A DNA stretch of 64,000 nucleotides from a virus. Position 1 is the stretch's first letter. Every line of letters begins with the position of its first letter. Location: the IMG/VR virus record IMGVR_UViG_3300032053_000053, positions 1 to 64,000 of that record. The stretch is one strand, 5' to 3'. Both the position numbers and the translations under genes were made by a program. Below the pieces are notes generated by a model, which had not been told where the DNA came from, did no database searches, and worked only from the letters and a program-made list of their open reading frames with translations. Of this stretch, positions 1 to 64,000 are shown one piece after another.

Positions 1-1
1 C

Positions 2-709
2 GTTGGCAACTGGTTTCAGTTAGGGACTTCGTTTCAAAATAATGCGCAAATCGGTTGCGTAAACGCGACGCCATCTACCGGCGTTAGCGCTGACGGATCA
101 TTTTATTGTCTATTATCAAACACGTCAGTTGCGAATACGGCATACTTGCTTTCATTTACACGTTTAGACGATACGGAGCCTGGTGATTGCGATCCATATA
201 TTTGGTGGGCGGCGGCGGCGCCGGCGCCCTCGACGTGGAGCGCTACAGCGTCAGTTTTAAATACCGCGGCTTTGAACGAGGTATCCACAAGTTTAGGTAT
301 GTGGGTGAATAACACAACTGGCGATCATGGATGGGTAGGATACTCTGCGCGAGGGTGTCCAATCGCGGCCCGCGACGGGTATATGAATTATGCGGCTTTC
401 GGCCTACAGTATAATACTTCTGGTTTATTATTAATTGTTGGATTTCCATCTGCGATGCGAGTTTTGAATCATCCTGCAGCCACTGGTAGCACACCCATGG
501 TAAGAGATCATTACACTATTGGTACGCCAGGTAGCCCCGTGACGCAACGTCAGATTAAGGGGCGGACGCGCTGGATTGCGTCATTTCCTGTCGGTAGCAC
601 TTATGACACGTATGACAATAAGACATGGATTGCTTGTAGTATAGCGACAGCAACCACAGGTTGCGTTGGTGTCGGGCCTTATGACGGCTCCACAACTCCG
701 GTGCAATAA
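2..709 (+). CDS. Virion-like protein, 5' partial
   Basis: An open frame enters from the left edge and ends at TAA 707-709; no start is visible, so only the C-terminal 235 residues are seen. The protein is rich in Thr, Ser, Gly, Trp and aromatic residues with almost no Lys, which fits a beta-rich extracellular virion part such as a fibre or baseplate component. An Ala/Pro run follows a WW pair around 210-240. GCG and other G/C-ending codons make it visibly more GC-rich than the genes that follow. The stop overlaps the next start as TAATG, implying translational coupling. No family was recognised; the structural role is inferred from composition and neighbour. Confidence 0.75.
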   Translation, partial: VGNWFQLGTSFQNNAQIGCVNATPSTGVSADGSFYCLLSNTSVANTAYLLSFTRLDDTEPGDCDPYIWWAAAAPAPSTWSATASVLNTAALNEVSTSLGMWVNNTTGDHGWVGYSARGCPIAARDGYMNYAAFGLQYNTSGLLLIVGFPSAMRVLNHPAATGSTPMVRDHYTIGTPGSPVTQRQIKGRTRWIASFPVGSTYDTYDNKTWIACSIATATTGCVGVGPYDGSTTPVQ

Positions 710-1071
710 TGGCATCTGTTGCTCAAGGCGATTCGTTTTATTATTTACGCAATGATTTTCAATCAGATGGATATGGTATTTTAGGCTCCCAAGTTTCTTC
801 TGCACATGGGAGATATGATGTGCCAACATGGAGCCAAAATAACCCTGCACCACCATTTGAGTTTCAAACACCAGATTTAGGAAAAACATTCTCTTTCGAC
901 GCCTTGATAGGGGCTGATAGGCCTGTTCTACCAGAAATACCAATACAAACATTTAAAATGCGTGGCTGGTATGTAATTGGCGGCGTTTATGAGGTATGGA
1001 CTAGCACAGGCACGCCTAATTTAACACCTCCAAGCGGCCATACATTATTAGACATTGTAATTGTTTTCTAA
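709..1071 (+). CDS. Small virion-like protein
   Basis: A 120-residue protein starting at the ATG that overlaps the previous stop. It is low in charge, rich in Gly, Pro, Phe and Tyr, and carries an SDGYG sequence, an instance of the DGY motif that recurs in the fibre-like genes at the right end of this window. The C-terminus ends in a hydrophobic LLDIVIVF strand. It looks beta-structured and probably assembles with the upstream protein. No family was recognised. There is then a short AT-rich gap before the DNA-metabolism genes, so this is probably the last gene of a structural unit that begins outside the window. Confidence 0.75.
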   Translation: MASVAQGDSFYYLRNDFQSDGYGILGSQVSSAHGRYDVPTWSQNNPAPPFEFQTPDLGKTFSFDALIGADRPVLPEIPIQTFKMRGWYVIGGVYEVWTSTGTPNLTPPSGHTLLDIVIVF

Positions 1072-1110
1072 AAATTAATCTCTCGTTATATGTCAATTAG
1101 AAAGGTTAAT

Positions 1111-1650
1111 ATGGCGCGCGTTTTAGGATTTGATATTTCCAGCTCAACAATAGGCTGGTGCGTTATACAATTTGATGAGAAATCTAAGCAAATCAAATTT
1201 GTGAAGTGCGGTTATTTAAAACCGATTAAATCTGGAACTATAATTGAACGAATTGCACATACAAGAACAAAAATTAAAAAAATAATAGAAGATGTCAAAC
1301 CAGATTATATTGGCATTGAAGATTTAATTAAGTTTATGCCAAAAAGCACGGCATCTACCGTAATTGTTTTAGCTACATTTAATAGGATGATATGTTTATT
1401 AGCTTATGATTATTTAAATAAAAGTCCTGAATTATTAAATGTAATGACAATTAGGCACGGGTTAAAATTAAATAAACAATTTCCGAAAAAAGAAGATATG
1501 CCAGAGCTTGTGTCTAATCATCTTGGCATTAAATTTCCGTATGAGTATAAGAAGAGTGGAAAGCCAAAAGAAGAAAATTGTGATATGGCTGATGGAATTG
1601 CCGTTGCATTATATTATTCTTACATATTAACCGGCAAAATTAAAAAATAA
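1111..1650 (+). CDS. RuvC-like Holliday junction resolvase
   Basis: The 179-residue protein has an RNase H-fold resolvase signature: a first strand with D8 (GFDISSSTIGW), a second acidic strand with E70 (GIEDL), and a C-terminal acidic helix with D158 and D161 (CDMADGIAVAL). These four carboxylates are the metal-binding set of RuvC-type nucleases, which cut four-way junctions. In phages such enzymes debranch replicating DNA before packaging. Length matches the family (about 170-180). The start is set at 1111 because AAAGG at 1101-1105 lies 5 bases upstream; an in-frame ATG at 1090 has no SD. It heads a DNA-metabolism run with DnaJ and primase. Confidence 0.88.
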   Translation: MARVLGFDISSSTIGWCVIQFDEKSKQIKFVKCGYLKPIKSGTIIERIAHTRTKIKKIIEDVKPDYIGIEDLIKFMPKSTASTVIVLATFNRMICLLAYDYLNKSPELLNVMTIRHGLKLNKQFPKKEDMPELVSNHLGIKFPYEYKKSGKPKEENCDMADGIAVALYYSYILTGKIKK

Positions 1651-1750
1651 ATGATGTGGTATTGATTAAAAATATTCGATGGTTATATTGCTTTGATAGT
1701 TGCTAAACGCTATATAGATATTTCTAATTAACCTGGATGAAAAATAATTT

Positions 1751-2713
1751 ATGAGACTACAAGAAGCATATTCTGTATTGGGCATTCCACCAACTTCTTC
1801 CGAAGATGATGCGAAGAAAAAATATCGTGATCTAACAAAAAAGTATCACCCTGACGTAAATAAAGAACCTGGCGCCGAAGATAAATTTAAGCAAATAAAT
1901 CAAGCATATGAAACAATTAAAAAAGGAGAAGACCATCAGCCACAACAATTTCATGGGCAGCCAGGGTTTAATATTCATGATTTTTTTGGTGGTATGCATA
2001 AACAGCAGCAAAGGCATAACAAGCAACCACAGCCAATTCACTTAAAAACATCTATTTCTTTTAAGGAAGCCGTATTTGGCGTATCAAAAGAATTTAAATA
2101 TGATCGTAATATAAAATGTGAAGATTGTGAAGGTCAAGGTCAATATACTCTTCACAATGGGTGTCAGCAATGCCAAGGAAGAGGTGTGACGGTTACAAGG
2201 CAAGGTAATATGATAATGCAGACAACTTGCGGATCATGCGGGGGCAAAAGACAAACCGAATCATGTAAAAAATGTTCTGGGACAGGAGGAATATCTTCAA
2301 CAAGCAGCATTTCTGTTTTAATACCTCCTGGCGTATCAAACGGAAATACTTTGAGATTGGAAGGTATGGGTAATTTTGTTGAATCGGTAAACAATATGTT
2401 TCAATCTGGAGATGCATTTACAGACGCGTTAATACAAATAAATGTAGAACCCCTGGATAATTTCTCGGTTAAGGATCAGGATGTGCATACGTCTACAACA
2501 ATTTCGCTTCTTGACGCTCTAAAAGGGCGTACAATTTCTGTGAAAACTCTTGATGGCCAGCATGAAATAACGATTCCTAAAAAAACAAAAAATAAAGATT
2601 CGATTAGTATTTCAAATCTTGGTGTTGCAAGAAAAGGAAATCAAATTGTAAATATTAATGTTGAGTATCCGTCTGATATAAAATATTTAGTGAAACATTT
2701 GGAGAAACATTAA
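1751..2713 (+). CDS. dnaJ: DnaJ/Hsp40 co-chaperone
   Basis: A full class I DnaJ of 320 residues. The N-terminal J domain carries HPD at 33-35 (KYHPDVN), which stimulates DnaK ATPase. A short Gly/Phe/Gln/His-rich linker follows (about 65-95). The zinc-finger domain has four CxxCxGxG-type repeats at C123/C126, C138/C141, C160/C163 and C172/C175; the third reads CGSCGGK and is degenerate. C-terminal substrate-binding sandwich domains follow. It is shorter than bacterial DnaJ (about 375) mostly in the linker and C-terminus. No DnaK is visible here, so it presumably recruits host DnaK, perhaps for replication-complex or head assembly. The start has only a weak SD. It abuts the zinc-ribbon gene by 2 bases. 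Confidence 0.95.
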   Translation: MRLQEAYSVLGIPPTSSEDDAKKKYRDLTKKYHPDVNKEPGAEDKFKQINQAYETIKKGEDHQPQQFHGQPGFNIHDFFGGMHKQQQRHNKQPQPIHLKTSISFKEAVFGVSKEFKYDRNIKCEDCEGQGQYTLHNGCQQCQGRGVTVTRQGNMIMQTTCGSCGGKRQTESCKKCSGTGGISSTSSISVLIPPGVSNGNTLRLEGMGNFVESVNNMFQSGDAFTDALIQINVEPLDNFSVKDQDVHTSTTISLLDALKGRTISVKTLDGQHEITIPKKTKNKDSISISNLGVARKGNQIVNINVEYPSDIKYLVKHLEKH

Positions 2714-2715
2714 CA

Positions 2716-3051
2716 ATGCCAATTCAATTACAGTGCAAAGAAAAAGGTTGTATGAAGCTAACAGAGGCTTATTTAGATCCAAAAGTAGATAAAGTTTATT
2801 GTGCCGACTGTGGAAAAGAAATGCAAGTTAACCATTTTACAAAAGTTCAATTAAAAACATTAAAACAATATAAACAAAAAACAATTTCCCGTTTTTCTGT
2901 TAAATGTAATATCTGCAATAATGAAGACACTCCAATTTTAAATAATGGCGTTATTACCTGTTCATCTTGTCAAAAACCATTAACAAACCTAAGCCCAATA
3001 TTTATTACCATGTTAAAGGATCAATTAAAGAAATCAAAAGAAATTGCATGA
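2716..3051 (+). CDS. Zinc-ribbon protein upstream of primase
   Basis: A 111-residue protein with two cysteine quartets: C7/C12 with C29/C32, and C64/C67 with C82/C85, spaced as two zinc ribbons separated by a Lys/Gln-rich helix (about 43-60). The family was not recognised. It lies between dnaJ (2-base gap) and the TOPRIM primase gene, whose ATG overlaps its stop (ATGA at 3048-3051). The primase lacks the N-terminal zinc-binding domain that DnaG enzymes use to select template, so this protein could supply that function in trans. That is an inference from context; a general nucleic-acid-binding or DnaJ-associated role is equally possible. Confidence 0.85.
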   Translation: MPIQLQCKEKGCMKLTEAYLDPKVDKVYCADCGKEMQVNHFTKVQLKTLKQYKQKTISRFSVKCNICNNEDTPILNNGVITCSSCQKPLTNLSPIFITMLKDQLKKSKEIA

Positions 3052-3806
3052 ATTATTTCGAATCTATTACCGACTGCTGCCATTATTTATTAAACAATTT
3101 TCCTGCGGCTAAACAATGCAAAGATTATATTGACATTAGATTAAATAGTGGAAGTCAAACGTCTTTCAAATTAGGTTATTTTCCTCCGGCCAACTATATA
3201 GATGCGCTTATTATGGAAATTGGGGAAGAGCCATTATATAAAGCTGAACTTATATTAAAATTTGAAGTTTCAGATTCTTTATGTCCAAGAACAGTAAACC
3301 GACTTTTTTTTGAACATCATCCACTTATTATGCCATATCGTGATGTTTACGGCAAAATTATTGGTCTTATGGGCAGAACTTTGTTATCTGAAGATGAAAG
3401 AAAAAAATCGGACATTGCCAAATATAAAAATACAACATTCAAAAAAGGAAATAATCTTTTTGGTTTATTTGAATCTAAAAAGAATATTATTGAAAACGAC
3501 TCAGTTTTTATTGTTGAAGGCCAATTCGATGTAATTAAGGCTCATGAAATAGGTCTTAAAAATGTAGTTGCTTTGGGTTCTGCTAATATGACAATGCAAC
3601 AATTTACGCTTATTTCTAGATATACGCGAAATATAAAACTATTGTTAGATAATGATGATGCTGGTGAAAAAGGCAGAAGTTTAATAATGCAAAAATTTGG
3701 TCAACACGCAAATATAAAGAACTTCTATTTACAACAAACAGTAAAAGACCTTGATGAATGTTTAAGTTTAACTCCAGAGATGCCTTATTTTATTGTAAAA
3801 AACTAA
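3048..3806 (+). CDS. DnaG-type primase core (TOPRIM)
   Basis: A 252-residue protein matching the catalytic core of DnaG primases, which synthesise RNA primers for lagging-strand replication. The N-terminal half has the DnaG-N pattern: GYFPP near residue 43, then PYRDVYGKIIGLMGR and KYKNTTFKKGNNLFGL. The TOPRIM domain follows, with the acidic residue in VFIVEGQFDVI and the DxD-type motif in LLLDNDDAGEKG that binds Mg2+. The N-terminal zinc-binding domain and the C-terminal helicase-binding domain are absent, so this is a minimal primase. The start is chosen at the ATGA overlap; a frame open further upstream lies inside the zinc-ribbon gene and is unlikely. Confidence 0.87.
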   Translation: MNYFESITDCCHYLLNNFPAAKQCKDYIDIRLNSGSQTSFKLGYFPPANYIDALIMEIGEEPLYKAELILKFEVSDSLCPRTVNRLFFEHHPLIMPYRDVYGKIIGLMGRTLLSEDERKKSDIAKYKNTTFKKGNNLFGLFESKKNIIENDSVFIVEGQFDVIKAHEIGLKNVVALGSANMTMQQFTLISRYTRNIKLLLDNDDAGEKGRSLIMQKFGQHANIKNFYLQQTVKDLDECLSLTPEMPYFIVKN

Positions 3807-3875
3807 TAATATTAAGATATATATAACTCAGTAAGGTTTGTTCCACATAGCAAGAATAAATTGTACTGGAGCCTG

Positions 3876-4640
3876 GTGCATTATATCTACAAAATAACGA
3901 ATATAGTAAACCAGAAGATTTATATAGGTCAAACTAATAATCCTAATAGTCGTTGGTCAAACCATAAATCTAAAGCTAAATGTGGGAATAATAATCTATT
4001 AATTACTCGAGCCATGATTAAATACGGCATCGAGTTTTTTGTTTTTGAGGTTATTGCTACCACAAAAAACTTATATGATGCAAATATTCTTGAAGCTGAA
4101 GTTATAAATCAATATAATGGAACTGACAAACAAATAGGGTATAATGTTGGTTTAGGTGGAAATACTTCACCAAGAACAGAAGAATGGAAAAATAATATAT
4201 CCAAATCTTCAATCGGAAAACCCGGCACAAATGCAGGTAAAGTATTTTCCGATGAGTGGAAAAATAATATATCTAAAAGCTTAGTGGGCACGGAATTAAA
4301 AGAAAGAAGACGGTTTGCAGAAGAAGTTGAAATGCAAATATGTGATTTATATGTAAATAGCAACAAATCAACTTACTTTTTGGGAAAACAATTCAACTGC
4401 AATAGACCTTTAATAATTAATATTCTGATTAGACATAATATAAAAATGCGAAAATCTAATTACACTGGTCATAGAAACGGAAACAATATTTTCACGCCAG
4501 ATAAAGAAAAAGAAATATGTGATGTTTACTTGGCAGGAGGAATAACAAGAGCTGGGATGGCTAAAAAATTTAATTGTTGCAAAACTACAATAAGAGAAAT
4601 TTTGATACGAAATAACATAAAATGGAGTTCTAATGGATAG
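3876..4640 (+). CDS. GIY-YIG homing endonuclease
   Basis: Free-standing homing endonuclease of 254 residues. The GIY-YIG nuclease domain occupies about 1-90 (YIYKITN then KIYIGQT, the catalytic Arg in NSRWSNHK, and Glu in ILEAEVINQYN). NUMOD3-like DNA-binding motifs follow (EEWKNNISKSSIGKPG and a second copy), then two helix-turn-helix units that each end in (R)xNIK. The start is GTG 3876, preceded by GGAG at 3868-3871; the same GTGCATTATAT start occurs in the GIY-YIG gene at 33718. The 3' end overlaps the next gene's ATG at 4633. It sits between primase and the sigma-like gene, probably as an intergenic invader. Confidence 0.92.
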   Translation: MHYIYKITNIVNQKIYIGQTNNPNSRWSNHKSKAKCGNNNLLITRAMIKYGIEFFVFEVIATTKNLYDANILEAEVINQYNGTDKQIGYNVGLGGNTSPRTEEWKNNISKSSIGKPGTNAGKVFSDEWKNNISKSLVGTELKERRRFAEEVEMQICDLYVNSNKSTYFLGKQFNCNRPLIINILIRHNIKMRKSNYTGHRNGNNIFTPDKEKEICDVYLAGGITRAGMAKKFNCCKTTIREILIRNNIKWSSNG

Positions 4641-5073
4641 AAGGCAAAACAGATCTGACCGTTACCAATATATTCTTCTTGAGACGGTTTGTAGCAATGA
4701 TATGATGGAATCGTTCACAAACTCTGACAGCATATCTAATAGGCTCGATTCATTTATGTATAATGAAGAACTGATTGATTTGGAAGAGGAACTTCGCGGT
4801 GAATTTTGGAGGGTCGTGAATAGTCTTTTAACTGATAGACAGAAACAGGTTATTAAATTATATGCTGATGGTTATACTCAAATGGAAATAGCTAAAATGT
4901 TAAATGTCAATCAGAGCAGTATCACAAAAAGCATAAACGGTAATGTCGATTATAAGAATGGCAAACGCATTTATGGTGGAGCCAAAAAGAAATTAAGTAA
5001 AATTATTCAAAATGATACGCGTATAATGGAAATATTAAGTCGTATGCGAGAATTGCGAGAAGAGAAGTTTTAA
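4633..5073 (+). CDS. Sigma-70 region-4-like DNA-binding protein
   Basis: A 146-residue protein with a helix-turn-helix at about 65-103 (LTDRQKQVIKLYADGYTQME, then IAKMLNVNQSSITKSI) that resembles sigma-factor region 4. The N-terminal third is polar and lacks a region-2 signature. The C-terminus carries KNGKRIYGG followed by an amphipathic helix. It could be a phage transcription regulator, a divergent sigma factor or a packaging/DNA-binding protein; sequence alone does not decide. Its start lies inside the end of the upstream GIY-YIG gene, and its stop overlaps the stop of the convergent minus-strand GIY-YIG gene. A segment of it (4942-4968) recurs inverted in that neighbour. Confidence 0.85.
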   Translation: MDRRQNRSDRYQYILLETVCSNDMMESFTNSDSISNRLDSFMYNEELIDLEEELRGEFWRVVNSLLTDRQKQVIKLYADGYTQMEIAKMLNVNQSSITKSINGNVDYKNGKRIYGGAKKKLSKIIQNDTRIMEILSRMRELREEKF

Positions 5074-5111
5074 TCGCTCTCTTCGCGTTTGCCATTCTTA
5101 TCATCTACATT
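4942..5111. repeat. Imperfect 27-bp inverted repeat
   Basis: Arms are 4942-4968 and 5085-5111; the second is the reverse complement of the first with two mismatches in 27. The left arm lies inside the sigma-like gene and encodes NVDYKNGKR; the right arm, read on the minus strand, encodes NVDDKNGKR at the C-terminus of the GIY-YIG gene. The two arms are therefore read in the same frame in two convergent proteins. Confidence 0.85.
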
Positions 5112-5936
5112 ATTTATCGATTCTAATTTTTTCTGCTTATTTAATTTTCTTATTACCCATGCTTTTATCATATTTTCCGACATTTGTTCTTTTGTTTTAT
5201 CAGAATGTACCTTTCCAAGCCAATGATGATGGTCTTTTTCACGTTCAAGAGGTATATTATTTCGTAATATCACTCTTCGTATTGTCGGTGCGTTTGTATC
5301 TAATAATTCTATCATTTGTACATATGGAATCCCGGTTAAAAACACTTCTATAATTTTTTGTTCCCTTTCTTTACTCATTCTTCTTGCAATTCCACGTTTT
5401 TTTAATGATTCCGGAGAAAAAACTCGTCCTTTGCTTGACTCGCTAATTTTCTTTATTGCTTCTTGCGTATGCGTTTTACCCTGCATTGGGTGAATATTAT
5501 TTTTATGATGTTCTGTCATGGTTTTAGACGTCTTTAGTTTTGCTTCTTTGGTACGTTCTCTTCCGCTGTTTGCTTTTGATATTTTTTGTTTCGTCTCATT
5601 CGACAGCCGTTTGCCAAACCAGTAAGATTTTTCGCCCTTTAATGATTCTGATATTTTCTTTTTAGACTCTTCAGAATGTTTTCCTCCCCTTCCACCCGCT
5701 TTTAAGTTATATCCCACATCACTATCTCTACTTTGAAACAAAACAATATAATAGTCTTCCATTGCATCCGCCTCTTCCTGGGTTTCGTATTGTGCCAAGA
5801 CAGAGTATTCAAAGTTTTCGTGACCGTATTTAACTATTGAGGCATACAAATATATTGAATTCATATATTTCCCGCCTTCTTTGCCCATTCTATCTTCCGG
5901 TTTGTTCCATGTTTGGCCTATGTATATTTTTTTCAT
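5070..5936 (-). CDS. GIY-YIG homing endonuclease with frameshifted 5' end
   Basis: A 288-residue minus-strand protein with the second half of a GIY-YIG domain (KKIYIGQTWN at the very start, then Glu in AMEDYYIVLFQ), several NUMOD3 repeats (HSEESKKKISESLKG and relatives, about 85-185) and a C-terminal helix-turn-helix. The normal first strand (GIY-like) is missing. It is found upstream in another frame: from ATG 5973, behind a good AAAGG SD at 5981-5985, the sequence reads TIYMLTNKINE and would join KIYIGQT if the A7 run (5927-5933, T on the + strand) were one base shorter. The gene is therefore either inactivated, frameshift-expressed or affected by a homopolymer error. It converges on the sigma-like gene. 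Confidence 0.85.
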   Translation of the reverse strand: MKKIYIGQTWNKPEDRMGKEGGKYMNSIYLYASIVKYGHENFEYSVLAQYETQEEADAMEDYYIVLFQSRDSDVGYNLKAGGRGGKHSEESKKKISESLKGEKSYWFGKRLSNETKQKISKANSGRERTKEAKLKTSKTMTEHHKNNIHPMQGKTHTQEAIKKISESSKGRVFSPESLKKRGIARRMSKEREQKIIEVFLTGIPYVQMIELLDTNAPTIRRVILRNNIPLEREKDHHHWLGKVHSDKTKEQMSENMIKAWVIRKLNKQKKLESINNVDDKNGKREESD

Positions 5937-5973
5937 TTATTTTGTTTGTAAGCATATAAATTGTGCACAACAT
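5927..5973 (-). other. Out-of-frame 5' end of the GIY-YIG gene
   Basis: Reading the minus strand from ATG 5973 gives MLCTIYMLTNKINE, the typical first strand of a GIY-YIG domain, preceded by AAAGG (5981-5985) at 7 bases. The frame is lost at seven consecutive A (5927-5933). Six A would yield NKINEKIYIGQT, the family consensus. This supports 5973 as the ancestral start. Confidence 0.75.
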
Positions 5974-6175
5974 TATTTATCCTTTAATTAATTTTAGTTT
6001 TAAGTTAACATATAATAGCCATATAACAACTAAATAGCGCCTTGTCAACTGTAAATATAATCTTCTATAAGAAAATAACTACTCAATAAATCGCATAGAT
6101 TATGAATAATTTTCTATGTATGTAGCGGCATTAGTTCGAAAACATAGAGCTTTTTAAGTTGAAATAGGAGACGTA

Positions 6176-6640
6176 ATGTCAAAGTTCTCGGTAAATTATA
6201 AAAATTTAGAAAACAAAATATATAAAAGGGCATATAAACTTTCGGAAGTAAGTGATCGAATTGAGAAAGTTGCCTTTGATGTAGTTCGTTTTAATGACGA
6301 TGATGATGCAAGCAGACTATGGCAAATTCAAAGCGCCGATGATGGGGATTATATTGTAGCTTTGTATGATGAGGCAGAGGAAGCGCAAAAAAAGACAGCT
6401 ATAACATGGGAAGTGTCATTAAACAAGACAGCCTCTGTTGTTGAGATATATTACAAAGGCGCTCCAATAGTTAAAGTTGCTGCATCGAAATTAGGCATAC
6501 CAAGCAATGAGATATCTATGGTATCTTCATATTTACCAAAGAAACTAGCAGAAAGCAAGAGGCTTGTAATGTCTTTGCTGAGCGAAACTGATGAAGCAAC
6601 CAAGGCGGAAATACTTAAAAAGTACCCGGAATTAGCCTAA
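6176..6640 (+). CDS. Phage protein of unknown function
   Basis: A 154-residue protein with a strong SD (AGGAG 6166-6170, 5 bases from ATG). It has a mixed alpha/beta pattern: an acidic DDDD stretch near 45, a LWQIQSADDGDYIVALYDE strand pair, and a C-terminal helix ending in a KKYPELA sequence. No catalytic motif or membrane segment is visible. It opens a long + strand run behind a 200-base AT-rich gap that probably holds its promoter. Similar-looking proteins occur in large environmental phages as far as I recall, always without an assigned function. Confidence 0.8.
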   Translation: MSKFSVNYKNLENKIYKRAYKLSEVSDRIEKVAFDVVRFNDDDDASRLWQIQSADDGDYIVALYDEAEEAQKKTAITWEVSLNKTASVVEIYYKGAPIVKVAASKLGIPSNEISMVSSYLPKKLAESKRLVMSLLSETDEATKAEILKKYPELA

Positions 6641-6658
6641 ATAGGAGCAGGTGATTTT

Positions 6659-8263
6659 ATGTCCATGGATAAAATAGCAAAATTAGCAGTATCTATTGCA
6701 AAGACGGTCAATGAAAGCGAAAAGTTCATGACTCCGGTACTGGCTTCAAAATTAAAGAAATGCACGGTCGCGTTTCCAAATGATCAAACAGTTATTATGA
6801 TGGCTAACATAATTAATAAATTGTCTAATAAGCAACCATTTATTTCTCGTGGCGAATTGAAAAAAATGTATAATCAATTCTATACACGAAATACAAAATG
6901 TGCGGAGCTTTTGCACGAGGAACTTGGCGAGATAAAAAACCTTACAGAGCCAACATTATATCAACGAGATTCTGGGAAAGAAATTGATACCTCTAATTGT
7001 GCAGATCAGGTACTTGCAAATGCTTTAGAGAGTGTATTTGATAGCTCTAAGCAATTGAAATTATATGGGAAATCAGTTGCTGAGAAGGCTACTGGTTTAG
7101 TCCGACGAACTTTAGATATATACAATTTAAAAGCTTCGAATGTAAATGTTGAAACTGGCAATGCTAATTTTTTGGTTATAAAAGCAGATTATGACACTCC
7201 AAAAGGCAAGACAAGTTTTTATGTTCCAATTGAAGTTTCAGGAAATGATATAAATGAATCGCTAGTGTTTTTGGGCAATGCTGGTTTGAAAGAATTGAAC
7301 CATGTAAATGTTAAGCAATATTTATATTCTCATGCAGGAACAAAATTAAAGATTAATGCAGAAAATATTTTAAGTGTTTTACAAAAGGCCGCATCGAGTA
7401 ATACTGGGATAAGCGATGCAGAATTAGCTTTGGCACGATTTAAGGCAGCGAAATCAGCGAAGACCGGGTTATTTGCAAATCAAATAACTGGACAATCTAT
7501 GGACAATGCGGCTTCTGCAGATGTTTCGACTCCAAGATTAGAGATTGCCGATACTTTTGAAAACAAATTAAATTCTAATGTAGGTGTTGCTGAATTTAAT
7601 TTTGGTCAAGATAGTGTAAAAGCAGGCGCAGAGGTAGTTATCAGGGTATTAGCTGGATTTGGGCATAAAAACCCACAAGTTAAAGTATCTGGATCTGACA
7701 GTAGCGCGATATTTTATGCTGTTTCATTAGATGGTGGAAAAGTTGGGTTTACAGTTCCGGTGAAAGTAAATGCCGGAAAAGTTAGTCTTCCAAGCATAAT
7801 ACTGTGCAACGGGTCATTATCGAAGTTTAGCGCAGAAGTAATTCAAAACATGTATATTGAAAATGAGTCTGATTATAAGGCTTCTGCAATCGCTTCTCCT
7901 TTATATGATCTGAAGCCGAGCGATCTGGTAAATCAAGTTCGTGAAGCAATGCAAATTCAAAATATTGCAAGGGCCGAGGACGCATTGAATGTTTTGAGGC
8001 AATCTGGGGACGCAAAGGCATACGCAGCCGCCTTTATATTATTTAAGGGTGGGCTGGGCGTAAAACAAGCTGAGGCTCCAAAATCGAAATGTGGCATGGT
8101 AATTAAGGCATCAACAAGCAAGCATGAAGTTTGCGGGCACACGGGTCTACCATTACACAAAGTATATCAAGATCAACATGGAAATTGTTGTCCGCTATAT
8201 CGTCGAGGGATGGCCGAATCATATGAAGGCGCTTATTTTATGAACAGTAAAATATTCGGGTAA
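6659..8263 (+). CDS. Large phage protein with Cys-rich C-terminus
   Basis: A 534-residue protein that I do not recognise. It begins helical (MSMDKIAKLAVSIAK), has two beta-rich segments with a repeated theme (TSFYVPIEVSG near 180 and VGFTVPVKVNAG near 360, about 180 residues apart) that suggests an internal duplication, and ends with a Cys/His cluster (KCGM, EVCGHTG, NCCPLYRRG) compatible with zinc binding. No membrane segment is seen. The gene follows 6176-6640 closely and precedes the next start by 2 bases. A virion or assembly role is likely from position only. Confidence 0.8.
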   Translation: MSMDKIAKLAVSIAKTVNESEKFMTPVLASKLKKCTVAFPNDQTVIMMANIINKLSNKQPFISRGELKKMYNQFYTRNTKCAELLHEELGEIKNLTEPTLYQRDSGKEIDTSNCADQVLANALESVFDSSKQLKLYGKSVAEKATGLVRRTLDIYNLKASNVNVETGNANFLVIKADYDTPKGKTSFYVPIEVSGNDINESLVFLGNAGLKELNHVNVKQYLYSHAGTKLKINAENILSVLQKAASSNTGISDAELALARFKAAKSAKTGLFANQITGQSMDNAASADVSTPRLEIADTFENKLNSNVGVAEFNFGQDSVKAGAEVVIRVLAGFGHKNPQVKVSGSDSSAIFYAVSLDGGKVGFTVPVKVNAGKVSLPSIILCNGSLSKFSAEVIQNMYIENESDYKASAIASPLYDLKPSDLVNQVREAMQIQNIARAEDALNVLRQSGDAKAYAAAFILFKGGLGVKQAEAPKSKCGMVIKASTSKHEVCGHTGLPLHKVYQDQHGNCCPLYRRGMAESYEGAYFMNSKIFG

Positions 8264-8265
8264 AA

Positions 8266-9093
8266 ATGAGCTTAAACCAAACGGCAAAATTATTAGTAAT
8301 TAAATACGCTGCGGAATTATTTGATCCAAAAGCTTCTGCTGAGGCATTGGAAAAACTTATAAAAGATAATTTTGCTAAAATGTATCAAAAGTTTATGCTT
8401 GAATATAATGGAAATTTATCACAATTAAAGCAAGTATATAATTTTCCTCATTTAGAGAACCTTCACACTGTTTTTGCCAAGTTAATTGCTAATATCGACA
8501 AAATAAGCATAGTAGAATTAAACAGTATTGGTATTGAGCTTATTGAAAAAATTGAAGATATCAGATCAAAGCTTAATGATTTCATAAAACTAAATAAAGA
8601 TGACCCTGCGTTTGTGGCATCATTTATGAGAAAGCGCGTGGCTAGTACTGTTGACAAGGCCTTGGAAAGTTTAGAGAAAGATATAGTTAGGCAGCTGGAT
8701 TATATTTACGCTGGAACGCATGATGTTAAATTACCGTCTATTACACACGAGTATGGTGGTATCCGCACATTGCCAAGTGGAGAGCATCTTACAAAGCGTC
8801 GGCGGATGACACAAACTCCGCAAGAAATTGAAATGCTAGTATTAAGATTTGGCGAATTTTATGGTGTTAGTGGAATGGAAACCTGGGGTAAAATAAGCAA
8901 TAAAGATCATGATTTAGCTGAAAGTCTTATTACCGCATTTCTTGGAATGAATAAAGCTACCAGGGATTATAAAAAATCAGAAGATTATGATCCGAAAAGT
9001 TTAAAAAATAAAATATTAGAACAGAAGTTATTAGAATCAAAAGTTAAGCCTGAATTAAAAAAACAAGTTAATCAGCTATTGGAACGAGGTTAA
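8266..9093 (+). CDS. Helical phage protein
   Basis: A 275-residue, charged, mostly helical protein separated from the previous stop by 2 bases and from the next ATG by 1 base, so it is in a tightly coupled operon. The N-terminal half is a long helical or coiled region; the middle has a basic THLTKRRR-like patch (EHLTKRRRMTQTP); the C-terminus is Lys-rich. No conserved domain, catalytic motif or transmembrane segment was recognised. The function is unknown; structural or assembly roles are the default in this neighbourhood. Confidence 0.8.
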   Translation: MSLNQTAKLLVIKYAAELFDPKASAEALEKLIKDNFAKMYQKFMLEYNGNLSQLKQVYNFPHLENLHTVFAKLIANIDKISIVELNSIGIELIEKIEDIRSKLNDFIKLNKDDPAFVASFMRKRVASTVDKALESLEKDIVRQLDYIYAGTHDVKLPSITHEYGGIRTLPSGEHLTKRRRMTQTPQEIEMLVLRFGEFYGVSGMETWGKISNKDHDLAESLITAFLGMNKATRDYKKSEDYDPKSLKNKILEQKLLESKVKPELKKQVNQLLERG

Positions 9094-9094
9094 A

Positions 9095-9808
9095 ATGAGA
9101 ATTGCGGAAATGTTAAATGCAATGGCTTCTTGGCTTGAAGATCCGAATAATGAAGCAATTTTAATTTCGGAGTATGATGAAGAGTGTTTAAAAACTGTTG
9201 CCGAGTCCTGTATTGAGGCAGCTGCATTGCTTAAAAAGGCGGCCAATAAAGTAGAATCGATTGAGCCTCAACCAGAATCGGCTATAACCGCCGAATCTTT
9301 AGATAAATTAGTGGATATTGCAAACGCTTTTGATGCGTCAGGGGATCCAGAATTAGTTGTTCAGGCTTCAGTTTTAGATGAATTATTACTTACAATTGCA
9401 GCCCCGCCTAATGCTATAAATAATAAACGTGCAGCTGACGATAAGAGGCTTGATACATTACGAGAAAAATATCAGGGAACGACTGATACTTTAAAAGACA
9501 TGAACAAGGTTATTGAGGCAGAAAAAGCAATTGAAGATAGTAAAATGACAGAGGCAACTATTTTAGATGGTTCGTTAAGCACACGTACATGTCCAGACCA
9601 TCCAGGTGCACAGATGGGCAGAGTTGACGAATATACTTGGCGATGTGAGATGGATGGTAAAACATATAACTATCAAGTAGGGTTTGACCTTGAAAATGGA
9701 ATGAAAGTTCCAGGTGGTGATGTTGCAAATCAAACAAAAATGGATATTCCAGAAACTCATGCAATTTTTGATGATCGAGAGAGTCGCCTTGGTGGATACA
9801 AACCTTAA
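9095..9808 (+). CDS. Phage protein with Cys/His C-terminal domain
   Basis: A 237-residue acidic protein. The first 110 residues are helical, with the AFDASGDPELVVQASVLDEL segment related to the GFxxEAxxLxxLA helix pair seen in several neighbours. A central charged helix follows. The C-terminal part (about 160-195) contains TCPDHPGAQMGR and WRCEMDGKTYNY, which looks like a small Cys/His-based binding domain. It is the last gene before a hairpin at 9838-9864, so it closes the 6176-9808 transcription unit. Function unknown. Confidence 0.8.
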   Translation: MRIAEMLNAMASWLEDPNNEAILISEYDEECLKTVAESCIEAAALLKKAANKVESIEPQPESAITAESLDKLVDIANAFDASGDPELVVQASVLDELLLTIAAPPNAINNKRAADDKRLDTLREKYQGTTDTLKDMNKVIEAEKAIEDSKMTEATILDGSLSTRTCPDHPGAQMGRVDEYTWRCEMDGKTYNYQVGFDLENGMKVPGGDVANQTKMDIPETHAIFDDRESRLGGYKP

Positions 9809-9837
9809 TTACAAGATATATATACAATGAAACAGTA

Positions 9838-9870
9838 AAATTACCGGTTTTCTGCCGGTAATTTAATTTT
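9838..9870 (+). terminator. Hairpin, probable intrinsic terminator
   Basis: A perfect 10-bp stem (9838-9847 with 9855-9864, AAATTACCGG and its complement) encloses a 7-base loop and is followed by AATTTT. It lies between two genes on the same strand. The U-tract is short, so termination may be partial; it could also serve as a 5' hairpin on the following mRNA if the TATATATA at 9815-9825 is a promoter element. Confidence 0.6.
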
Positions 9871-9884
9871 ACGGGTAAATAAAA

Positions 9885-10664
9885 ATGGCAATTCAACCGA
9901 GTAAAACGGCAATGATAAAAATATTAGATCACCCAGATAGGGAAGAGATAATATCAAAATTAGTCATTGGGATACCTGGAAAAGATATTCATGATTGGTT
10001 GAAGGCTACATACACTAATGTCAGCGATAATAAGTTTGTATTATCTGAAAAGGCGATAAAAACTTTTCAAGATAACTATTTAGATATGTATACTTATTTA
10101 AAAGAAGATATTGCAAAAACTAAAACGGCTATTACAAACAATACGTCGGAAACATTAGAGTTGGCGGTAAGAAATAATTCTGCATATAAGACTGCGATGT
10201 TAGAGATGGCTGGTCAAGAAATTGATGCTAAAAAAATGATAATTAATTTATGTTTTGCTATCGAAACTCGTATGGCCCAGGTTTTCGATTCAATACAACA
10301 AGATCCTAATAATATAAACACTCGTATTGATCGTTTAATGATTGAATATGCAAATACATTGGGAGTTGTGTTAGAAAAATATTATAAGTTTGTCGAGCAT
10401 GCACCAGATCAAATAATTCAACATAATATTACATTGCAAGCAGTAGATCAACATATCTCAATATTTCATGATGTTATAAAGGATATATTGTCACAAATGG
10501 ATGTTGAATCAGCAATGTATTTTTTGGAAGTTTTCAATGAAAGAATGTCAAAATTAAAAAATCCAAGTGACGCCATGCAATTAAGCCCTGAGGCCAAGTT
10601 AGCTGAAGTTAAAGTATTAAATGAAGATATACATAAGAAAATAAATGGAATCGATAATAAATAA
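9885..10664 (+). CDS. Putative DNA-binding protein (possible small terminase)
   Basis: A 259-residue protein. The first 60 residues read HPDREEIISKLVIGIPGKDI then HDWLKATY and a second helical unit, a helix-turn-helix-like layout common in phage DNA-recognition proteins encoded ahead of terminases. The rest is long helix, as in small terminase oligomerisation domains. It lies 5 genes upstream of the large terminase. The small-terminase assignment is an inference from layout and position; no small terminase is otherwise evident between here and TerL. It starts 20 bases after the hairpin at 9838-9864. Confidence 0.7.
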   Translation: MAIQPSKTAMIKILDHPDREEIISKLVIGIPGKDIHDWLKATYTNVSDNKFVLSEKAIKTFQDNYLDMYTYLKEDIAKTKTAITNNTSETLELAVRNNSAYKTAMLEMAGQEIDAKKMIINLCFAIETRMAQVFDSIQQDPNNINTRIDRLMIEYANTLGVVLEKYYKFVEHAPDQIIQHNITLQAVDQHISIFHDVIKDILSQMDVESAMYFLEVFNERMSKLKNPSDAMQLSPEAKLAEVKVLNEDIHKKINGIDNK

Positions 10665-10695
10665 ACTATATTAATGATATCGATGGTTTAAAAAA

Positions 10696-12213
10696 ATGAA
10701 AAACAGAGCTTATCCAAATTATGATAGTTATATGTCAATCGGTCCAAAATACGATACAAAAAAGTGGATAGATGCAGTAAAAGACATTTATTATAAGACA
10801 CGAACAGGGCTTGACAAACAATCGGCTGTTTCAGCAACAATTGGGGCATGGGATGATGTGGAGCAGCAAAATTTTTTTAATTGGCTCAGATTTTACGAGG
10901 AGGGAACTCACTTGAAATATAAATACGCGCAAAGTTGGTACGAGGGAGTTCAACCCGGATATTTTTTACCAGTTAGAAAAGATCAAGAAGAAGATAAAAA
11001 TGAAGTAAAAGATCTTGATGAGCGATCTGCTGTAGAAAAAAAGAAAATTATAGAACATCAACGTAAAAAAGTTATTGGACGTCTTGATTCTGCCGAAAAA
11101 TTATTAAGATCGGATGAAGGTCTACTTTTTGCAGGTAAAGAGTTGGAAATGCTTTTAGAAATTATTTATCAATTAAAAAAGAAGATTCAATTAATAAATA
11201 AAAAAAGCGCATCAACAAAATTATATTCAGATATTATTGTTCGAGAGGCAAATATTTTAACTAAAAAAGGGTTTTCGGAGGCCGCTGACTTATTATATAA
11301 ATTGGCTGATGAAGCAATTCCGACTACACCATCTCCAGCTCCGCCAACACAAATGTCAGGATTACCAACAACTGTTCCGGGTACTCAAGCAGATGCAGGC
11401 TCACCTCCAAGTAATCCCTCCCCAGATATGATTACATCACAAGAGCCAGAAGAGCCGGTCTCTAATGGCATGAAGGGTTTTCTTGATGGTCTTAAAGGTG
11501 GGACAATTACTGATGAATTGGATGTTTTGGATACGGAAGACTTGGTTGTTGAGGCCCAGGACGCGGCTGAACCAAAAGCACCAATTGAGCCAGAAATTCC
11601 GTCCAAACAATTAGAGGTCGAGGCTCCGGCAAGTTCAGATGAAAATTTAGAGGTTGTTGATAAGGCACCAAGTCAATTTGATAGTATAATGGATTCAGCT
11701 TTAAAGAATCTAACGATAGAGGACGTTGTGTTTAAGCTTGAAGATTTAGCAAAAATCTTTAAAACAAGAGAGATTCCAAGGCAATTAGCGATAGTTGATA
11801 TGATGTTAGATACATTGGGACTGGCATCATTTTTCCCATCATTAGCAGAAGCAACAAACAAATCTCTAGAATCCAATCAATACGTATTGACTCGCGTTGA
11901 AGATATTTTATCAAAACTTCGAGGGACCCTGAAATCTAGAGATGTTGATTTAATGTCTGAACATAGTCAAGCATCAAACCCTCAAATTGAAATTGCAAAA
12001 TCTCATCTAACTGATCAAGAAGAGAAAGACAAAGCTAAAAAACAAATGAGAAAAGATCTGGAAAACAAGTCTCTTGAAGAAAAGGTAAAGGAGGTTCCGG
12101 AAATAGAAATTGAAGAGGATTTGGGCCAACCTGTACAGGCGCCTTCTCCTCCAATAGCACAATCACCAGAACCATCCGCAGCTCCATCCGCAGCACCAGT
12201 GCCAACTAAATAA
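10696..12213 (+). CDS. Multidomain acidic phage protein
   Basis: A 505-residue protein. Residues 1-90 look folded, with several Trp and Tyr (KKWIDAVKDIYYKT, FFNWLRFYEEG). Residues 90-215 are coiled-coil-like and charged, and include the helix-pair motif KKGFSEAADLLYKLADEA. A Pro/Ser/Thr/Glu-rich linker spans about 215-335, a helical domain follows (335-430), and a charged tail ends in Pro/Ala repeats. The modular layout is typical of head-associated or scaffold-type proteins. No enzyme motif is seen. It is followed after 9 bases by the nucleotidyltransferase gene. Confidence 0.8.
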   Translation: MKNRAYPNYDSYMSIGPKYDTKKWIDAVKDIYYKTRTGLDKQSAVSATIGAWDDVEQQNFFNWLRFYEEGTHLKYKYAQSWYEGVQPGYFLPVRKDQEEDKNEVKDLDERSAVEKKKIIEHQRKKVIGRLDSAEKLLRSDEGLLFAGKELEMLLEIIYQLKKKIQLINKKSASTKLYSDIIVREANILTKKGFSEAADLLYKLADEAIPTTPSPAPPTQMSGLPTTVPGTQADAGSPPSNPSPDMITSQEPEEPVSNGMKGFLDGLKGGTITDELDVLDTEDLVVEAQDAAEPKAPIEPEIPSKQLEVEAPASSDENLEVVDKAPSQFDSIMDSALKNLTIEDVVFKLEDLAKIFKTREIPRQLAIVDMMLDTLGLASFFPSLAEATNKSLESNQYVLTRVEDILSKLRGTLKSRDVDLMSEHSQASNPQIEIAKSHLTDQEEKDKAKKQMRKDLENKSLEEKVKEVPEIEIEEDLGQPVQAPSPPIAQSPEPSAAPSAAPVPTK

Positions 12214-12222
12214 TAAGGCTTT

Positions 12223-12993
12223 GTGAAACTAAAATATATTATAGATCTAATGAGTAAAATAGCTTCCGAAAAAGGGTACTCTACTCCTTTTGTATGTGGA
12301 GGTGCGTCTCGCGATAAGTTAATGGGAAGGCTAGATAATATTTCTGATCTTGATATAACAACCGGCGATAAATCGGTAAGTTTATTGGCAAAAGAAACGT
12401 CCTTAAGATTAGGGAAAGATTATAAAATCACTGCAAAAATAGCTGATGACGGGCACTCATCTATATTTATTGGCGGGTTAAAGATTGATTTTTCTTCAAA
12501 TTTTAATACGCCAAACATAGATAATATATTAAAGCGCAAAGGAATTAAAGCGCCCACAGATATGCAACGAGAAATTTATAGCAGAGATTTTACATGTAAC
12601 GCCCTTCTCATGTCATTCGATCTTAAAACAATTATAGACCCTACAAGCTGCGGAATAAAAGATATAAAAAGTAAAAAAATTGTTTGTTGTCTAGACCCCT
12701 CAACAACACTAATGGCAAACAAAAATAGGGTAGTTAGAGCTATTTATCTTGCCGCAAAGCTTGATTTTGATGTTGATGATAAAATAATATCTTGGATAAA
12801 AGCAAATCCGGAGTCTGTTAGGTTTGCATCTGAAAAATCATTAACTCAAAAATTAAATAAATCAATGGATTACAATCCTGATAAGACGTTAAAATTACTA
12901 GATAAAATGGGCTTATGGAATTATATTCCGATATCAGAAAAATTATATCCATATTATATAAAAAGAATTAAGGAGGAGAAAAATGGCCAGTAA
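12223..12993 (+). CDS. CCA-adding/poly(A) polymerase-type nucleotidyltransferase
   Basis: A 256-residue class II nucleotidyltransferase of the tRNA CCA-adding / poly(A) polymerase superfamily. Signature pieces are FVCGGASRDKLMG (26-35), the catalytic DLDIT at 42-46 with D42 and D44, a third carboxylate in LKIDF (D89), RDFTCNALL (121-129) and DP at 139-140. It is much shorter than host enzymes (about 400) and keeps the head and neck but little of the body and tail, so substrate choice may differ. It could repair tRNA 3' ends during infection, or tail other RNAs. The start is GTG 12223 with AAGG 4 bases upstream. It overlaps the next gene by 11 bases. Confidence 0.87.
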   Translation: MKLKYIIDLMSKIASEKGYSTPFVCGGASRDKLMGRLDNISDLDITTGDKSVSLLAKETSLRLGKDYKITAKIADDGHSSIFIGGLKIDFSSNFNTPNIDNILKRKGIKAPTDMQREIYSRDFTCNALLMSFDLKTIIDPTSCGIKDIKSKKIVCCLDPSTTLMANKNRVVRAIYLAAKLDFDVDDKIISWIKANPESVRFASEKSLTQKLNKSMDYNPDKTLKLLDKMGLWNYIPISEKLYPYYIKRIKEEKNGQ

Positions 12994-13510
12994 AAGCAAA
13001 TCTCCTCGTGTTTACACTAGGCCGCCGGTATTTTTCAAGAACTATGATTTATACGAAACTGAGGGTGTTAACGGCCCAGCCAAACAAGGTCCCGGAACAG
13101 GTTTTTTTTCAAATATACATAAATACAAAAGTGTATCAGATTTTTTGAAGAAAAAACGAAATCGAAAAAATAGAAAACGAAAGCTTGCTTTGCTGGCATT
13201 TGCTGCTGATAAAAATAATATAGATTTTATTGATGATGAAAGTGTTAATACTATACCATATGAAGAGGTTTTGCAGATCGGGCTTCTTGATAATATTAAT
13301 CCAGAATTAACAGATAAAGATGGTCATCCTATTAGTAAATTATATTATGGAACTGAAGATAGCCCGGATCCAATTAAATTTAATCCTTTTGGCATTCAAG
13401 ATGGAAACGAGAGGGTTATAGACGAAGAGCCTGCGGAAACTAAAAACTTGTATTATGGAATAAGCAATACTGAAAAATGCTTTAAACCAACTGGCGTTAT
13501 ATTGCCATAA
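12983..13510 (+). CDS. Phage protein with basic N-terminus
   Basis: A 175-residue protein with a strongly basic stretch near 50-65 (KKKRNRKNRKRK), which suggests nucleic-acid contact, followed by an acidic C-terminal half with two similar KLYYG / NLYYG sequences. A strong SD (AGGAG within AAGGAGGAG) precedes the ATG inside the end of the nucleotidyltransferase gene, so the two are co-translated. No domain was recognised; function unknown. Confidence 0.8.
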   Translation: MASKSKSPRVYTRPPVFFKNYDLYETEGVNGPAKQGPGTGFFSNIHKYKSVSDFLKKKRNRKNRKRKLALLAFAADKNNIDFIDDESVNTIPYEEVLQIGLLDNINPELTDKDGHPISKLYYGTEDSPDPIKFNPFGIQDGNERVIDEEPAETKNLYYGISNTEKCFKPTGVILP

Positions 13511-13515
13511 TTATG

Positions 13516-13524
13516 TATATAATA
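13516..13524 (+). promoter_or_regulatory. TATAAT-type promoter element
   Basis: TATATAATA lies about 30 bases upstream of the next ATG (13554). It contains a perfect -10 hexamer (13518-13523). No convincing -35 is seen, so it may depend on a phage factor or be chance in AT-rich DNA. Confidence 0.3.
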
Positions 13525-13553
13525 GAGCACATCTTTAATTTAGAGGCCACAAA

Positions 13554-14504
13554 ATGGAATTTCAATCAAACGCGCATGATATTGAAGAATTGGTAATAGA
13601 GGACGATAGTTCCGCTATGCCAGTAATGGTTGCGCCGATTACGTTAGAAGTAGAAGAGGCTCTAATGCACGAACATCACGAACCCCACCAGCATCATTTT
13701 GAATGTCCTGAAGAAATGATGGAGGTGTCTGAGCCTGTACAAATAGAAATTGTTATCGAAGATCTTGGGTCTATTCCGGGTCTTAATGGAAAATTAGATC
13801 CTGAAAAAGAAAAATTACTTGAGGTTGTTGAAGACGTTAAAGAGCCTGTAAAAGATGAAAAGGCGGATACAAATGACGCTAAGTCTTCAAAAAAAGCAGA
13901 TCATTGGAATTGGTCATCAAAAGGAGCCGAAGGTTTCTTAGAATGGATACAAGATAGATTTAAATCAGTTCCCAAGCACAGCGGATTTGATAGTTCGGGT
14001 ATTGAAAGAGCTTCGGCATATCTTGAAAAGCTTGATAATGAAATATCAAAAGCTATGAGAATGGATCTTGATGGCGAATTAGATGCTGATAAAATTGAAG
14101 ATGTTCGTTCTAAAATTGAGGACGGCATTGAGCGGCTTGAAGAGCGTTTAGAAAAAATAAAGAAAAAGACAAAAAAGAAGAAGGCTAGTGTTAATTCTGA
14201 AATAGTTAAAGAGGCTCAAAAGATTACCGGTGTTCAAGGCATTTATGTTACCGTTCCTTTATTAATTTCAAGTATTGCAAGGACTTGTATCAACGGATAT
14301 ATTTCTGCCGGTCATGATATAGAGGGCACGTTTAGTGGGCTATGCAAAAAATATAAACTAACAGATCGTGAAAAGACGGAAACAATTCAATTAATTTCTG
14401 ATATGGGGTTTCCAGTTAGACTTGATAGGGGTCTGATTGGCGAAGAAGATGTTGATCGTACATCGTCTGATAATGTTGATTGGTCAGCTCAATTCAGCTC
14501 ATAA
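13554..14504 (+). CDS. Acidic His-rich phage protein
   Basis: A 316-residue protein in three parts: a very acidic N-terminus (1-110) with a His cluster (HEHHEPHQHHFE), a helical middle (about 120-215) ending in a Lys-rich KKKTKKKKA patch, and a folded C-terminal domain (about 220-316) with SSIARTCINGYISAG and a helix-turn-helix-like segment (KYKLTDREKTETIQLISDMG). No enzyme motif was recognised. Its SD (GAGG) is 6-8 bases upstream. Location just upstream of the terminase suggests a head or packaging role. Confidence 0.8.
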   Translation: MEFQSNAHDIEELVIEDDSSAMPVMVAPITLEVEEALMHEHHEPHQHHFECPEEMMEVSEPVQIEIVIEDLGSIPGLNGKLDPEKEKLLEVVEDVKEPVKDEKADTNDAKSSKKADHWNWSSKGAEGFLEWIQDRFKSVPKHSGFDSSGIERASAYLEKLDNEISKAMRMDLDGELDADKIEDVRSKIEDGIERLEERLEKIKKKTKKKKASVNSEIVKEAQKITGVQGIYVTVPLLISSIARTCINGYISAGHDIEGTFSGLCKKYKLTDREKTETIQLISDMGFPVRLDRGLIGEEDVDRTSSDNVDWSAQFSS

Positions 14505-14512
14505 GGAACTTT

Positions 14513-15127
14513 ATGTCATATTCTAGGAGACAGTTGCCATTAGTAATTCGAGAGTCCGAGGCGTCAAATTCAGAGGATAATTGGATGAATGAATTTGAAA
14601 AAAATCTCGAGAGGAATGCAGTTGAGCCTCGTCGAGAAAAATCCATATATGAACAAATTGTTTCAATAATGGATACTAAAAAATCAAAATTTTCATCAGT
14701 AGAGGCTGCTGTTAATGATATGCAAGAGAGAAGCGGGTTAGTTGCTTATAGAAATAAAGTTAAACAATCTGGACAAAGCTACACAAATAAGCTTGCGTCT
14801 AAAGAGCCACTTGTATTTGTCAGGGTGCCGGCAATTAAAAAAACAATCGAGAACTTTATTCAAGACACAAAGGGTAATTCAACCATACCTGCTATTGTTG
14901 GAAAAATAAAAGAGCTTCATAGAAACGATATTGCTGATCCAAAAGATTGGGAAGATGATAATTTAATTATTTTTATTAGCAATATGAATATGGAAGAAAA
15001 AAATAAGAATTCTGTAAATGACGCTCAATATAATAATCTTGGTAGAGTGATGCAGGATGCTCACGATGCTGATATTGATCCTTCAAATGATGATGCGTTC
15101 AGAAGTTTGTTACCCGCCACAAAATAA
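14513..15127 (+). CDS. Phage protein preceding terminase
   Basis: A 204-residue charged, mostly helical protein immediately upstream of TerL. The start at 14513 is chosen because AAGGA (14503-14507) lies 5 bases upstream and overlaps the previous stop region; an alternative TTG at 14480 would lie within the preceding gene. No conserved domain was recognised. Position suggests an accessory packaging role, but no direct evidence for a small terminase is seen. Confidence 0.78.
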   Translation: MSYSRRQLPLVIRESEASNSEDNWMNEFEKNLERNAVEPRREKSIYEQIVSIMDTKKSKFSSVEAAVNDMQERSGLVAYRNKVKQSGQSYTNKLASKEPLVFVRVPAIKKTIENFIQDTKGNSTIPAIVGKIKELHRNDIADPKDWEDDNLIIFISNMNMEEKNKNSVNDAQYNNLGRVMQDAHDADIDPSNDDAFRSLLPATK

Positions 15128-15158
15128 TTAAGGAAGTCGCGGCGTCAATTTAATTGTC

Positions 15159-17036
15159 ATGTCAAATGCAAGTGATAAGAATGAATTATTTCATAAATTA
15201 AGAAAGTCCCTTTTAAATCTTGATCCGGTAAGTTTTGCGGAACATTATTTAACTCTTGAAGGCGAGCCGTTTAGATTAAGTGGTAATGGATATAAGCCAT
15301 TTTCGGACGTATATAGATATGTCGGAATCAAAGCGTTAGATAAGGACGCGAAACCGGTTGTTATTGTCAAGGGTCGTCAAGTTGGTGGAACTACAATGGC
15401 CGCCGCCCTTGAAATGTATTTTATGGGCAGCGGATTATTTGGAGCTGGAAATAAGCCGCCAATCAGAGTTATTCACGCATTTCCACAGTTAGAGGTAGCT
15501 GCTGCATATTCAAAAACTAAACTTAATCCAATGATTAGTTCTTCTTTAATAGAAAATCAAACAGATAAAAAGGGTGTAAAAATTAAATCGTATATGCAAA
15601 ATTTAATTGATACCACCACTGCCACCAATGATTCATTACACTTTAAGCAATTTACCGGAGGAAATCACATTTGGATTGAGTCAACTGGTCTAGACGCCGA
15701 CAGATTACGTGGTCGTAGTGCTGACGTTATTTTTATGGACGAAATTCAAGATATACCACAAGATGCAATAAACAACGCTACAAAGATGTTGGCGCAATCT
15801 AAATATGGCCCAAGAAATCAAGGGGTTCAGGTATATTTCGGAACTCCAAAGAAAAAAGGTTCTATTTTTCATAAAATTTGGCAATCATCATCATTACAGT
15901 ATTATTATTTAGGCTGCACAAAATGTAAAAAGAATTTTCCATTATATACGCCCGAGTCAGATGCATGGGAAAAGATTTGGCTTCATGGATTTATTGTTAA
16001 GTGCACACACTGTGGATTTGAGCAAGATAAAAGAATATCGGCCGAAAGCGGTAAATGGGTGTCATCAAAAGATTCCGAAGAGTGCGAATATGTTGGGTTT
16101 CATCTTAATCAGCTTTATATGCCAAACTTTACAAAAGAAGATGTTCTGAAACAAAAACCTGGTGTTAGTCCTACTGCAACAGAACGGTCTTGGCAAAATG
16201 AAATCTTAGGAGAGTTTTTTCAGGGAGATTCAAGCCCAATTACTCCGGAAGAAATAAGAGAAAAATGTGGCGATGTTGAAAGAAAACTAAGGGCTAGAAT
16301 AGTTCCTGGAGAAGAAAATATGGTTCTTCTAGGGATAGATTATGGTGCAAGAGCAGATTTAGAGCAGTTGGCAAATCCAGATAAAACATCTATGAGGGGC
16401 CAATCATATAGCACCGCAGTTGTTTTGACGCTTAAGGGGCCTGGATTATTGTCAATAGAATTTGCAACAAAATTTAAAAGAAATGATTTAGAGAGCAAAA
16501 AAGGTATTATAGACCAAATAATGAGGCAATATAGCGTTAATCTCGCCATTGGGGACATCGGGTTTTCACAAGACTTTTCAACAATAATGCACACAGCTTA
16601 TGGTGATAGATATTTAGTTTCAAGGGCTCATAACAAGATTAACGGCAATATTAAATACACTGCAGATGCATTCCCAAAAGAAATTGTATTTGAAAGAGAT
16701 TATTATATCGCGGAATTGCTTGAATTAATGAAAGCTGGAAATATTAGATTTCCATTGGGTGATTTTGAAAAAGTTGGCTGGCTAATAAATCATTGTTCAA
16801 GTATGGAAATTAAACCAATGATATCTAAATATGGAGACCCTACAATACATTATGTTAAAGGATCAACTCCAAATGATGGGTTTATGGCTCTGTTAAATGC
16901 TTATATTGCTTATAAGTTTTTGATAACTGACGCATTTACAAATAAAAACCCGTCTTTTAATTTTTCCAATAATTCTTCTAAAACAGCTACAAATAAGCCT
17001 TTGGCAGTTTTAGGACATATATCAAGAAAAATGTAA
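15159..17036 (+). CDS. terL: Terminase large subunit
   Basis: The DNA-packaging motor, 625 residues. The N-terminal ATPase has Walker A at 71-79 (KGRQVGGTT) and Walker B VIFMDEIQD with D194/E195. A four-Cys zinc knuckle interrupts the domain boundary (C253, C256, C282, C285), a feature of some GpA-like terminases. The C-terminal RNase H-fold nuclease has D394 (GIDYGA), D466 (GDIGFSQD) and D573 (PNDGFMALLNA). Both activities appear intact: ATP-driven translocation into the prohead and headful or site cleavage. The nearest SD (AAGGAAG, 15130-15136) is unusually far from the ATG, so translation may be modest or the leader structured. Confidence 0.96.
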   Translation: MSNASDKNELFHKLRKSLLNLDPVSFAEHYLTLEGEPFRLSGNGYKPFSDVYRYVGIKALDKDAKPVVIVKGRQVGGTTMAAALEMYFMGSGLFGAGNKPPIRVIHAFPQLEVAAAYSKTKLNPMISSSLIENQTDKKGVKIKSYMQNLIDTTTATNDSLHFKQFTGGNHIWIESTGLDADRLRGRSADVIFMDEIQDIPQDAINNATKMLAQSKYGPRNQGVQVYFGTPKKKGSIFHKIWQSSSLQYYYLGCTKCKKNFPLYTPESDAWEKIWLHGFIVKCTHCGFEQDKRISAESGKWVSSKDSEECEYVGFHLNQLYMPNFTKEDVLKQKPGVSPTATERSWQNEILGEFFQGDSSPITPEEIREKCGDVERKLRARIVPGEENMVLLGIDYGARADLEQLANPDKTSMRGQSYSTAVVLTLKGPGLLSIEFATKFKRNDLESKKGIIDQIMRQYSVNLAIGDIGFSQDFSTIMHTAYGDRYLVSRAHNKINGNIKYTADAFPKEIVFERDYYIAELLELMKAGNIRFPLGDFEKVGWLINHCSSMEIKPMISKYGDPTIHYVKGSTPNDGFMALLNAYIAYKFLITDAFTNKNPSFNFSNNSSKTATNKPLAVLGHISRKM

Positions 17037-17041
17037 TATGC

Positions 17042-17050
17042 TGATATAAT
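17042..17050 (+). promoter_or_regulatory. Extended -10 promoter candidate before portal
   Basis: TGATATAAT is a TGn-TATAAT extended -10 element 30 bases upstream of the portal ATG (17080). No clear -35 hexamer is present at the usual distance. Confidence 0.35.
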
Positions 17051-17079
17051 TATAGATAGAATATTAAGCCAAGGCCATA

Positions 17080-20000
17080 ATGTCAAATTTTAAATCAAAT
17101 ACCAAGTATGTTCAAAGAAGTGAATCTATAAATAGTCCGAAAAATAATCAAATTCCTAATGTTAGCGCAACGATGGCAAACGCAGTGTCTAGCGAGCGAC
17201 GGAGTTCATTGGCGCAAGAGGTTGAGCAAGGATTATTTAAAGACGGATCTTCATCAGCATTAAATAATTATAATATTACTAATGCGTCGAATGTATCTGC
17301 TTCAATTGGATTTAAAAAACAAAGCCAAGTGACAAGTAGCGGCGGTGGGTTTAAGGGCACAAACGATACTGTAAAGCAAACGCCAGAAATATATTCTCCT
17401 TTATGGTTAAGCAGCAACTTGAACCTTCCAAGAGATCGTGCTACAATAAATGCATGGTGTCGAGCATTTTACGCATTAAATCCATTTGTTCATAATGCAA
17501 TAAGCCTTCATAGCACTTATCCAATCAGTAAATTAAATATAAAGTGCCCTAATAAAGAAGTTGAAAAGTTTTTTAATGATATGATTGAAGAGACTGACTT
17601 GATGAATGTTTGTGTTCAGATTGCCCAAGAGTTCTGGTTACTTGGGGAATCATTTATATATGCAGAGTTAGATCAAAGCCGCGGAAAATGGAGTAGGTTT
17701 TTAATTCAGAATCCAGACTATATGATCGTTAAGAAGACTGCGGTTGCTAGCGATCCCATTATAATGATGCGGCCGGATGAAGGTTTGAAAAAAATAGTAC
17801 AGTCAAATAAGCCATCAGATTTAGCTCAACGAAAGCAGTTGAACCAGCATATAATTGATTGCGTTAAGAGGGGCGACAATATTCCGCTTGATAACTTCCA
17901 TGTATCTCATTTGGCAAGAAGAATTAGTCCTTATGAAATTAGAGGCACTGGGCTGCCTGTTTGTATATTTAGACAACTAATGTTATTTGATAAATTAAGA
18001 GAATGTTATTCTGATGACACGGAGGTTTTAACTGATAAAGGGTTTAAAACTATTGATCAGTTAACAGAATTAACAACTAGCGTATCTATTAATCCAAATT
18101 ATGTTAATGGCATTGATTTAGATGAAAACGGAAAAATAAACTCCATTTTGACCATGAAAGAAAATTTTAAAGTTGCATGCGTTAATCCAGACACAAATGA
18201 AATAGAATATCATAAGCCAACTGAGCTTCACATGTCACATCATGAAGGAAAAATGCTTCATTTTACTGGTAAAAAAATTGACACATTAGTTTCCCCTAAT
18301 CATAAAATGTGGGTAAAAGAACAAACAAATGGTGTTTGGGGAGAGAGCATAAAACGGCCTGCCCAAGATCTTCTTTTTAAGAAGAAATATTATAAATTTA
18401 ATTCTAAATCAAAATATGTTTCTGGTGAATACATAGATAATGTAGCTATTTATAATAAACATATCCCTATTAAGCTTTATCTTAAAGTTCTTGGATACAT
18501 TATATCTGAAGGTTGTGTTTATGAAAATTCTAAAAATGACCGTTATGATGCTGTTATATGTGTTAATCAGTTAACGTCTAGTAGTTGTTATAAAGATATG
18601 AGACAATCATTTGAGGCATTTGCTGATAAATTAAATGTAAAATGTTGTTCATATATCGATATTAAAGGTTCTGGATATTCAAAAAATACTCCAAAAGAAA
18701 AATGGGAAAGTAGAATTCACGGAAAAGATTTAGTTAAATATTTTAAAAATGAAATTGGTACTAGCGGGTCCACCCGGTCAGAACATAAACATTTGCCCCG
18801 TTGGGTACTTAACCTTAGACCAGATCTTCTTAGTATTGTTTTAGATTCATTAGTATCTGGTGATGGTTCAAAAAGTCAAAGTAAATATGGCACTGAATCT
18901 AAGTCATTTAAATATTCAACTATTTCCAAGCAACTGGCTGACGATGTATATGAATTAGTTTATAAAATCGGATTTGTTCCAAATATTTGCGTTTCAGTTG
19001 CAAAAAAATCTGATGGACGAATTGTAACAGAATATATTGTTATGTGGTCAGATACAGATTATGGCAACGAACCATTGGTTTATACTGGAACAAAAAGCAA
19101 AGATGGGGCTGGTGGTGGGGCAATAATTAATGAAATTGATTATAATGGAAAAGTTTGGTGCTTTGAAGTTCCAACAGGATTATTTATAACAAGACGTAAC
19201 GGCAAATTAGCTATTCATGGAAATAGTAAATTTGCTCAAGCTGACGGTATGATCAATCCACTAACTTTAGTTAAGGTTGGAGGGGGAGCCGGCGATTATA
19301 AGCCAACTCACGCAGATTTAGATGCTTGGCGCGAAATCTTTGAATGTCATGATGAAGAAACTGAAGTACTTACAGATAGTGGGTTTAAAAGGTTCGATGA
19401 AGTAATACAGTATTCTGAAATTATGGACGGAACTTATAGCTACCCAATTTGTTTAGCTTATCCAAAAAATAATGTAAAAATCGCTTGTTTTAATCCTAAT
19501 AATGAAGAATTGGAGTACCATACACCTACAGGCGCGAGCGTATATAATTATGAAGGGGAGATGTATCATTTTTCTAACAAAAAAGTTGATTTGAAAGTCA
19601 CGCCTAATCACAAATTATGGGTTTCAAAAAGAGAAAATGGATCAAAATATGGGTCATGGCATAAATTATGTGCCGATAAATTATTAATTAATAATTATCA
19701 TAAGTTTAAGTCACATATAAAGTGGACGGGGAAAGATATTGTGTCCACTAATATTTGCGATAAAAGCGTTCCAATAGAAAATTATTTAGAGTATATTGGA
19801 TACCTATTAAGTGAAGGCTGTGTATATAAAAGCAGCAGAAATTACTATACGAGCATTTGCCAATCTACTATTACAGATAAAAAACATTATCCTAAAATGA
19901 GAAAGTGTTTAACTGAATTTGCAAAATTATTAGACATGAAAACTAGCCATTACATTAATAAAAATGGTATATGGTCAGGGAAAATATCCAATAAAGGTTT

Positions 20001-21177
20001 GTATGAGTACTTCAAAAATGAAATTGGAGTTGGCGGCGATTCAACATCTGCACATAAGAAAATGCCTAAATGGATTTTAGAGTTATCACCAAGATTATTA
20101 AAAATAGTATTATCGGCATTGGTTTGCGGAGATGGGAACGTTTCTTTTAGCAAATTAAATAAGCTAAAATTATGTAGATATACAACAATTTCTAAACAAC
20201 TTGCAGATGATGTGTATGAAATGGCTTATAAATGTGGCTATGTTCCGCTTTTAGCAACATCAGCCAGGGGCACTAAAGTTTATGATATTTCTTGGTCTGA
20301 AGATATTAATGGCAAAGGCAGAACGCCATTAATTCATAAAGGCAATAGTTTAAAAGAAACAAATCCATTAATAATCGAAAACTATAATGGTAAAGTGTGG
20401 TGCTTTGAGGTACCAACAGGTTTGTTTATTACCAGGAGAAATGGGAAAATAACAATTCAAGGAAACTCCGCTCAATACGATAAAGACTTCAAGATTTTTA
20501 CTCATGAAGGCGTGTCTGTAGAGAGAGTTGGGTATGGTCAAGGCATTTTAGATATTGGTAATGACATCACTCAACTAATAAAAGAAATATATGTAGGTTT
20601 GCAAGTTCCGTCAGTATTAATGGACGGAGGCTCTGATACTACATATGCTAATGGCGGCGTTGCGATGGATATTTTGCGCCAACGATATATGCAATTTAGA
20701 AACATGATGAGTATGTGGTTAAAAAGAAAAATTTTTGCACCAATATCACATATTCAAGGTTTTTATGAATACAAAAAGGGCAGCGGTAAATCAGAAAAAC
20801 AATTAATAGTTCCTGAAATTGACTGGAATCATATGTCATTATTTGATGCCGGTGATTATATGAATGTACTATCGCAGCTAACACAGGGCGAAGGCGGACA
20901 AAAAAGAGTATCTTTGCACACGCTTTATCGTTCACTTGGGCTTGAATGGGAAGATGAACAGCGAAAAATGCGTAAAGAGGCAATTTCAGTTGCAATCTTA
21001 AAGAAAGAACAAGCCGCTTTGGATACAATGGATCTAAATTCTATACGTGCAATTACTGATGATGATGAAATTTTAGAGCCTGACAATGCTTCTGATTTTG
21101 CAAATGAATCCTCTGGTGGCGAAACTGCCCCATTACCTGGAATGGAAAGCTCGCCAACTACTCCACCAGCCGTATAA
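17080..21177 (+). CDS. Portal protein interrupted by two inteins
   Basis: A 1365-residue precursor. Removal of two inteins (407 and 374 residues) leaves a 584-residue portal: 308 N-terminal residues, a 40-residue middle piece and 236 C-terminal residues. Portal features include the N-terminal WCRAFYALNPFVHNAI segment, the crown/wing region with NPDYMIV, and the C-terminal LQVPSVLMDGG followed by NGGVAMDILRQRYMQ. The dodecameric portal forms the packaging and tail vertex next to TerL, which is encoded directly upstream. The SD AAGG (17071-17074) is 5 bases from the ATG. Both inteins keep splicing and endonuclease motifs, so splicing is expected to be required for virion formation. Confidence 0.94.
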   Translation: MSNFKSNTKYVQRSESINSPKNNQIPNVSATMANAVSSERRSSLAQEVEQGLFKDGSSSALNNYNITNASNVSASIGFKKQSQVTSSGGGFKGTNDTVKQTPEIYSPLWLSSNLNLPRDRATINAWCRAFYALNPFVHNAISLHSTYPISKLNIKCPNKEVEKFFNDMIEETDLMNVCVQIAQEFWLLGESFIYAELDQSRGKWSRFLIQNPDYMIVKKTAVASDPIIMMRPDEGLKKIVQSNKPSDLAQRKQLNQHIIDCVKRGDNIPLDNFHVSHLARRISPYEIRGTGLPVCIFRQLMLFDKLRECYSDDTEVLTDKGFKTIDQLTELTTSVSINPNYVNGIDLDENGKINSILTMKENFKVACVNPDTNEIEYHKPTELHMSHHEGKMLHFTGKKIDTLVSPNHKMWVKEQTNGVWGESIKRPAQDLLFKKKYYKFNSKSKYVSGEYIDNVAIYNKHIPIKLYLKVLGYIISEGCVYENSKNDRYDAVICVNQLTSSSCYKDMRQSFEAFADKLNVKCCSYIDIKGSGYSKNTPKEKWESRIHGKDLVKYFKNEIGTSGSTRSEHKHLPRWVLNLRPDLLSIVLDSLVSGDGSKSQSKYGTESKSFKYSTISKQLADDVYELVYKIGFVPNICVSVAKKSDGRIVTEYIVMWSDTDYGNEPLVYTGTKSKDGAGGGAIINEIDYNGKVWCFEVPTGLFITRRNGKLAIHGNSKFAQADGMINPLTLVKVGGGAGDYKPTHADLDAWREIFECHDEETEVLTDSGFKRFDEVIQYSEIMDGTYSYPICLAYPKNNVKIACFNPNNEELEYHTPTGASVYNYEGEMYHFSNKKVDLKVTPNHKLWVSKRENGSKYGSWHKLCADKLLINNYHKFKSHIKWTGKDIVSTNICDKSVPIENYLEYIGYLLSEGCVYKSSRNYYTSICQSTITDKKHYPKMRKCLTEFAKLLDMKTSHYINKNGIWSGKISNKGLYEYFKNEIGVGGDSTSAHKKMPKWILELSPRLLKIVLSALVCGDGNVSFSKLNKLKLCRYTTISKQLADDVYEMAYKCGYVPLLATSARGTKVYDISWSEDINGKGRTPLIHKGNSLKETNPLIIENYNGKVWCFEVPTGLFITRRNGKITIQGNSAQYDKDFKIFTHEGVSVERVGYGQGILDIGNDITQLIKEIYVGLQVPSVLMDGGSDTTYANGGVAMDILRQRYMQFRNMMSMWLKRKIFAPISHIQGFYEYKKGSGKSEKQLIVPEIDWNHMSLFDAGDYMNVLSQLTQGEGGQKRVSLHTLYRSLGLEWEDEQRKMRKEAISVAILKKEQAALDTMDLNSIRAITDDDEILEPDNASDFANESSGGETAPLPGMESSPTTPPAV
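18004..19224 (+). other. Portal intein 1 with LAGLIDADG endonuclease
   Basis: A 407-residue intein from Cys1 (CYSDDTEVLTDKGF, block A) to the terminal Asn (RRNGKLAIHGN), followed by Ser +1 at 19225. Block B is SPNHKMW, with His in place and Ser instead of the usual Thr. The central LAGLIDADG domain has LGYIISEG and LDSLVSGDG, whose acidic residues are intact. The penultimate residue is Gly rather than His, as in a known subset of inteins. Splicing joins LRE to SKF. Confidence 0.93.
19345..20466 (+). other. Portal intein 2 with LAGLIDADG endonuclease
   Basis: A 374-residue intein from Cys1 (CHDEETEVLTDSGF) to terminal Asn (RRNGKITIQGN), with Ser +1 at 20467. Block B is TPNHKLW. LAGLIDADG motifs are IGYLLSEG and LSALVCGDG. 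Blocks A and F/G closely match intein 1 in protein sequence but differ at many synonymous positions. It starts 40 codons after intein 1 ends; splicing joins IFE to SAQ. Confidence 0.93.
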
Positions 21178-21220
21178 ATTAAATTGTTATACGCACATTA
21201 ATTAGCCATATTTTTGTATT

Positions 21221-21233
21221 ACATTGGAAATGT
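21221..21233. repeat. Short palindrome before 21252 gene
   Basis: ACATT-GGA-AATGT forms a small perfect inverted repeat 19 bases upstream of the ATG at 21252, just before its AAGGA ribosome site. It may be an operator or a weak mRNA hairpin; nothing else supports a role. Confidence 0.35.
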
Positions 21234-21251
21234 GATTATAAGGAATATTTT

Positions 21252-22733
21252 ATGAAAAAACAAGCGCAAAAACGAAGCTTAATGCATCGGTTAAAAGAAA
21301 ATGTTGATATTTTCGGACATGCAGCAGAAGCCTTTAGTCCCACATTTGGAAAATTAATGGGTGAAATTCGTGAAGCAGACGAATCAGTTCGCAAATCATT
21401 ATTAGAAGAAGATCCTAATCCAAAAAAATTACTTGATGACGCCAAGTCAAATTTTAATAGACGAGAGTATATGTCAGCTGTATCTGGTCTTGCTGCTTTT
21501 CATGACAAATTAGCCGGTGTAATGGGGGCTCTAAAAAGTTTATCTGCAAAGGTTGACGAGGCTCACAAAGAGTTTATTTTTAAAGATCTTCCAGATGACA
21601 CATTATCAGGATTAAAAGGGCTAAGGCAAAAATTTGAAGCTAAAGCGGAAGTTAAATATCAATTAAATAAATATGCCGGCATTAGTGATTTATGGTATTC
21701 ATTAACGACTGAGCGTGGCGGCGCATTAAGAGCATGGGAAAAACGATATCCTGCTAAGATGAAGCAATTAAAATCTCAAACACAGTCTTTAATAAATAAA
21801 TCTGATGAATTATTTTCAACATTATTATCATCATTAAAAGATATGTCAAAAGCAAGGGCTAATCGTAATTTAGATGATTACGTCAAATCAGTTGATAGAT
21901 TAATAGGAAAATATAATTCTTATGACGCAAACTTCAAAACATATTATAATGATAACGTTAAGGGGTTTTTAGATAAATTAGTTGCGGCGGAAGAAGCGAA
22001 AGCGGCGGAAGAAGCGAAAGCGGCGGAAGAAGCGAAAGCGGCGGAAGAAGCGAAAGCGGCGGAAGAAGCGAAAGCGGCGGAAGAAGCGAAAGCGGCGGAA
22101 GAAGCGAAAGCGGCGGAAGAAGCGAAAAAATTATTATCGGTCAAAACTCCAGATATTGGATTGGGTGAACAAAATATAGTGTCTGAAAAGCCATCATCAA
22201 CATCAGGGGCGTCACGTTCATTTGCACCTGCGCCTGGATCTGAATTGGATAAGACTGTAAGCACTCTACCATTTGCAAAAACACAACCAATTCCAGCTAT
22301 AAAGATACAGCCTGAGCCAATTAAACAGCCAAGCTCATTCCCAAAGACTGTCCCATCGCCAATCTTACCACAAATAAATCCTGAAAAAGTATATGATCAG
22401 GTTATGAAGGGAAAAATACCTCAGGCAATTGTTCCAAAACAAATTGCGGAAACTGCGGTAGAAACTATAATTCCTCCGGTAAAACTTAATCAGCCTGAGC
22501 CAGAATCAGATGAGCCTGCAAAAATTGAAGAAGATGCATTAAAAACTGATAAATCTCCTGCAACAATGCCGACAAGATACTCCAATTTTATTAACACCTT
22601 GCAAATATTTTCAAATGAAAGCCCTGAAGTGCTGGCAATGGAAATATCAAAATTTGCCAATTCAATTAAACGTAGTGATAAATTAACAAGCTTAAAATTA
22701 TTTGCTATTGTTGAAGGCATAAAAAATGGGTAA
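21252..22733 (+). CDS. Helical phage protein with AAEEAK repeats
   Basis: A 493-residue protein. Residues 1-240 are helical and charged. Residues 245-292 are eight perfect AAEEAK units, which would form a single stiff alpha helix like TolA or ER/K rods. A Pro/Ser/Ile-rich flexible segment follows (about 300-420), then a small helical C-terminal domain (NFINTLQIFSNESPEVLAME). The layout (domain, rigid rod, flexible linker, domain) suggests a spacer, scaffold or tape-like head or tail protein. SD AAGGA is 9 bases from the ATG. The stop overlaps the next start (ATGGGTAA). Confidence 0.82.
   Translation: MKKQAQKRSLMHRLKENVDIFGHAAEAFSPTFGKLMGEIREADESVRKSLLEEDPNPKKLLDDAKSNFNRREYMSAVSGLAAFHDKLAGVMGALKSLSAKVDEAHKEFIFKDLPDDTLSGLKGLRQKFEAKAEVKYQLNKYAGISDLWYSLTTERGGALRAWEKRYPAKMKQLKSQTQSLINKSDELFSTLLSSLKDMSKARANRNLDDYVKSVDRLIGKYNSYDANFKTYYNDNVKGFLDKLVAAEEAKAAEEAKAAEEAKAAEEAKAAEEAKAAEEAKAAEEAKAAEEAKKLLSVKTPDIGLGEQNIVSEKPSSTSGASRSFAPAPGSELDKTVSTLPFAKTQPIPAIKIQPEPIKQPSSFPKTVPSPILPQINPEKVYDQVMKGKIPQAIVPKQIAETAVETIIPPVKLNQPEPESDEPAKIEEDALKTDKSPATMPTRYSNFINTLQIFSNESPEVLAMEISKFANSIKRSDKLTSLKLFAIVEGIKNG
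21984..22127 (+). repeat. 18-bp tandem repeat, 8 copies
   Basis: Eight tandem copies of GCGGCGGAAGAAGCGAAA, apparently identical, encode (AAEEAK)8. All Ala codons are GCG although the surrounding genome prefers A/T-ending codons. Perfect identity points to recent expansion by slippage or unequal recombination. Confidence 0.95.
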
Positions 22734-23703
22734 TCGTGTAGAAAGAGTTCAAACAAACGTCTCCCAGAATGATGTCATAAGCGCTATGATTGAAGCCTGG
22801 AAAGAGTTGTTTGGTACTATGCCTTATAGAGAACAAATAGCTCTATTATTATCACAAAATGATTTAGAAACCGGGCATAGAAAAAGCATGTGGAATTATA
22901 ACATTGGTAATATAACTACCAACGGAAAAGGTACATATGACTATTTTGATAATCTTACCACTAGTGAACAAACTAGCCCTGGAGTATGGAAAAAAATGCG
23001 TCTTAAGTATAGGGCGTATCCGTCTTTAATCGAAGGGGCAAAAGACTATTTACAATTTTTAAGTTCCGGGCGATACCAAAAATCCTGGCAAAATGTGCTT
23101 CATCCAGACCCGGCAGCATTCGCAAAATCATTAAAAGATGCCGGGTATTATACTGCTGATGAGGCACCATACTCAGAACATTTAAGTAGTTTATTTAAAC
23201 AATATACATCTACGAAAGAACATAGGCCTGATGCTGACCACAGTCATTACACGCAAAAAACACATACTAATAATGAAGGCCCAGGTGTAAAGGGGTGGCT
23301 AATTACACAGCTAAATAAAATGCTTGATTCATATTTAAGTGCTTTTGCCAATAAATTACCGTCTAATAATTATTTAATAAAGATTAGCTCTAAAAATATA
23401 TATAATTCGGCAGAGTTTTCTAGAATATTATGCGAGGCTTTAGAAGAGGAATTTGGTGTAAGAACTTATTCATACACAGATAATAAAGATATTGAGATAG
23501 AGTGTGCTGCCAATTTAGATAAGAAAAATATAGAATTAGCTTGTAATGAAGTATTAAATATGTTTGAAAAATCTGCCGGTGTTTACGATATAAAAACGGA
23601 ATTATTAGATAGCGATAAATCAAGACTAAAGTTTATAGATTATAATAAGTCATCAAATAATTATCGTATGTTTAGAATAAACCAATATTTAGTCAAAGGT
23701 TAA
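22726..23703 (+). CDS. Glucosaminidase-like peptidoglycan hydrolase
   Basis: A 325-residue protein. The N-terminal domain (about 10-170) resembles the GH73 glucosaminidase/FlgJ lysozyme fold: putative catalytic E48 in NDLETGHRKS, the conserved WNYNIGNIT segment, then YRAYPSLIEGAKDYLQFL and SGRYQKSW. It would cleave glycan strands of peptidoglycan. A second, unrelated alpha/beta domain (about 185-325) has no recognised family. Placement among structural genes, without an adjacent holin, favours a virion-associated lysin that opens the wall at DNA entry rather than the endolysin. No signal peptide is seen. The start overlaps the previous stop. Confidence 0.8.
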   Translation: MGNRVERVQTNVSQNDVISAMIEAWKELFGTMPYREQIALLLSQNDLETGHRKSMWNYNIGNITTNGKGTYDYFDNLTTSEQTSPGVWKKMRLKYRAYPSLIEGAKDYLQFLSSGRYQKSWQNVLHPDPAAFAKSLKDAGYYTADEAPYSEHLSSLFKQYTSTKEHRPDADHSHYTQKTHTNNEGPGVKGWLITQLNKMLDSYLSAFANKLPSNNYLIKISSKNIYNSAEFSRILCEALEEEFGVRTYSYTDNKDIEIECAANLDKKNIELACNEVLNMFEKSAGVYDIKTELLDSDKSRLKFIDYNKSSNNYRMFRINQYLVKG

Positions 23704-23704
23704 A

Positions 23705-24082
23705 ATGGCAACGGAAAAAGATTGTTTAGATTTGATTCAAAATACTCCTACTAGAGATAGGACTTTTGCGGAATTTGTATCAATATTATTTAAGGATAAA
23801 ATAGTCGAGGTGTATGTTGGAGATTCATATGAAGATATTAAATTAGAACAACATTCTCAGCAATATCCAGCTATATTCTGTGGCAAGGTTGTCGGAGCAT
23901 ATAAAGAATGTTTGATTCTTATGTCCGCATATTCTGAAGGTAATGAATATAAAATGGGAGGGATATTTATTGTTAATGAGCGCGCCATAAAAGCATTACG
24001 AGAAGCGTCTACTAAAACAAAAATATCTGATATGTTTCTTGATAGCGAAGATTCAGTTAGTGTAGCTAAGAGATTTGGTTAA
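23705..24082 (+). CDS. Small phage protein, Sm-like layout
   Basis: A 125-residue protein starting 1 base after the lysin gene. After an N-terminal helix it shows a run of short strands (KIVEVYVGDSYEDIKLEQ, IFCGKVVGAYKECLILM, KMGGIFIVNERAI) reminiscent of the small-barrel Sm/Hfq layout, which is tentative. It overlaps the next gene's first codons. No catalytic motif is present; function unknown. Confidence 0.78.
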   Translation: MATEKDCLDLIQNTPTRDRTFAEFVSILFKDKIVEVYVGDSYEDIKLEQHSQQYPAIFCGKVVGAYKECLILMSAYSEGNEYKMGGIFIVNERAIKALREASTKTKISDMFLDSEDSVSVAKRFG

Positions 24083-24083
24083 A

Positions 24084-24779
24084 ATGGAAACATTGATAAA
24101 AATTTCTTATATTAAAAAATTACCCAATGGCAAATATAGAGTTTTATCAGAAAAAGGAAAGAATTTTGGAACATACGATTCTAAGGAAGCTGCAGAAAAA
24201 AGATTAAAACAAATAGAAATGTTTAAGTATATTAATAGATATAAAAAAATTAAAAAAGCCAGTGATGATAGGATTGATCTAACTGATATTGAAGATTTCA
24301 GCTTATCTGCTGTAATGAGAAAATTAAACAAGCAATTGTCAAAAGATGATATATTATGTTTTTTCAAAGTTTATAAAGAACATTTTGATGTTGCAATAAC
24401 AAAAGAACTTCAAAAACCCGAAGTGTTAGCATTAACAAAAGCACTATTAGATCTTAATAAGGTAAAGAAAATAAAAATAGATAAAAGTATAATCAAGGAA
24501 GCAGCCATAGCTGAACTTGGTGATGCTGCTCAAGTTGGTCAATACCTAGCCGGAATGATTAAATTTCTCATGCAACGAATTTCATTGGAAAACAGACAAA
24601 AATCAATTAATGGATTAAAGCAAAAATTGTATATTTTGAATGAATCTGAAATTGCTGGAAAAAAAATGCCAGCATCAAGTGCAATTGGCCAGTCAATCAC
24701 ATTAGTTAAACACATTCTATTTAGTCATGATTCCAGGTATATTAGAGAGGTCATAAATAATATTGTGAGAAATTTGTGA
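24084..24779 (+). CDS. Phage protein with N-terminal strand-helix module
   Basis: A 231-residue protein. Residues 1-50 form a compact module (KLPNGKYRVLSEKGKNFGTY then SKEAAEKRLKQIEMFK), a strand-strand-helix pattern that I have seen attached to varied phage proteins. The remainder is helical and Lys-rich, with a C-terminal segment rich in Ile/Val (SSAIGQSITLVKHILFSHDSR). The start at 24084 follows the preceding stop by 1 base; an overlapping TTG at 24075 is less likely. It ends as GTGA with the phosphatase gene. Function unknown. Confidence 0.78.
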   Translation: METLIKISYIKKLPNGKYRVLSEKGKNFGTYDSKEAAEKRLKQIEMFKYINRYKKIKKASDDRIDLTDIEDFSLSAVMRKLNKQLSKDDILCFFKVYKEHFDVAITKELQKPEVLALTKALLDLNKVKKIKIDKSIIKEAAIAELGDAAQVGQYLAGMIKFLMQRISLENRQKSINGLKQKLYILNESEIAGKKMPASSAIGQSITLVKHILFSHDSRYIREVINNIVRNL

Positions 24780-25525
24780 TTAATAGGTTTATAAGAGTAG
24801 TTGATGGGTTATATAGAGGGTCTGCTCCGTCAGTTAAAGACGTTGTAAATCTAAATAAATTATATGGTGTTAATAAAATAGTGAGTTTGGATCAATTGGC
24901 AGGAAACAGAATAAATAAAATATGCAAATTGTTAGGAATTAAACATATAATTATTCCTATGAACGGTGCAAAGTCTTCTATTATTAATTTATTAAGCCAT
25001 GATATAAAAAAATTATTGTTGAATGACGGACCTACTTTTGTTCATTGCCAAGAAGGTAAAGATAGAACCGGGTTTATTATTGCTTTATTTAAATGTAAAT
25101 ATATGGGAGTATCATTAGAAGATGCGTTAGCAGAAGCAATTGGTCTTGGATTTGGATACGGAATTGATCCATTATTTACAAAGCTATATATAGGTATACT
25201 TAAAAAGCTATGTGTTGATAATAATTCCGCTGACACTACCATTGTTGATAATGAAAGAGAATACATGCAAGATGGGCGATCATCTGCTTTAGATCATGCT
25301 GACAGAGGCTCATTTGCTCCATATATGAGCATAACGAGGCAGTTTCCATATGATCCACCATATAACTATGTTTATGATCAAGAGCCTACAAGAGAAAATT
25401 TTAGGCAGCCAATAGAGCCGAATGAGCCACATGGAGAGCTTCCCATGGTTGGACAATACGACAATGCCTCTGGAGTTAAAGGAGTTGGGCCGGTTGAAAT
25501 TGGGACAGGGTTTCTAAATAGTTAG
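24776..25525 (+). CDS. Dual-specificity/tyrosine protein phosphatase-like
   Basis: A 249-residue protein with the cysteine-phosphatase signature CX5R in VHCQEGKDRTGF (Cys91, Arg97), preceded by LYRGSAPS and IVSLDQLAGN strands typical of the dual-specificity phosphatase family. Asp of the general-acid loop is not clearly identifiable. The catalytic domain ends near 150; a Pro/Tyr/acidic tail (about 160-249) with YDPPYNYVYDQEP is probably disordered. It could dephosphorylate a host protein or a nucleotide or sugar substrate. The start is GTG in a GTGA overlap with the upstream structural-type gene, so it is expressed with virion genes, which is unusual. Confidence 0.82.
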   Translation: MINRFIRVVDGLYRGSAPSVKDVVNLNKLYGVNKIVSLDQLAGNRINKICKLLGIKHIIIPMNGAKSSIINLLSHDIKKLLLNDGPTFVHCQEGKDRTGFIIALFKCKYMGVSLEDALAEAIGLGFGYGIDPLFTKLYIGILKKLCVDNNSADTTIVDNEREYMQDGRSSALDHADRGSFAPYMSITRQFPYDPPYNYVYDQEPTRENFRQPIEPNEPHGELPMVGQYDNASGVKGVGPVEIGTGFLNS

Positions 25526-25539
25526 TAAATTAATTAACC

Positions 25540-26718
25540 TCAAAGAGAATTAAACCATCCGGCATCATACATTACAGAATATATTTGTCCAAGAGTAGCC
25601 CAATCAATATCTGCCGACAATATATTGCTTAATGAAAAAACCTTAATATAAGTTATCTCCGTGTCGTTCTCGTTACCATATGATTCGTTTATTCTTGATA
25701 CAAAGTATTCAAGCTCTTCTCGACTTAATTCATAACTAAATACAAATGACTTATGAGCTGATAATGTTCCAGAAATTTGTCTCGACCCAACCGGTTTTAA
25801 TTTTTCAATATTAATATCAAACCCGGTTTCTTCTTTTATTTCTTGTATTATAATTTTTTCATTATTTAAACTATTATGTGATGATCCGCCTACATTTTCA
25901 ATAACAAATCCATCTTTGGTGACGGCAGGTGATCTAAACTCACGAATTAATATAATTTTTGAATTTTCTAAATGTTTTTCTCTATGCCACATAACTACAG
26001 ATGATATGTTTGTTCTAGATAAAACAAATTCGTTGGTTTTAACCCTATTTTCTTCGGAGATGTAGACATGTACTTTCAAGATCCACATAAATACAAAATC
26101 GCCGTTATTTGGTCTAAAGCTATATAAAACTCTTGCCCAATCTAATCTATTTTTTGCATTTGTTTGAGACTTATACCATTGTTGAAATGTCTCTGTTTTC
26201 CACACAAATAGGGGGACAAATCTTTCCCCTCCAGATCTTTCGGCTCCATCACCAATTTTATCAATAGCATCTTGCATAGTATCTGCTAATGTTTTTGAAA
26301 AAGGTATATTAAATTCTTTTGCATAAAATTCTTGATACGATGTTTTTTCTGCATCTGCAGGGCAGCCTAAAACAACCTTTCCGCTACCCTTCCAGTAGCC
26401 ATACTCATCATTTGTTGTAAATGCTGGCAGATTTTTCAAGTCTCTCGGTATCCAAAAAACAATACAATCCGCAATATTTAAGCATTTATCTTCCCATTTT
26501 ACCTGTTCATTATAATCAAAGTTTTCATTGGAAATCATATCGCGATTTTCCGGACAAAATATAACCCCGTCATATCCTTTATCGCGAAGTATATTGATGG
26601 CACCTTCTCGCCATGAGGTTAATTCTTTTTCTTGACCCGGGCGAAGTGATGGCCCTGCAAGAAATAAGCTCTTTTTTATTACTTCAGGTATTTCTTCGCC
26701 AGTGTATATAATTTCCAT
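25540..26718 (-). CDS. Nucleoside 2-deoxyribosyltransferase-like / Nudix fusion
   Basis: A 392-residue two-domain protein. Residues 15-140 match nucleoside 2-deoxyribosyltransferase-like proteins: LFLAGPSLRPG, SWREGAINIL, FDYNEQVKWED, IVFWIPRDL, and TTNDEYGYWKGSGK with E105 as probable nucleophile. Residues about 215-390 are a Nudix domain; its box (277-300) reads GGSS...EKIIIQEIKEETGF, with Gln in place of the usual Arg of REUxEE. The N-terminal half may cleave or exchange N-glycosidic bonds; the Nudix half may hydrolyse a nucleotide-sugar product. It has a strong SD (GGAGG) and is the only non-nuclease gene on the minus strand, so it is controlled separately. Confidence 0.85.
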   Translation of the reverse strand: MEIIYTGEEIPEVIKKSLFLAGPSLRPGQEKELTSWREGAINILRDKGYDGVIFCPENRDMISNENFDYNEQVKWEDKCLNIADCIVFWIPRDLKNLPAFTTNDEYGYWKGSGKVVLGCPADAEKTSYQEFYAKEFNIPFSKTLADTMQDAIDKIGDGAERSGGERFVPLFVWKTETFQQWYKSQTNAKNRLDWARVLYSFRPNNGDFVFMWILKVHVYISEENRVKTNEFVLSRTNISSVVMWHREKHLENSKIILIREFRSPAVTKDGFVIENVGGSSHNSLNNEKIIIQEIKEETGFDINIEKLKPVGSRQISGTLSAHKSFVFSYELSREELEYFVSRINESYGNENDTEITYIKVFSLSNILSADIDWATLGQIYSVMYDAGWFNSL

Positions 26719-26762
26719 TTTAAAACCTCCAGCATATCTATATCTACAATATTAGTTATAAT

Positions 26763-26792
26763 TTGACATATTTTTTGAACAAAATGTATAAA
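26763..26792 (+). promoter_or_regulatory. Sigma-70-like promoter candidate
   Basis: TTGACA (26763-26768), an 18-base spacer and TATAAA (26787-26792) match a bacterial housekeeping promoter. It sits in the divergent region, but if it is used, the 26784 start would lie inside it and translation would have to begin at ATG 26802 or 26811 with almost no leader. Confidence 0.35.
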
Positions 26793-27392
26793 AAATCTTA
26801 CATGGTACAAATGTCATATGATATATCGGATGCAGAAAAAATGCAAGCCGAGAAATCTCTTATGGCATTTAATAATACGCTTAACTTATTAAAGGTGGCG
26901 ACAGATCATCTAAATGTAATGTTAACTCCATTCAAAGATAATCCTGATATTTCTTCAGAAGAAATATTTAATTTTCGCACTCAATTAAGAGATTTTCGAG
27001 ACGATGCAATAGATAATTTTAATAAGTTTAAGTTGGCCGGCTTTCAATGTATAGTTTTAATGCAAATGTTTTCGTCAGATACACAAACCGTTAAATTAAT
27101 GAAAGCGTTCGTATCTTCTATTGATGATCTTGAAGGTAATGTGAATGGTTTTGCGGAACAATTCTCTGATCTTAAAACAAAAGATTTTATAAAAAAAATT
27201 ATTAATATTACGTTAATTATTAAGTCAAAGTGTGAAAAAATAGAGAATATTATTAATGATCGTTTAAAACCGCATATTAGAGAAAATATCTTATCAAAGA
27301 CATGGATTAACGAAATAGATAATTCGAAAACACAATTAGATGCTAATAAACCGTTAATGGTAGATTTATTCAACAAAAACCAGAAAAAATAA
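26784..27392 (+). CDS. Helical phage protein
   Basis: A protein of about 202 residues, almost wholly helical (long heptad-like stretches from 20 to 195), with no catalytic motif or membrane segment. The start is uncertain: TTG 26763, ATG 26784, 26802 and 26811 are in frame and none has a good SD; 26784 is a compromise. It begins a + strand unit after the divergent deoxyribosyltransferase/Nudix gene and precedes a 52-codon gene. Coiled-coil or bundle proteins of this sort are usual among head and baseplate components; function unknown. Confidence 0.72.
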   Translation: MYKKSYMVQMSYDISDAEKMQAEKSLMAFNNTLNLLKVATDHLNVMLTPFKDNPDISSEEIFNFRTQLRDFRDDAIDNFNKFKLAGFQCIVLMQMFSSDTQTVKLMKAFVSSIDDLEGNVNGFAEQFSDLKTKDFIKKIINITLIIKSKCEKIENIINDRLKPHIRENILSKTWINEIDNSKTQLDANKPLMVDLFNKNQKK

Positions 27393-27461
27393 TGGTAATA
27401 TTGATATATTACATTAGACCGTGCACTATATATATGATGAGAGATAAAGGTTGATAATAAA

Positions 27462-27620
27462 ATGAGTTTTGTAAAAAGAGGTGATGCAGAAATTATATCA
27501 GTTTTTCAAGAAGAGAAATTGAATGATCAACAGAAAAAATCTGTTGAAGATCATCATAATAAACTTCCTAAAGATGCAAATAAACTGGAAGACGAAACGC
27601 TCAAGAAAATAGAGAGTTAA
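27462..27620 (+). CDS. Small charged protein
   Basis: A 52-residue open frame, MSFVKRGDAEIIS at its start, then a highly charged helix ending ETLKKIES. AAAGG at about 27446-27450 lies upstream, and the stop is 3 bases before the ATG of the protease-scaffold gene, filling the gap in the operon exactly. It is acidic and helical and may be a small head-assembly factor. Support is length, spacing and codon use; no family is recognised. Confidence 0.65.
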   Translation: MSFVKRGDAEIISVFQEEKLNDQQKKSVEDHHNKLPKDANKLEDETLKKIES

Positions 27621-27623
27621 TTT

Positions 27624-30600
27624 ATGTCATTTATTAAACTTGGAGAATTAGTAGATATTAGCCTGGAAACATCGGAATCTGTTATACCTATGATTGATGA
27701 CAGCGCTATTACAGAGCATTTTAAGCGATATGCGTTTGAAATGAAAAAGATTGCCCCAAAAGCTAATGATTTTTTATATTTTTCAGCTGTTATGATGCAT
27801 TCTGCCGAAGCGAGCGCAATTAATCCAGATGGTTCAGTAAAAAAGACCGCAAATGGCGAGCCTGTAACAGTTGGGTGGGATACTTCTGGTGGCACTTGGA
27901 GATGGATAACAAATGACCCATCAGTTAAACCATATAAGAATAGCAATAATGATATTTTCCCGGAGTCAGAATTAATTAAAGCTTATCGTAAATGGAAAGA
28001 TAAGCCTCTTTGCATTGATCACAAATCAGATTCGGTAGATTATGTTCGTGGGTTCATTGTTGATACTTATTATGATCGTGCGCTAAAACGAGTCGTGGCA
28101 CTTTGCGCATTAGATAAGTTTAATTATCCTGACCTTGCACGAAAAGTTTCATCTAGATATTCTAATTCGGTGTCAATGGGTACTGCCGTTGGTCGCGCAA
28201 TTTGTTTTGACTGTGGCCAAGTTGCAAGAGCTGAAAAAGATTTTTGTCAACATATGCGCTCAAAAACAAGTTATGGCGAAATAAATGTTGATTTAAGTCC
28301 AATTGAATTATCTATTGTTGTTAACGGAGCTGATCAATATGCAAAAATTAAACATATTATTGCATCAGCAAATGAATTAAATAGATATGTTGAAATGAAA
28401 CGCGAAAGAATGGAAGAAATTAGCAAATCATCGGTAAAAATAGATGATATTATTCAAATTCGCAAAGAATTCGATGATGCAATGACAAAACTGGCAAATC
28501 TGGAGTCTGCAATAATCGAAGAAAAATCTGCCAAAAATACTAATGATACCGCATTAGTTCAAGCAAGTGGCGATATTTCAGTAGCAGAAACAGAATTGCC
28601 TGCCACGGATTTCAATATCTCACCACCTGCTCAAAGGCTTGCCGCTGATGATGACTGTTGTGGAGTTGATATCGTAAAGTTGAATGAGGTTGTTTCTTCA
28701 ATTGAAAGTAATTTAACCTTCATCAAACAAAGTTTAGACAAGTTATCAAATTCTAATAATACAAACGAGGAAAATATGTCTGGATCAAAGGATAATGTTA
28801 AACAAGCGTACTTTCAAGGGACAGAAGAGCCAACTCCAGGCGAGGCAAAGTATTTAAAAGAGCCTCTAAATGAGAATCTTCGAACTGACGGCGACAAGCA
28901 CATGATGGCCCAAGATACAGGACCGGTTGACGGACTATTTCCTGGCGATCTTGAGAAAAAGAAAATGCTTGCTCGTGCTCAGGCTGAAGAGCGGGCAATG
29001 CGCAGACAAACCGTGGTGGCAAAGGCAAAAGAGGCTCTTGAGAAGCGATCTTATTTTCAGGGCACTGAAGAGCCAACCCCAGGTAAACCGCAATATTCAA
29101 AAGATCCAATGAATCAAGATCTTCGTGAAGACAGCGATAAACAAATGGTTGGTGCAAAACCATTTCCGGGCGTCGGTAAAACTGAAGATCTTTATCCGGA
29201 AGATAAGAAAAAGAAGGAGCTTCTTCAAAGAGCATCTTTCCGCGCCAGATTTATAAAGGCTGCCAATAATGATGGCACTCATAATAAAGGTAATAGCGCA
29301 TGGGAAGTTTACTCTGGAGATAAACTCCTTGTTTCTGCATCAGTTAATGAGTTAACTGGTAATCGTGCAAACGCTCTATATGCAGCTATTGCAACCAAAG
29401 ATTTTGGCGCAAAATTAATTGAAGATGTTAAGACAGTTGGCGCCGCGAAAGTTAAGTCTCTATATAAGTCTGCTCAAGAGGCTGCTGTCGCTGAACCAGC
29501 TCCAGAGGCTCCAGCTCCAGAAGCACCAGCTCCAGAGGCGCCTGCAGTCGAAGCAGCTCCCGTCCCAGCTGACAATGATGGTCTAAAAGAAACCGTAGTA
29601 GATCTTAAAGACAAGTTAAAAGAAGTTTCATCTGATTTAGGCGAAGCCCTTGACAAGCTTCTAGATGAGCAAGCTGAAATGGGCGATATGGATAAAGCCG
29701 CTTCGCAAGAATCAGCTTCACTTAATAATATGCGTAAAGAACTAAACGGCGCCCTTGTAAACGCGCTTAAAGAATCAATCGCAGAGCTTAAGGATCGCGA
29801 AGAAGAGCTTACTCAAATTGCAGATCTTTCAAATAAGAACGAGAAACTTGCATCAGAAAACGATATGTTTAAGTCAATTGTTGAAGATTCAATTGAAGAA
29901 GCAAAAACTGTTCTAGCAGATTCTTTCAAGCTTATGACCGCTTTTGTAAAATATGCCCGTGGAACAGAAGCTATCGTTAAACGCGCAGAAATTGAATCTA
30001 AACTTACTCAACTATCCGATAATGGAGAATCTGATATGGCCGCATTAGATGATTTAATGAATGATGATAAGGATCTTATGAACCTAATCAATGATGTTGA
30101 TGATGATATGAATGCACTTAAAGAAGAAATGTGCGCAGAAGATGACTCATCTGATTCTGCAACGGCTGATGATGTGGATACTGATATGGTCGCGGAAGCA
30201 TCATTTAATTTAACCACAAAAGAAGGTCGAACTGCTTTCCGAGCTAAACTTGCTGCAGACACAATGAAAATGTCTCCAGTTCTTCATGAAGCGCATCCAA
30301 AGGGCGGTACAACTACGTCTCTTGATGTCAAACCAAGCGGTAATCTTGCAGAGGTTGAAGATCTAGAAGGTGTTCATGATGCAATGATGGACGTTGCTAC
30401 TGCTCCACCAAAGGTTCGTAAAGAGGCTGAGGCGATACAATCTCTCATTGTATCCGGGCAATTAGACGCAGCCGATGTAGATGCCCTTGTTTCAGAGGGT
30501 CTTGATAAGGATGCGGTTGCTTATTGGAAGAAATATTTCGGTCAAGCAGGTTCAGAGGGCTCACAATTTGCAACAGAATTGGTTAAAGAGCATGCTAAGG

Positions 30601-30932
30601 CTAAGATGGAAAAAGAACTCGATGCATTTAAGGTTAAGATTGCACGAGCATATGAATTAACATATGATATGGTAGAGCGTGGTCTTTGTTCACGAGACAG
30701 GTCTTCAGTTTCCTCGCAAGTAGAAGAAATACTTAAGTCTAATAATGATGGCTTTGATTCTCTCAAGAGGGTAGTTGCTCGTCATGAACCACTTGCAGTA
30801 AAACAATCTGGTCGCATGCCGCAAGTTGGTATAATTGGTTCAGAAGAGTCATTTGTAAGCTTGGGCGATTCAGAAAACCTTTTATCACAACTATCAGCAG
30901 CATTTTCGGGTAATGGCAAAAGGCTCTTCTAA
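27624..30932 (+). CDS. Prohead maturation protease fused to scaffold
   Basis: A 1102-residue protein. Residues about 50-260 resemble prohead core proteases of the herpes-assemblin-like group: H133 in CIDHKSDSVDYVRG, S184 in NSVSMGTAVGR as likely nucleophile, then a Cys/His knuckle (C194, C197, C208, H210). The rest is scaffold-like: helices, two 81-residue repeats starting at 396 and 477 (YFQGTEEPTPG), a folded unit with SAWEVYSGDKLLVSAS, a Pro/Ala/Glu linker near 625, long acidic coiled coils (660-860), the motif EAHPKG near 890, and a helical C-terminus. Protease and scaffold in one chain would explain the size. The active-site assignment is by pattern only. Confidence 0.78.
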   Translation: MSFIKLGELVDISLETSESVIPMIDDSAITEHFKRYAFEMKKIAPKANDFLYFSAVMMHSAEASAINPDGSVKKTANGEPVTVGWDTSGGTWRWITNDPSVKPYKNSNNDIFPESELIKAYRKWKDKPLCIDHKSDSVDYVRGFIVDTYYDRALKRVVALCALDKFNYPDLARKVSSRYSNSVSMGTAVGRAICFDCGQVARAEKDFCQHMRSKTSYGEINVDLSPIELSIVVNGADQYAKIKHIIASANELNRYVEMKRERMEEISKSSVKIDDIIQIRKEFDDAMTKLANLESAIIEEKSAKNTNDTALVQASGDISVAETELPATDFNISPPAQRLAADDDCCGVDIVKLNEVVSSIESNLTFIKQSLDKLSNSNNTNEENMSGSKDNVKQAYFQGTEEPTPGEAKYLKEPLNENLRTDGDKHMMAQDTGPVDGLFPGDLEKKKMLARAQAEERAMRRQTVVAKAKEALEKRSYFQGTEEPTPGKPQYSKDPMNQDLREDSDKQMVGAKPFPGVGKTEDLYPEDKKKKELLQRASFRARFIKAANNDGTHNKGNSAWEVYSGDKLLVSASVNELTGNRANALYAAIATKDFGAKLIEDVKTVGAAKVKSLYKSAQEAAVAEPAPEAPAPEAPAPEAPAVEAAPVPADNDGLKETVVDLKDKLKEVSSDLGEALDKLLDEQAEMGDMDKAASQESASLNNMRKELNGALVNALKESIAELKDREEELTQIADLSNKNEKLASENDMFKSIVEDSIEEAKTVLADSFKLMTAFVKYARGTEAIVKRAEIESKLTQLSDNGESDMAALDDLMNDDKDLMNLINDVDDDMNALKEEMCAEDDSSDSATADDVDTDMVAEASFNLTTKEGRTAFRAKLAADTMKMSPVLHEAHPKGGTTTSLDVKPSGNLAEVEDLEGVHDAMMDVATAPPKVRKEAEAIQSLIVSGQLDAADVDALVSEGLDKDAVAYWKKYFGQAGSEGSQFATELVKEHAKAKMEKELDAFKVKIARAYELTYDMVERGLCSRDRSSVSSQVEEILKSNNDGFDSLKRVVARHEPLAVKQSGRMPQVGIIGSEESFVSLGDSENLLSQLSAAFSGNGKRLF

Positions 30933-30943
30933 AGGAAATAATA

Positions 30944-31489
30944 ATGGCAAAAAATAGCGTATCCGAATCAGTTGCTCGTGAAATGAATGAAACTCTAAAT
31001 AGTGAATCACATAAATCATTATTTGGAACTATATACAAATCAGCGCAACAACTTGAAGTAAAAATGTGTGAAAAATGCCACAAAAACCCATGCGTTTGCG
31101 CAGATGTCGCCAAAGTAGAAGACGCAGCCTGTGCAAATGATGGTGTTGATGTTGCAATGAGTGATGACAGTAGTGGTGATGAAGATGAAGATAAAACCAG
31201 CACTGCAGCTCTTGATGTAGCAATTGACAGTTTAATCAGGGCATCGGCCGCTCTTGATAGGGTTGGTTTTGAAAAATCGGCAACTGTAACACTGAATCTG
31301 GCCGGATTAGTTGCAGAGGCAAAAAAGAAGAAGATGGAAAAGAAGAAGGCTCCAAAAAAGCCTGCAAAATCGACAGAAAAATCAACAAAAGAAACACCTA
31401 AGAGTAAATCTGATAAGTCTAAAAAAGAGACTTCAAAAGATACATCAAAGAAAACAACGGAAGAATCAGCTAAGAAGTCAAAAAAGTAA
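30944..31489 (+). CDS. Structural-type protein with Lys-rich tail
   Basis: A 181-residue protein with three parts: an N-terminal helical segment; a Cys cluster (MCEKCHKNPCVCADV) that may bind zinc; an acidic linker followed by the helix pair ASAALDRVGFEKSATVTLNL; and a tail of about 60 residues almost entirely Lys, Ser, Thr and Glu. The helix pair matches that in the next gene, so the two are probably paralogues. The basic tail could contact DNA or be removed by the maturation protease. A strong terminator follows at 31505. Confidence 0.8.
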   Translation: MAKNSVSESVAREMNETLNSESHKSLFGTIYKSAQQLEVKMCEKCHKNPCVCADVAKVEDAACANDGVDVAMSDDSSGDEDEDKTSTAALDVAIDSLIRASAALDRVGFEKSATVTLNLAGLVAEAKKKKMEKKKAPKKPAKSTEKSTKETPKSKSDKSKKETSKDTSKKTTEESAKKSKK

Positions 31490-31504
31490 AACTGTTAAAC
31501 TTAG

Positions 31505-31539
31505 AGCATGGGATTGTATTGTGCAATCCCATGCTTTTT
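31505..31539 (+). terminator. Intrinsic terminator
   Basis: A perfect 12-bp stem (31505-31516 with 31524-31535), 7-base loop and following TTTT. It closes the unit that contains the protease-scaffold. Confidence 0.88.
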
Positions 31540-31590
31540 CATTAACACAAGTGGTTCGGAGCCACGCAAATTGAGACAAGGCCCAATAAA

Positions 31591-31995
31591 ATGACTCATA
31601 AATTATTCAAATTTGGCAGCGTAGAAGATGAGCTTATGGCATCAATGGAAGCTTCGCTTGTTAAAAATCAAAAAGATATGGCTTTCGGGCATGATAAATT
31701 AATAAAAGCAGTTGATCATTTGAGTGCAGCAGCAGAAATATTTGATAATACCGGTTTTGGCAAAGAAGCAGAAATTATCACAAGATTAATTGAAAAAATT
31801 GCTCAGGATAAAAGCGTTGGCGAACTAATAGAAGAGGAATTAGGCGCCCAGCTTCATCCAATTAATAAAATGATTGAAGAAGATCTCGTTAAAAAAGAAA
31901 TTGATGACCTTATTCAATCTGAACAAGAATTAGACAGCCGACAATATCATATTCAAAAAATGCTTGATGAAGAAATGTCTAAAAAAAAAGTCTAG
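31591..31995 (+). CDS. Structural-type protein, probably extended by -1 frameshift
   Basis: The zero-frame product is 134 residues: an N-terminal segment, the helix pair AAAEIFDNTGFGKEAEIITRL shared with the preceding gene, and a charged helix ending EEMSKKKV. The last codons sit on nine A (31981-31989). Shifting -1 there continues in an open frame for 61 more residues to TAG 32172-32174, giving a sensible tail (NTKFDKYTHGLTPEKM, then an acidic end). This suggests programmed frameshifting or polymerase slippage at the A9 run, a one-base deletion, or a sequencing error. The 3' end is antisense to the tail of the convergent LAGLIDADG gene. Confidence 0.78.
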   Translation: MTHKLFKFGSVEDELMASMEASLVKNQKDMAFGHDKLIKAVDHLSAAAEIFDNTGFGKEAEIITRLIEKIAQDKSVGELIEEELGAQLHPINKMIEEDLVKKEIDDLIQSEQELDSRQYHIQKMLDEEMSKKKV

Positions 31996-32174
31996 CCAAC
32001 ACCAAATTCGATAAGTACACACACGGCTTAACACCTGAAAAAATGGTGGAAAATCTTAAACATACCGGAACTCCATTTGATTATCCGGCAGATGATTTAT
32101 TAGAATTAGATATTGAAGATAATTTGGAAGTGTCTGATTTAGATTCGGACATGGATTTTGAAGACGAAATATAG
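31981..32174 (+). other. A9 slippery site and -1 frame extension
   Basis: TCT AAA AAA AAA GTC TAG in frame 0 becomes AAA AAA AGT CTA GCC in frame -1. The -1 frame (codons from 31989) is open for 61 sense codons and ends at 32172-32174. The predicted tail has ordinary phage codon use and an acidic terminus similar to neighbouring proteins, and has no SD-supported start of its own (ATG 32042 lacks one). Confidence 0.65.
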
Positions 32175-32974
32175 CGGTTAAACTCTTGATATTTTTCGTA
32201 TTTTCTTGGCAAATATATTGTTGCATCTGAATATAACCAATCCAATAATTTTTTCGACTGTCTATTGCCTCCGACCGATAATGTTGTCGTTATTTGATTT
32301 GTTTTTGGACAAGACAGTGATAAAGAACAATTTACATTTAGAGTTTTATTTATAATTTCTTTAACCGAATTGCAAAATTTATCGGTAGATATTATCTTCC
32401 AAATAAAATTAATTCCGTGGCGTAGTTTGTTTTTATAAATTGTTCCGTCACCATCCGAATAACCTCTAATAAAATGACGAACTAATTCGGGTTTAATAAA
32501 TGATGGAAAAATCAATTTTAATGATTTATTTGGGACGCAACCGAGATCAATTAATTGATCACAGATTATTTTTTGATGAGTTCTAAAATAAGAATATTTT
32601 CCATCATATAATTTAACTGGAGATGATGGGGAAAGAATGTCTCTTAATTTTTCTATTATTATAATATCTTCTTTCTTAAGCTTAATAGTCATTACATATT
32701 GTGTATTTTTTATTTGCACGCAGCCGTCAGCATATAACAATCCAAGAAAATATGCATTCTCTTCAGAATTAATTAGATTAAAAAAATTAATATTAATATC
32801 GTTATATGTAATATTTTTTGGGATTCTTGTTGTTATTTTATTTTTAATTAATATTGATGAGATAGTTTTCTGTGAACAATTTAATTCTTTAGCAATTTCA
32901 TTTTGTGTTTTTCCCTGATTATATGATAAAATTATATTATTTACTTGATGATATGAAAATATAGAGTGCATCAT
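32081..32974 (-). CDS. LAGLIDADG homing endonuclease
   Basis: A 297-residue minus-strand protein. Residues 10-45 are a helix-turn-helix (GKTQNEIAKELNCSQKTISS). LAGLIDADG motifs are FLGLLYADGC (77-86) and FIRGYSDGDGT (168-178), both with the metal-binding Asp. The fold ends near 269; the remaining 28 residues, almost all Ser, Lys, Asn and Thr, are simply the antisense of the acidic tail of the + strand gene extension (32081-32167). The enzyme probably lost its original stop on insertion. No SD is evident at ATG 32974/32971. It is placed between two virion-type genes. Confidence 0.92.
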   Translation of the reverse strand: MMHSIFSYHQVNNIILSYNQGKTQNEIAKELNCSQKTISSILIKNKITTRIPKNITYNDININFFNLINSEENAYFLGLLYADGCVQIKNTQYVMTIKLKKEDIIIIEKLRDILSPSSPVKLYDGKYSYFRTHQKIICDQLIDLGCVPNKSLKLIFPSFIKPELVRHFIRGYSDGDGTIYKNKLRHGINFIWKIISTDKFCNSVKEIINKTLNVNCSLSLSCPKTNQITTTLSVGGNRQSKKLLDWLYSDATIYLPRKYEKYQEFNRYISSSKSMSESKSDTSKLSSISNSNKSSAG

Positions 32975-33021
32975 ACGATATATATCATAGTAGGCATGGT
33001 GTAAATTAAATAGGAAAATTG

Positions 33022-33711
33022 ATGTTAAGATTAGTGCAAATTGGCAACGCCCTTCCAGCGAGTTTTATAGTTGACCCTAGCGCAGAGTTTCAATCAGGTC
33101 AGATAGCAGAACTTACAATTATCGGAAACCAAGTTATGGCAACGGTAAGCAAAGGTACAGCTCCAATTGGAATTATTGATGATATTAAAACCAGGGCATT
33201 TACTAGTGTTTCTTGGAATGAAGAGATCGTAGTTGCCGCAGCCGGAGTCTTAGATATAAATAATGTTATAGTCACTCCAGTTGATGTTAAGGCAGAATTA
33301 ATTCATCCAAATGTTATGGGATCAAGTTTTATATCATCTGTCCCTTGCGCGCTTAATTCAAATAATGGGGTGATTACATTTCTGTCTGGAACCCCGCTTA
33401 ATTTTGATTTAACTGGCGGCGGCATTCCTAACGCAATTAGAGCTGTTGTTAGCTATACATATCAAGTTGCAAATATTCCTGGCGATGATAGTACGGCGGC
33501 GAGCGGGCGAGTTACGGTATGGTTTAATAGGATGTTCGCCCAGACTGATCAATATGAAACAAATCAGCAGTACCCAGTTAGAGCAAATTTATATGTGAGC
33601 GAATTAGGGCTATTAACTACAAGACGACCGAGCGATTTTCATCCGGCTGTCGCCATGGTAACTGCTCCACCATCTCCATTACACAGTATGATAGAGTTTC
33701 TTTGGTATTAA
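33022..33711 (+). CDS. Virion structural protein (decoration-like)
   Basis: A 229-residue, beta-rich, low-Lys protein with VQIGNALPASFIVDP at the start and repeated Gly/Thr/Val strands. The C-terminus ends in aromatic residues (IEFLWY), and the abundant protein at 41199 likewise ends FYWQPGLV, so the two may be related decoration or tube-type proteins. The start is ATG 33022 with AGGA 6 bases upstream; a TTG immediately before it is not needed. It lies downstream of the protease-scaffold as head decoration proteins often do. The assignment is inference. Confidence 0.75.
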   Translation: MLRLVQIGNALPASFIVDPSAEFQSGQIAELTIIGNQVMATVSKGTAPIGIIDDIKTRAFTSVSWNEEIVVAAAGVLDINNVIVTPVDVKAELIHPNVMGSSFISSVPCALNSNNGVITFLSGTPLNFDLTGGGIPNAIRAVVSYTYQVANIPGDDSTAASGRVTVWFNRMFAQTDQYETNQQYPVRANLYVSELGLLTTRRPSDFHPAVAMVTAPPSPLHSMIEFLWY

Positions 33712-33717
33712 AACAAT

Positions 33718-34953
33718 GTGCATTATATATACAAAATAACAAATATAGTCAATAATAAAGTTTATATTGGTCAAACAATAAACCCAAATGCCAGATGGAG
33801 AGCACATCAATCATATGCTCTAAAAAAACCTATCCAATATATACATCGAGCAATGGCAAAACATAAATTTGTCAATTTTATATTCGAGTTGATTTTAACC
33901 TGTAAAACGCAGGATGATGCAAATGAAGCGGAAGACGTCATAATTATTCAATATAATAGCCGTAACAAGAAATATGGATATAATCTAAATGCTGGCGGTA
34001 TTAATGGTATTAGCTCAGAAGAAACCAAACAAAAACAGCGTGAAGCCACCATTAAACAAATAAAAGAAATGGGCCATCCCGCCAAAGGTACTAGGCGCTC
34101 CGAAGAACAGCGGGCTTATTTAAGTTATGCTCAGAAAAACAGAAATAATAATTATACATCCGAAATAAGACAAAGAATGTCGGATGCGCATATTGGTATC
34201 AAAGACTCTGAACAAACAAAAAAGAAAAAATCTGATAGTGCAAAACTCGGGTGGCTAAAACGTAGAAAAATAACAAATAATAATGGATATTATCGTGAAA
34301 AGAACAAAGAAAAAATAGTTGCAAAAAAGAAAGAATATTACGAAAATAACAAAGCTGAAATCTTAAAAAGGAGAAAGGTTTATTATGAGAATAATAAAAT
34401 AAAATCGTTGCAACAACAAAAAGGATATCGAAAGAACAATAAGGATAAGATTAGAGACATTAATATAAAATATGTTGCTAAAAATAAAGAAATAATTTTA
34501 TTGAAACAACAGGAATATTATAAAAATAATAAAGCTATATTGCTTGATAAAAAGAAAATTCGTTGCGTTTTTAAATATAAAAACGATATATCTTACAAGC
34601 TAAGGCAATTAATTAGCTGCTCCATTAATCAGCAATTAAAAAAATCTTCGATATCAAAATCATGCAAATCAATATCTAGCATTCTAAAATATTCAATAAA
34701 TGATTTTAAAGCACATATTGAGAGTTTATTTGAGCCATGGATGAATTGGAATAATCATGGGCAATATAGGGCAAATGAATGGGACAATAATAACAATAAA
34801 ACATGGGTATGGCAAATTGATCATATTACGCCGCAGAGTTGTTTTAAAATTAAATCAATTAATTGTGAAGAATTACAAAAATGTTGGGCGTTAAACAATC
34901 TTCGACCATATTCTGCAAAACAAAATAATATTGATAGAAATCGCATCGGCTAA
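33718..34953 (+). CDS. GIY-YIG / HNH double-nuclease homing endonuclease
   Basis: A 411-residue protein that appears to hold two nuclease domains. Residues 1-95 are GIY-YIG (YIYKITN, KVYIGQT, Arg in NARWRAHQ, Glu in EAEDVIIIQYN). The middle (about 100-320) is basic and contains tandem units of about 17 residues with YYENNK or similar cores (EYYENNKAEILKRRK and relatives). The C-terminal 70 residues match HNH enzymes that use a WQIDHI core (FEPWMNWNNHG, VWQIDHITPQ, LNNLRPYSAKQN), like the separate gene at 42887-43531. It begins with GTG 7 bases after the preceding stop. Confidence 0.9.
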   Translation: MHYIYKITNIVNNKVYIGQTINPNARWRAHQSYALKKPIQYIHRAMAKHKFVNFIFELILTCKTQDDANEAEDVIIIQYNSRNKKYGYNLNAGGINGISSEETKQKQREATIKQIKEMGHPAKGTRRSEEQRAYLSYAQKNRNNNYTSEIRQRMSDAHIGIKDSEQTKKKKSDSAKLGWLKRRKITNNNGYYREKNKEKIVAKKKEYYENNKAEILKRRKVYYENNKIKSLQQQKGYRKNNKDKIRDINIKYVAKNKEIILLKQQEYYKNNKAILLDKKKIRCVFKYKNDISYKLRQLISCSINQQLKKSSISKSCKSISSILKYSINDFKAHIESLFEPWMNWNNHGQYRANEWDNNNNKTWVWQIDHITPQSCFKIKSINCEELQKCWALNNLRPYSAKQNNIDRNRIG

Positions 34954-34970
34954 ATATACGGCAATAAATC

Positions 34971-34980
34971 TGTATAATAT
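34971..34980 (+). promoter_or_regulatory. TATAAT promoter element
   Basis: TGTATAATAT, with TATAAT at 34973-34978, lies 30 bases upstream of ATG 35009. No good -35 is seen. It would restart transcription after the GIY-YIG/HNH gene. Confidence 0.33.
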
Positions 34981-35008
34981 AGACAACCACACATAATAAA
35001 AGGTTAAA

Positions 35009-36133
35009 ATGAGTCTCAAGCATTTAAAATTTGGCGAGTCTTTTTCAATGAGGTCTTTCGAGAAATTGGCCCAAGAAAAAGGTTTAATTAAAGCCGACCC
35101 CGTTATAAAAATGGCCAAAAAATCAGTTGATTTAACTCCGTCAGATAGTTTATTGAATAATATAATTAGATTATCTTCTGGTCTTCGCGCTCAAGGATTT
35201 ATAACATATGCCGAAGAACTTGAAAAAAAATGTTTGATGTTCAAAGAAGCGAATACTCTTTATGAAACATCAAAAGAAAAGGGCGAAGATCTTATCGACG
35301 CGGCTCACCCAAAAGGAAGCCATAAACTAGTTGGTGTACTTGGCGATGCAGTTGTCGAAACAATCGTGGATCAAGATAAAAAAATAATGGATGTAGTGAA
35401 TAAAAAACCAACCGGAAAATTGGCGTCAAAAGATATTATCAAGATGGTTAAAATTGTTTTAGGTCAAGACAGAAAATCCGAATTAGAAAAGGGAATGAAT
35501 GATATTGCTTCTAAAATAATAGATAAATTAAATCTATTGAATTCAATTGTATCAGGTGAACTCACTTTTTCTATAGATGGATTTATTAACGACGCAAGCA
35601 AGCTTCTTATGAGTCCATCGCGTGATACATTAGAGTATGCAAAAAAACTATTAGTTGGTAATAATCCGGGGTCATTAGAATACCGTCTTAAACCGGGATT
35701 ATTAGGCGGTTTAAAAAAAGGCACATGGGACGTTGTTTCGGCTCTACTATATTCTTTGCCAAAAAAAATTGATGATATGCTGGTTTTACAATTAGAGCTA
35801 GATGGTATTAAAGGAAAATCTTTGGTCGAAGATAAGCCGTTTACACCAGCTCCGGCCGTTCAAAAATCAGATGAGTTGGAAGATAGAATTAAAAAAGCAT
35901 TAAGCACAATTGCATTATATCAAAATTTTTTGGATAACTCTAATTTAGATACCGATGATAAGAATAGCGGAAAAAAGCAATTAGATGCATTAAATCAAAA
36001 ATTATTGCAAAGTAAAAAAATGTTTGACTTATTAGCTCCAGAACAAAAAGACGAGGGCAAATCACTAATTTCTGGGCCAGTAAAAGTTGTAGAACAAGAT
36101 ATAGTGAAATTTAAATCTTTATGGTTTAAGTAA
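35009..36133 (+). CDS. Structural-type protein with AHP motif
   Basis: A 374-residue mainly helical protein. Near residue 60 it has the helix pair LRAQGFITYAEELEKK; near 95-130 it has the motif AAHPKGSHKLVG followed by IMDVVNKKPTGKL, which recurs in the genes at 27624 and 39858. The C-terminal part is coiled-coil-like (ELEDRIKKALSTIALYQNFL). No enzyme motif was found. SD AAAAGG is near the ATG. It begins a compact unit of five large proteins (35009-41048), probably virion or assembly components. Confidence 0.8.
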   Translation: MSLKHLKFGESFSMRSFEKLAQEKGLIKADPVIKMAKKSVDLTPSDSLLNNIIRLSSGLRAQGFITYAEELEKKCLMFKEANTLYETSKEKGEDLIDAAHPKGSHKLVGVLGDAVVETIVDQDKKIMDVVNKKPTGKLASKDIIKMVKIVLGQDRKSELEKGMNDIASKIIDKLNLLNSIVSGELTFSIDGFINDASKLLMSPSRDTLEYAKKLLVGNNPGSLEYRLKPGLLGGLKKGTWDVVSALLYSLPKKIDDMLVLQLELDGIKGKSLVEDKPFTPAPAVQKSDELEDRIKKALSTIALYQNFLDNSNLDTDDKNSGKKQLDALNQKLLQSKKMFDLLAPEQKDEGKSLISGPVKVVEQDIVKFKSLWFK

Positions 36134-36141
36134 AAGGATTT

Positions 36142-37326
36142 ATGCGCATATTTCCTCCCAAAAATATAAAGAAAGTTGCTGAAATAACCGGGCCCAGGGG
36201 TAATAGGCGTATTTCTGTTGATGAATCGTCGGCCACTACAGGTCCGGCTACAGCAGAGCGTACAAGCCCAGCACAAGTTCCTGCAACAAAGAATACAGTT
36301 AAGAGGGTTTCGCCAATCATAAAATCACCGGCCACGGCAATGATTCCAGATGTCAAGAGAATGCAAGAGGCCATGGCAGATATTGCTAGCCACATATCTC
36401 AATACATAAACTATGATGCTTTAATTCAAGGAATGCAAGCAAATCAAGCAACTCATGAAGGAGCAAAAACAGTTGGCAAAGACGCATTTAGCAATTTTAT
36501 GGTTGATAGCTTTTTACGGTCCGCCCCAACAAAAGGGGTTGAATTCGATCCGGATTTAGAGAAAAAAGTTGTTAGTGAAAAGACTCCTTCTGATCTAAAA
36601 TATATGCATTTAGTTCTTGAAACATTAAAAAGAATTGGCGGAGCATCAGCTGAGTTTAACGCAGACGGTAAGTGGGGGCCGAGAACAAATAATGGTCTAA
36701 AAAATATTGCAGCCATATCAGATGCTTTATTAAAAATCGGGGAAGCATTTAATTTTACGGCCACTTCATTTGATAAAAATAGCGAAACAAAACTAAATAG
36801 CTTAATTCCAAATAATGACATTGATCTTACTGATGATCAAAGAAAAAATAACGCTAAAGAAATAACTCCACTTTTATTTGATTTGAAAAAAATGTTTGTA
36901 GAGTTTCGCGATAATGTAATGAAAAGCCCTTACCACAAATCATATATTGAGGGAAAACCATTTATAACATATCAGAAACCTGGGCAAAAAGATATTTCTA
37001 AAGACTTGTCTGATGATGAAGAAGCAATACATAAAGACATTAATGATAAACGAGATACGAGCTTATATTTGGCACCACGAAATGCAAGATACTCAATAAC
37101 GTTTGATGGTATCTCGGGCTCATTATTATTATCAGCAAGTGATCTATTAAACAAAGACGCGTTTGATAGTTGGTTGATGAAGCAAACTCCTTTAATACAG
37201 TTTAAGCAACATCTTACTCCAATTGATTTTATGGAAAGAGTAGTGAAGCCTATTTTTAATCAAGTAAAAAAACAGGCGGATCAAGAATTATCTAAATATA
37301 AAAGCAATTTACCGAGAGCGATATAA
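36142..37326 (+). CDS. Structural-type protein
   Basis: A 394-residue protein. The first 75 residues are Pro/Thr/Ala-rich and probably flexible. A helical segment follows, and near 170-190 the sequence NADGKWGPRTNNGLKNIAAI resembles the DGxxGPxT core of peptidoglycan-binding type 1 domains; one isolated match is weak evidence. The rest is helical with no recognised family. AAAGGA is 5 bases upstream of the ATG, and the stop overlaps the next ATG (ATAATGG). It could contact the cell wall or simply be a structural protein. Confidence 0.78.
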   Translation: MRIFPPKNIKKVAEITGPRGNRRISVDESSATTGPATAERTSPAQVPATKNTVKRVSPIIKSPATAMIPDVKRMQEAMADIASHISQYINYDALIQGMQANQATHEGAKTVGKDAFSNFMVDSFLRSAPTKGVEFDPDLEKKVVSEKTPSDLKYMHLVLETLKRIGGASAEFNADGKWGPRTNNGLKNIAAISDALLKIGEAFNFTATSFDKNSETKLNSLIPNNDIDLTDDQRKNNAKEITPLLFDLKKMFVEFRDNVMKSPYHKSYIEGKPFITYQKPGQKDISKDLSDDEEAIHKDINDKRDTSLYLAPRNARYSITFDGISGSLLLSASDLLNKDAFDSWLMKQTPLIQFKQHLTPIDFMERVVKPIFNQVKKQADQELSKYKSNLPRAI

Positions 37327-38777
37327 TGGGACTTTTTGATAATGACGATCTAATAATTAAGCTGCTAAAGTATGGTTCCGAGTTTGAATTAAAGTTCGGT
37401 AAATATGCTCAAACTCAACCAGCTGCTAGCCCAAATTATTTTTCATTAACGCAAAAATTAGTTTCTAATTTAGAACAAAGCTATTTTCCTAAACCAAAAG
37501 ATGCTAACGCAATATCTTCGGGATCTGACGATTCAGAAGTAAAGTTTACCGTTTCTGATGTAAATACCTGGGGCAATTTCTTAGCGTTTATCTCTTCTAA
37601 TAAAATGATGGTTGGAAATGTAAGGATTGCATATGATTCCAATCCTGATATACCTGGTTATTTGCCTACTAGCGGGAAAATTGCTAATTATATGGAACAT
37701 GGCGATAGATCCGCCATAAAACCAGAATTTTATATTAACAAAGATTTGGCTATTAAATATATACAATCTTTGCAACATCAAGCTGAAACAATGGGTGAAG
37801 AAGGTAAAGTTTTAAAAGTAATGCTTGGTTCACGCATTGATGATTTGAATAAAGTTTTTGAAATACAATTAAATAAAAAATATCAAGAGCCTGAATTTGA
37901 ATTAAAAGATGATGATACATTAACTTCTTTTCGCGTAATATTGGATCAATCTGATGGCGATAGGACATTGAGATATAAAGATATAAAGACTGCTGGGGCT
38001 TTGCAACAATGGGCAAAAGACCAGGATGTTTTTATTGAAATTAATGGCGCAAATGTTAGTGCAAGAAATTTAGATTTTAATTGGTGCGATGCCGTTAGAA
38101 TAATATATAATAAAGCAAAATTATTAAAACAAAATAATGTTGCTGAAAAAAAGTATGATATATTCGTAAAACAAATTGAAGTGATAACCCCGCAATTAAG
38201 TTTTAATGATCTGCCTTGTTCAGTTTCTGGCACAAGTTCATCAGCAAAACAAACGAATAATAAAACGCCATACGAACTTGTTGATCATAAAGCGCGCGAT
38301 AAAGATAAACCAGGCTCAACAACAAAAAATTTTGCTGAATTAATTGGCAAATTTCCTTTGTTTATTGATCGAATTGATTTTGATAGAATAAGAGATTTTA
38401 CTCAGATATATCAAAATGTAACTGGTGAATACTCCCAATATACATCTGAAATTGTGCAAACTGTAAATAATCTAATAATGTCTTCAGGTGCCCACACTCA
38501 AACTTTAGATGCCACTGTTGACCAAATATCATCAAGATTAAAAGGTGCACACCCGGTTCATTACCTTAAAATGCTTTATGATCTTATAAGCAGAGTGTCA
38601 GACATGTTAACAGATTTTAGAAGCAAATATTCAGACGTATTAAATGGAAATCAACAACTTAAACAAGATCTTAATAAACAAATTGGGTCCGATCCTGGTG
38701 ATACAGGGTCGTTTGCTCATCAAAATATTAACAAGTTAACATACTTATTGTCAGACGCAAGCACTTGGAGGCGTTAA
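37326..38777 (+). CDS. Structural-type protein
   Basis: A 483-residue soluble protein of unknown family. The N-terminus (MGLFDNDDLIIKLLKYGSEF) is helical; the middle mixes strands and helices (SFRVILDQSDGDRTLRYKDI near 200) and the last 150 residues are helical, ending SDASTWRR. A low-complexity Ser/Lys/Thr stretch lies near 300-330. It is coupled to genes on both sides: its ATG overlaps the upstream stop and the next ATG is 1 base after its own stop. Conserved neighbourhood suggests a subunit of a multi-protein virion assembly. Confidence 0.78.
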   Translation: MGLFDNDDLIIKLLKYGSEFELKFGKYAQTQPAASPNYFSLTQKLVSNLEQSYFPKPKDANAISSGSDDSEVKFTVSDVNTWGNFLAFISSNKMMVGNVRIAYDSNPDIPGYLPTSGKIANYMEHGDRSAIKPEFYINKDLAIKYIQSLQHQAETMGEEGKVLKVMLGSRIDDLNKVFEIQLNKKYQEPEFELKDDDTLTSFRVILDQSDGDRTLRYKDIKTAGALQQWAKDQDVFIEINGANVSARNLDFNWCDAVRIIYNKAKLLKQNNVAEKKYDIFVKQIEVITPQLSFNDLPCSVSGTSSSAKQTNNKTPYELVDHKARDKDKPGSTTKNFAELIGKFPLFIDRIDFDRIRDFTQIYQNVTGEYSQYTSEIVQTVNNLIMSSGAHTQTLDATVDQISSRLKGAHPVHYLKMLYDLISRVSDMLTDFRSKYSDVLNGNQQLKQDLNKQIGSDPGDTGSFAHQNINKLTYLLSDASTWRR

Positions 38778-38778
38778 A

Positions 38779-39825
38779 ATGAAAAATAGCGCCATACAAT
38801 ATTATTTAGACACTCTTATAATTCAGGCATCTCTTGGCAATGATAAATTAACCAAAGAAGCTCAAAGTGGCGCCGTAGGTACAATTATATCTGATGTAAA
38901 AAATTATGTTAGTTCTAAAATTGATGATAATAATAAAGTTAGTAGTGTGTTAAATATTATCGCTCCGGGGGCTATTTCAGTTTTATTAAGATCTATTGGT
39001 CTAAATTGGATTGGTTTTCTCCTGCCACTTGCAATGAATGTTTTCGGCATTAAATTTGACGAAATATTATCATCAATACATTCAAAAATAAGCTCTATGT
39101 TAAAAGCTGGCCCAGTGTCATCTGAACAAGTGGATGCGGCAGTTGAAGCCTCATTTGAATCAGAAAAATCAGCCCCTCCAACCGAAGAACAGCTTCAGCA
39201 ATATTTACAAACACATTCTTTTAATAAAATGCTTCGATCGGCTCATTTATTTAAAATGTCGTTAATTCAATCCAGTAATATTAAAAAAACAGCCGGAGTA
39301 TTTGATATGTTTGGCGGAAGCAAAGTTAAAACGGTTAGCTTATTGGCAAGTGTGGTTAAATGGACAATAAAAACAGTTATTGCTGCCGCAGGACTTATGG
39401 TAGCTGGCGATGTAGTTAAAAAAATGGTGGGTATAAAGGATCAGTTAGACGAAAAACAAATTTCTACTGCGTTTAAATTGAACTCGTCTTATGATAATAA
39501 ACAACTAAATACGGATAAGGCTACTTGGGTCGAGTCCGTTATTCCAAATACAAATAATATTAAAGATTTTGTTCTTGATTGGATGAATGAAGTGTACCAA
39601 GATATAGAGCAATATGAAGAGTTGGCCGAAAATACATTCGGATTTAGGAATGTTGTAAAAGAAATTGAAGATTTTAATGCCGGGAATAAATCTGGAAACA
39701 TAACATTTATACCAAAAATGTTCAAAACAAAAAAAGATGCCGTTAATATTTTTATTAAAGAAGTCGAAGATAAAGTAAAATCTGCTGGTTATTATGGTAA
39801 ATCAAGCCCTCCCATATCTGCTTAA
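38779..39825 (+). CDS. Structural-type protein with two hydrophobic segments
   Basis: A 348-residue protein with two long hydrophobic stretches, about 57-92 (IIAPGAISVLLRSIGL then IGFLLPLAMNVFGI) and about 183-210 (SLLASVVKWTIKTVIAAAGL). They could be membrane-spanning or buried helices; in a virion protein they might insert into the host membrane at DNA injection. A polar linker separates them, and the C-terminus is charged. No family is recognised. It is the fourth gene of the 35009-41048 unit. Confidence 0.78.
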   Translation: MKNSAIQYYLDTLIIQASLGNDKLTKEAQSGAVGTIISDVKNYVSSKIDDNNKVSSVLNIIAPGAISVLLRSIGLNWIGFLLPLAMNVFGIKFDEILSSIHSKISSMLKAGPVSSEQVDAAVEASFESEKSAPPTEEQLQQYLQTHSFNKMLRSAHLFKMSLIQSSNIKKTAGVFDMFGGSKVKTVSLLASVVKWTIKTVIAAAGLMVAGDVVKKMVGIKDQLDEKQISTAFKLNSSYDNKQLNTDKATWVESVIPNTNNIKDFVLDWMNEVYQDIEQYEELAENTFGFRNVVKEIEDFNAGNKSGNITFIPKMFKTKKDAVNIFIKEVEDKVKSAGYYGKSSPPISA

Positions 39826-39857
39826 ATGCATTTTTTAATATTACAATAAGGTGAACA

Positions 39858-41048
39858 ATGTCCGATATTTTTAATAAATATGCAGCTCTGGCAATCGAAA
39901 GAGGCCTAATATCTGAATCTGAAAGCACAAAGGAAAAACTTGAAAAAAATCCAAGGTGGGATTCTCAAGATATTTCCGCTGTTGAACTTCTTTATGGCGT
40001 TAAACCTGATTCTCCAAAAGAAATGAACTATGATAGAAACATTGTCGAAATTGCTCATCCAAATTCGGTCATTGTTTCTCCTGCCCACGATAAATTAAAT
40101 GGACTTGTTGAAAATATAAATGAACGAAACAATATCATGATCAATATTGTAAATAAACCGGTTGATGGTCATCTCACTGGTAGAAAATATGCCGAAAATG
40201 AACTAGTTCTTTCTTTAGTCCGAATCGCAAATGATATGGATAATAAAGATATAAAAGAATTGCGCATTTTAGCCGATGCTTGTATTGATCAAATTCATAA
40301 GTCAGCTCTCCCGGCCGCATTAACATTACTAGGTGGGCCATATACAATCGCAGCTGCCGCAATATTAGGTGGCGTATATCTTCAACAACATCTTGATATG
40401 GCAGATCAGGGTTTCGAAGAAAATGCAGAAAGACTTGTTAAAGAACTTGAAGATTTCATCGGAGATCATTTGATTGGAACAGATTATACCGAAAATTTCC
40501 AGGAAACAATTAAAAAGATAATTGAACGAATACACTTTATTTCATTAAAATACTCGGCTTTCAAGGATGAATTAGAAAAACTTCAGGCTCCAAAAGATTT
40601 AGATGAACTACAAAAATATGTTTCTTCTCAACATACCGATTTCCATAAAATATATGCAGATTTTAGTGATATGGTCGCAAAGGCAAATTCATTGTTTGAT
40701 CAAGTAAGTGCTAAATTCCAAGACCAATCATTTAAATCTCGTCAAATGAAAGATGTTGGAGTTGGCGAAAAAATTAATCGATTCTTCGGTGGACTGTTCT
40801 CTGGCGATAAATATAGCTTGGTTGCAGACGATTTTAAAGATGTGTTGCGTGCACTGGAACCATTTAGAAAATCTATTGCTTCAGTTCTTGATGTTCTTAA
40901 AACTGCAGATGCCAAATCAAAAAATGAACTTGACTCAATGCAGATGACCTATAAAGCAAAAAAGGACGAACCGGCTTCTCCAGGTTCATCAAATCAAAAT
41001 TCAGGCTTAACGTCATTATTTGATCTTTCGTCTATGCCAGGGCTATAA
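39858..41048 (+). CDS. Structural-type protein with AHP motif
   Basis: A 396-residue protein. Residues 50-115 contain EIAHPNSVIVSPAHDKL followed by IMINIVNKPVDGHLTG, parallel to the AHP block of the gene at 35009, so the two are likely distant paralogues. A hydrophobic segment (PAALTLLGGPYTIAAAAILG) at about 150-175 is followed by long helices. The C-terminus is Ser/Pro-rich. SD AAGGTG lies 5 bases before the ATG. It closes the unit; an AT-rich gap with no other gene follows (41049-41198). Confidence 0.78.
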   Translation: MSDIFNKYAALAIERGLISESESTKEKLEKNPRWDSQDISAVELLYGVKPDSPKEMNYDRNIVEIAHPNSVIVSPAHDKLNGLVENINERNNIMINIVNKPVDGHLTGRKYAENELVLSLVRIANDMDNKDIKELRILADACIDQIHKSALPAALTLLGGPYTIAAAAILGGVYLQQHLDMADQGFEENAERLVKELEDFIGDHLIGTDYTENFQETIKKIIERIHFISLKYSAFKDELEKLQAPKDLDELQKYVSSQHTDFHKIYADFSDMVAKANSLFDQVSAKFQDQSFKSRQMKDVGVGEKINRFFGGLFSGDKYSLVADDFKDVLRALEPFRKSIASVLDVLKTADAKSKNELDSMQMTYKAKKDEPASPGSSNQNSGLTSLFDLSSMPGL

Positions 41049-41198
41049 TTATAATTTTTCGTTGATATATATTATTTGTAAAATCTTAAAATTATATGAA
41101 TAACTATATATCTTTATTAGATTTTTGTTAGTAAGTCAGGTGTAAGTCAACCTAATGCCATTCTAAAATACGGCAAAAGAAATTAAAGGAATAAAATC

Positions 41199-41879
41199 AT
41201 GTCTCTTAAATTACTACAACCAGGCTATATGCCAATGGGTCAATTCGACGGTTACGATACTGAAGTCACTCTCCTTAAGGGCGGTGAAGTCGTAACTTTC
41301 AAAAGCGTAACTGTTGCATTTGCAGATAAAGTTGCTGCATATCTCGATGGTTATTCAAATGACAGCGGGGTCGAGAAGCGCACCGTAGTCAGCAACAACC
41401 TACCTTCAACAGCTCGTGTCTTAATGCTCGCTGATGAAGGCGTCGCTGGTTATGGAACAATGCTCGGAAGTCTCGTAGGGGAAACTGCCGGTCAATCAGC
41501 TCTTGGGACAACCCTCGGGCCACACACCACAGCAGGTTCGGGTAAAGTTACTTGTTGGGATAAAGCTGGTCTCTATGCAGTTTCACTTGATGCATGCGAC
41601 ACCAACACTTCAACAGGCCTACAACCAACCAACCTAACCCTCAAGACTGGTGATAAGCTCTTTGCAACTGCAGCGGGCCTTCTTACACCACTTAGCTCAG
41701 CCTCATTTGCTGGGTCAGGCGTCTTCCCATGCGCAACCTTCGTTGAATTCTCAACCAATGGTTCACTCGTCAATACACCGGCAAATCTATCACAAGCTCT
41801 TAACAGCCCATCTGGTTCACCAGCCGCTGCCAAGTCCTTTAAATTCGCTGTGTTCTATTGGCAACCAGGTTTAGTCTAA
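41199..41879 (+). CDS. Abundant virion protein (decoration or tube-like)
   Basis: A 226-residue beta-rich protein full of Gly, Thr, Ser and Ala with only one Trp-containing C-terminal strand (FYWQPGLV). Codons end in C much more often than in surrounding genes (GTC, ACC, CTC, TTC), a bias shared with the major capsid gene at 44818, which suggests very high expression. A good SD (AAAGGA) lies 9 bases from the ATG and a strong terminator follows directly. Together these indicate a major structural protein, perhaps capsid decoration or tail tube. The exact role is inference. Confidence 0.8.
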   Translation: MSLKLLQPGYMPMGQFDGYDTEVTLLKGGEVVTFKSVTVAFADKVAAYLDGYSNDSGVEKRTVVSNNLPSTARVLMLADEGVAGYGTMLGSLVGETAGQSALGTTLGPHTTAGSGKVTCWDKAGLYAVSLDACDTNTSTGLQPTNLTLKTGDKLFATAAGLLTPLSSASFAGSGVFPCATFVEFSTNGSLVNTPANLSQALNSPSGSPAAAKSFKFAVFYWQPGLV

Positions 41880-41889
41880 TTTTAATTAA

Positions 41890-42864
41890 TTAAACTAATA
41901 TAGCTAAAAGAGGCGGCTTTTCAGTCGCCTCTTTTTTATTTTGATATTCCGTTATTTGCTTTATCCAAATATTAAAATTTTCCAATTCCATTCTTTCTTT
42001 GGCAAAATTACAATATTTGCAGCAAGCGACTACGTTGTCTTTGTTATGACCTGAATTTGAATTAATTCGATCTAGTCCGTTATAGTAATATTCTGATTTT
42101 TCTATTGATAATTTTGGCCTACAACTATTTAGTATACAACGATTAAATGGTTTGGCATCGCAATAATGGCAATTCTGCTGAGTTAATTGCCAAAATTCTT
42201 GTAATGTTAAATCTCCATCTTTATACCTGTAGAAAATTTTCCTTACTGATGTAGCATAATATTTTGGCAATATACAATCAGTGAAAATATGGTTTACATT
42301 TTCTTTAATTTTTAATGACCGAATATATCTGTGAAAATCTTCTATTGACCGATTACTTTTGGCTCTATTACATGTATTACAGCAAGCAACAACGTTATCT
42401 ATTTTGTGCGGTTTATTACTATTAATTCTATCAAGCCCATTAAATGTGAATGTCCCCGCATCTTTAACTGATTGTGGGCTATTGTTTGATTTTACAGCGA
42501 AACAATTATATTTTTTTGAAGGAGAGCATCCGCAATAAAAACAATCTTGCTGAGATATTTCGTAGAATTGTTCAAAAGATATATCGCATTCTTTATCGTC
42601 ATTATAATATCTCGACCAAACTATTCTTGCCGACGATATTGCTGGTTCGTATTTTCGTCTATTAATCGCCATGAAACAAGACAGATTGTCCATATATTCT
42701 TTTAGCAAACATCCGCAAGATTTAGTGCATTTGTTTAATCTAACCTCTAGAACAATTGCTTTTTTGCCGCAATCACATAAACATTGCCATTTATTATCAA
42801 TTTTTTTAATTAATGTTAATCGATAAAACTTGTCTCCGGCCCTATAATTATTTCGTTTTCTCAT
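41890..42864 (-). CDS. HNH homing endonuclease, two HNH units
   Basis: A 324-residue minus-strand protein. Residues 1-60 are a Cys-rich module (WQCLCDCGKKAIV ... KSCGC) found in many phage HNH proteins. Two HNH units follow: CFYCG to FNGLDRINSNKPHKIDNV and CCNTCNRAKSNR (about 115-190), then CHYCD to YNGLDRINSNSGHNKDNV and CCKYCNFAKER (about 235-305). Both keep CxxC pairs and the DRINS/DNVV core. The C-terminal residues are read through the terminator of the convergent virion gene, suggesting insertion at that 3' end. Confidence 0.9.
   Translation of the reverse strand: MRKRNNYRAGDKFYRLTLIKKIDNKWQCLCDCGKKAIVLEVRLNKCTKSCGCLLKEYMDNLSCFMAINRRKYEPAISSARIVWSRYYNDDKECDISFEQFYEISQQDCFYCGCSPSKKYNCFAVKSNNSPQSVKDAGTFTFNGLDRINSNKPHKIDNVVACCNTCNRAKSNRSIEDFHRYIRSLKIKENVNHIFTDCILPKYYATSVRKIFYRYKDGDLTLQEFWQLTQQNCHYCDAKPFNRCILNSCRPKLSIEKSEYYYNGLDRINSNSGHNKDNVVACCKYCNFAKERMELENFNIWIKQITEYQNKKEATEKPPLLAILV
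41906..41937 (+). terminator. Intrinsic terminator
   Basis: A 10-bp stem (41906-41915 with 41926-41935), extended by a G-U and a C-G pair, followed by a run of six T. The hairpin is symmetric enough to act on both strands; it lies within the last codons of the convergent HNH gene. Confidence 0.87.
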
Positions 42865-42886
42865 GATTTTTTTTGGACAATGAAAT

Positions 42887-43531
42887 TTATTGCTTTGTAC
42901 TGGCAGTAATTAGCTTCTTATGTCTTTTTTTAGAAACCCCGTCCATTAAATTTTGTTTTGAATTTAATGGACGCAAATTATTAATATCCCAACATTCATT
43001 AAAAGCACTGTCTTTCATTGTTATATAGCCAAATGTAGATTGTGGAATTATATGATCAATTTGCCACGTCCACGTTGTTACATCATTATCATTCCAAGAA
43101 TTTGTGCTATATGATCCATAATTTTCCCAGCTCATCCATGGCTCAAATTGATTCTCTATGTGCAACTTAAGATCAAGAATAGAGTATGGTAGAAAATTAA
43201 ATATTGATTTACCGGTTTTATAACCACCATTTTCAATTAAATAATAATGAATTGATCTGCTTACATTTTTTCTTAATTTATACGTCACATTTGTTTTTCG
43301 AAGACGCCTTTCATATTTCGTTATTTTATCTTTATTCAGCATTTTCCAGCGTTTAGATTTACTTCTATTCTTTGCCTTTTCTAAATCACTATTATTACCA
43401 TATCTTTTTTGATAATTAATTTGTGATATGCGACTAAAACATTCTTTGCATTCTGGCCTATATTTATTTCTGTCATGACGAAAATAAAAGTCAGATATTG
43501 GTTTTGTCTTTTTGCAAATTATACATTGCAT
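42887..43531 (-). CDS. HNH homing endonuclease, WQIDHI type
   Basis: A 214-residue minus-strand protein. The N-terminus has a zinc knuckle (MQCIICKKTK and CKECF); a long basic helix follows; the C-terminal nuclease reads FEPWMSWENYGSY, TWQIDHIIPQ, ECWDINNLRPLNSKQN. It matches the C-terminal half of the GIY-YIG/HNH fusion at 33718. The start at 43531 has an AAAGGA upstream; a longer version from 43564 overlaps the preceding gene's end more deeply. It is in a three-gene minus-strand nuclease cluster. Confidence 0.88.
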   Translation of the reverse strand: MQCIICKKTKPISDFYFRHDRNKYRPECKECFSRISQINYQKRYGNNSDLEKAKNRSKSKRWKMLNKDKITKYERRLRKTNVTYKLRKNVSRSIHYYLIENGGYKTGKSIFNFLPYSILDLKLHIENQFEPWMSWENYGSYSTNSWNDNDVTTWTWQIDHIIPQSTFGYITMKDSAFNECWDINNLRPLNSKQNLMDGVSKKRHKKLITASTKQ

Positions 43532-44673
43532 TTTTTTTGGTGATCCTTTATTCTTATAATCCAATTATTAAAATCTTCTAATAATAGATTTCCTTTAGCA
43601 AAATTACAGTATTTACAGCAAGGTACTATATTGTCTTTAGTATGTGATTTATTATTATCTAATCTATCAATTCCGTTATAATAATAATGAGCGCCATCTT
43701 TAGCTAGTTTAGACGCTTTTTTATCCTTTAAATAAACATTGTAATAATTAACTTCCTTAACTCTACAATAAAAACATGGTAATTTTGAATAAGTATAAAA
43801 TGTAGGTAGATCAATTTCCATTTTGCCATAATTCCTTTTATAATGTCTATAGGCACATTTCACTGATACAAGCAAGTAGCTATTTGGCAATGTAAGTAAT
43901 CTATCTGAAAATATAAACTTATTAATCTTTTTTAACCCAATAATATATTTGTGAAAATCGATTATTGATCTGTTGCTTTTAGCTCTATTACATGTCCAGC
44001 AGCATGGAACAATATTGTCTTTACTATATGTGCAATCATTATTCACGCGGTCTATTCCATTGTAAACAAACCACCCATTGTTTTTTGCTTTTTGCGATGC
44101 CGATTTCCTGCCAATAAAACAATTATAGTTATTGCTTGGCGCGATTCCACAATAATTACAATTCATCTGGCTAATTAATAACCATTCATCGAAAGTTAAA
44201 TTACATGTTAAATCTCTACGACAATAACTTTTCCATAATCTACGCGCAGAAGTGGTATTAGGTTCATATTTTGTGATTACTGCCGGAGACAAAAGCCTAT
44301 TTTTTAATAGAGCTTCTTTTTTTAAGCATCCGCATGACTTGGTATTACCGCTATTAATTTTACCTGTATTTGCAATTAAAGTTTTTCCGCACTCACATTC
44401 GCATAACCACCGGCTGTTTCCGATATAATTAATCATCGTTAATCTATTTATTTTTTGTCCAGAATAAAGGGATAAATTAATTGTACAACCACAGGATTTT
44501 TGAGCGTTGCTTGTTAATGTGCCCGTCCTAACAATCAATATTTTTCCGCATTCACATCGACAGTTCCAGCCTGTAAATGATCTGCCTCCAGCTTCACTTG
44601 GTAAAATATTATTTGCTTTAGATATGACGGTTAATTTTTCGAATTTTTTCCCAACAAGATCTAGTTTTTTCAT
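43519..44673 (-). CDS. HNH homing endonuclease, two HNH units
   Basis: A 384-residue minus-strand protein with two N-terminal Cys modules (CRCECGKILIV ... KSCGC and CECECGKTLIA ... KSCGC), followed by two HNH units (CNYCG, YNGIDRVNNDCTYSKDNIV, CCWTCNRAKSNR; then CFYCR, YNGIDRLDNNKSHTKDNIV, CCKYCNFAKGN). It is a paralogue of the gene at 41890 with one extra Cys module. The start at 44673 is chosen because AAGG lies 7 bases upstream. It directs transcription away from the major capsid gene and overlaps the next HNH gene slightly. Confidence 0.9.
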   Translation of the reverse strand: MKKLDLVGKKFEKLTVISKANNILPSEAGGRSFTGWNCRCECGKILIVRTGTLTSNAQKSCGCTINLSLYSGQKINRLTMINYIGNSRWLCECECGKTLIANTGKINSGNTKSCGCLKKEALLKNRLLSPAVITKYEPNTTSARRLWKSYCRRDLTCNLTFDEWLLISQMNCNYCGIAPSNNYNCFIGRKSASQKAKNNGWFVYNGIDRVNNDCTYSKDNIVPCCWTCNRAKSNRSIIDFHKYIIGLKKINKFIFSDRLLTLPNSYLLVSVKCAYRHYKRNYGKMEIDLPTFYTYSKLPCFYCRVKEVNYYNVYLKDKKASKLAKDGAHYYYNGIDRLDNNKSHTKDNIVPCCKYCNFAKGNLLLEDFNNWIIRIKDHQKKCNV

Positions 44674-44746
44674 TATTTGCCTTAAATATATCATGCAAAT
44701 TTAATTTTTTCATTTAAGATAGTAATATTCCTTCATACTTGATAGG

Positions 44747-44766
44747 CGCTTTATTTGTATAAAGCG
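44747..44766 (+). promoter_or_regulatory. Leader hairpin upstream of major capsid gene
   Basis: CGCTTTAT-TTGT-ATAAAGCG is a perfect 8-bp stem with a 4-base loop, 51 bases before the capsid ATG. It could stabilise the 5' end of a highly used mRNA or overlap a promoter. There is no U-tract, so it is not a terminator. Confidence 0.4.
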
Positions 44767-44817
44767 TGTGTAAGCTGGTGCAAACTGGCAACATTTTCAA
44801 CCATATGGAGAATACTA

Positions 44818-45831
44818 ATGAGTTTTTTTAATAACAAAGGCGAAGTTAACGCCTCTTCAGTAAAAGAAGCGATGGCAGTAATTGCAAAATACGCAAGCCT
44901 TTTAGAGGATAACACCCCGTCAAACTTCGGTCAAGCCGGGCAACCATCACTTTCAGATGATAAGCGTGATGAACTTATATCCAGAGCTATAATGACACAA
45001 GACGGCAAAATTGCCCTTGCTCAATCAATGGCAAACCCAATTCGCCGAAACTTAGATTACCATGGAATTGCCCGTCGTGCACTCGTTGTCGACCCACTTC
45101 CACAAGGCGCAATCCCAACCTACGAGCGAGATATCGACGTTGCAGCAGTCGTTATTTCAAGCAATGGTTCGGGCCCAGAAAGCCGCGTATTCGGTGATCG
45201 CGTTCTCGTTCCAGAGTTCGAAATCTTCTCGAATCCAACCGTTCGTATCGCAGAAGTCAAACGCCGCCGATTCAACGTTATCGACCGTGCAGTGCAAAAG
45301 GCTCGTCAAGAAATCATGGCACAAGAAGACGCAAACGTTTTCGCAGCCCTAGATGCAGCCTCCTCAGTCGAAAACGCTCTTCAAGACGTTGCCGATGCAG
45401 GAATGCTCAAGCGTGACCTAATCGAAATCAAGGGTCAAGTTGATCGCCATGATCTCGTAACAACCAAGTTCTTCATGAACATCAATGAATTCAACGATAT
45501 CCTCAAGTGGGGTACCGGCGGTGGTCAAGGCGTAGGCGGTGGCGAATTAGACCCAGTAACAATGCGAGAAGTTCTTCAGACTGGGCTATATGCTCACATC
45601 TGGGGTGCAGACATAATGGTTAGTAAGATCGTTCCAGCTGGGACCGTTTATGGTTGTGCAGATCCTGAGTTCGTAGGTGTAATGCCAGTGCGACAAGACA
45701 TAGAGGTATTGCCTGCTGATGAACCAAAGAGGCTAATGCTTGGTTGGGTTGTAAGCGAGATTATAGGGATTGGAATTGTCAATCCACGTGGTGTTGCTTC
45801 AGGCCGAAAGAGCTTAGTAATCGGCGCATAA
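44818..45831 (+). CDS. Major capsid protein (HK97-fold candidate)
   Basis: A 337-residue protein. The segment from about 75 to 170 (NPIRRNLDYHGIARRAL, then PLPQGAIPTYERDID and VPEFEIFSNPTVRIAEVKRR) and the C-terminal VLPADEPKRLMLGWVVSEII resemble major capsid proteins of large myophages. A Gly-rich loop (GTGGGQGVGGGELD) lies near 230. Strong codon bias towards C-ending codons, a GGAG SD 7 bases upstream (start 44818, not the earlier in-frame 44755) and a strong terminator indicate the highest expression class. Its position after TerL, portal and protease-scaffold agrees. It would assemble as hexamers and pentamers of the head shell. Confidence 0.82.
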   Translation: MSFFNNKGEVNASSVKEAMAVIAKYASLLEDNTPSNFGQAGQPSLSDDKRDELISRAIMTQDGKIALAQSMANPIRRNLDYHGIARRALVVDPLPQGAIPTYERDIDVAAVVISSNGSGPESRVFGDRVLVPEFEIFSNPTVRIAEVKRRRFNVIDRAVQKARQEIMAQEDANVFAALDAASSVENALQDVADAGMLKRDLIEIKGQVDRHDLVTTKFFMNINEFNDILKWGTGGGQGVGGGELDPVTMREVLQTGLYAHIWGADIMVSKIVPAGTVYGCADPEFVGVMPVRQDIEVLPADEPKRLMLGWVVSEIIGIGIVNPRGVASGRKSLVIGA

Positions 45832-45852
45832 TCAACAAAGAAGTAAGTAACT

Positions 45853-45883
45853 AAAAAGCCTCCGCTTATTCGGGGGCTTTTTT
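45853..45883 (+). terminator. Intrinsic terminator after major capsid gene
   Basis: AAAAAGCCTCCG (45853-45864) pairs with CGGGGGCTTTTT (45871-45882) with one G-U pair and a 6-base loop, ending in six T. A classical terminator. Confidence 0.9.
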
Positions 45884-45918
45884 ATTTTTATAATTTTACA
45901 TATGGTTAGAATTAGCCC

Positions 45919-45928
45919 GATATAATAA
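45919..45928 (+). promoter_or_regulatory. TATAAT promoter element
   Basis: GATATAATAA, with TATAAT at 45921-45926, lies 20 bases upstream of ATG 45946 and just downstream of the capsid terminator. It would drive the LAGLIDADG gene independently. No -35 is evident. Confidence 0.35.
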
Positions 45929-45945
45929 GATTGCTAGTTAACTAA

Positions 45946-46881
45946 ATGATTAAAATGAAAAAATTAACAATTCAAGAAAAAGAACAAATTATCGAATTAT
46001 ACAAAACCGGGGTATCTCCGAAAATAATTGGAGATCGGTTTGGAGTATATAATAATAGTATAAATAGAATAGTTAGAAAAGCTGGGGTTAATACAAAAAC
46101 GAAAGACGTAGATTACGAAACTACAAAAGAAATAATAAGTCGTTATCTTGCCGGAGAATCATCGGAAAAAATAGCCGATGATCTTAAAATTGTAGGATCA
46201 ACCGTTTGCCGTATATTGAAACGAAATAATGTTAATATAAGGCCATCAACAGAAAACAAAAGAATTCACAAAATAAATGAAGATTTTTTTGAAAATATTG
46301 ACAATGAATCTAAGGCTTATTTTCTTGGAATGATGTTTGCGGACGGAAATGTGCACAAATTACATGGCGCAATAAAATTGTCATTAAAAACAAGTGATGA
46401 TGAAATTATAAAAAAATTATCTGTTCTCATATATAACAAAGAAAAAGTAGAATACTATGCGGGTGAATGCAGTACTTGCAATTTGAGTATTTATAGTTCT
46501 AAGATGAAGAAAGATTTATTGAAACTAGGTTGTACTCCAGCAAAAACATTTATTATTCGTCTCCCGGAATTAAGATCAGATTTATATCGCCATTTTATCA
46601 GGGGTTATTTCGATGGTGATGGGTGCGTATCAAATGCATCCGGTATAAATCGAATTGATATAACATCAAATCATATGTTTATTGAAGATATTTATTTTAA
46701 ATTAATGGAACAAATACCAAATTGTCATATTTACAAGGCGAAAAATAATCCAACGAATTATATACAAATTAAACATAGGGAAAGCTTTCGTAGATTCTAT
46801 GAATATCTGTATATTAATGCAACAATTTGTATGGAACGAAAATATAAATTGTACTCAGAAATAGTGCGTCAGCATTCATGA
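45946..46881 (+). CDS. LAGLIDADG homing endonuclease
   Basis: A 311-residue protein with two N-terminal helix-turn-helix units (EKEQIIELYKTGVSPKII then GDRFG, and ISRYLAGESSEKIADDL then KIVGST), followed by a two-motif LAGLIDADG nuclease: FLGMMFADGNV and FIRGYFDGDGC, both Asp intact. The C-terminal helices (FYEYLYINATICMERKYKLY) match the other LAGLIDADG genes at 32081 and 50121. It sits between the capsid terminator and a small gene, with its own promoter-like element. Confidence 0.93.
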   Translation: MIKMKKLTIQEKEQIIELYKTGVSPKIIGDRFGVYNNSINRIVRKAGVNTKTKDVDYETTKEIISRYLAGESSEKIADDLKIVGSTVCRILKRNNVNIRPSTENKRIHKINEDFFENIDNESKAYFLGMMFADGNVHKLHGAIKLSLKTSDDEIIKKLSVLIYNKEKVEYYAGECSTCNLSIYSSKMKKDLLKLGCTPAKTFIIRLPELRSDLYRHFIRGYFDGDGCVSNASGINRIDITSNHMFIEDIYFKLMEQIPNCHIYKAKNNPTNYIQIKHRESFRRFYEYLYINATICMERKYKLYSEIVRQHS

Positions 46882-46896
46882 AATCAAGGAAATAAT

Positions 46897-47124
46897 ATGG
46901 CCGTTGTATTAAAAAGAAAATATTTGTTTTTAACATTTGATCAATTAAGTGCGTTAACAACCAAACGACTTCTTGCATATAAAAATAAAATAATGCGTTA
47001 TCCAGAAAATCCAAATTGGGACGAATGTGATTTCAACAGAATGAATAAAAAACATCCGGAATGGCAGACAACATATAAAAATATAAAATATATTCTTTCA
47101 ACCAGGGAGCATATTAATAAATAA
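46897..47124 (+). CDS. Small phage protein
   Basis: A 75-residue basic protein with AAGGAA 4-8 bases before the ATG. It reads FLTFDQLSALTTKRLLAYKNKIM, then a Pro/Asn/Trp segment (NPNWDECDFN) and a Lys-rich helix. It resembles small conserved proteins near capsid genes in large phages as far as I recall, without assigned function. A terminator follows at 47150. Confidence 0.75.
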   Translation: MAVVLKRKYLFLTFDQLSALTTKRLLAYKNKIMRYPENPNWDECDFNRMNKKHPEWQTTYKNIKYILSTREHINK

Positions 47125-47149
47125 ACAAATAATCTTAATTTATTACATC

Positions 47150-47190
47150 AAAAGCCAAGTCTCCAATTCATTTTGGGACTTGGCTTTTTT
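47150..47190 (+). terminator. Intrinsic terminator
   Basis: A perfect 12-bp stem (47150-47161 AAAAGCCAAGTC with 47177-47188) extended by two pairs and followed by six T in total from 47185. Confidence 0.88.
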
Positions 47191-47428
47191 ATTCTATTCG
47201 ACCAATTTATTTCAAAGTTTATTGGTTTTGTTTTGCCGTCCGGGATGAGAGGTGGCGGTAACGAACGACAACCCAATTTGCTGGAACGAGAATGGGCCGC
47301 CAACGCATTTTTATGTCGAAGAGCTATCATGATGCCAACTTGGTGCAAAATAATTTCCTGAATTGATTATGAAAGATTTTATCAGAATTAGAGTTATAAC
47401 AATTAGTTTAATAGACGCATTTAATATG

Positions 47429-47477
47429 CGAGGTTGATCTCGACAAAATCACTAGTCCGAGGTTGATCTCGACAAAA
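47429..47477 (+). repeat. 20-bp direct repeat pair with hairpin
   Basis: CGAGGTTGATCTCGACAAAA occurs at 47429-47448 and 47458-47477, identical, with 9 bases between. Each copy can fold as CGAG-GTTGAT-CTCG. Confidence 0.92.
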
Positions 47478-47560
47478 CCGTAAGGACTATAGGATTTAAG
47501 ATTATCAAGAGAATTAGTGTTTTAAGAATTTTGTTCTATGAAAGTTGTTTTTAAATTAAC

Positions 47561-47648
47561 TTCTCTGTTAACTCAGAGGTTCTTAGGAGGGACAACGTAG
47601 TTAACTTATTGTTTTTATTATTGTTTTCTCTGTTAACTCAGAGGTTCT
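47561..47648 (+). repeat. 23-bp direct repeat pair with hairpin
   Basis: Identical 23-mers at 47561-47583 and 47626-47648. Each contains CTCTGTTAACTCAGAG, a 5-bp stem with a TTAACT loop, and is followed by a purine-rich AGGRG-type stretch. A third GTTAAC lies midway at 47600. Confidence 0.92.
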
Positions 47649-47751
47649 AAGGGGATTTACGTATATTTAAATTGTTTATTTAATATCTTATTTTAACAGC
47701 AAATAAAAATAAAAATAGCAGCCAACTGATTTGATAATTACGAGGTTATAG

Positions 47752-48327
47752 ATGATCAGTATGCTAAAAAACAACCTACTGAATCGACAATTTGGCAGAT
47801 TAACCGTACTTGAACGATCAGAAAGCATAAACAAACGATCTGCTTGGTTGTGTTTATGTTCTTGTGGAAATAAAAAGATAATAAAAGCGGAGTATTTGTT
47901 AAGAGGTCATACAAAATCTTGTGGATGTTTGAATCAAGAAAAAAGATCTGGCCGGGCAAAAACAATGTATTCGGTTTCAATTAAATATTCTCCTATTGAA
48001 TCTAATGCTAGGACTGTTTGGAGAAAAACATACAAAGATATTAAATTTGAAGATTTTTACAGAATATCTCAAATGGATTGTTATTATTGCGGTTTAGAGC
48101 CATCAAATAAATGTAAAGACGGTCTACATGATAAGAAATCTTCAGAAATAAGAAAAGAAGCTGTATTTGTATATAATGGATTAGATAGGGTTAATTCCGA
48201 AGAAGGGCATTCGATTGATAACGTTGTTCCCTGTTGTTGGCCCTGTAACTATGCCAAAAGAGATAGAACTATTTCTCAATTCACAGATTGGATAATTAAA
48301 ATTTATGATAGACTTATTAGAAAATAA
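47752..48327 (+). CDS. HNH homing endonuclease
   Basis: A 191-residue protein: a Cys module (LCLCSCGNKKII ... KSCGC) at about 30-65, then one HNH unit (CYYCG, YNGLDRVNSEEGHSIDNVV, CCWPCNYAKRDR) at about 105-180. It is the single-unit version of the two-unit HNH proteins in this window. GAGG is 7-10 bases before the ATG. Its end overlaps the start of the acyltransferase-like gene by 23 bases, so it may be co-translated with that module or may have inserted just in front of it. Confidence 0.9.
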   Translation: MISMLKNNLLNRQFGRLTVLERSESINKRSAWLCLCSCGNKKIIKAEYLLRGHTKSCGCLNQEKRSGRAKTMYSVSIKYSPIESNARTVWRKTYKDIKFEDFYRISQMDCYYCGLEPSNKCKDGLHDKKSSEIRKEAVFVYNGLDRVNSEEGHSIDNVVPCCWPCNYAKRDRTISQFTDWIIKIYDRLIRK

Positions 48328-49093
48328 CTCGAAACCATTTATTAACGAATACTCATGGAGATGTTTATTAGGCCCAACACATAAGAATGCCATGGTTGTT
48401 GGAGGGTTGGCGACTTGGAGCGTTGGTGTAAATAAGCCAAAGAAACATTTTTGTACATTGGGAGATCATATAATAAATGAAGAAGATATTGAGTTTTTAA
48501 AGAGTTATAAGTCCTGTAGTTTTTATTATTTAACAGAGCAGAATTGTAATATTTTAAAAGAAGCATTTGATATTAATAAAGAAAAATTTGCTAGTACGTG
48601 TGTTAAAATTGATACAATAACATATTCTGGCAGGTCAAATCATGATATACGAGGGGCGGTCAATAAAAACAAAAAGCTTGGATTGATAATAAAAGATAAT
48701 TATGATAAGTTTGAGGATGTTCAGATTATGTTGGACGAATGGTCTTCAGTTATTGGGGATAAATACTTTAGGGATTTTTCTGGCAAGAACAAATATTATT
48801 TTAAGAATAATTTTCATCTTGAATGCAATAATACATTTATTTATGATCAGGATAAGCTGGTTGCATTTGCGTCATTAAGTCCCGGTGAGCATGCGTCATA
48901 TGTTATAGGAAAAGCGCTATATCACAAATATGGTGGATTATCGGAATACGCAGATGTTGTGGCGTATGAGCGTGCAGTTGCGAAAGGCACAAAGATGATT
49001 AATATGGGTCGTAGCGTTGGAAAGTTAGCATCATACAAAAATAAATTTCCGAACTCATGCACAATAATTAATTATAATGGTAAAATACTATGA
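48305..49093 (+). CDS. GNAT/FemABX-like acyltransferase
   Basis: A 262-residue protein with an acyltransferase-fold pattern in its C-terminal half: FIYDQDKLVAFASLSPGEHA, YVIGKALYHKYGGLSEYADVV, then INMGRSVGKLASYKNKFPN, the last resembling the terminal strand and helix of FemAB/DUF2156-type GNAT enzymes. The N-terminal half has WSVGVNKPKKHF and is less conserved. The acceptor is unknown. It is coupled by ATGA to a methyltransferase-like gene, and the pair is bracketed by homing endonucleases. Mom-type DNA modification enzymes are also GNAT-like, so an activity on DNA bases is a reasonable hypothesis; transfer to a protein or wall precursor is the alternative. Confidence 0.72.
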   Translation: MIDLLENNSKPFINEYSWRCLLGPTHKNAMVVGGLATWSVGVNKPKKHFCTLGDHIINEEDIEFLKSYKSCSFYYLTEQNCNILKEAFDINKEKFASTCVKIDTITYSGRSNHDIRGAVNKNKKLGLIIKDNYDKFEDVQIMLDEWSSVIGDKYFRDFSGKNKYYFKNNFHLECNNTFIYDQDKLVAFASLSPGEHASYVIGKALYHKYGGLSEYADVVAYERAVAKGTKMINMGRSVGKLASYKNKFPNSCTIINYNGKIL

Positions 49094-50124
49094 TTTTTGA
49101 TGACATTATTGAAATCAATGGAATAAAGCTAACGAAGAAGTACATTGAAGGCTTGTCATTATCTGAAAGAGAGGCCTTGGTTGAGCCTATTTTTAAGCTA
49201 TTTCGAGCCAATGGGTTTCCTTATCCAGACAGTGATAGTAAGTTTAAGAAAGATTATCAAAAGTTAGTTAATTTACAGATCGATGTAAATGTAGATTCGT
49301 TGTTTAATAATAGTAGTTTGTGCACGAATATCTGTAAGTTTTTTTGCAAGAGTTTTTATAGCAGTTCAGAAATAAAATCAAAAACTATGTTGGATATATT
49401 TAACGACGATACTAAATTGAAGCGAATTATATTTAATAGATTAGGGTGTGAGTGGCTATTGGCAGACGGAGGTGGTCCAGGTGTAAACGAATCATTTAAT
49501 TTTACGACAAAGCAGATTATACAAGGAATGCGTTCAACAAGAAGTGTTCCATCAATAAGCATGTTTAAGCCGAATATTGCAAAGTTTATGTGCGTTAAGT
49601 ATTCTGAAATTGGAGATATCATTGGAGATTATTCATGTGGATTTGGTGGAAGATTATTAGGAACGATGTCATGCGGTAGAAAATATATTGGAACAGACCC
49701 TTTGACAACGCCCGATTTAGAAATAATGGCAAAGTATTTTGAATTCGAGGATTATAAGCTAATTGCAAGCGGATCAGAGAATTATAGAGGGGAAAAGAAT
49801 AGCATAGATTTATATTGGTCAAGCCCACCATATTTTAATCAAGAGGTTTATTCTTTAGATAAGACCCAAGCATATATGAACGGGGAGGATTATTTTTACA
49901 ATATATATTGGAGAAAGACATTGGAAAACGTCAAATACATGCTAAAACCCGGAAAATGGTTTGGTTTAAATGTAACAAATTATCCAAAGATGGTTGATAT
50001 TGCTAAAGAATATTTTGGAGAACATGATCACGAAGTTAAATTAAGGACTGTTAGGTCGCATTTAACAAAAAACGCTGGGGTGACAAAAGTAGAGCCAATT
50101 TATATGTTTAAAAATATAAAGTGA
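49090..50124 (+). CDS. DNA methyltransferase-like protein (SPPY motif)
   Basis: A 344-residue protein with a Rossmann methyltransferase pattern: motif I GDYSCGFGGRLLG and KYIGTDP (178-203), motif IV YWSSPPYFNQE (SPPY at 245-248), then YWRKTLENVKYMLKPGKWFGL, a motif V/VI-like region. SPPY is typical of N4-cytosine methyltransferases, but motif I precedes motif IV here, and the N-terminal 150 residues are unlike restriction-modification enzymes. It may methylate DNA or carry out a related modification with the acyltransferase encoded upstream (ATGA overlap). The stop overlaps GTG of the next LAGLIDADG gene. Confidence 0.8.
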   Translation: MIFDDIIEINGIKLTKKYIEGLSLSEREALVEPIFKLFRANGFPYPDSDSKFKKDYQKLVNLQIDVNVDSLFNNSSLCTNICKFFCKSFYSSSEIKSKTMLDIFNDDTKLKRIIFNRLGCEWLLADGGGPGVNESFNFTTKQIIQGMRSTRSVPSISMFKPNIAKFMCVKYSEIGDIIGDYSCGFGGRLLGTMSCGRKYIGTDPLTTPDLEIMAKYFEFEDYKLIASGSENYRGEKNSIDLYWSSPPYFNQEVYSLDKTQAYMNGEDYFYNIYWRKTLENVKYMLKPGKWFGLNVTNYPKMVDIAKEYFGEHDHEVKLRTVRSHLTKNAGVTKVEPIYMFKNIK

Positions 50125-50888
50125 AAAAGCATATAATTAACCAATCTTTTTTTGATTTAATTAATAATGAGCAATCTGCTTATATGTTAGGGCTTTTATT
50201 TGCCGATGGGGCGGTGAATATTAAAAATTATAATATTTGTCTATGTTTGGCTGAAAAAGATAAAGATATATTAACTAAATTTGCTAGTTTAATGTTCGCC
50301 AATGTCGATGATACTGATATTAGTACGTACAAATCTAAACAAAAACCGTTTAATAATTATTGTAGGGTTAATGTTAATAGCAAATATATGATTAATAAAC
50401 TAATTAATCTTGGATGCACGCCTAGAAAATCAATGACCTTGCGATTTCCGGAACAGTTAAAAGAGGAAAATATTTTAAGACATTTCATAAGAGGGTATTT
50501 TGATGGCGATGGTTCTATAATCCAAAAAACAAGGGCTTTAACTATAACATCAACATTACAATTTTGTACCAAGACAAGCGAAATAATAAATAAATATGCA
50601 GCAATTGAACCAAAGATATATAAATATAAAAATGTTTATAGATTAACGGTTCATGGCAGAAATAAAGCAATTAAAATATTAGATTGGCTTTACAGGGACG
50701 CAACAATTTATTTGCGCAGGAAAAACGAAATATATAAAAATATTAAAGCTGAAAGCTCAAAATATTTTTCCAAAGAAGATGTCGTTATGTTTTCATATTT
50801 TTACAATTCAGGATTTACATATAAAAAAATTGCAGATTTATATGGGTGCAGTGATTCTGGTATTAGACGTGCAATTAATAGAAGTTAA
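50121..50888 (+). CDS. LAGLIDADG homing endonuclease
   Basis: A 255-residue protein starting with GTG in a GTGA overlap. LAGLIDADG motifs are MLGLLFADGA (about 22-31) and FIRGYFDGDGS (about 117-127), both intact. The C-terminus has WLYRDATIYLRRKNEIY, shared with its paralogues, followed by a helix-turn-helix (GFTYKKIADLYGCSDSGIRR). Unlike the other LAGLIDADG genes here, the helix-turn-helix is at the C-terminus. It follows the methyltransferase-like gene without a gap. Confidence 0.92.
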   Translation: MKKHIINQSFFDLINNEQSAYMLGLLFADGAVNIKNYNICLCLAEKDKDILTKFASLMFANVDDTDISTYKSKQKPFNNYCRVNVNSKYMINKLINLGCTPRKSMTLRFPEQLKEENILRHFIRGYFDGDGSIIQKTRALTITSTLQFCTKTSEIINKYAAIEPKIYKYKNVYRLTVHGRNKAIKILDWLYRDATIYLRRKNEIYKNIKAESSKYFSKEDVVMFSYFYNSGFTYKKIADLYGCSDSGIRRAINRS

Positions 50889-50988
50889 TTATCACGGGCG
50901 AAAGCAATGGGGCATCGGGGTTTTATGGCATAACCAATAAAAAATAACTCATATGAATTGAGCGCCTAATATGTATTTTATGTATAAT

Positions 50989-51019
50989 TTGTCAATGGCG
51001 ACGATTATTTTGGTATAAT
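50989..51019 (+). promoter_or_regulatory. Promoter candidate with extended -10
   Basis: TTGTCA (50989-50994), a 19-base spacer and TGG-TATAAT (51011-51019) resemble a housekeeping promoter with extended -10. The nearest start (51036) would have a very short leader. Confidence 0.42.
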
Positions 51020-51035
51020 ATTGGATTATTTTAAT

Positions 51036-51746
51036 ATGGATATCGAAGAGCTATCAGAGATACATGATTTAATTTTGGCCGGAATAAAAGATATTTCGGG
51101 TCGTAAAATTATATCAAATCTGCGAAAAGAAGCTATTAAATCATTATCGGAAACAAAAATAATTAAGCTTGCATTCGATACACGAAGAATAAACCAGGAA
51201 ATTGATTATATTCCAAGACGTGGTTTGCAAAATTATCATCGTAGTGAAGCTTTTATTTCAGAGGCATTGTCACAAAAATTAAATAACTTTGTAAAACTTA
51301 AGCTTGCGTTGGACGAATTAAAGGAAAAATTTGAGGCACAACCTGAATGGCAAGATAGTTATGCTAGGGTACTTCTTAATTCAATAAATAGAGCAATTCG
51401 TTTTGATCAAAAAGACGGCGATTATTCTGAAACTCAGCCAGGTGTTGGAAGCTTAGATTACCTTGAAGAATTATTGCATGTTAGATATCGTTTAGATATG
51501 AATATGATTAAATCTATGTCCGGAGATGATCTAAAAAGAGTTCTATTAGAGAAAGATGAATTATTGATGAAGAAAGATTCCGTTCTTCCCGCTATTAATT
51601 CAGTTGAAATATCTAAAAGAGACGTCGCAACACAAGGATATGATTCGCTATTAGATAAGTTATTTGGAGGTGTTAAAGCTACCAAAGAAAATAAGAATGT
51701 TGAGCGAACGGTAACAATAACAATTCGTGATTCATTTGTAGAATAA
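51036..51746 (+). CDS. Helical phage protein
   Basis: A 236-residue charged protein, helical over most of its length, with KRDVATQGYDSLLDKLFGGV near the C-terminus followed by a beta strand (VERTVTITIRDSFVE). The start at ATG 51036 is preferred to TTG 51021; no strong SD is present and a promoter-like element ends 17 bases upstream. It precedes an HNH gene and then a virion-type gene, and is probably a head-completion or neck component by position. No family was recognised. Confidence 0.77.
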   Translation: MDIEELSEIHDLILAGIKDISGRKIISNLRKEAIKSLSETKIIKLAFDTRRINQEIDYIPRRGLQNYHRSEAFISEALSQKLNNFVKLKLALDELKEKFEAQPEWQDSYARVLLNSINRAIRFDQKDGDYSETQPGVGSLDYLEELLHVRYRLDMNMIKSMSGDDLKRVLLEKDELLMKKDSVLPAINSVEISKRDVATQGYDSLLDKLFGGVKATKENKNVERTVTITIRDSFVE

Positions 51747-51758
51747 GGGGCCGGCCAA

Positions 51759-52742
51759 ATGCCCAAGATTAAGAATGATTTGTCTGGAAAAATATTCGGA
51801 AGATTAACGGCGAATAATCATGCCGGATTCGCAGTGAGTAATTTAAACAATAAACGAAGATCTGTTTGGAATTGTAAATGCTCTTGTGGAAATATAGTTT
51901 TAATTAGAGAGAATGGGCTTTTAACCGGAAATACTAGGTCTTGTGGATGCCTTCATAAAGAACAATCGAAAATCAATGCATCGGCCGTTCATATATCAAA
52001 TATAAAATATAATCCAATTATATTTTCCGCAAAATCTATTTGGTGGGCAACATATAAAGAAAATGATGGAGTTTCTTTTGATGAATTTTACAAAATGTCT
52101 CAACAAAATTGCTTTTACTGTAATTCTGAACCAAATACAAAATATAATCGGTTTAATAAGGCAAATGCAACGTTTATTTATAATGGTTTAGATCGCGTTA
52201 ATTCAAAATTTGGACATGTTAGCGACAATGTAGTTGCTTGTTGTAAAATATGTAATAGGGCAAAGGGAAATAAATTAATATCAAACTTTAATCAATATAT
52301 AATTAATTTAATGTCAGCTGATAGAATAAGTCCAGATAGCTATCGTAGTTTGCATCATAATATATTAATGTGTGATCTTAATGAAAAATATCTGGGCTCA
52401 TCAATAAAAACTACATTCAAATGCAGTTATAATGATAGCGGATTATCGATTAATCAATTTTACAAATTATCACAGCTAAATTGTTATTATTGCTCACAAA
52501 GTCCAAATAACAAGGCTAATAAATCAAAAAAAGATGGCGGAGATTATATTTACAACGGCTTAGATAGATTAGATAACTCCATATCTCATTGTTATAGTAA
52601 TGTTGTCCCATGCTGTAAAAGCTGTAATTTCGCCAAAAGTAATTTATCTTTTGATGATTTTATGTATTGGATTGGAAAATTGAAAAGTAATCATAGTAAT
52701 CTTCAAATAAAAATAAATACCATGCTCGGAAATATACAATGA
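51759..52742 (+). CDS. HNH homing endonuclease, two HNH units
   Basis: A 327-residue protein with an N-terminal Cys module (WNCKCSCGNIVLI ... RSCGC) and two HNH units: CFYCN, YNGLDRVNSKFGHVSDNVV, CCKICNRAKGN; and CYYCS, YNGLDRLDNSISHCYSNVV, CCKSCNFAKSN. It belongs to the same family as 41890, 43519, 47752 and 55133. It lies between two structural-type genes and its TGA overlaps the next ATG (52739), so insertion preserved translational coupling. Confidence 0.9.
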   Translation: MPKIKNDLSGKIFGRLTANNHAGFAVSNLNNKRRSVWNCKCSCGNIVLIRENGLLTGNTRSCGCLHKEQSKINASAVHISNIKYNPIIFSAKSIWWATYKENDGVSFDEFYKMSQQNCFYCNSEPNTKYNRFNKANATFIYNGLDRVNSKFGHVSDNVVACCKICNRAKGNKLISNFNQYIINLMSADRISPDSYRSLHHNILMCDLNEKYLGSSIKTTFKCSYNDSGLSINQFYKLSQLNCYYCSQSPNNKANKSKKDGGDYIYNGLDRLDNSISHCYSNVVPCCKSCNFAKSNLSFDDFMYWIGKLKSNHSNLQIKINTMLGNIQ

Positions 52743-53449
52743 GCAGCGAAAGTAATTTTGCATATTCTTTAAAGTATAATACCCATTTTGTAATAAAGAA
52801 TATTACTGGTTATACTGATGCCGAAATACTTGCAGAAGAAAATTTGGTTATTCCTCAAGCATATAGATCACGCAAGAAAACTATACATGTTTTTCATTAT
52901 CCAATACTTGCAGGAGAAACAAGAGACTTATTGCAGATACCGGGTGTCCAAGAGTCTGATATTCGGTCATCTCTTCTTAAAGGTGTGATTAGGCATAAGT
53001 TTTTGTGTGGAGATATTGCATTAGTGTCAAGTAATATAGACCTTCTTCAATTTAGCGACAAACAACGCGCATTCTTGTATAAGTACGGTTTCTTTGAAGG
53101 AGTGGCAATAGGGGAAGATGAAATTGATGATACTGGAATTTCTTATATACAAACAAAAATAGTATCAAGCAGTATAGGGTATTTGTGGAGAGAAAAAATA
53201 CCTTTAATTGGCGCCAGAGATGGGCTTAATAAAACATTTTATACGCCAGATAAGTTCATTAACGGCTCGTATTTAAGTAATATTTTCCATATAACAGTAG
53301 AGCACAATGGAAAAGAATTGTATGAAAATATAGATTTTACAATTGGAGAGTCGGCAGGCCCAGGTACCGGTTATGACATAATTAATATATTTTCGTTAAC
53401 TCCAAATTACCACAGTTTACTTTTTGCAACATACGCAATAAAAATTTAA
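52739..53449 (+). CDS. Virion-type protein
   Basis: A 236-residue protein of mixed alpha/beta pattern. The C-terminal 100 residues are beta-rich (FHITVEHNGKELYENIDFTI, then YDIINIFSLTPNYHSLLFAT), in keeping with neck, tail-completion or baseplate proteins. The first 40 residues contain YTDAEILAEENLVIPQAYR. It starts at an ATGA overlap with the upstream HNH gene. No family was recognised. It precedes a long DGY-containing structural protein. Confidence 0.77.
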   Translation: MSSESNFAYSLKYNTHFVIKNITGYTDAEILAEENLVIPQAYRSRKKTIHVFHYPILAGETRDLLQIPGVQESDIRSSLLKGVIRHKFLCGDIALVSSNIDLLQFSDKQRAFLYKYGFFEGVAIGEDEIDDTGISYIQTKIVSSSIGYLWREKIPLIGARDGLNKTFYTPDKFINGSYLSNIFHITVEHNGKELYENIDFTIGESAGPGTGYDIINIFSLTPNYHSLLFATYAIKI

Positions 53450-53558
53450 AATTTAAATTATTTGGTGATAATCCTATATTTATTTATAAAACATTTGCCA
53501 TGAATAATATTTATAGTAAGGCGCAAATGTTAGTATCTTTAACTTATAGGATAAAAAA

Positions 53559-55055
53559 ATGGCGCCGTACGTTAGATTAAATGCATTGGATCAGGCTTTA
53601 GATATAGCCGGGTCTTTATTACAATCAGACCTTAGAACATTGTCTAATGAGCCAGATGGTTATGGCGCTCCAATTTCTGGGCAATCTGGAACTGATGGTT
53701 ATATATCAGCAGTTTCTTTAGGAATAGCAACTGTCACGGGCTTAACTGGGATGACCGCTCAGTCCATAGGTAGATTCTTAACCTTAGTAGATGGTTATGC
53801 TCCAGCCAATACAGGAACATTTTTAATAGTTCAATTTAACTCAGCCGTATCTGTTGATGTTTCCAATGCATCGGCCGTAGTTAATACCACTAATCCTATT
53901 ATATGGTCAGAACGAAATCCATATAGATTAGAAGATGACTTAAACTTTGTTCGTACAGATCGTAGATTAATTAAAGGAACAACTAATTTTTATGATGCAG
54001 TTCCAACATACAGCAGACCAACCGCAACTGGCACTCTTGTTCCAGCTAATTTATCAAATATTGCCGGGAAAACTCTTGATGCGCATGCCTGGGTAATTAA
54101 TCGATTATTTAGAGCCGATCCAGTTCTTGCAGGTGATGGATATTCTATAATTAGTGCGCCTGGCGCTTTACAATATGCCGATGCAACTGATCGTACTGGC
54201 GTTCCTATTAATGATGGTTTTGACGCTGGTAATAGCGAGGCCACATATGTAGAAATAATAAATCCGGCAACAGAGGAATATCTTATTGCACGAGGTGGTT
54301 CTACTGATGGATATAGGATTTTTGGACGAACACGACAAGGAACCACTGGTGTTGAGCCAAATAGCCTTGAGGTCGAGTTCCGCGCAGTTCCAATGGGTGC
54401 GGCAGTTACTTCGTCTGTTGCATATACTTGGGACGCGTATCAACCAACAACTGTAGATTATTACTACGGTTATCGTGAAAGAGCTGATAATCTAACTGAA
54501 ACTGCCTTTAGAACGACCTTGGTAAACGGCTTGTTCAGTGATGGTGGGGCAACTACAAATATCAACAATATTCTTACCACTATTGGAACAACTATTGGCG
54601 ATACATTTCTGACATTAACTAATACGGGGAACTATTTCGTATTTAGTGATTTACCAGACGGAACCCCTTCGGTAACAGAGGCGTTTAATACAATAAACAC
54701 CCAAATAGGGGATAGAGTGTTTACCGGTACGGTCATTGGCAACGACGATGGTTACACGATTACACAAATACTGCAAGACCTAGCTGACGCAATATCGACA
54801 GCGAGCGTTTTAAGAATCAAAGAGATACTTGCTGTAGACGTAAACGCCAACGTAGCTCATACTATACCCGGCGGAACATATACCATAGATCCTACTTTCA
54901 ATGGACAGAATTTAAATGTTTACACACGAGGAATCTTACGAGATCCTGGGCCGGTTGCAACAGGTAATGATTATTCTGAGACAAGCACAACACAGGTTAC
55001 GTTTTATGCAAAGCAAAAAGCAGGCGATCATATCAACTACTTTATTTACGCGTAA
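53559..55055 (+). CDS. Virion structural protein with DGY motifs
   Basis: A 498-residue, Thr/Gly/Ala-rich, beta-type protein. DGY occurs six times (DGYGA, DGYIS, DGYAP, DGYSI, DGYRI, DGYTI), mostly in loops between predicted strands. The middle has YYYGYRERADNLTETAFRT and the C-terminus ends TQVTFYAKQKAGDHINYFIY. This composition fits a tail, baseplate or fibre protein. AGGATA lies upstream of ATG 53559 and a strong terminator follows. The precise role is unknown. Confidence 0.8.
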   Translation: MAPYVRLNALDQALDIAGSLLQSDLRTLSNEPDGYGAPISGQSGTDGYISAVSLGIATVTGLTGMTAQSIGRFLTLVDGYAPANTGTFLIVQFNSAVSVDVSNASAVVNTTNPIIWSERNPYRLEDDLNFVRTDRRLIKGTTNFYDAVPTYSRPTATGTLVPANLSNIAGKTLDAHAWVINRLFRADPVLAGDGYSIISAPGALQYADATDRTGVPINDGFDAGNSEATYVEIINPATEEYLIARGGSTDGYRIFGRTRQGTTGVEPNSLEVEFRAVPMGAAVTSSVAYTWDAYQPTTVDYYYGYRERADNLTETAFRTTLVNGLFSDGGATTNINNILTTIGTTIGDTFLTLTNTGNYFVFSDLPDGTPSVTEAFNTINTQIGDRVFTGTVIGNDDGYTITQILQDLADAISTASVLRIKEILAVDVNANVAHTIPGGTYTIDPTFNGQNLNVYTRGILRDPGPVATGNDYSETSTTQVTFYAKQKAGDHINYFIYA

Positions 55056-55077
55056 TTTTTATTTAATCTAGATTAAT

Positions 55078-55115
55078 AAAGGTTGGTCGAAAAACGGCCA
55101 ACCTTTATTTTTTTT
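55078..55115 (+). terminator. Intrinsic terminator
   Basis: An 11-bp stem (55078-55088 with 55096-55106, one G-U pair), 7-base loop, then A and eight T (55108-55115). Confidence 0.9.
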
Positions 55116-55132
55116 CGTTATACATAAATTAC

Positions 55133-56224
55133 ATGGATATTATTGGACGCACATTTGGCAGTTTAATGGTAGTTTCTAGTGCCGATTCATTTATTAGAAA
55201 CAACGGTAAAAAACGCCAAATGGTTAGATGTAAATGTTCTTGTGGAAATATTGTTATTCTTAGAAAAGATTCTTTAAAATCAGGAGACTATACATCTTGC
55301 GGATGTGGTATTAACATTAGAATTAAATCAGCAGTTAATTTAATTGGAAAAAGATTTTGCAAATTGGTAGTGCTTGAGCGATTATTATATGCACAAAACA
55401 ATGTGGATAATTCTGCCGTTTGGAAATGTATATGTGATTGCGGAAAAAATGTTATCAAAACATCGCGTGAATTAAGCAAAAAAAATATATCATGTGGGTG
55501 TGACGTTGTTTTTATTCCAAAATGGATGGTTACTGCTAAAAACGTATATTATCATTACAGAGATGGTGATATATCTTTTGAAGATTTCCTGTTATTATCT
55601 CAAAAAAAATGTTATTATTGTAGCTGTGGTCCGACAAAACGACATAATGTATCAAAACCTAGTTATAAAAATAAAAAAGATTATGATTTTTTATTTAACG
55701 GAATAGATAGGCTTGATAATTCGGAAGGCCATAACAAAAATAATTGCGTTACCGCCTGTTGGGATTGCAATAGAATTAAGCATATTCTTTCTTGTAATAA
55801 TTTTATTAGGCAAATAGGACTTATATATAATAATTTTAATCTGGATGATTGTAATGTCAGCCGCAACGAATATTCTTTAGATAAAATAAAAATTATGAGA
55901 TATATTTTTAATGATTATAATAAAAGGAACATGGGAGATATCTCATTTGAAGATTTTTCTAAATTATGTTTAAGTAATTGTTTTTATTGCAATTCTCCTC
56001 CGTCTAATAAAAGAAAATATTTATTAAAAAATAAAGGTGTCGTTGCGTATCTAATGTATTCTGGATTAGATAGAATTGATAATTTTTTGCCGTATAATCT
56101 AAATAACGTTGTTAGTTGCTGCAAAATATGTAATTTCATGAAGGGGATTTTGCATTTTAATGATTTTCTACATAAGATAAATAAAATTAATTCAAATTTA
56201 GTTAAAAATAAATTAATATTATAA
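55133..56224 (+). CDS. HNH homing endonuclease, two HNH units
   Basis: A 363-residue protein with two N-terminal Cys modules (RCKCSCGNIVIL and KCICDCGKNVIK, each ending in a CGC-type pair) and two HNH units: CYYCS, FNGIDRLDNSEGHNKNNCV, CWDCNRIKH; and CFYCN, YSGLDRIDNFLPYNLNNVV, CCKICNFMKG. In both units the usual DNV has become NNC or NNV, so one or both may be weakened. Start 55133 follows the terminator by 17 bases with no clear SD. The stop overlaps the next ATG. Confidence 0.88.
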   Translation: MDIIGRTFGSLMVVSSADSFIRNNGKKRQMVRCKCSCGNIVILRKDSLKSGDYTSCGCGINIRIKSAVNLIGKRFCKLVVLERLLYAQNNVDNSAVWKCICDCGKNVIKTSRELSKKNISCGCDVVFIPKWMVTAKNVYYHYRDGDISFEDFLLLSQKKCYYCSCGPTKRHNVSKPSYKNKKDYDFLFNGIDRLDNSEGHNKNNCVTACWDCNRIKHILSCNNFIRQIGLIYNNFNLDDCNVSRNEYSLDKIKIMRYIFNDYNKRNMGDISFEDFSKLCLSNCFYCNSPPSNKRKYLLKNKGVVAYLMYSGLDRIDNFLPYNLNNVVSCCKICNFMKGILHFNDFLHKINKINSNLVKNKLIL

Positions 56225-56478
56225 TGTGCGAATTGATATATAAATTACAAATGAATATAAAACCAGATGTGTCATTTATTCAGGTTGATTGCCCAGATCG
56301 CAAATGTTCTTCGGGACATATTGCAAATGAAATGTTTAGAAGGGATGGTAAAGATCATCCGGAAGAGCCCACTAGATTTTTCGATGTAGTTGTTAAAAAT
56401 AAATCTATGGGTACTTTTTGTGAGCCTTGTTTAATAATGGCAAACTATATTAAACAACAAAGGCTCAAGGGAAAATGA
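56224..56478 (+). CDS. Small Cys-containing protein
   Basis: An 84-residue protein. Cys pairs in VDCPDRKCSSGH and GTFCEPCLIM could bind zinc. ATG 56224 overlaps the HNH stop; a second ATG at 56251 is an alternative start. The stop overlaps the next ATG (56475). A DGKDHPEEPTRFFDVVV segment lies between the Cys pairs. It is not a recognised nuclease and may be a native phage protein that the surrounding HEGs flank. Confidence 0.7.
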   Translation: MCELIYKLQMNIKPDVSFIQVDCPDRKCSSGHIANEMFRRDGKDHPEEPTRFFDVVVKNKSMGTFCEPCLIMANYIKQQRLKGK

Positions 56479-57806
56479 AAAGGTTCACAATATCAGAAAT
56501 ATTAATTGCATTTAAATTGGCCCATGGTGATTTATATAATTACAGTTTATTTGTTAAATATAATGGACATAGAGACATTATCGGAATAATTTGTAAAGAT
56601 CACGGGAAATTTAATCAGCAAATTTATAATCATATGTCCGGCAGAGGTTGTCCAAAATGTGGAAAATCACAAAGATTCACTAAAACATATTATATTAATA
56701 AAGCAAATATATTTCATAATTATAAATATAACTATTGTTTAATGGGCGAATACAAAAACATAAAAAGTAAAATAAAAATAATTTGCCCCAATCATGGTTT
56801 ATTTTTTCAAACTGCCGAATCACATCTTTTAAGAGGGTGCTCGAAATGCAGAAAGCGAAAAATAAATACGTGCAAACCTAGGCCCATCTTTTCTATGCAA
56901 TCCATAATTGATAAGTTTATTGCCGTTCATGGAAATATTTATGATTATAATTTATCTGTTGCAAAATGTATGAAAGATAAAATTATTATTATATGTAAAG
57001 ATCACGGCCAATTTGTTCAAAGAATCACAAAACATCTATGTGGGCAAGGGTGCATGAAATGTGGATTAAAGAAAAGATCAAAATCACGAGCATATACTAA
57101 GGAAGAATATTTTAGAAAATCAAATATATTTCATAATTATAAGTATGGTTATGAATTAAGCAATTATGTTGGGGTGAGAGGGTATCTAACAATAAGATGC
57201 CCAACTCATGGTTATTTTAAACAAAAGGCATCTAAACATTTGGTTGGAGGTTGTACTAAATGTGGGCATGAAAAATTATCTAAATTATTCTCAATGACTA
57301 GTGTTGATTTTTTTAACAGAATAAAAGAAAAATATGGCGATAAATATAATCATAATCAGATAATTTTTAAAACATTAAATGATAAAATAAAGATAATTTG
57401 CGATAGACATGGATTATTTATTAAAACAGCGAAAGATTATTTAAATGGTGCTGGATGTCAAAAATGTAATCACAGAATATCTAAAAAAGAAACTTTGTGG
57501 TTGGATAGTTTAAATGTGCCACAGGAAATTAGAAATATAAAAATAATTATAAATGGTAGAACTTTTTATCCTGATGCTATAGATATTAAAAATAAAATAG
57601 TATATGAATTTTATGGAGATTTTTGGCATGGAAATATTAACAGATATAAACCACAGGATTTTAATAAAGTTATCGGAAAAACATTTCAAGAACTATATAA
57701 TAAAACTCAAAATAAAGAGAATGCGTTTAAATTGGCCGGATATTCAATAGTTAAAATATGGGAAAGCGATTTCGATAAACTAAATGCTGAAGCAATGGAA
57801 AAATAA
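56475..57806 (+). CDS. Zinc-repeat homing nuclease (Vsr/EDxHD-like)
   Basis: A 443-residue protein with five DNA-binding repeats of about 60-70 residues, each ending in a CxxH ... GCxKC core (for example IICKDHGKFNQQ then GRGCPKCG). The C-terminal 110 residues are a Vsr/PD-(D/E)XK-like nuclease: ETLWLDSLNVPQE, TFYPDAIDIKNKIVYEFYGD, FWHGN, and GYSIVKIWESDF. This architecture is known in EDxHD-type homing endonucleases. The first 24 bases after its stop region repeat the start of the structural gene at 58848, part of a larger duplication. Confidence 0.87.
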   Translation: MKRFTISEILIAFKLAHGDLYNYSLFVKYNGHRDIIGIICKDHGKFNQQIYNHMSGRGCPKCGKSQRFTKTYYINKANIFHNYKYNYCLMGEYKNIKSKIKIICPNHGLFFQTAESHLLRGCSKCRKRKINTCKPRPIFSMQSIIDKFIAVHGNIYDYNLSVAKCMKDKIIIICKDHGQFVQRITKHLCGQGCMKCGLKKRSKSRAYTKEEYFRKSNIFHNYKYGYELSNYVGVRGYLTIRCPTHGYFKQKASKHLVGGCTKCGHEKLSKLFSMTSVDFFNRIKEKYGDKYNHNQIIFKTLNDKIKIICDRHGLFIKTAKDYLNGAGCQKCNHRISKKETLWLDSLNVPQEIRNIKIIINGRTFYPDAIDIKNKIVYEFYGDFWHGNINRYKPQDFNKVIGKTFQELYNKTQNKENAFKLAGYSIVKIWESDFDKLNAEAMEK

Positions 57807-57818
57807 TGGCATATTCAG
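57711..57818 (+). repeat. Direct repeat, copy A
   Basis: The last 30 codons of the 56475 gene followed by ATGGCATATTCAG. It is homologous over about 100 bases to copy B at 58761-58860. Copy A keeps an intact reading frame to the nuclease stop. Confidence 0.9.
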
Positions 57819-58696
57819 GCCATCTTGCTCCTCTTTTTATCTTCCCATTTAACAATTAACTTATATCCAGCATCTTTTATTATCTTTTCGCGGGCTTTTG
57901 TTTTTTTGTATAATTCGCCATAGGTTGTTTTTGTTCTTGGATTAATATCATTTGGGTTAAAGTGCTTTGGAGAACCGTGCCAAAACTTACCATGGAACTC
58001 ATAAACTGTATTTGTTTCTGGATTATAAGCGTCTGTTTTTATTGTTTTACCATTTATTTTAATTTTTACCTGTCGATATTCTTGGGGTATGTTTAAAGAA
58101 TCAAGCCATGCAGTTTCAGGTTTAGATATAAAATTAGCACATTTTTGGCAGCCTCGTCCTTGCAGATGATCATTTGCAATTTGTTTAAAATCTCCATGAT
58201 AAGGGCAAGTTATTGTTACTTTTGTCCGTGAATTAACATAAATTGCTTTTTTATAACCCCATTTATTTCCATGTTTTTTATTGGCTTCCGCTATAAATTG
58301 CTCCGTGTCTTTTTTTATGAGACCAGCACATTTTGGACAGCCATTGCCTCTCAGATGGCTATTTGGAGTTTGTTCAAAATTACCATGATCAGAACATGTT
58401 ATTTTTACTTTTGTCCAATCATTTATATAAATAACTTTTGTATAAATCCATTTATCTCTATGTTTTTTAATAGCTTCTGCTATAAACTGCTCTGTATCTT
58501 TTTTTACGAGACCTGCACATTTTGGACAGCCTTGCCCTTGTAGATGATTATCTGGTCTTTGTTCAAAATCTCCATGATCAAGACATGTTATAATTACTTT
58601 TGTCCGTGAATTAACATAAATTATTTTTTCATAACTATATTTATTTACATGTTTTTCAATTGCTTTTTTTATAAATTGTTCAGTATATTTTTTCAT
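57815..58696 (-). CDS. Zinc-repeat homing nuclease (Vsr/EDxHD-like)
   Basis: A 293-residue minus-strand paralogue of the 56475 gene. It has three tandem repeats of about 62 residues (TCLDHGDFEQ to GCPKCAG, and two relatives) that are also similar at the DNA level, then the Vsr-like domain (ETAWLDSLNIPQE, TDAYNPETNTVYEFHGKFWH, GYKLIVKWED). The stop TGA overlaps the last bases of repeat copy A. It lies between the two copies of the 100-bp direct repeat, so it is the insert of that duplication. A GATATATATACT sequence is just upstream of its ATG. Confidence 0.88.
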   Translation of the reverse strand: MKKYTEQFIKKAIEKHVNKYSYEKIIYVNSRTKVIITCLDHGDFEQRPDNHLQGQGCPKCAGLVKKDTEQFIAEAIKKHRDKWIYTKVIYINDWTKVKITCSDHGNFEQTPNSHLRGNGCPKCAGLIKKDTEQFIAEANKKHGNKWGYKKAIYVNSRTKVTITCPYHGDFKQIANDHLQGRGCQKCANFISKPETAWLDSLNIPQEYRQVKIKINGKTIKTDAYNPETNTVYEFHGKFWHGSPKHFNPNDINPRTKTTYGELYKKTKAREKIIKDAGYKLIVKWEDKKRSKMA

Positions 58697-58760
58697 GATC
58701 TTTTAGTATATATATCAGGCTTGGCATCGGCACAAGGGTGTGTTTTTTTGCTAGCATCTT

Positions 58761-58850
58761 AATAAAAAGAATGCTTTTAAATTGACCGGATATATAATAT
58801 GAGAAAGTGGTTTCGATAAACTAAATGAAGGTGACAAGAGGAAAATAATG
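58761..58850 (+). pseudogene. Relic 3' end of a Vsr/EDxHD-like nuclease gene
   Basis: AATAAAAAGAATGCTTTTAA and the bases that follow encode NKKNAFKLTGYII then a stop, matching NKENAFKLAGYSI in the 56475 product. Deletions and substitutions destroy the frame. The relic ends directly at ATG 58848 of the next gene and includes its ribosome site (AGAGGAAA). Confidence 0.82.
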
Positions 58851-58860
58851 GCATATTCAG
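58761..58860 (+). repeat. Direct repeat, copy B
   Basis: The counterpart of copy A (57711-57818). It ends in ATGGCATATTCAG, here the real start of the 58848 gene. About 8 bases are missing relative to copy A in the middle. Confidence 0.9.
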
Positions 58861-59312
58861 ATGACCTAATTAAGTTGCGTAAACGAATGTTAGATGCTTT
58901 AAATCTTGGTGTTGTTGATACAAATTCTAAAGATTTGTATGAGGCAACCTTGATTCAAATTATTAATGAAACCGAGAGACAGCGCCAAGCCTGTGTTTCT
59001 AAGTCTGAGGAATTAAGGCGACAGGCGGCAATATGTGATGGGCAGGCCTCGGCATTTACACAGGTAAGCAGTATCGTTTATAGTGTGTTAAATGGGTATA
59101 TAATGGCAGCTGAGAGGCAACATCGGGAGGAGCTTGAGCGGGCCCAAGAAATGGCAGAGAAGCAAGCCAGGGTGGATGCGGCTATAAAAGAAGCCCAGGG
59201 TAAAGAAAATCAATCTAACGTTGATAATTCTGATGTTGAGAGTGTTGAACAGGAAATTAGTGAAGATAAGGAGGATGTTGCGCTAATTAGGAAAAAGCGT
59301 AAATTAATTTAG
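58848..59312 (+). CDS. Coiled-coil phage protein
   Basis: A 154-residue protein with a long charged coiled coil (about 40-125: ETERQRQACVSKSEELRRQA and EELERAQEMAEKQARVDAAI) and an acidic tail ending LIRKKRKLI. AGAGGAAA lies 4-10 bases before the ATG. Its upstream sequence is the relic of a homing nuclease, and its first 13 bases occur again at 57806-57818. It is probably a small virion-assembly protein; no family recognised. Confidence 0.78.
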   Translation: MAYSDDLIKLRKRMLDALNLGVVDTNSKDLYEATLIQIINETERQRQACVSKSEELRRQAAICDGQASAFTQVSSIVYSVLNGYIMAAERQHREELERAQEMAEKQARVDAAIKEAQGKENQSNVDNSDVESVEQEISEDKEDVALIRKKRKLI

Positions 59313-59383
59313 GTCATTCACTATATATCATTTTTTCTATTCTAATTAACTAACATCACAATATATTTTCATATCTATATGAA

Positions 59384-60145
59384 ATGGTCAATGGTATTCG
59401 TAAAGAAGATCTGGATGATTTAGATATTGTAGATTCCATAGAATTAGCTTCTGACGGATATACAGTCTATTTGACATCTACAATATTTTCTACAATTAAT
59501 GCTGGCAGTGTAATTACTATTAATTATCCTTCTGATGGAGAAGGTTTAATTACCGGTAGAGATCATTCGGCACAAACTGGAGATAGGGTAAGATTAACTG
59601 GAACTTCCGGTGGGCTGGCTGACGGTTATTATATTGTTAATTCTATAATATCTGAAACAAGTTTTTCAGTTAATGAAGTCATAGCGTCTTCCACTGGCGG
59701 CACTATATATTTTATGTATTCCGCCGGGGCTAAAAGCGTAGGTTTTGATCCTTCTGGATTAATTACTATTACGGCTAATAATGTTCAAGATGCAATTAAA
59801 GAAATTGCTTTTAATTCTACTGGCATTTCAGAACCAATTCATAAATCTTTACGTCATTTAATTCATTTTATCGTTGATGGACCCGGCGACGGTTTTCCAT
59901 CAGGATCTTATCGTGAAACATTGCCAAATGGTAATCCCTTTCCAACTTCTATTATTTGGTGGGAGTCATCTGCAAAAATTAAAAAAATTCTTGAAAGAAC
60001 TTTAACATTAAATAATCAAAAAAATGCAACTATGGTTGTTTGGAAAATGTATGACACTAATGGAACTACTGTGTTAGCTACAGCAACTGATTCAATTACA
60101 TATTCTGGCATATTTGAAGTTAGTAGGACTAGAACTTTTAGTTAG
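59384..60145 (+). CDS. Virion structural protein with DGY motifs
   Basis: A 253-residue beta-rich protein. DGY occurs as ASDGYTV and ADGYYIV. The Gly/Thr/Ile-rich first 130 residues (SVITINYPSDGEGLITGRDH, RVRLTGTSGGLADG) resemble repeated strands of tail or baseplate proteins; the second half contains LRHLIHFIVDGPGDGFPSG, a segment found in fibre-associated phage proteins as far as I recall, and a final beta-sandwich-like part. The start has only a weak SD. It precedes a GIY-YIG gene and the large adhesin. Confidence 0.8.
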   Translation: MVNGIRKEDLDDLDIVDSIELASDGYTVYLTSTIFSTINAGSVITINYPSDGEGLITGRDHSAQTGDRVRLTGTSGGLADGYYIVNSIISETSFSVNEVIASSTGGTIYFMYSAGAKSVGFDPSGLITITANNVQDAIKEIAFNSTGISEPIHKSLRHLIHFIVDGPGDGFPSGSYRETLPNGNPFPTSIIWWESSAKIKKILERTLTLNNQKNATMVVWKMYDTNGTTVLATATDSITYSGIFEVSRTRTFS

Positions 60146-60172
60146 GATCTATGAATATTTTTATATTTATTT

Positions 60173-60931
60173 ATGCGTTATTTATATATGATAACAAATA
60201 GAATAAATGGTAAAATATATATTGGACAAACAAATAAAGAAAAATATCGATGGTCGCAACACAAATATATCGCTAATAATTTAGAAAAATTTATGAAAAC
60301 ATCCCAGTATATACATAAGGCAATGGCTAAATATGGAACTACTAATTTTAATTATGAAATTATTGCTCAATCTAAAAGTCAAGAAGATGCAGATTTATCA
60401 GAAATTGAATTGATTAAACAATATGATAGTCGAAACCATAATAAAGGTTATAATTTTAGAATTGGCGGTTATGTTACAGAAAGATCAGAAGAAACGAGAA
60501 AAAAAATCAGTGAATCATTAAAGGGAAAAATTCCGCCACATACAGGTAAAAAACATTCTGAAGAAACTAAAATGAAACTATCTATTTCTGCTAAAATGCG
60601 TAAACAAATTCCTCCTAGTCCAAAAGGTAGAAAATTATCTGAAGAACATAAGAAAAAATTATCTGATATTAAAAAAGGAAAACCGGGTAAAAAAACATCT
60701 GAAGAAGCTAAAATTAAAATATCCGAATCTAATAAGGGTAAAAAGCATTCTAAAGAAACTAAAATTAAAATATCTGAATCTCATAAAGGACTATTAGCGT
60801 ATAATTATATATCTTGGACTGATGAAGAAAAAATAAATATCAAAAATGATACTCGCTCATATGCAAATATAGCTAAAGATTATAATGTAAGCGTAGGAAC
60901 CATACAAAAAATTAAAAAGGACAATTATTAA
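60173..60931 (+). CDS. GIY-YIG homing endonuclease with NUMOD3 repeats
   Basis: A 252-residue protein. GIY-YIG domain at 1-100: YLYMITNRING and KIYIGQT, Arg in YRWSQHK, Glu in EIELIKQYD. Five NUMOD3-type motifs follow (EETRKKISESLKGK and relatives, about 105-200), then a C-terminal helix-turn-helix (SYANIAKDYNVSVGTIQ). No SD is seen at ATG 60173. Its stop is 2 bases before the adhesin ATG, so it inserted between two virion genes without disturbing either. Confidence 0.93.
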   Translation: MRYLYMITNRINGKIYIGQTNKEKYRWSQHKYIANNLEKFMKTSQYIHKAMAKYGTTNFNYEIIAQSKSQEDADLSEIELIKQYDSRNHNKGYNFRIGGYVTERSEETRKKISESLKGKIPPHTGKKHSEETKMKLSISAKMRKQIPPSPKGRKLSEEHKKKLSDIKKGKPGKKTSEEAKIKISESNKGKKHSKETKIKISESHKGLLAYNYISWTDEEKINIKNDTRSYANIAKDYNVSVGTIQKIKKDNY

Positions 60932-60933
60932 TA

Positions 60934-63900
60934 ATGTCATTTGATTCACCGGCAGCCATATTATTTTCTAGGGACGGTTATGATGTAGCTACCTTAGATG
61001 CGTATAATATAATACCACAACAAACTGGTATTATTTCTGCAGCTCGTGATGGTTCTGTTGCTAGATTTATTACTGCTGACGGATACGGCAATCAAATTGT
61101 AGTAGGTTCTGGCACTGCAGGATTTCCTGCTGGTGGAATATTATCTATACAGGGAGTTTCTGGTGGACAGGCAATACCTGTTACAGGAACGTTTAGCAAC
61201 CCATCGGTATCTCTTATTGGAATAGCTCCGCCAGGCTCTGCAACTTATTTAGGCGGCTCAGTTACTACATTACCGCCATCATACACTGATGGTTATTTAA
61301 ATGCGTTATCACTAACTACAACCGGATTATTAAGGGTTGATGGATCAAATGTTACACAGCCTGTATCAGGCACTGTTACTGTTGTTCAACCTAATGCAGC
61401 AAACTTACATGCATTAGTAGTTGGTGCAGCGCCAGACGGTTATAATCCTATGGGCAACCCAGTTTTAGTTGCTGGATGGGACGGAACTAATCTTCATACA
61501 ATTAGAACTGCTACAGACGGTACTGTTAGAATAGACCCAACTGGAACTACAACTCAGCCTGTTTCTCAAGTTGGTGCGTGGAATGTTAGTCAAGTTACTT
61601 CTCCATGGATAACTATAGATGCAATTGCAGACGGTTATTTACAAAATATTTTAGCAAATCAAATTAACGGTACGCAACACACTATAGTAGATGGTTATGT
61701 TCAGACTAATCCTAATGTAAATGCAACGCAAGTTGGTACGTGGACAGTTCAACAAGGCACTCCACCATGGATTACTAAAGATGGTTATGTAACTACTTCG
61801 CCACCAACATATATAAACAATACTAATAATTATTTATCGTTAACAACTACAGGACTGTTACGCGTTGATGGATCCAATGTTACTCAGCCTGTTTCTCAAG
61901 TTGGAACATGGACGGTGCAGCAGGGAACGCCGCCTTGGACAGTTATTGGAACATCATCTGATAATAGTATAAATGTAACTACAAAACTTTCTGCATTAAT
62001 AGCTAGATCAAATATAACCGCCCCAACGTGGACTGACGGTTATCAAGTTCCATTATCAGTTACTACGGACAGTTTACTTCGTATAGATGGAGTATATCCA
62101 ACAGGAGCAGCTCCTGGCGCTGATGCTACTTTAATTGCCGGGTCAGTTACCACATCTCTTCCATCTTACACAAATGGGCAAATGAACAATTTGTCTTTAA
62201 CAACAAATGGATTATTGCGTGTAACTGGTGGTTATGCAGATAACACCACTAATACTATAGATAAGCTTCCAGTACTTCCAGCGATAGCAAATACTTCTCC
62301 ACGATCTTGGACTGATGGCTATAAAGTACCTCTTTCTACTTTACTTACCGGAGCATTAAGAACTGATATTACAAGTTGGATGGGTTCAACTGCCCCAACT
62401 ATTGGTCAAAAAACCGCAGCTAATAGCATACCTGTTATTATGGCGAGCGATCAGCTTGTTCAGTTGACAGGAATTATTGATAACAATATTTTTACTGATG
62501 GCACTACCAGGGTACAACCTTCTGGTTACATTTTTGATGAAGTTGCTGGTACCGCCCTTACAGAAGATGACGCTGCTGCCGCTAGAATTGATTCTAAACG
62601 CGCACAAATAATAACAATTGAAGATGGCACTACAAGAGGATTGCGTAATACAATTAAAGGCGCATCTACTGCCGCTGTCGCTGCCGACCCATCGCTTGTA
62701 GTTACTATGAGCCCAAATACTGCGGCTATACCTATAAATCAATTTGGTATTATTAGTACTGGAAATTCCACTAATATAAATTTGGCAGCGGGAGCAACGT
62801 TTACTGGAACTAGTATTAGTGGTTTAGGATATGAGTTAATTCAATTTCATTTTAAATCTGATCGTCCTCATACTATTTTTATTGAACACTCTCAAGATGG
62901 AGCTAACTGGGATGTTGTGGATACATTCTATGCTAGAGCTAATTTTGGTACTAGCCAAAGTATTAAATTAGTAGATGAATTTTTCAGGGCTCGTATTACA
63001 AATACTGGTGCCAGCACTTCAACATTTTTACGTTTTGAATGTAATTTAATGCCTATTGGGGAACCTACCCCGCGCACACTTACATCTCAAGGTAATTTTA
63101 AAGTTGCTTTACAAGACAATGAGCATGAAAAGCAGGCGGGATTTACTGCATTTGGACTTCTTAAAGTTGCTCAAGAGGGCATGATTGGAAATTTAAGATT
63201 TAATTCTACAACTATTAATACACAATGGAATCAAACTATTACTGGTATTGGAAACTATACTTTTGGGGCCGGAGATTCCGGTATAACATTAAATACTGGA
63301 GCATCTACTAGTAGTAAAATTAGTTTAACTTCTAAACAAAAATTTTATTATGAATCTGCTCGTAGTAATCAAGTAAAAATGTCTATTATTTTGGGAGACT
63401 CTGGTGTCGCTAATAATATTAGAGAGTGGGGATTATCAGATGGATATAATGGAGTTTTCTTACGATTAAGCGGAACTACTCTTAGTATTGTTTTACTTAA
63501 TAATGGTGTAGAAACAGTTGCCCCTACAACTTCTTGGGATAGACCAGTAACAATTGATGGCTATGGTCATCTTTGGTATATTCAATTCCAATGGTTGGGC
63601 GTTGGTAATTTTTATATTTATTATGATGAAGAGTTGGTTCATACAATTCGTTATGTAGGAACCTCAACTAATTTATCTATGGGTACGCCAGATTTACCGG
63701 TATATTTTAAAAACGAAAATACTTCTAATACATCTAATGTTTTTATGAGAATGGGGTGTGTAGGAGTAATAGCCGAAGGTGCAAATATTATATCTGGCAT
63801 TGCTGATGACGGTAGTATTCAAGAAGTTAGAGTAGATTCTAATGGTAATTTGCAAGTAGTTACAGCTACTGTTTCTGCCACAACATTTATAGGTCTTATT

Positions 63901-64000
63901 ACTGGATTTTTGACTCTTGGAGGCGGCACTTCAAACACTTTAAATCCTGTTAGAGCAACTACATATAATGAGCAATCGACTAGCGCCGGACGATCTATTT
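60934..64000 (+). CDS. Fibre-like adhesin, 3' partial
   Basis: A frame open from ATG 60934 to the right edge (at least 1022 residues, no stop seen). The first 480 residues contain repeats with the cores LSLTTTGLLRVDGSNVTQPV and VGTWTVQQGTPPW, typical of phage fibre shafts, and DGY about nine times (RDGYDV, ADGYGN, TDGYLN, PDGYNP, and others). Later parts are beta-rich with a lectin-like laminin-type segment (about 790-930: LTSKQKFYYESARS, WYIQFQWLGVGNFYIYYDE). It probably binds a host surface structure. The C-terminus and any chaperone domain lie outside the window. Confidence 0.9.
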   Translation, partial: MSFDSPAAILFSRDGYDVATLDAYNIIPQQTGIISAARDGSVARFITADGYGNQIVVGSGTAGFPAGGILSIQGVSGGQAIPVTGTFSNPSVSLIGIAPPGSATYLGGSVTTLPPSYTDGYLNALSLTTTGLLRVDGSNVTQPVSGTVTVVQPNAANLHALVVGAAPDGYNPMGNPVLVAGWDGTNLHTIRTATDGTVRIDPTGTTTQPVSQVGAWNVSQVTSPWITIDAIADGYLQNILANQINGTQHTIVDGYVQTNPNVNATQVGTWTVQQGTPPWITKDGYVTTSPPTYINNTNNYLSLTTTGLLRVDGSNVTQPVSQVGTWTVQQGTPPWTVIGTSSDNSINVTTKLSALIARSNITAPTWTDGYQVPLSVTTDSLLRIDGVYPTGAAPGADATLIAGSVTTSLPSYTNGQMNNLSLTTNGLLRVTGGYADNTTNTIDKLPVLPAIANTSPRSWTDGYKVPLSTLLTGALRTDITSWMGSTAPTIGQKTAANSIPVIMASDQLVQLTGIIDNNIFTDGTTRVQPSGYIFDEVAGTALTEDDAAAARIDSKRAQIITIEDGTTRGLRNTIKGASTAAVAADPSLVVTMSPNTAAIPINQFGIISTGNSTNINLAAGATFTGTSISGLGYELIQFHFKSDRPHTIFIEHSQDGANWDVVDTFYARANFGTSQSIKLVDEFFRARITNTGASTSTFLRFECNLMPIGEPTPRTLTSQGNFKVALQDNEHEKQAGFTAFGLLKVAQEGMIGNLRFNSTTINTQWNQTITGIGNYTFGAGDSGITLNTGASTSSKISLTSKQKFYYESARSNQVKMSIILGDSGVANNIREWGLSDGYNGVFLRLSGTTLSIVLLNNGVETVAPTTSWDRPVTIDGYGHLWYIQFQWLGVGNFYIYYDEELVHTIRYVGTSTNLSMGTPDLPVYFKNENTSNTSNVFMRMGCVGVIAEGANIISGIADDGSIQEVRVDSNGNLQVVTATVSATTFIGLITGFLTLGGGTSNTLNPVRATTYNEQSTSAGRSI

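Follow-up and report, generated by a model that had tools for sequence, protein, structure and literature searches.

The window, the 64,000 nucleotides analysed of a 70.7-kb virus record, contains on its plus strand a gene (31591–31995) for a short product of 134 aa, composed of a helical "body" (approximately residues 5–74) and a linker and ending in EMSKKKV. Its zero-frame 3′ end reads ATG TCT AAA AAA AAA GTC TAG, with nine A preceded by T at 31981–31989 (+), exactly where the initial annotation had placed them. The stop TAG (31993–31995, +) had been described as lying two codons after the run, which holds if the stop itself is counted, one sense codon (GTC) coming in between. When the last A is re-read (AGT CTA GCC ...), the −1 frame is open from 31989 to 32174 (+) and encodes a tail of 61 residues (SLANTKFDKYTHGLTPEKM...DFEDEI) up to a stop at 32172–32174, which would be the C-terminal part of a long product of ~194 aa; both the open extent and the acidic end had been described correctly. 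It was also right that the tail has no upstream start of its own, a TAA at 31980–31982, at the start of the run, closing the −1 frame there, and the in-frame ATG within the tail lies inside the conserved LTPEKM motif. The junction holds the sole A9/T9 run of the window. One A run of at least nine was observed on both strands of the 64 kb, against 19.4 ± 6.5 expected from dinucleotide shuffles; the A9 is not a chance feature, and such runs are avoided elsewhere in the window.

Upstream of this slippage gene lies a conserved neighbour of 181 aa with a Lys-rich tail (30944–31489, +), and between the two is a probable intrinsic terminator, a very stable hairpin followed by a T-run (31503–31541, +; z = −7.0). 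Terminator-like hairpins apparently stand, by eye, directly 3′ of the tail in four of the related loci described below (L002, L004, L005 and L064). Homology between the body and the upstream Lys-rich protein was unsupported (hhalign probability <1%). Homologues of the Lys-rich gene in L015, L017, L038, L053, L059 and L063 carry A9–A10 just before the stop, and in L038, L053 and L063 the −1 frame continues for ~90–120 codons and looks coding; because these three extensions are mutually non-homologous, they were not counted as a second conserved case. Another A9 is found at L157–L159:2211. On the downstream side, a conserved protein of 229 aa (33022–33711, +) follows after an insert-like spacer of 847 bp (32175–33021), where the relatives have 50–153 bp. 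The spacer carries an ORF for a LAGLIDADG homing endonuclease (32974–32081, −), which is placed precisely between the slippage gene and the gene for the 229-aa protein and whose last ~30 codons are antisense to the tail. Homing-endonuclease-like ORFs crowd the module, at 32081–32974 (−), 33718–34953 (+), 3861–4640 (+), 5070–5936 (−), 41890–44694 (−), 45946–46881 (+) and others, among which LAGLIDADG was assigned by Pfam only at 32081–32974, the GIY-YIG and HNH-like ones being recognized by eye. A portal-like gene (17080–21177, 1365 aa) seems, also by eye, to contain two intein-like insertions with repeated CYSDDTEVLTDKGF... and HDEETEVLTDSGF... blocks.

Relatives were collected with several baits. 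None were found with the 134-aa short protein as lone query; matches came from the downstream protein and from the tail of 61 aa. With the tail as query, four IMG/VR loci were matched, three of which (L002, L003 and L004) again have the tail in the −1 frame 3′ of A9–A10, the fourth (L005) having tail and body in one frame. With the conserved downstream protein (33022–33711) and the body as further baits, ~90 non-redundant loci were gathered and sorted by profile scans, the body family being seen in ~80 related loci, on contigs of up to 480 kb. Among INPHARED phages, no convincing relative of the slippage gene or of the downstream protein was found, and gp24/gp25 of Bacillus phage G were not recognisable as homologues of the gene.

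The related loci occur in three states. The slippage type comprises eight distinct loci (the window, L002, L003, L004, L064, L096, L103 and L122), all with the same layout: a single body gene, NNT plus the A run, one to three sense codons, a stop and a homologous tail in the −1 frame. T plus nine A is invariant in their alignment; the run is A9 in seven loci and A10 in L002, where the frame relation is unchanged because the next codon is ATC. The eight sequences are divergent: in the one nearest to the window, the fraction shared with it is 80% for the downstream protein, 52% for the short product and 68% for the tail. The two-gene type comprises ~70 loci, in which gene A (body, median 75 aa) is directly adjoined or overlapped by gene B (body, linker and tail in one frame, median 234 aa). 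In most of them the tail follows the second body copy in frame with no stop in between, although the B genes of L059, L063, L071 and L111 have a tail motif that is diverged or unrecognisable. An apparent A–B fusion in L025/L052 proved to be an artefact of a profile match running past the stop of gene A, which in L025 ends TAA TAG. The third state is a single in-frame long gene, found in the distant relatives L112, L113, L154, L157 and perhaps L091; since the first four have only this gene, a frameshift in every single-body locus is ruled out, and not every member of the wider family has two forms. The bodies of the slippage type score higher against the gene-A profile than against the gene-B profile in 8/8 loci, the likeness being at the N-terminus. 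The motif hxFKS(I/L) is present in 31/69 B proteins, in 0/69 A proteins and in the linkers of 3/8 slippage-type genes.

Combined, the conserved site and the tail kept by homologues support the proposal of the initial annotation that two products of different length could be made, and these comparisons make it very probable that the A9 is a site of programmed slippage, be it by polymerase or ribosome. The homologues extend beyond the zero-frame stop, where they might have ended; most carry the same tail fused in one frame. Differences among the tails fall mostly on third codon positions of their own frame (0.42/0.29/0.58 for positions 1/2/3). A true run of ten A, through sequencing or assembly error or in a decayed gene that is really one long frame, could be suspected from the homopolymer and from the clearly coding extension, but is extremely improbable for the window. 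The same A run and frame relation recur in eight divergent loci, which would not all land in the same frame by a chance indel or assembly fault, and are repeated in duplicate assemblies, L096/L097 and L103/L104 being base-for-base identical over the locus, A9 included, with different samples within each pair. The zero-frame stop is retained in all eight loci, and even the A10 of L002 leaves the frames as they are. Because eight distinct loci keep an identical arrangement, error and decay are excluded as a general explanation.

Two further readings accept the sequence as it stands. On the one hand, the run could vary at replication, A9 and A10 genomes within phage populations switching the long form off and on; A9 is mutable and both length states specify sensible proteins, but the short frame was found in every slippage-type locus sampled and the fused frame in none, making such phase variation very unlikely. 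On the other hand, the tail could be an independent small gene started at the ATG of LTPEKM. This is equally improbable, considering that conserved residues (KFDKYTHGLTPEK) lie 5′ of that ATG, that in homologues body and tail form a single reading frame, and that a TAA stands in the −1 frame directly before the run.

The reading we favour, with a probability of roughly 0.6 judged from the sequence comparisons, is that programmed RNA-polymerase slippage at the A9 yields a short and a long form. Normal reading would give the mostly helical protein of 134 aa, and a fraction of transcripts would gain one A at the run (less likely, ribosomes would shift by −1), so that slipped events bypass the stop one codon on and append the conserved 61-aa tail with its LTPEKM..NL helix motif and acidic FEDE end, to give ~194 aa. 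The short and long forms would be needed in some ratio for virion assembly; the phage of the window would obtain both from one gene, and most relatives from two genes in tandem, A with the body alone and B with body plus tail.

Where the initial annotation had left the choice between ribosomes and RNA polymerase, the data lean to RNA polymerase without deciding between them. All 24 Lys codons in the runs of the eight loci are AAA and none is AAG, with AAA making up 37–85% of the Lys codons in these loci; the chance of this is ~1e-5 under free codon choice, or p = 0.02 if the third codon alone is counted. For a ribosomal heptamer, seven A are enough and AAG is tolerated as the last codon. RNAalifold found no conserved downstream base pairs across the slippage-type loci. 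The polymerase is favoured by the invariance of the nine A, by the absence of AAG and by the lack of a conserved RNA structure downstream. The locus has the features expected for poly-A slippage, namely an uninterrupted run of at least ~9 A, a conserved coding alternate frame and avoidance of such runs elsewhere in the 64-kb window, nine nucleotides being the usual length from which A runs are avoided in the genes of many bacterial genomes (PMC1088944). Counting against the polymerase, slippage of bacterial RNA polymerase on A runs is weak next to that of T7 RNA polymerase (PMC6260861).

Programmed −1 ribosomal frameshifting on A AAA AAA before the stop would give the same two products and is the main alternative, though a rather unlikely one. 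The slippery heptamer (X XXY YYZ in the zero frame) is present in 8/8 loci and A_AAA_AAA is among the listed ribosomal frameshift motifs (PMC3711429), and the position one to three codons before a stop suits ribosomes as well. Single-sequence folds just 3′ of the site range from z = +0.6 to −4.0, those of L103 (−4.0), L122 (−2.3) and L002 (−2.1) being more stable than shuffles. A stimulatory structure downstream is common in programmed −1 ribosomal frameshifting but not obligatory. Set against this are the lack of conserved downstream pairs by RNAalifold, the invariance of nine A without AAG where fewer and freer bases would do, and the sequence 5′ of the run, which is unconserved in the alignment with no shared Shine–Dalgarno-like stimulator evident there.

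Sites of opposite polarity occur within gene B. In ten two-gene loci an A9 lies at the homologous junction (EFKSIAQKK), directly 5′ of the tail, and the zero frame is the long form; in 9/9 genes examined, one extra A would lead to a stop 1–5 residues on and hence to a short form. The nine cases are not independent because their loci are interrelated. Both polarities have a counterpart in tssM (PMC4256274), in which a poly-A run likewise gives two length variants: in Citrobacter rodentium tssM1 the slip leads to the long form (20–25%), both forms are needed and their ratio matters, as the slippage-type genes might behave, and in Yersinia pseudotuberculosis tssM3 it leads to the short form, as the A9-bearing B genes might. 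The tssM genes differ in being two isolated cases, with A11 in tssM1, of a secretion-system membrane protein, whereas the phage family is a conserved gene whose A9 adjoins the stop and which has relatives with two genes instead.

As to the function of the products, searches of Pfam, PHROG and PDB gave no convincing family match for body or tail, and the weak matches of the B family included no tail chaperone. The AlphaFold models are of low confidence (pLDDT 69 and 73) and had no significant fold match; the short product is modelled as mostly helical and the B protein, at the same low confidence, as three body helices, one tail helix (LTPEKM..NL) and a disordered acidic end. The named genes that flank the slippage gene encode a head maturation protease (27624–30932) and the major head protein (44803–45831), and because of them its product is likely a head-assembly factor or virion component, as suggested by gene position only. 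The major head protein has a PHROG match and is 52% identical to gp27 of Bacillus phage G, which would place the phage of the window near the Bacillus phage G group; this capsid protein is its sole link to known phages in the INPHARED comparison.

A locus tree was built on homologues of the downstream protein (33022–33711), with a midpoint root only. Support of 99/87 unites 42 two-gene rows in one group, the slippage-type loci are a grade adjoining it, and the four single in-frame loci stand on the far side (99/97); a single origin of the slippage state was not rejected (p-AU 0.21). If the tree is followed from the single-gene loci, slippage would precede the gene pair, a direction of change that we infer only, because the root is the midpoint. 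We therefore propose only tentatively that slippage and tandem pair are interchangeable within one huge-phage lineage, with slippage the older state, a duplication giving A (short) and B (long), and some B genes keeping or regaining an A9 with inverted polarity. If true, this would directly exemplify how two genes can take the place of a recoding site, with polymerase slippage serving a virion-assembly gene.

Dual products from poly-A slippage and frameshift extensions in phages are known kinds. The dnaX gene of Thermus thermophilus, as cited in PMC1088944, has transcriptional slippage at a nine-A coding-strand site giving two length variants; there, normal reading gives the long form and the product is a cellular polymerase subunit. 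The lambda tail assembly chaperones gpG/gpGT are likewise a short and a −1 extended product of a morphogenesis gene, but they serve the tape-measure protein and arise by ribosomal slippage (PMC5009743). The gene of the window lies instead between head maturation protease and major capsid genes and has no detected homology to gpG/gpGT; it does not resemble a tail assembly chaperone gene, its neighbours being the Lys-rich gene and the conserved 229-aa protein, not a tape-measure gene, and no chaperone homology being found. T3/T7 gene 10 and the capsid of Listeria phage PSA also have a frameshift-made C-terminal extension of a virion protein, although these are major capsid proteins with a ribosomal mechanism (PMC5009743) and the gene here encodes a small helical protein. 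In the literature searched, polymerase slippage was assigned to no phage virion-assembly gene; it has been suggested for one phage methyltransferase (PMC2853527). The same literature appears to contain no account of the gene family, of the exchange between slippage and tandem pair or of the B sites with reversed polarity.

A scan for the pattern T-A9-G..stop turned up unrelated phage genes with long −1 frames at L128:688–911, L138:2064–3670 and on the minus strand of L142 near 1125, of 73, 534 and 191 codons, respectively, which are candidate slippage genes of other families; neither the L128 zero-frame product nor the L142 −1 product had relatives in the phage collection. In L092/L093 (Bacillus phage G gp22/gp23), the annotation joins the endolysin gene from two pieces, with GGTAAAAAAGTAG where they meet, likely another frameshift at a run of A ahead of a stop.

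The A9 is a usable signal for finding more slippage genes in phages. In these very large phages, gene prediction programs would overlook the tail and list the protein in truncated form. The family offers a natural experiment, with an apparent slippage route in some phages and a two-gene route in close relatives; since the same two products would be made by slippage or by separate genes, the ratio that is needed and the evolution of recoding become directly testable.
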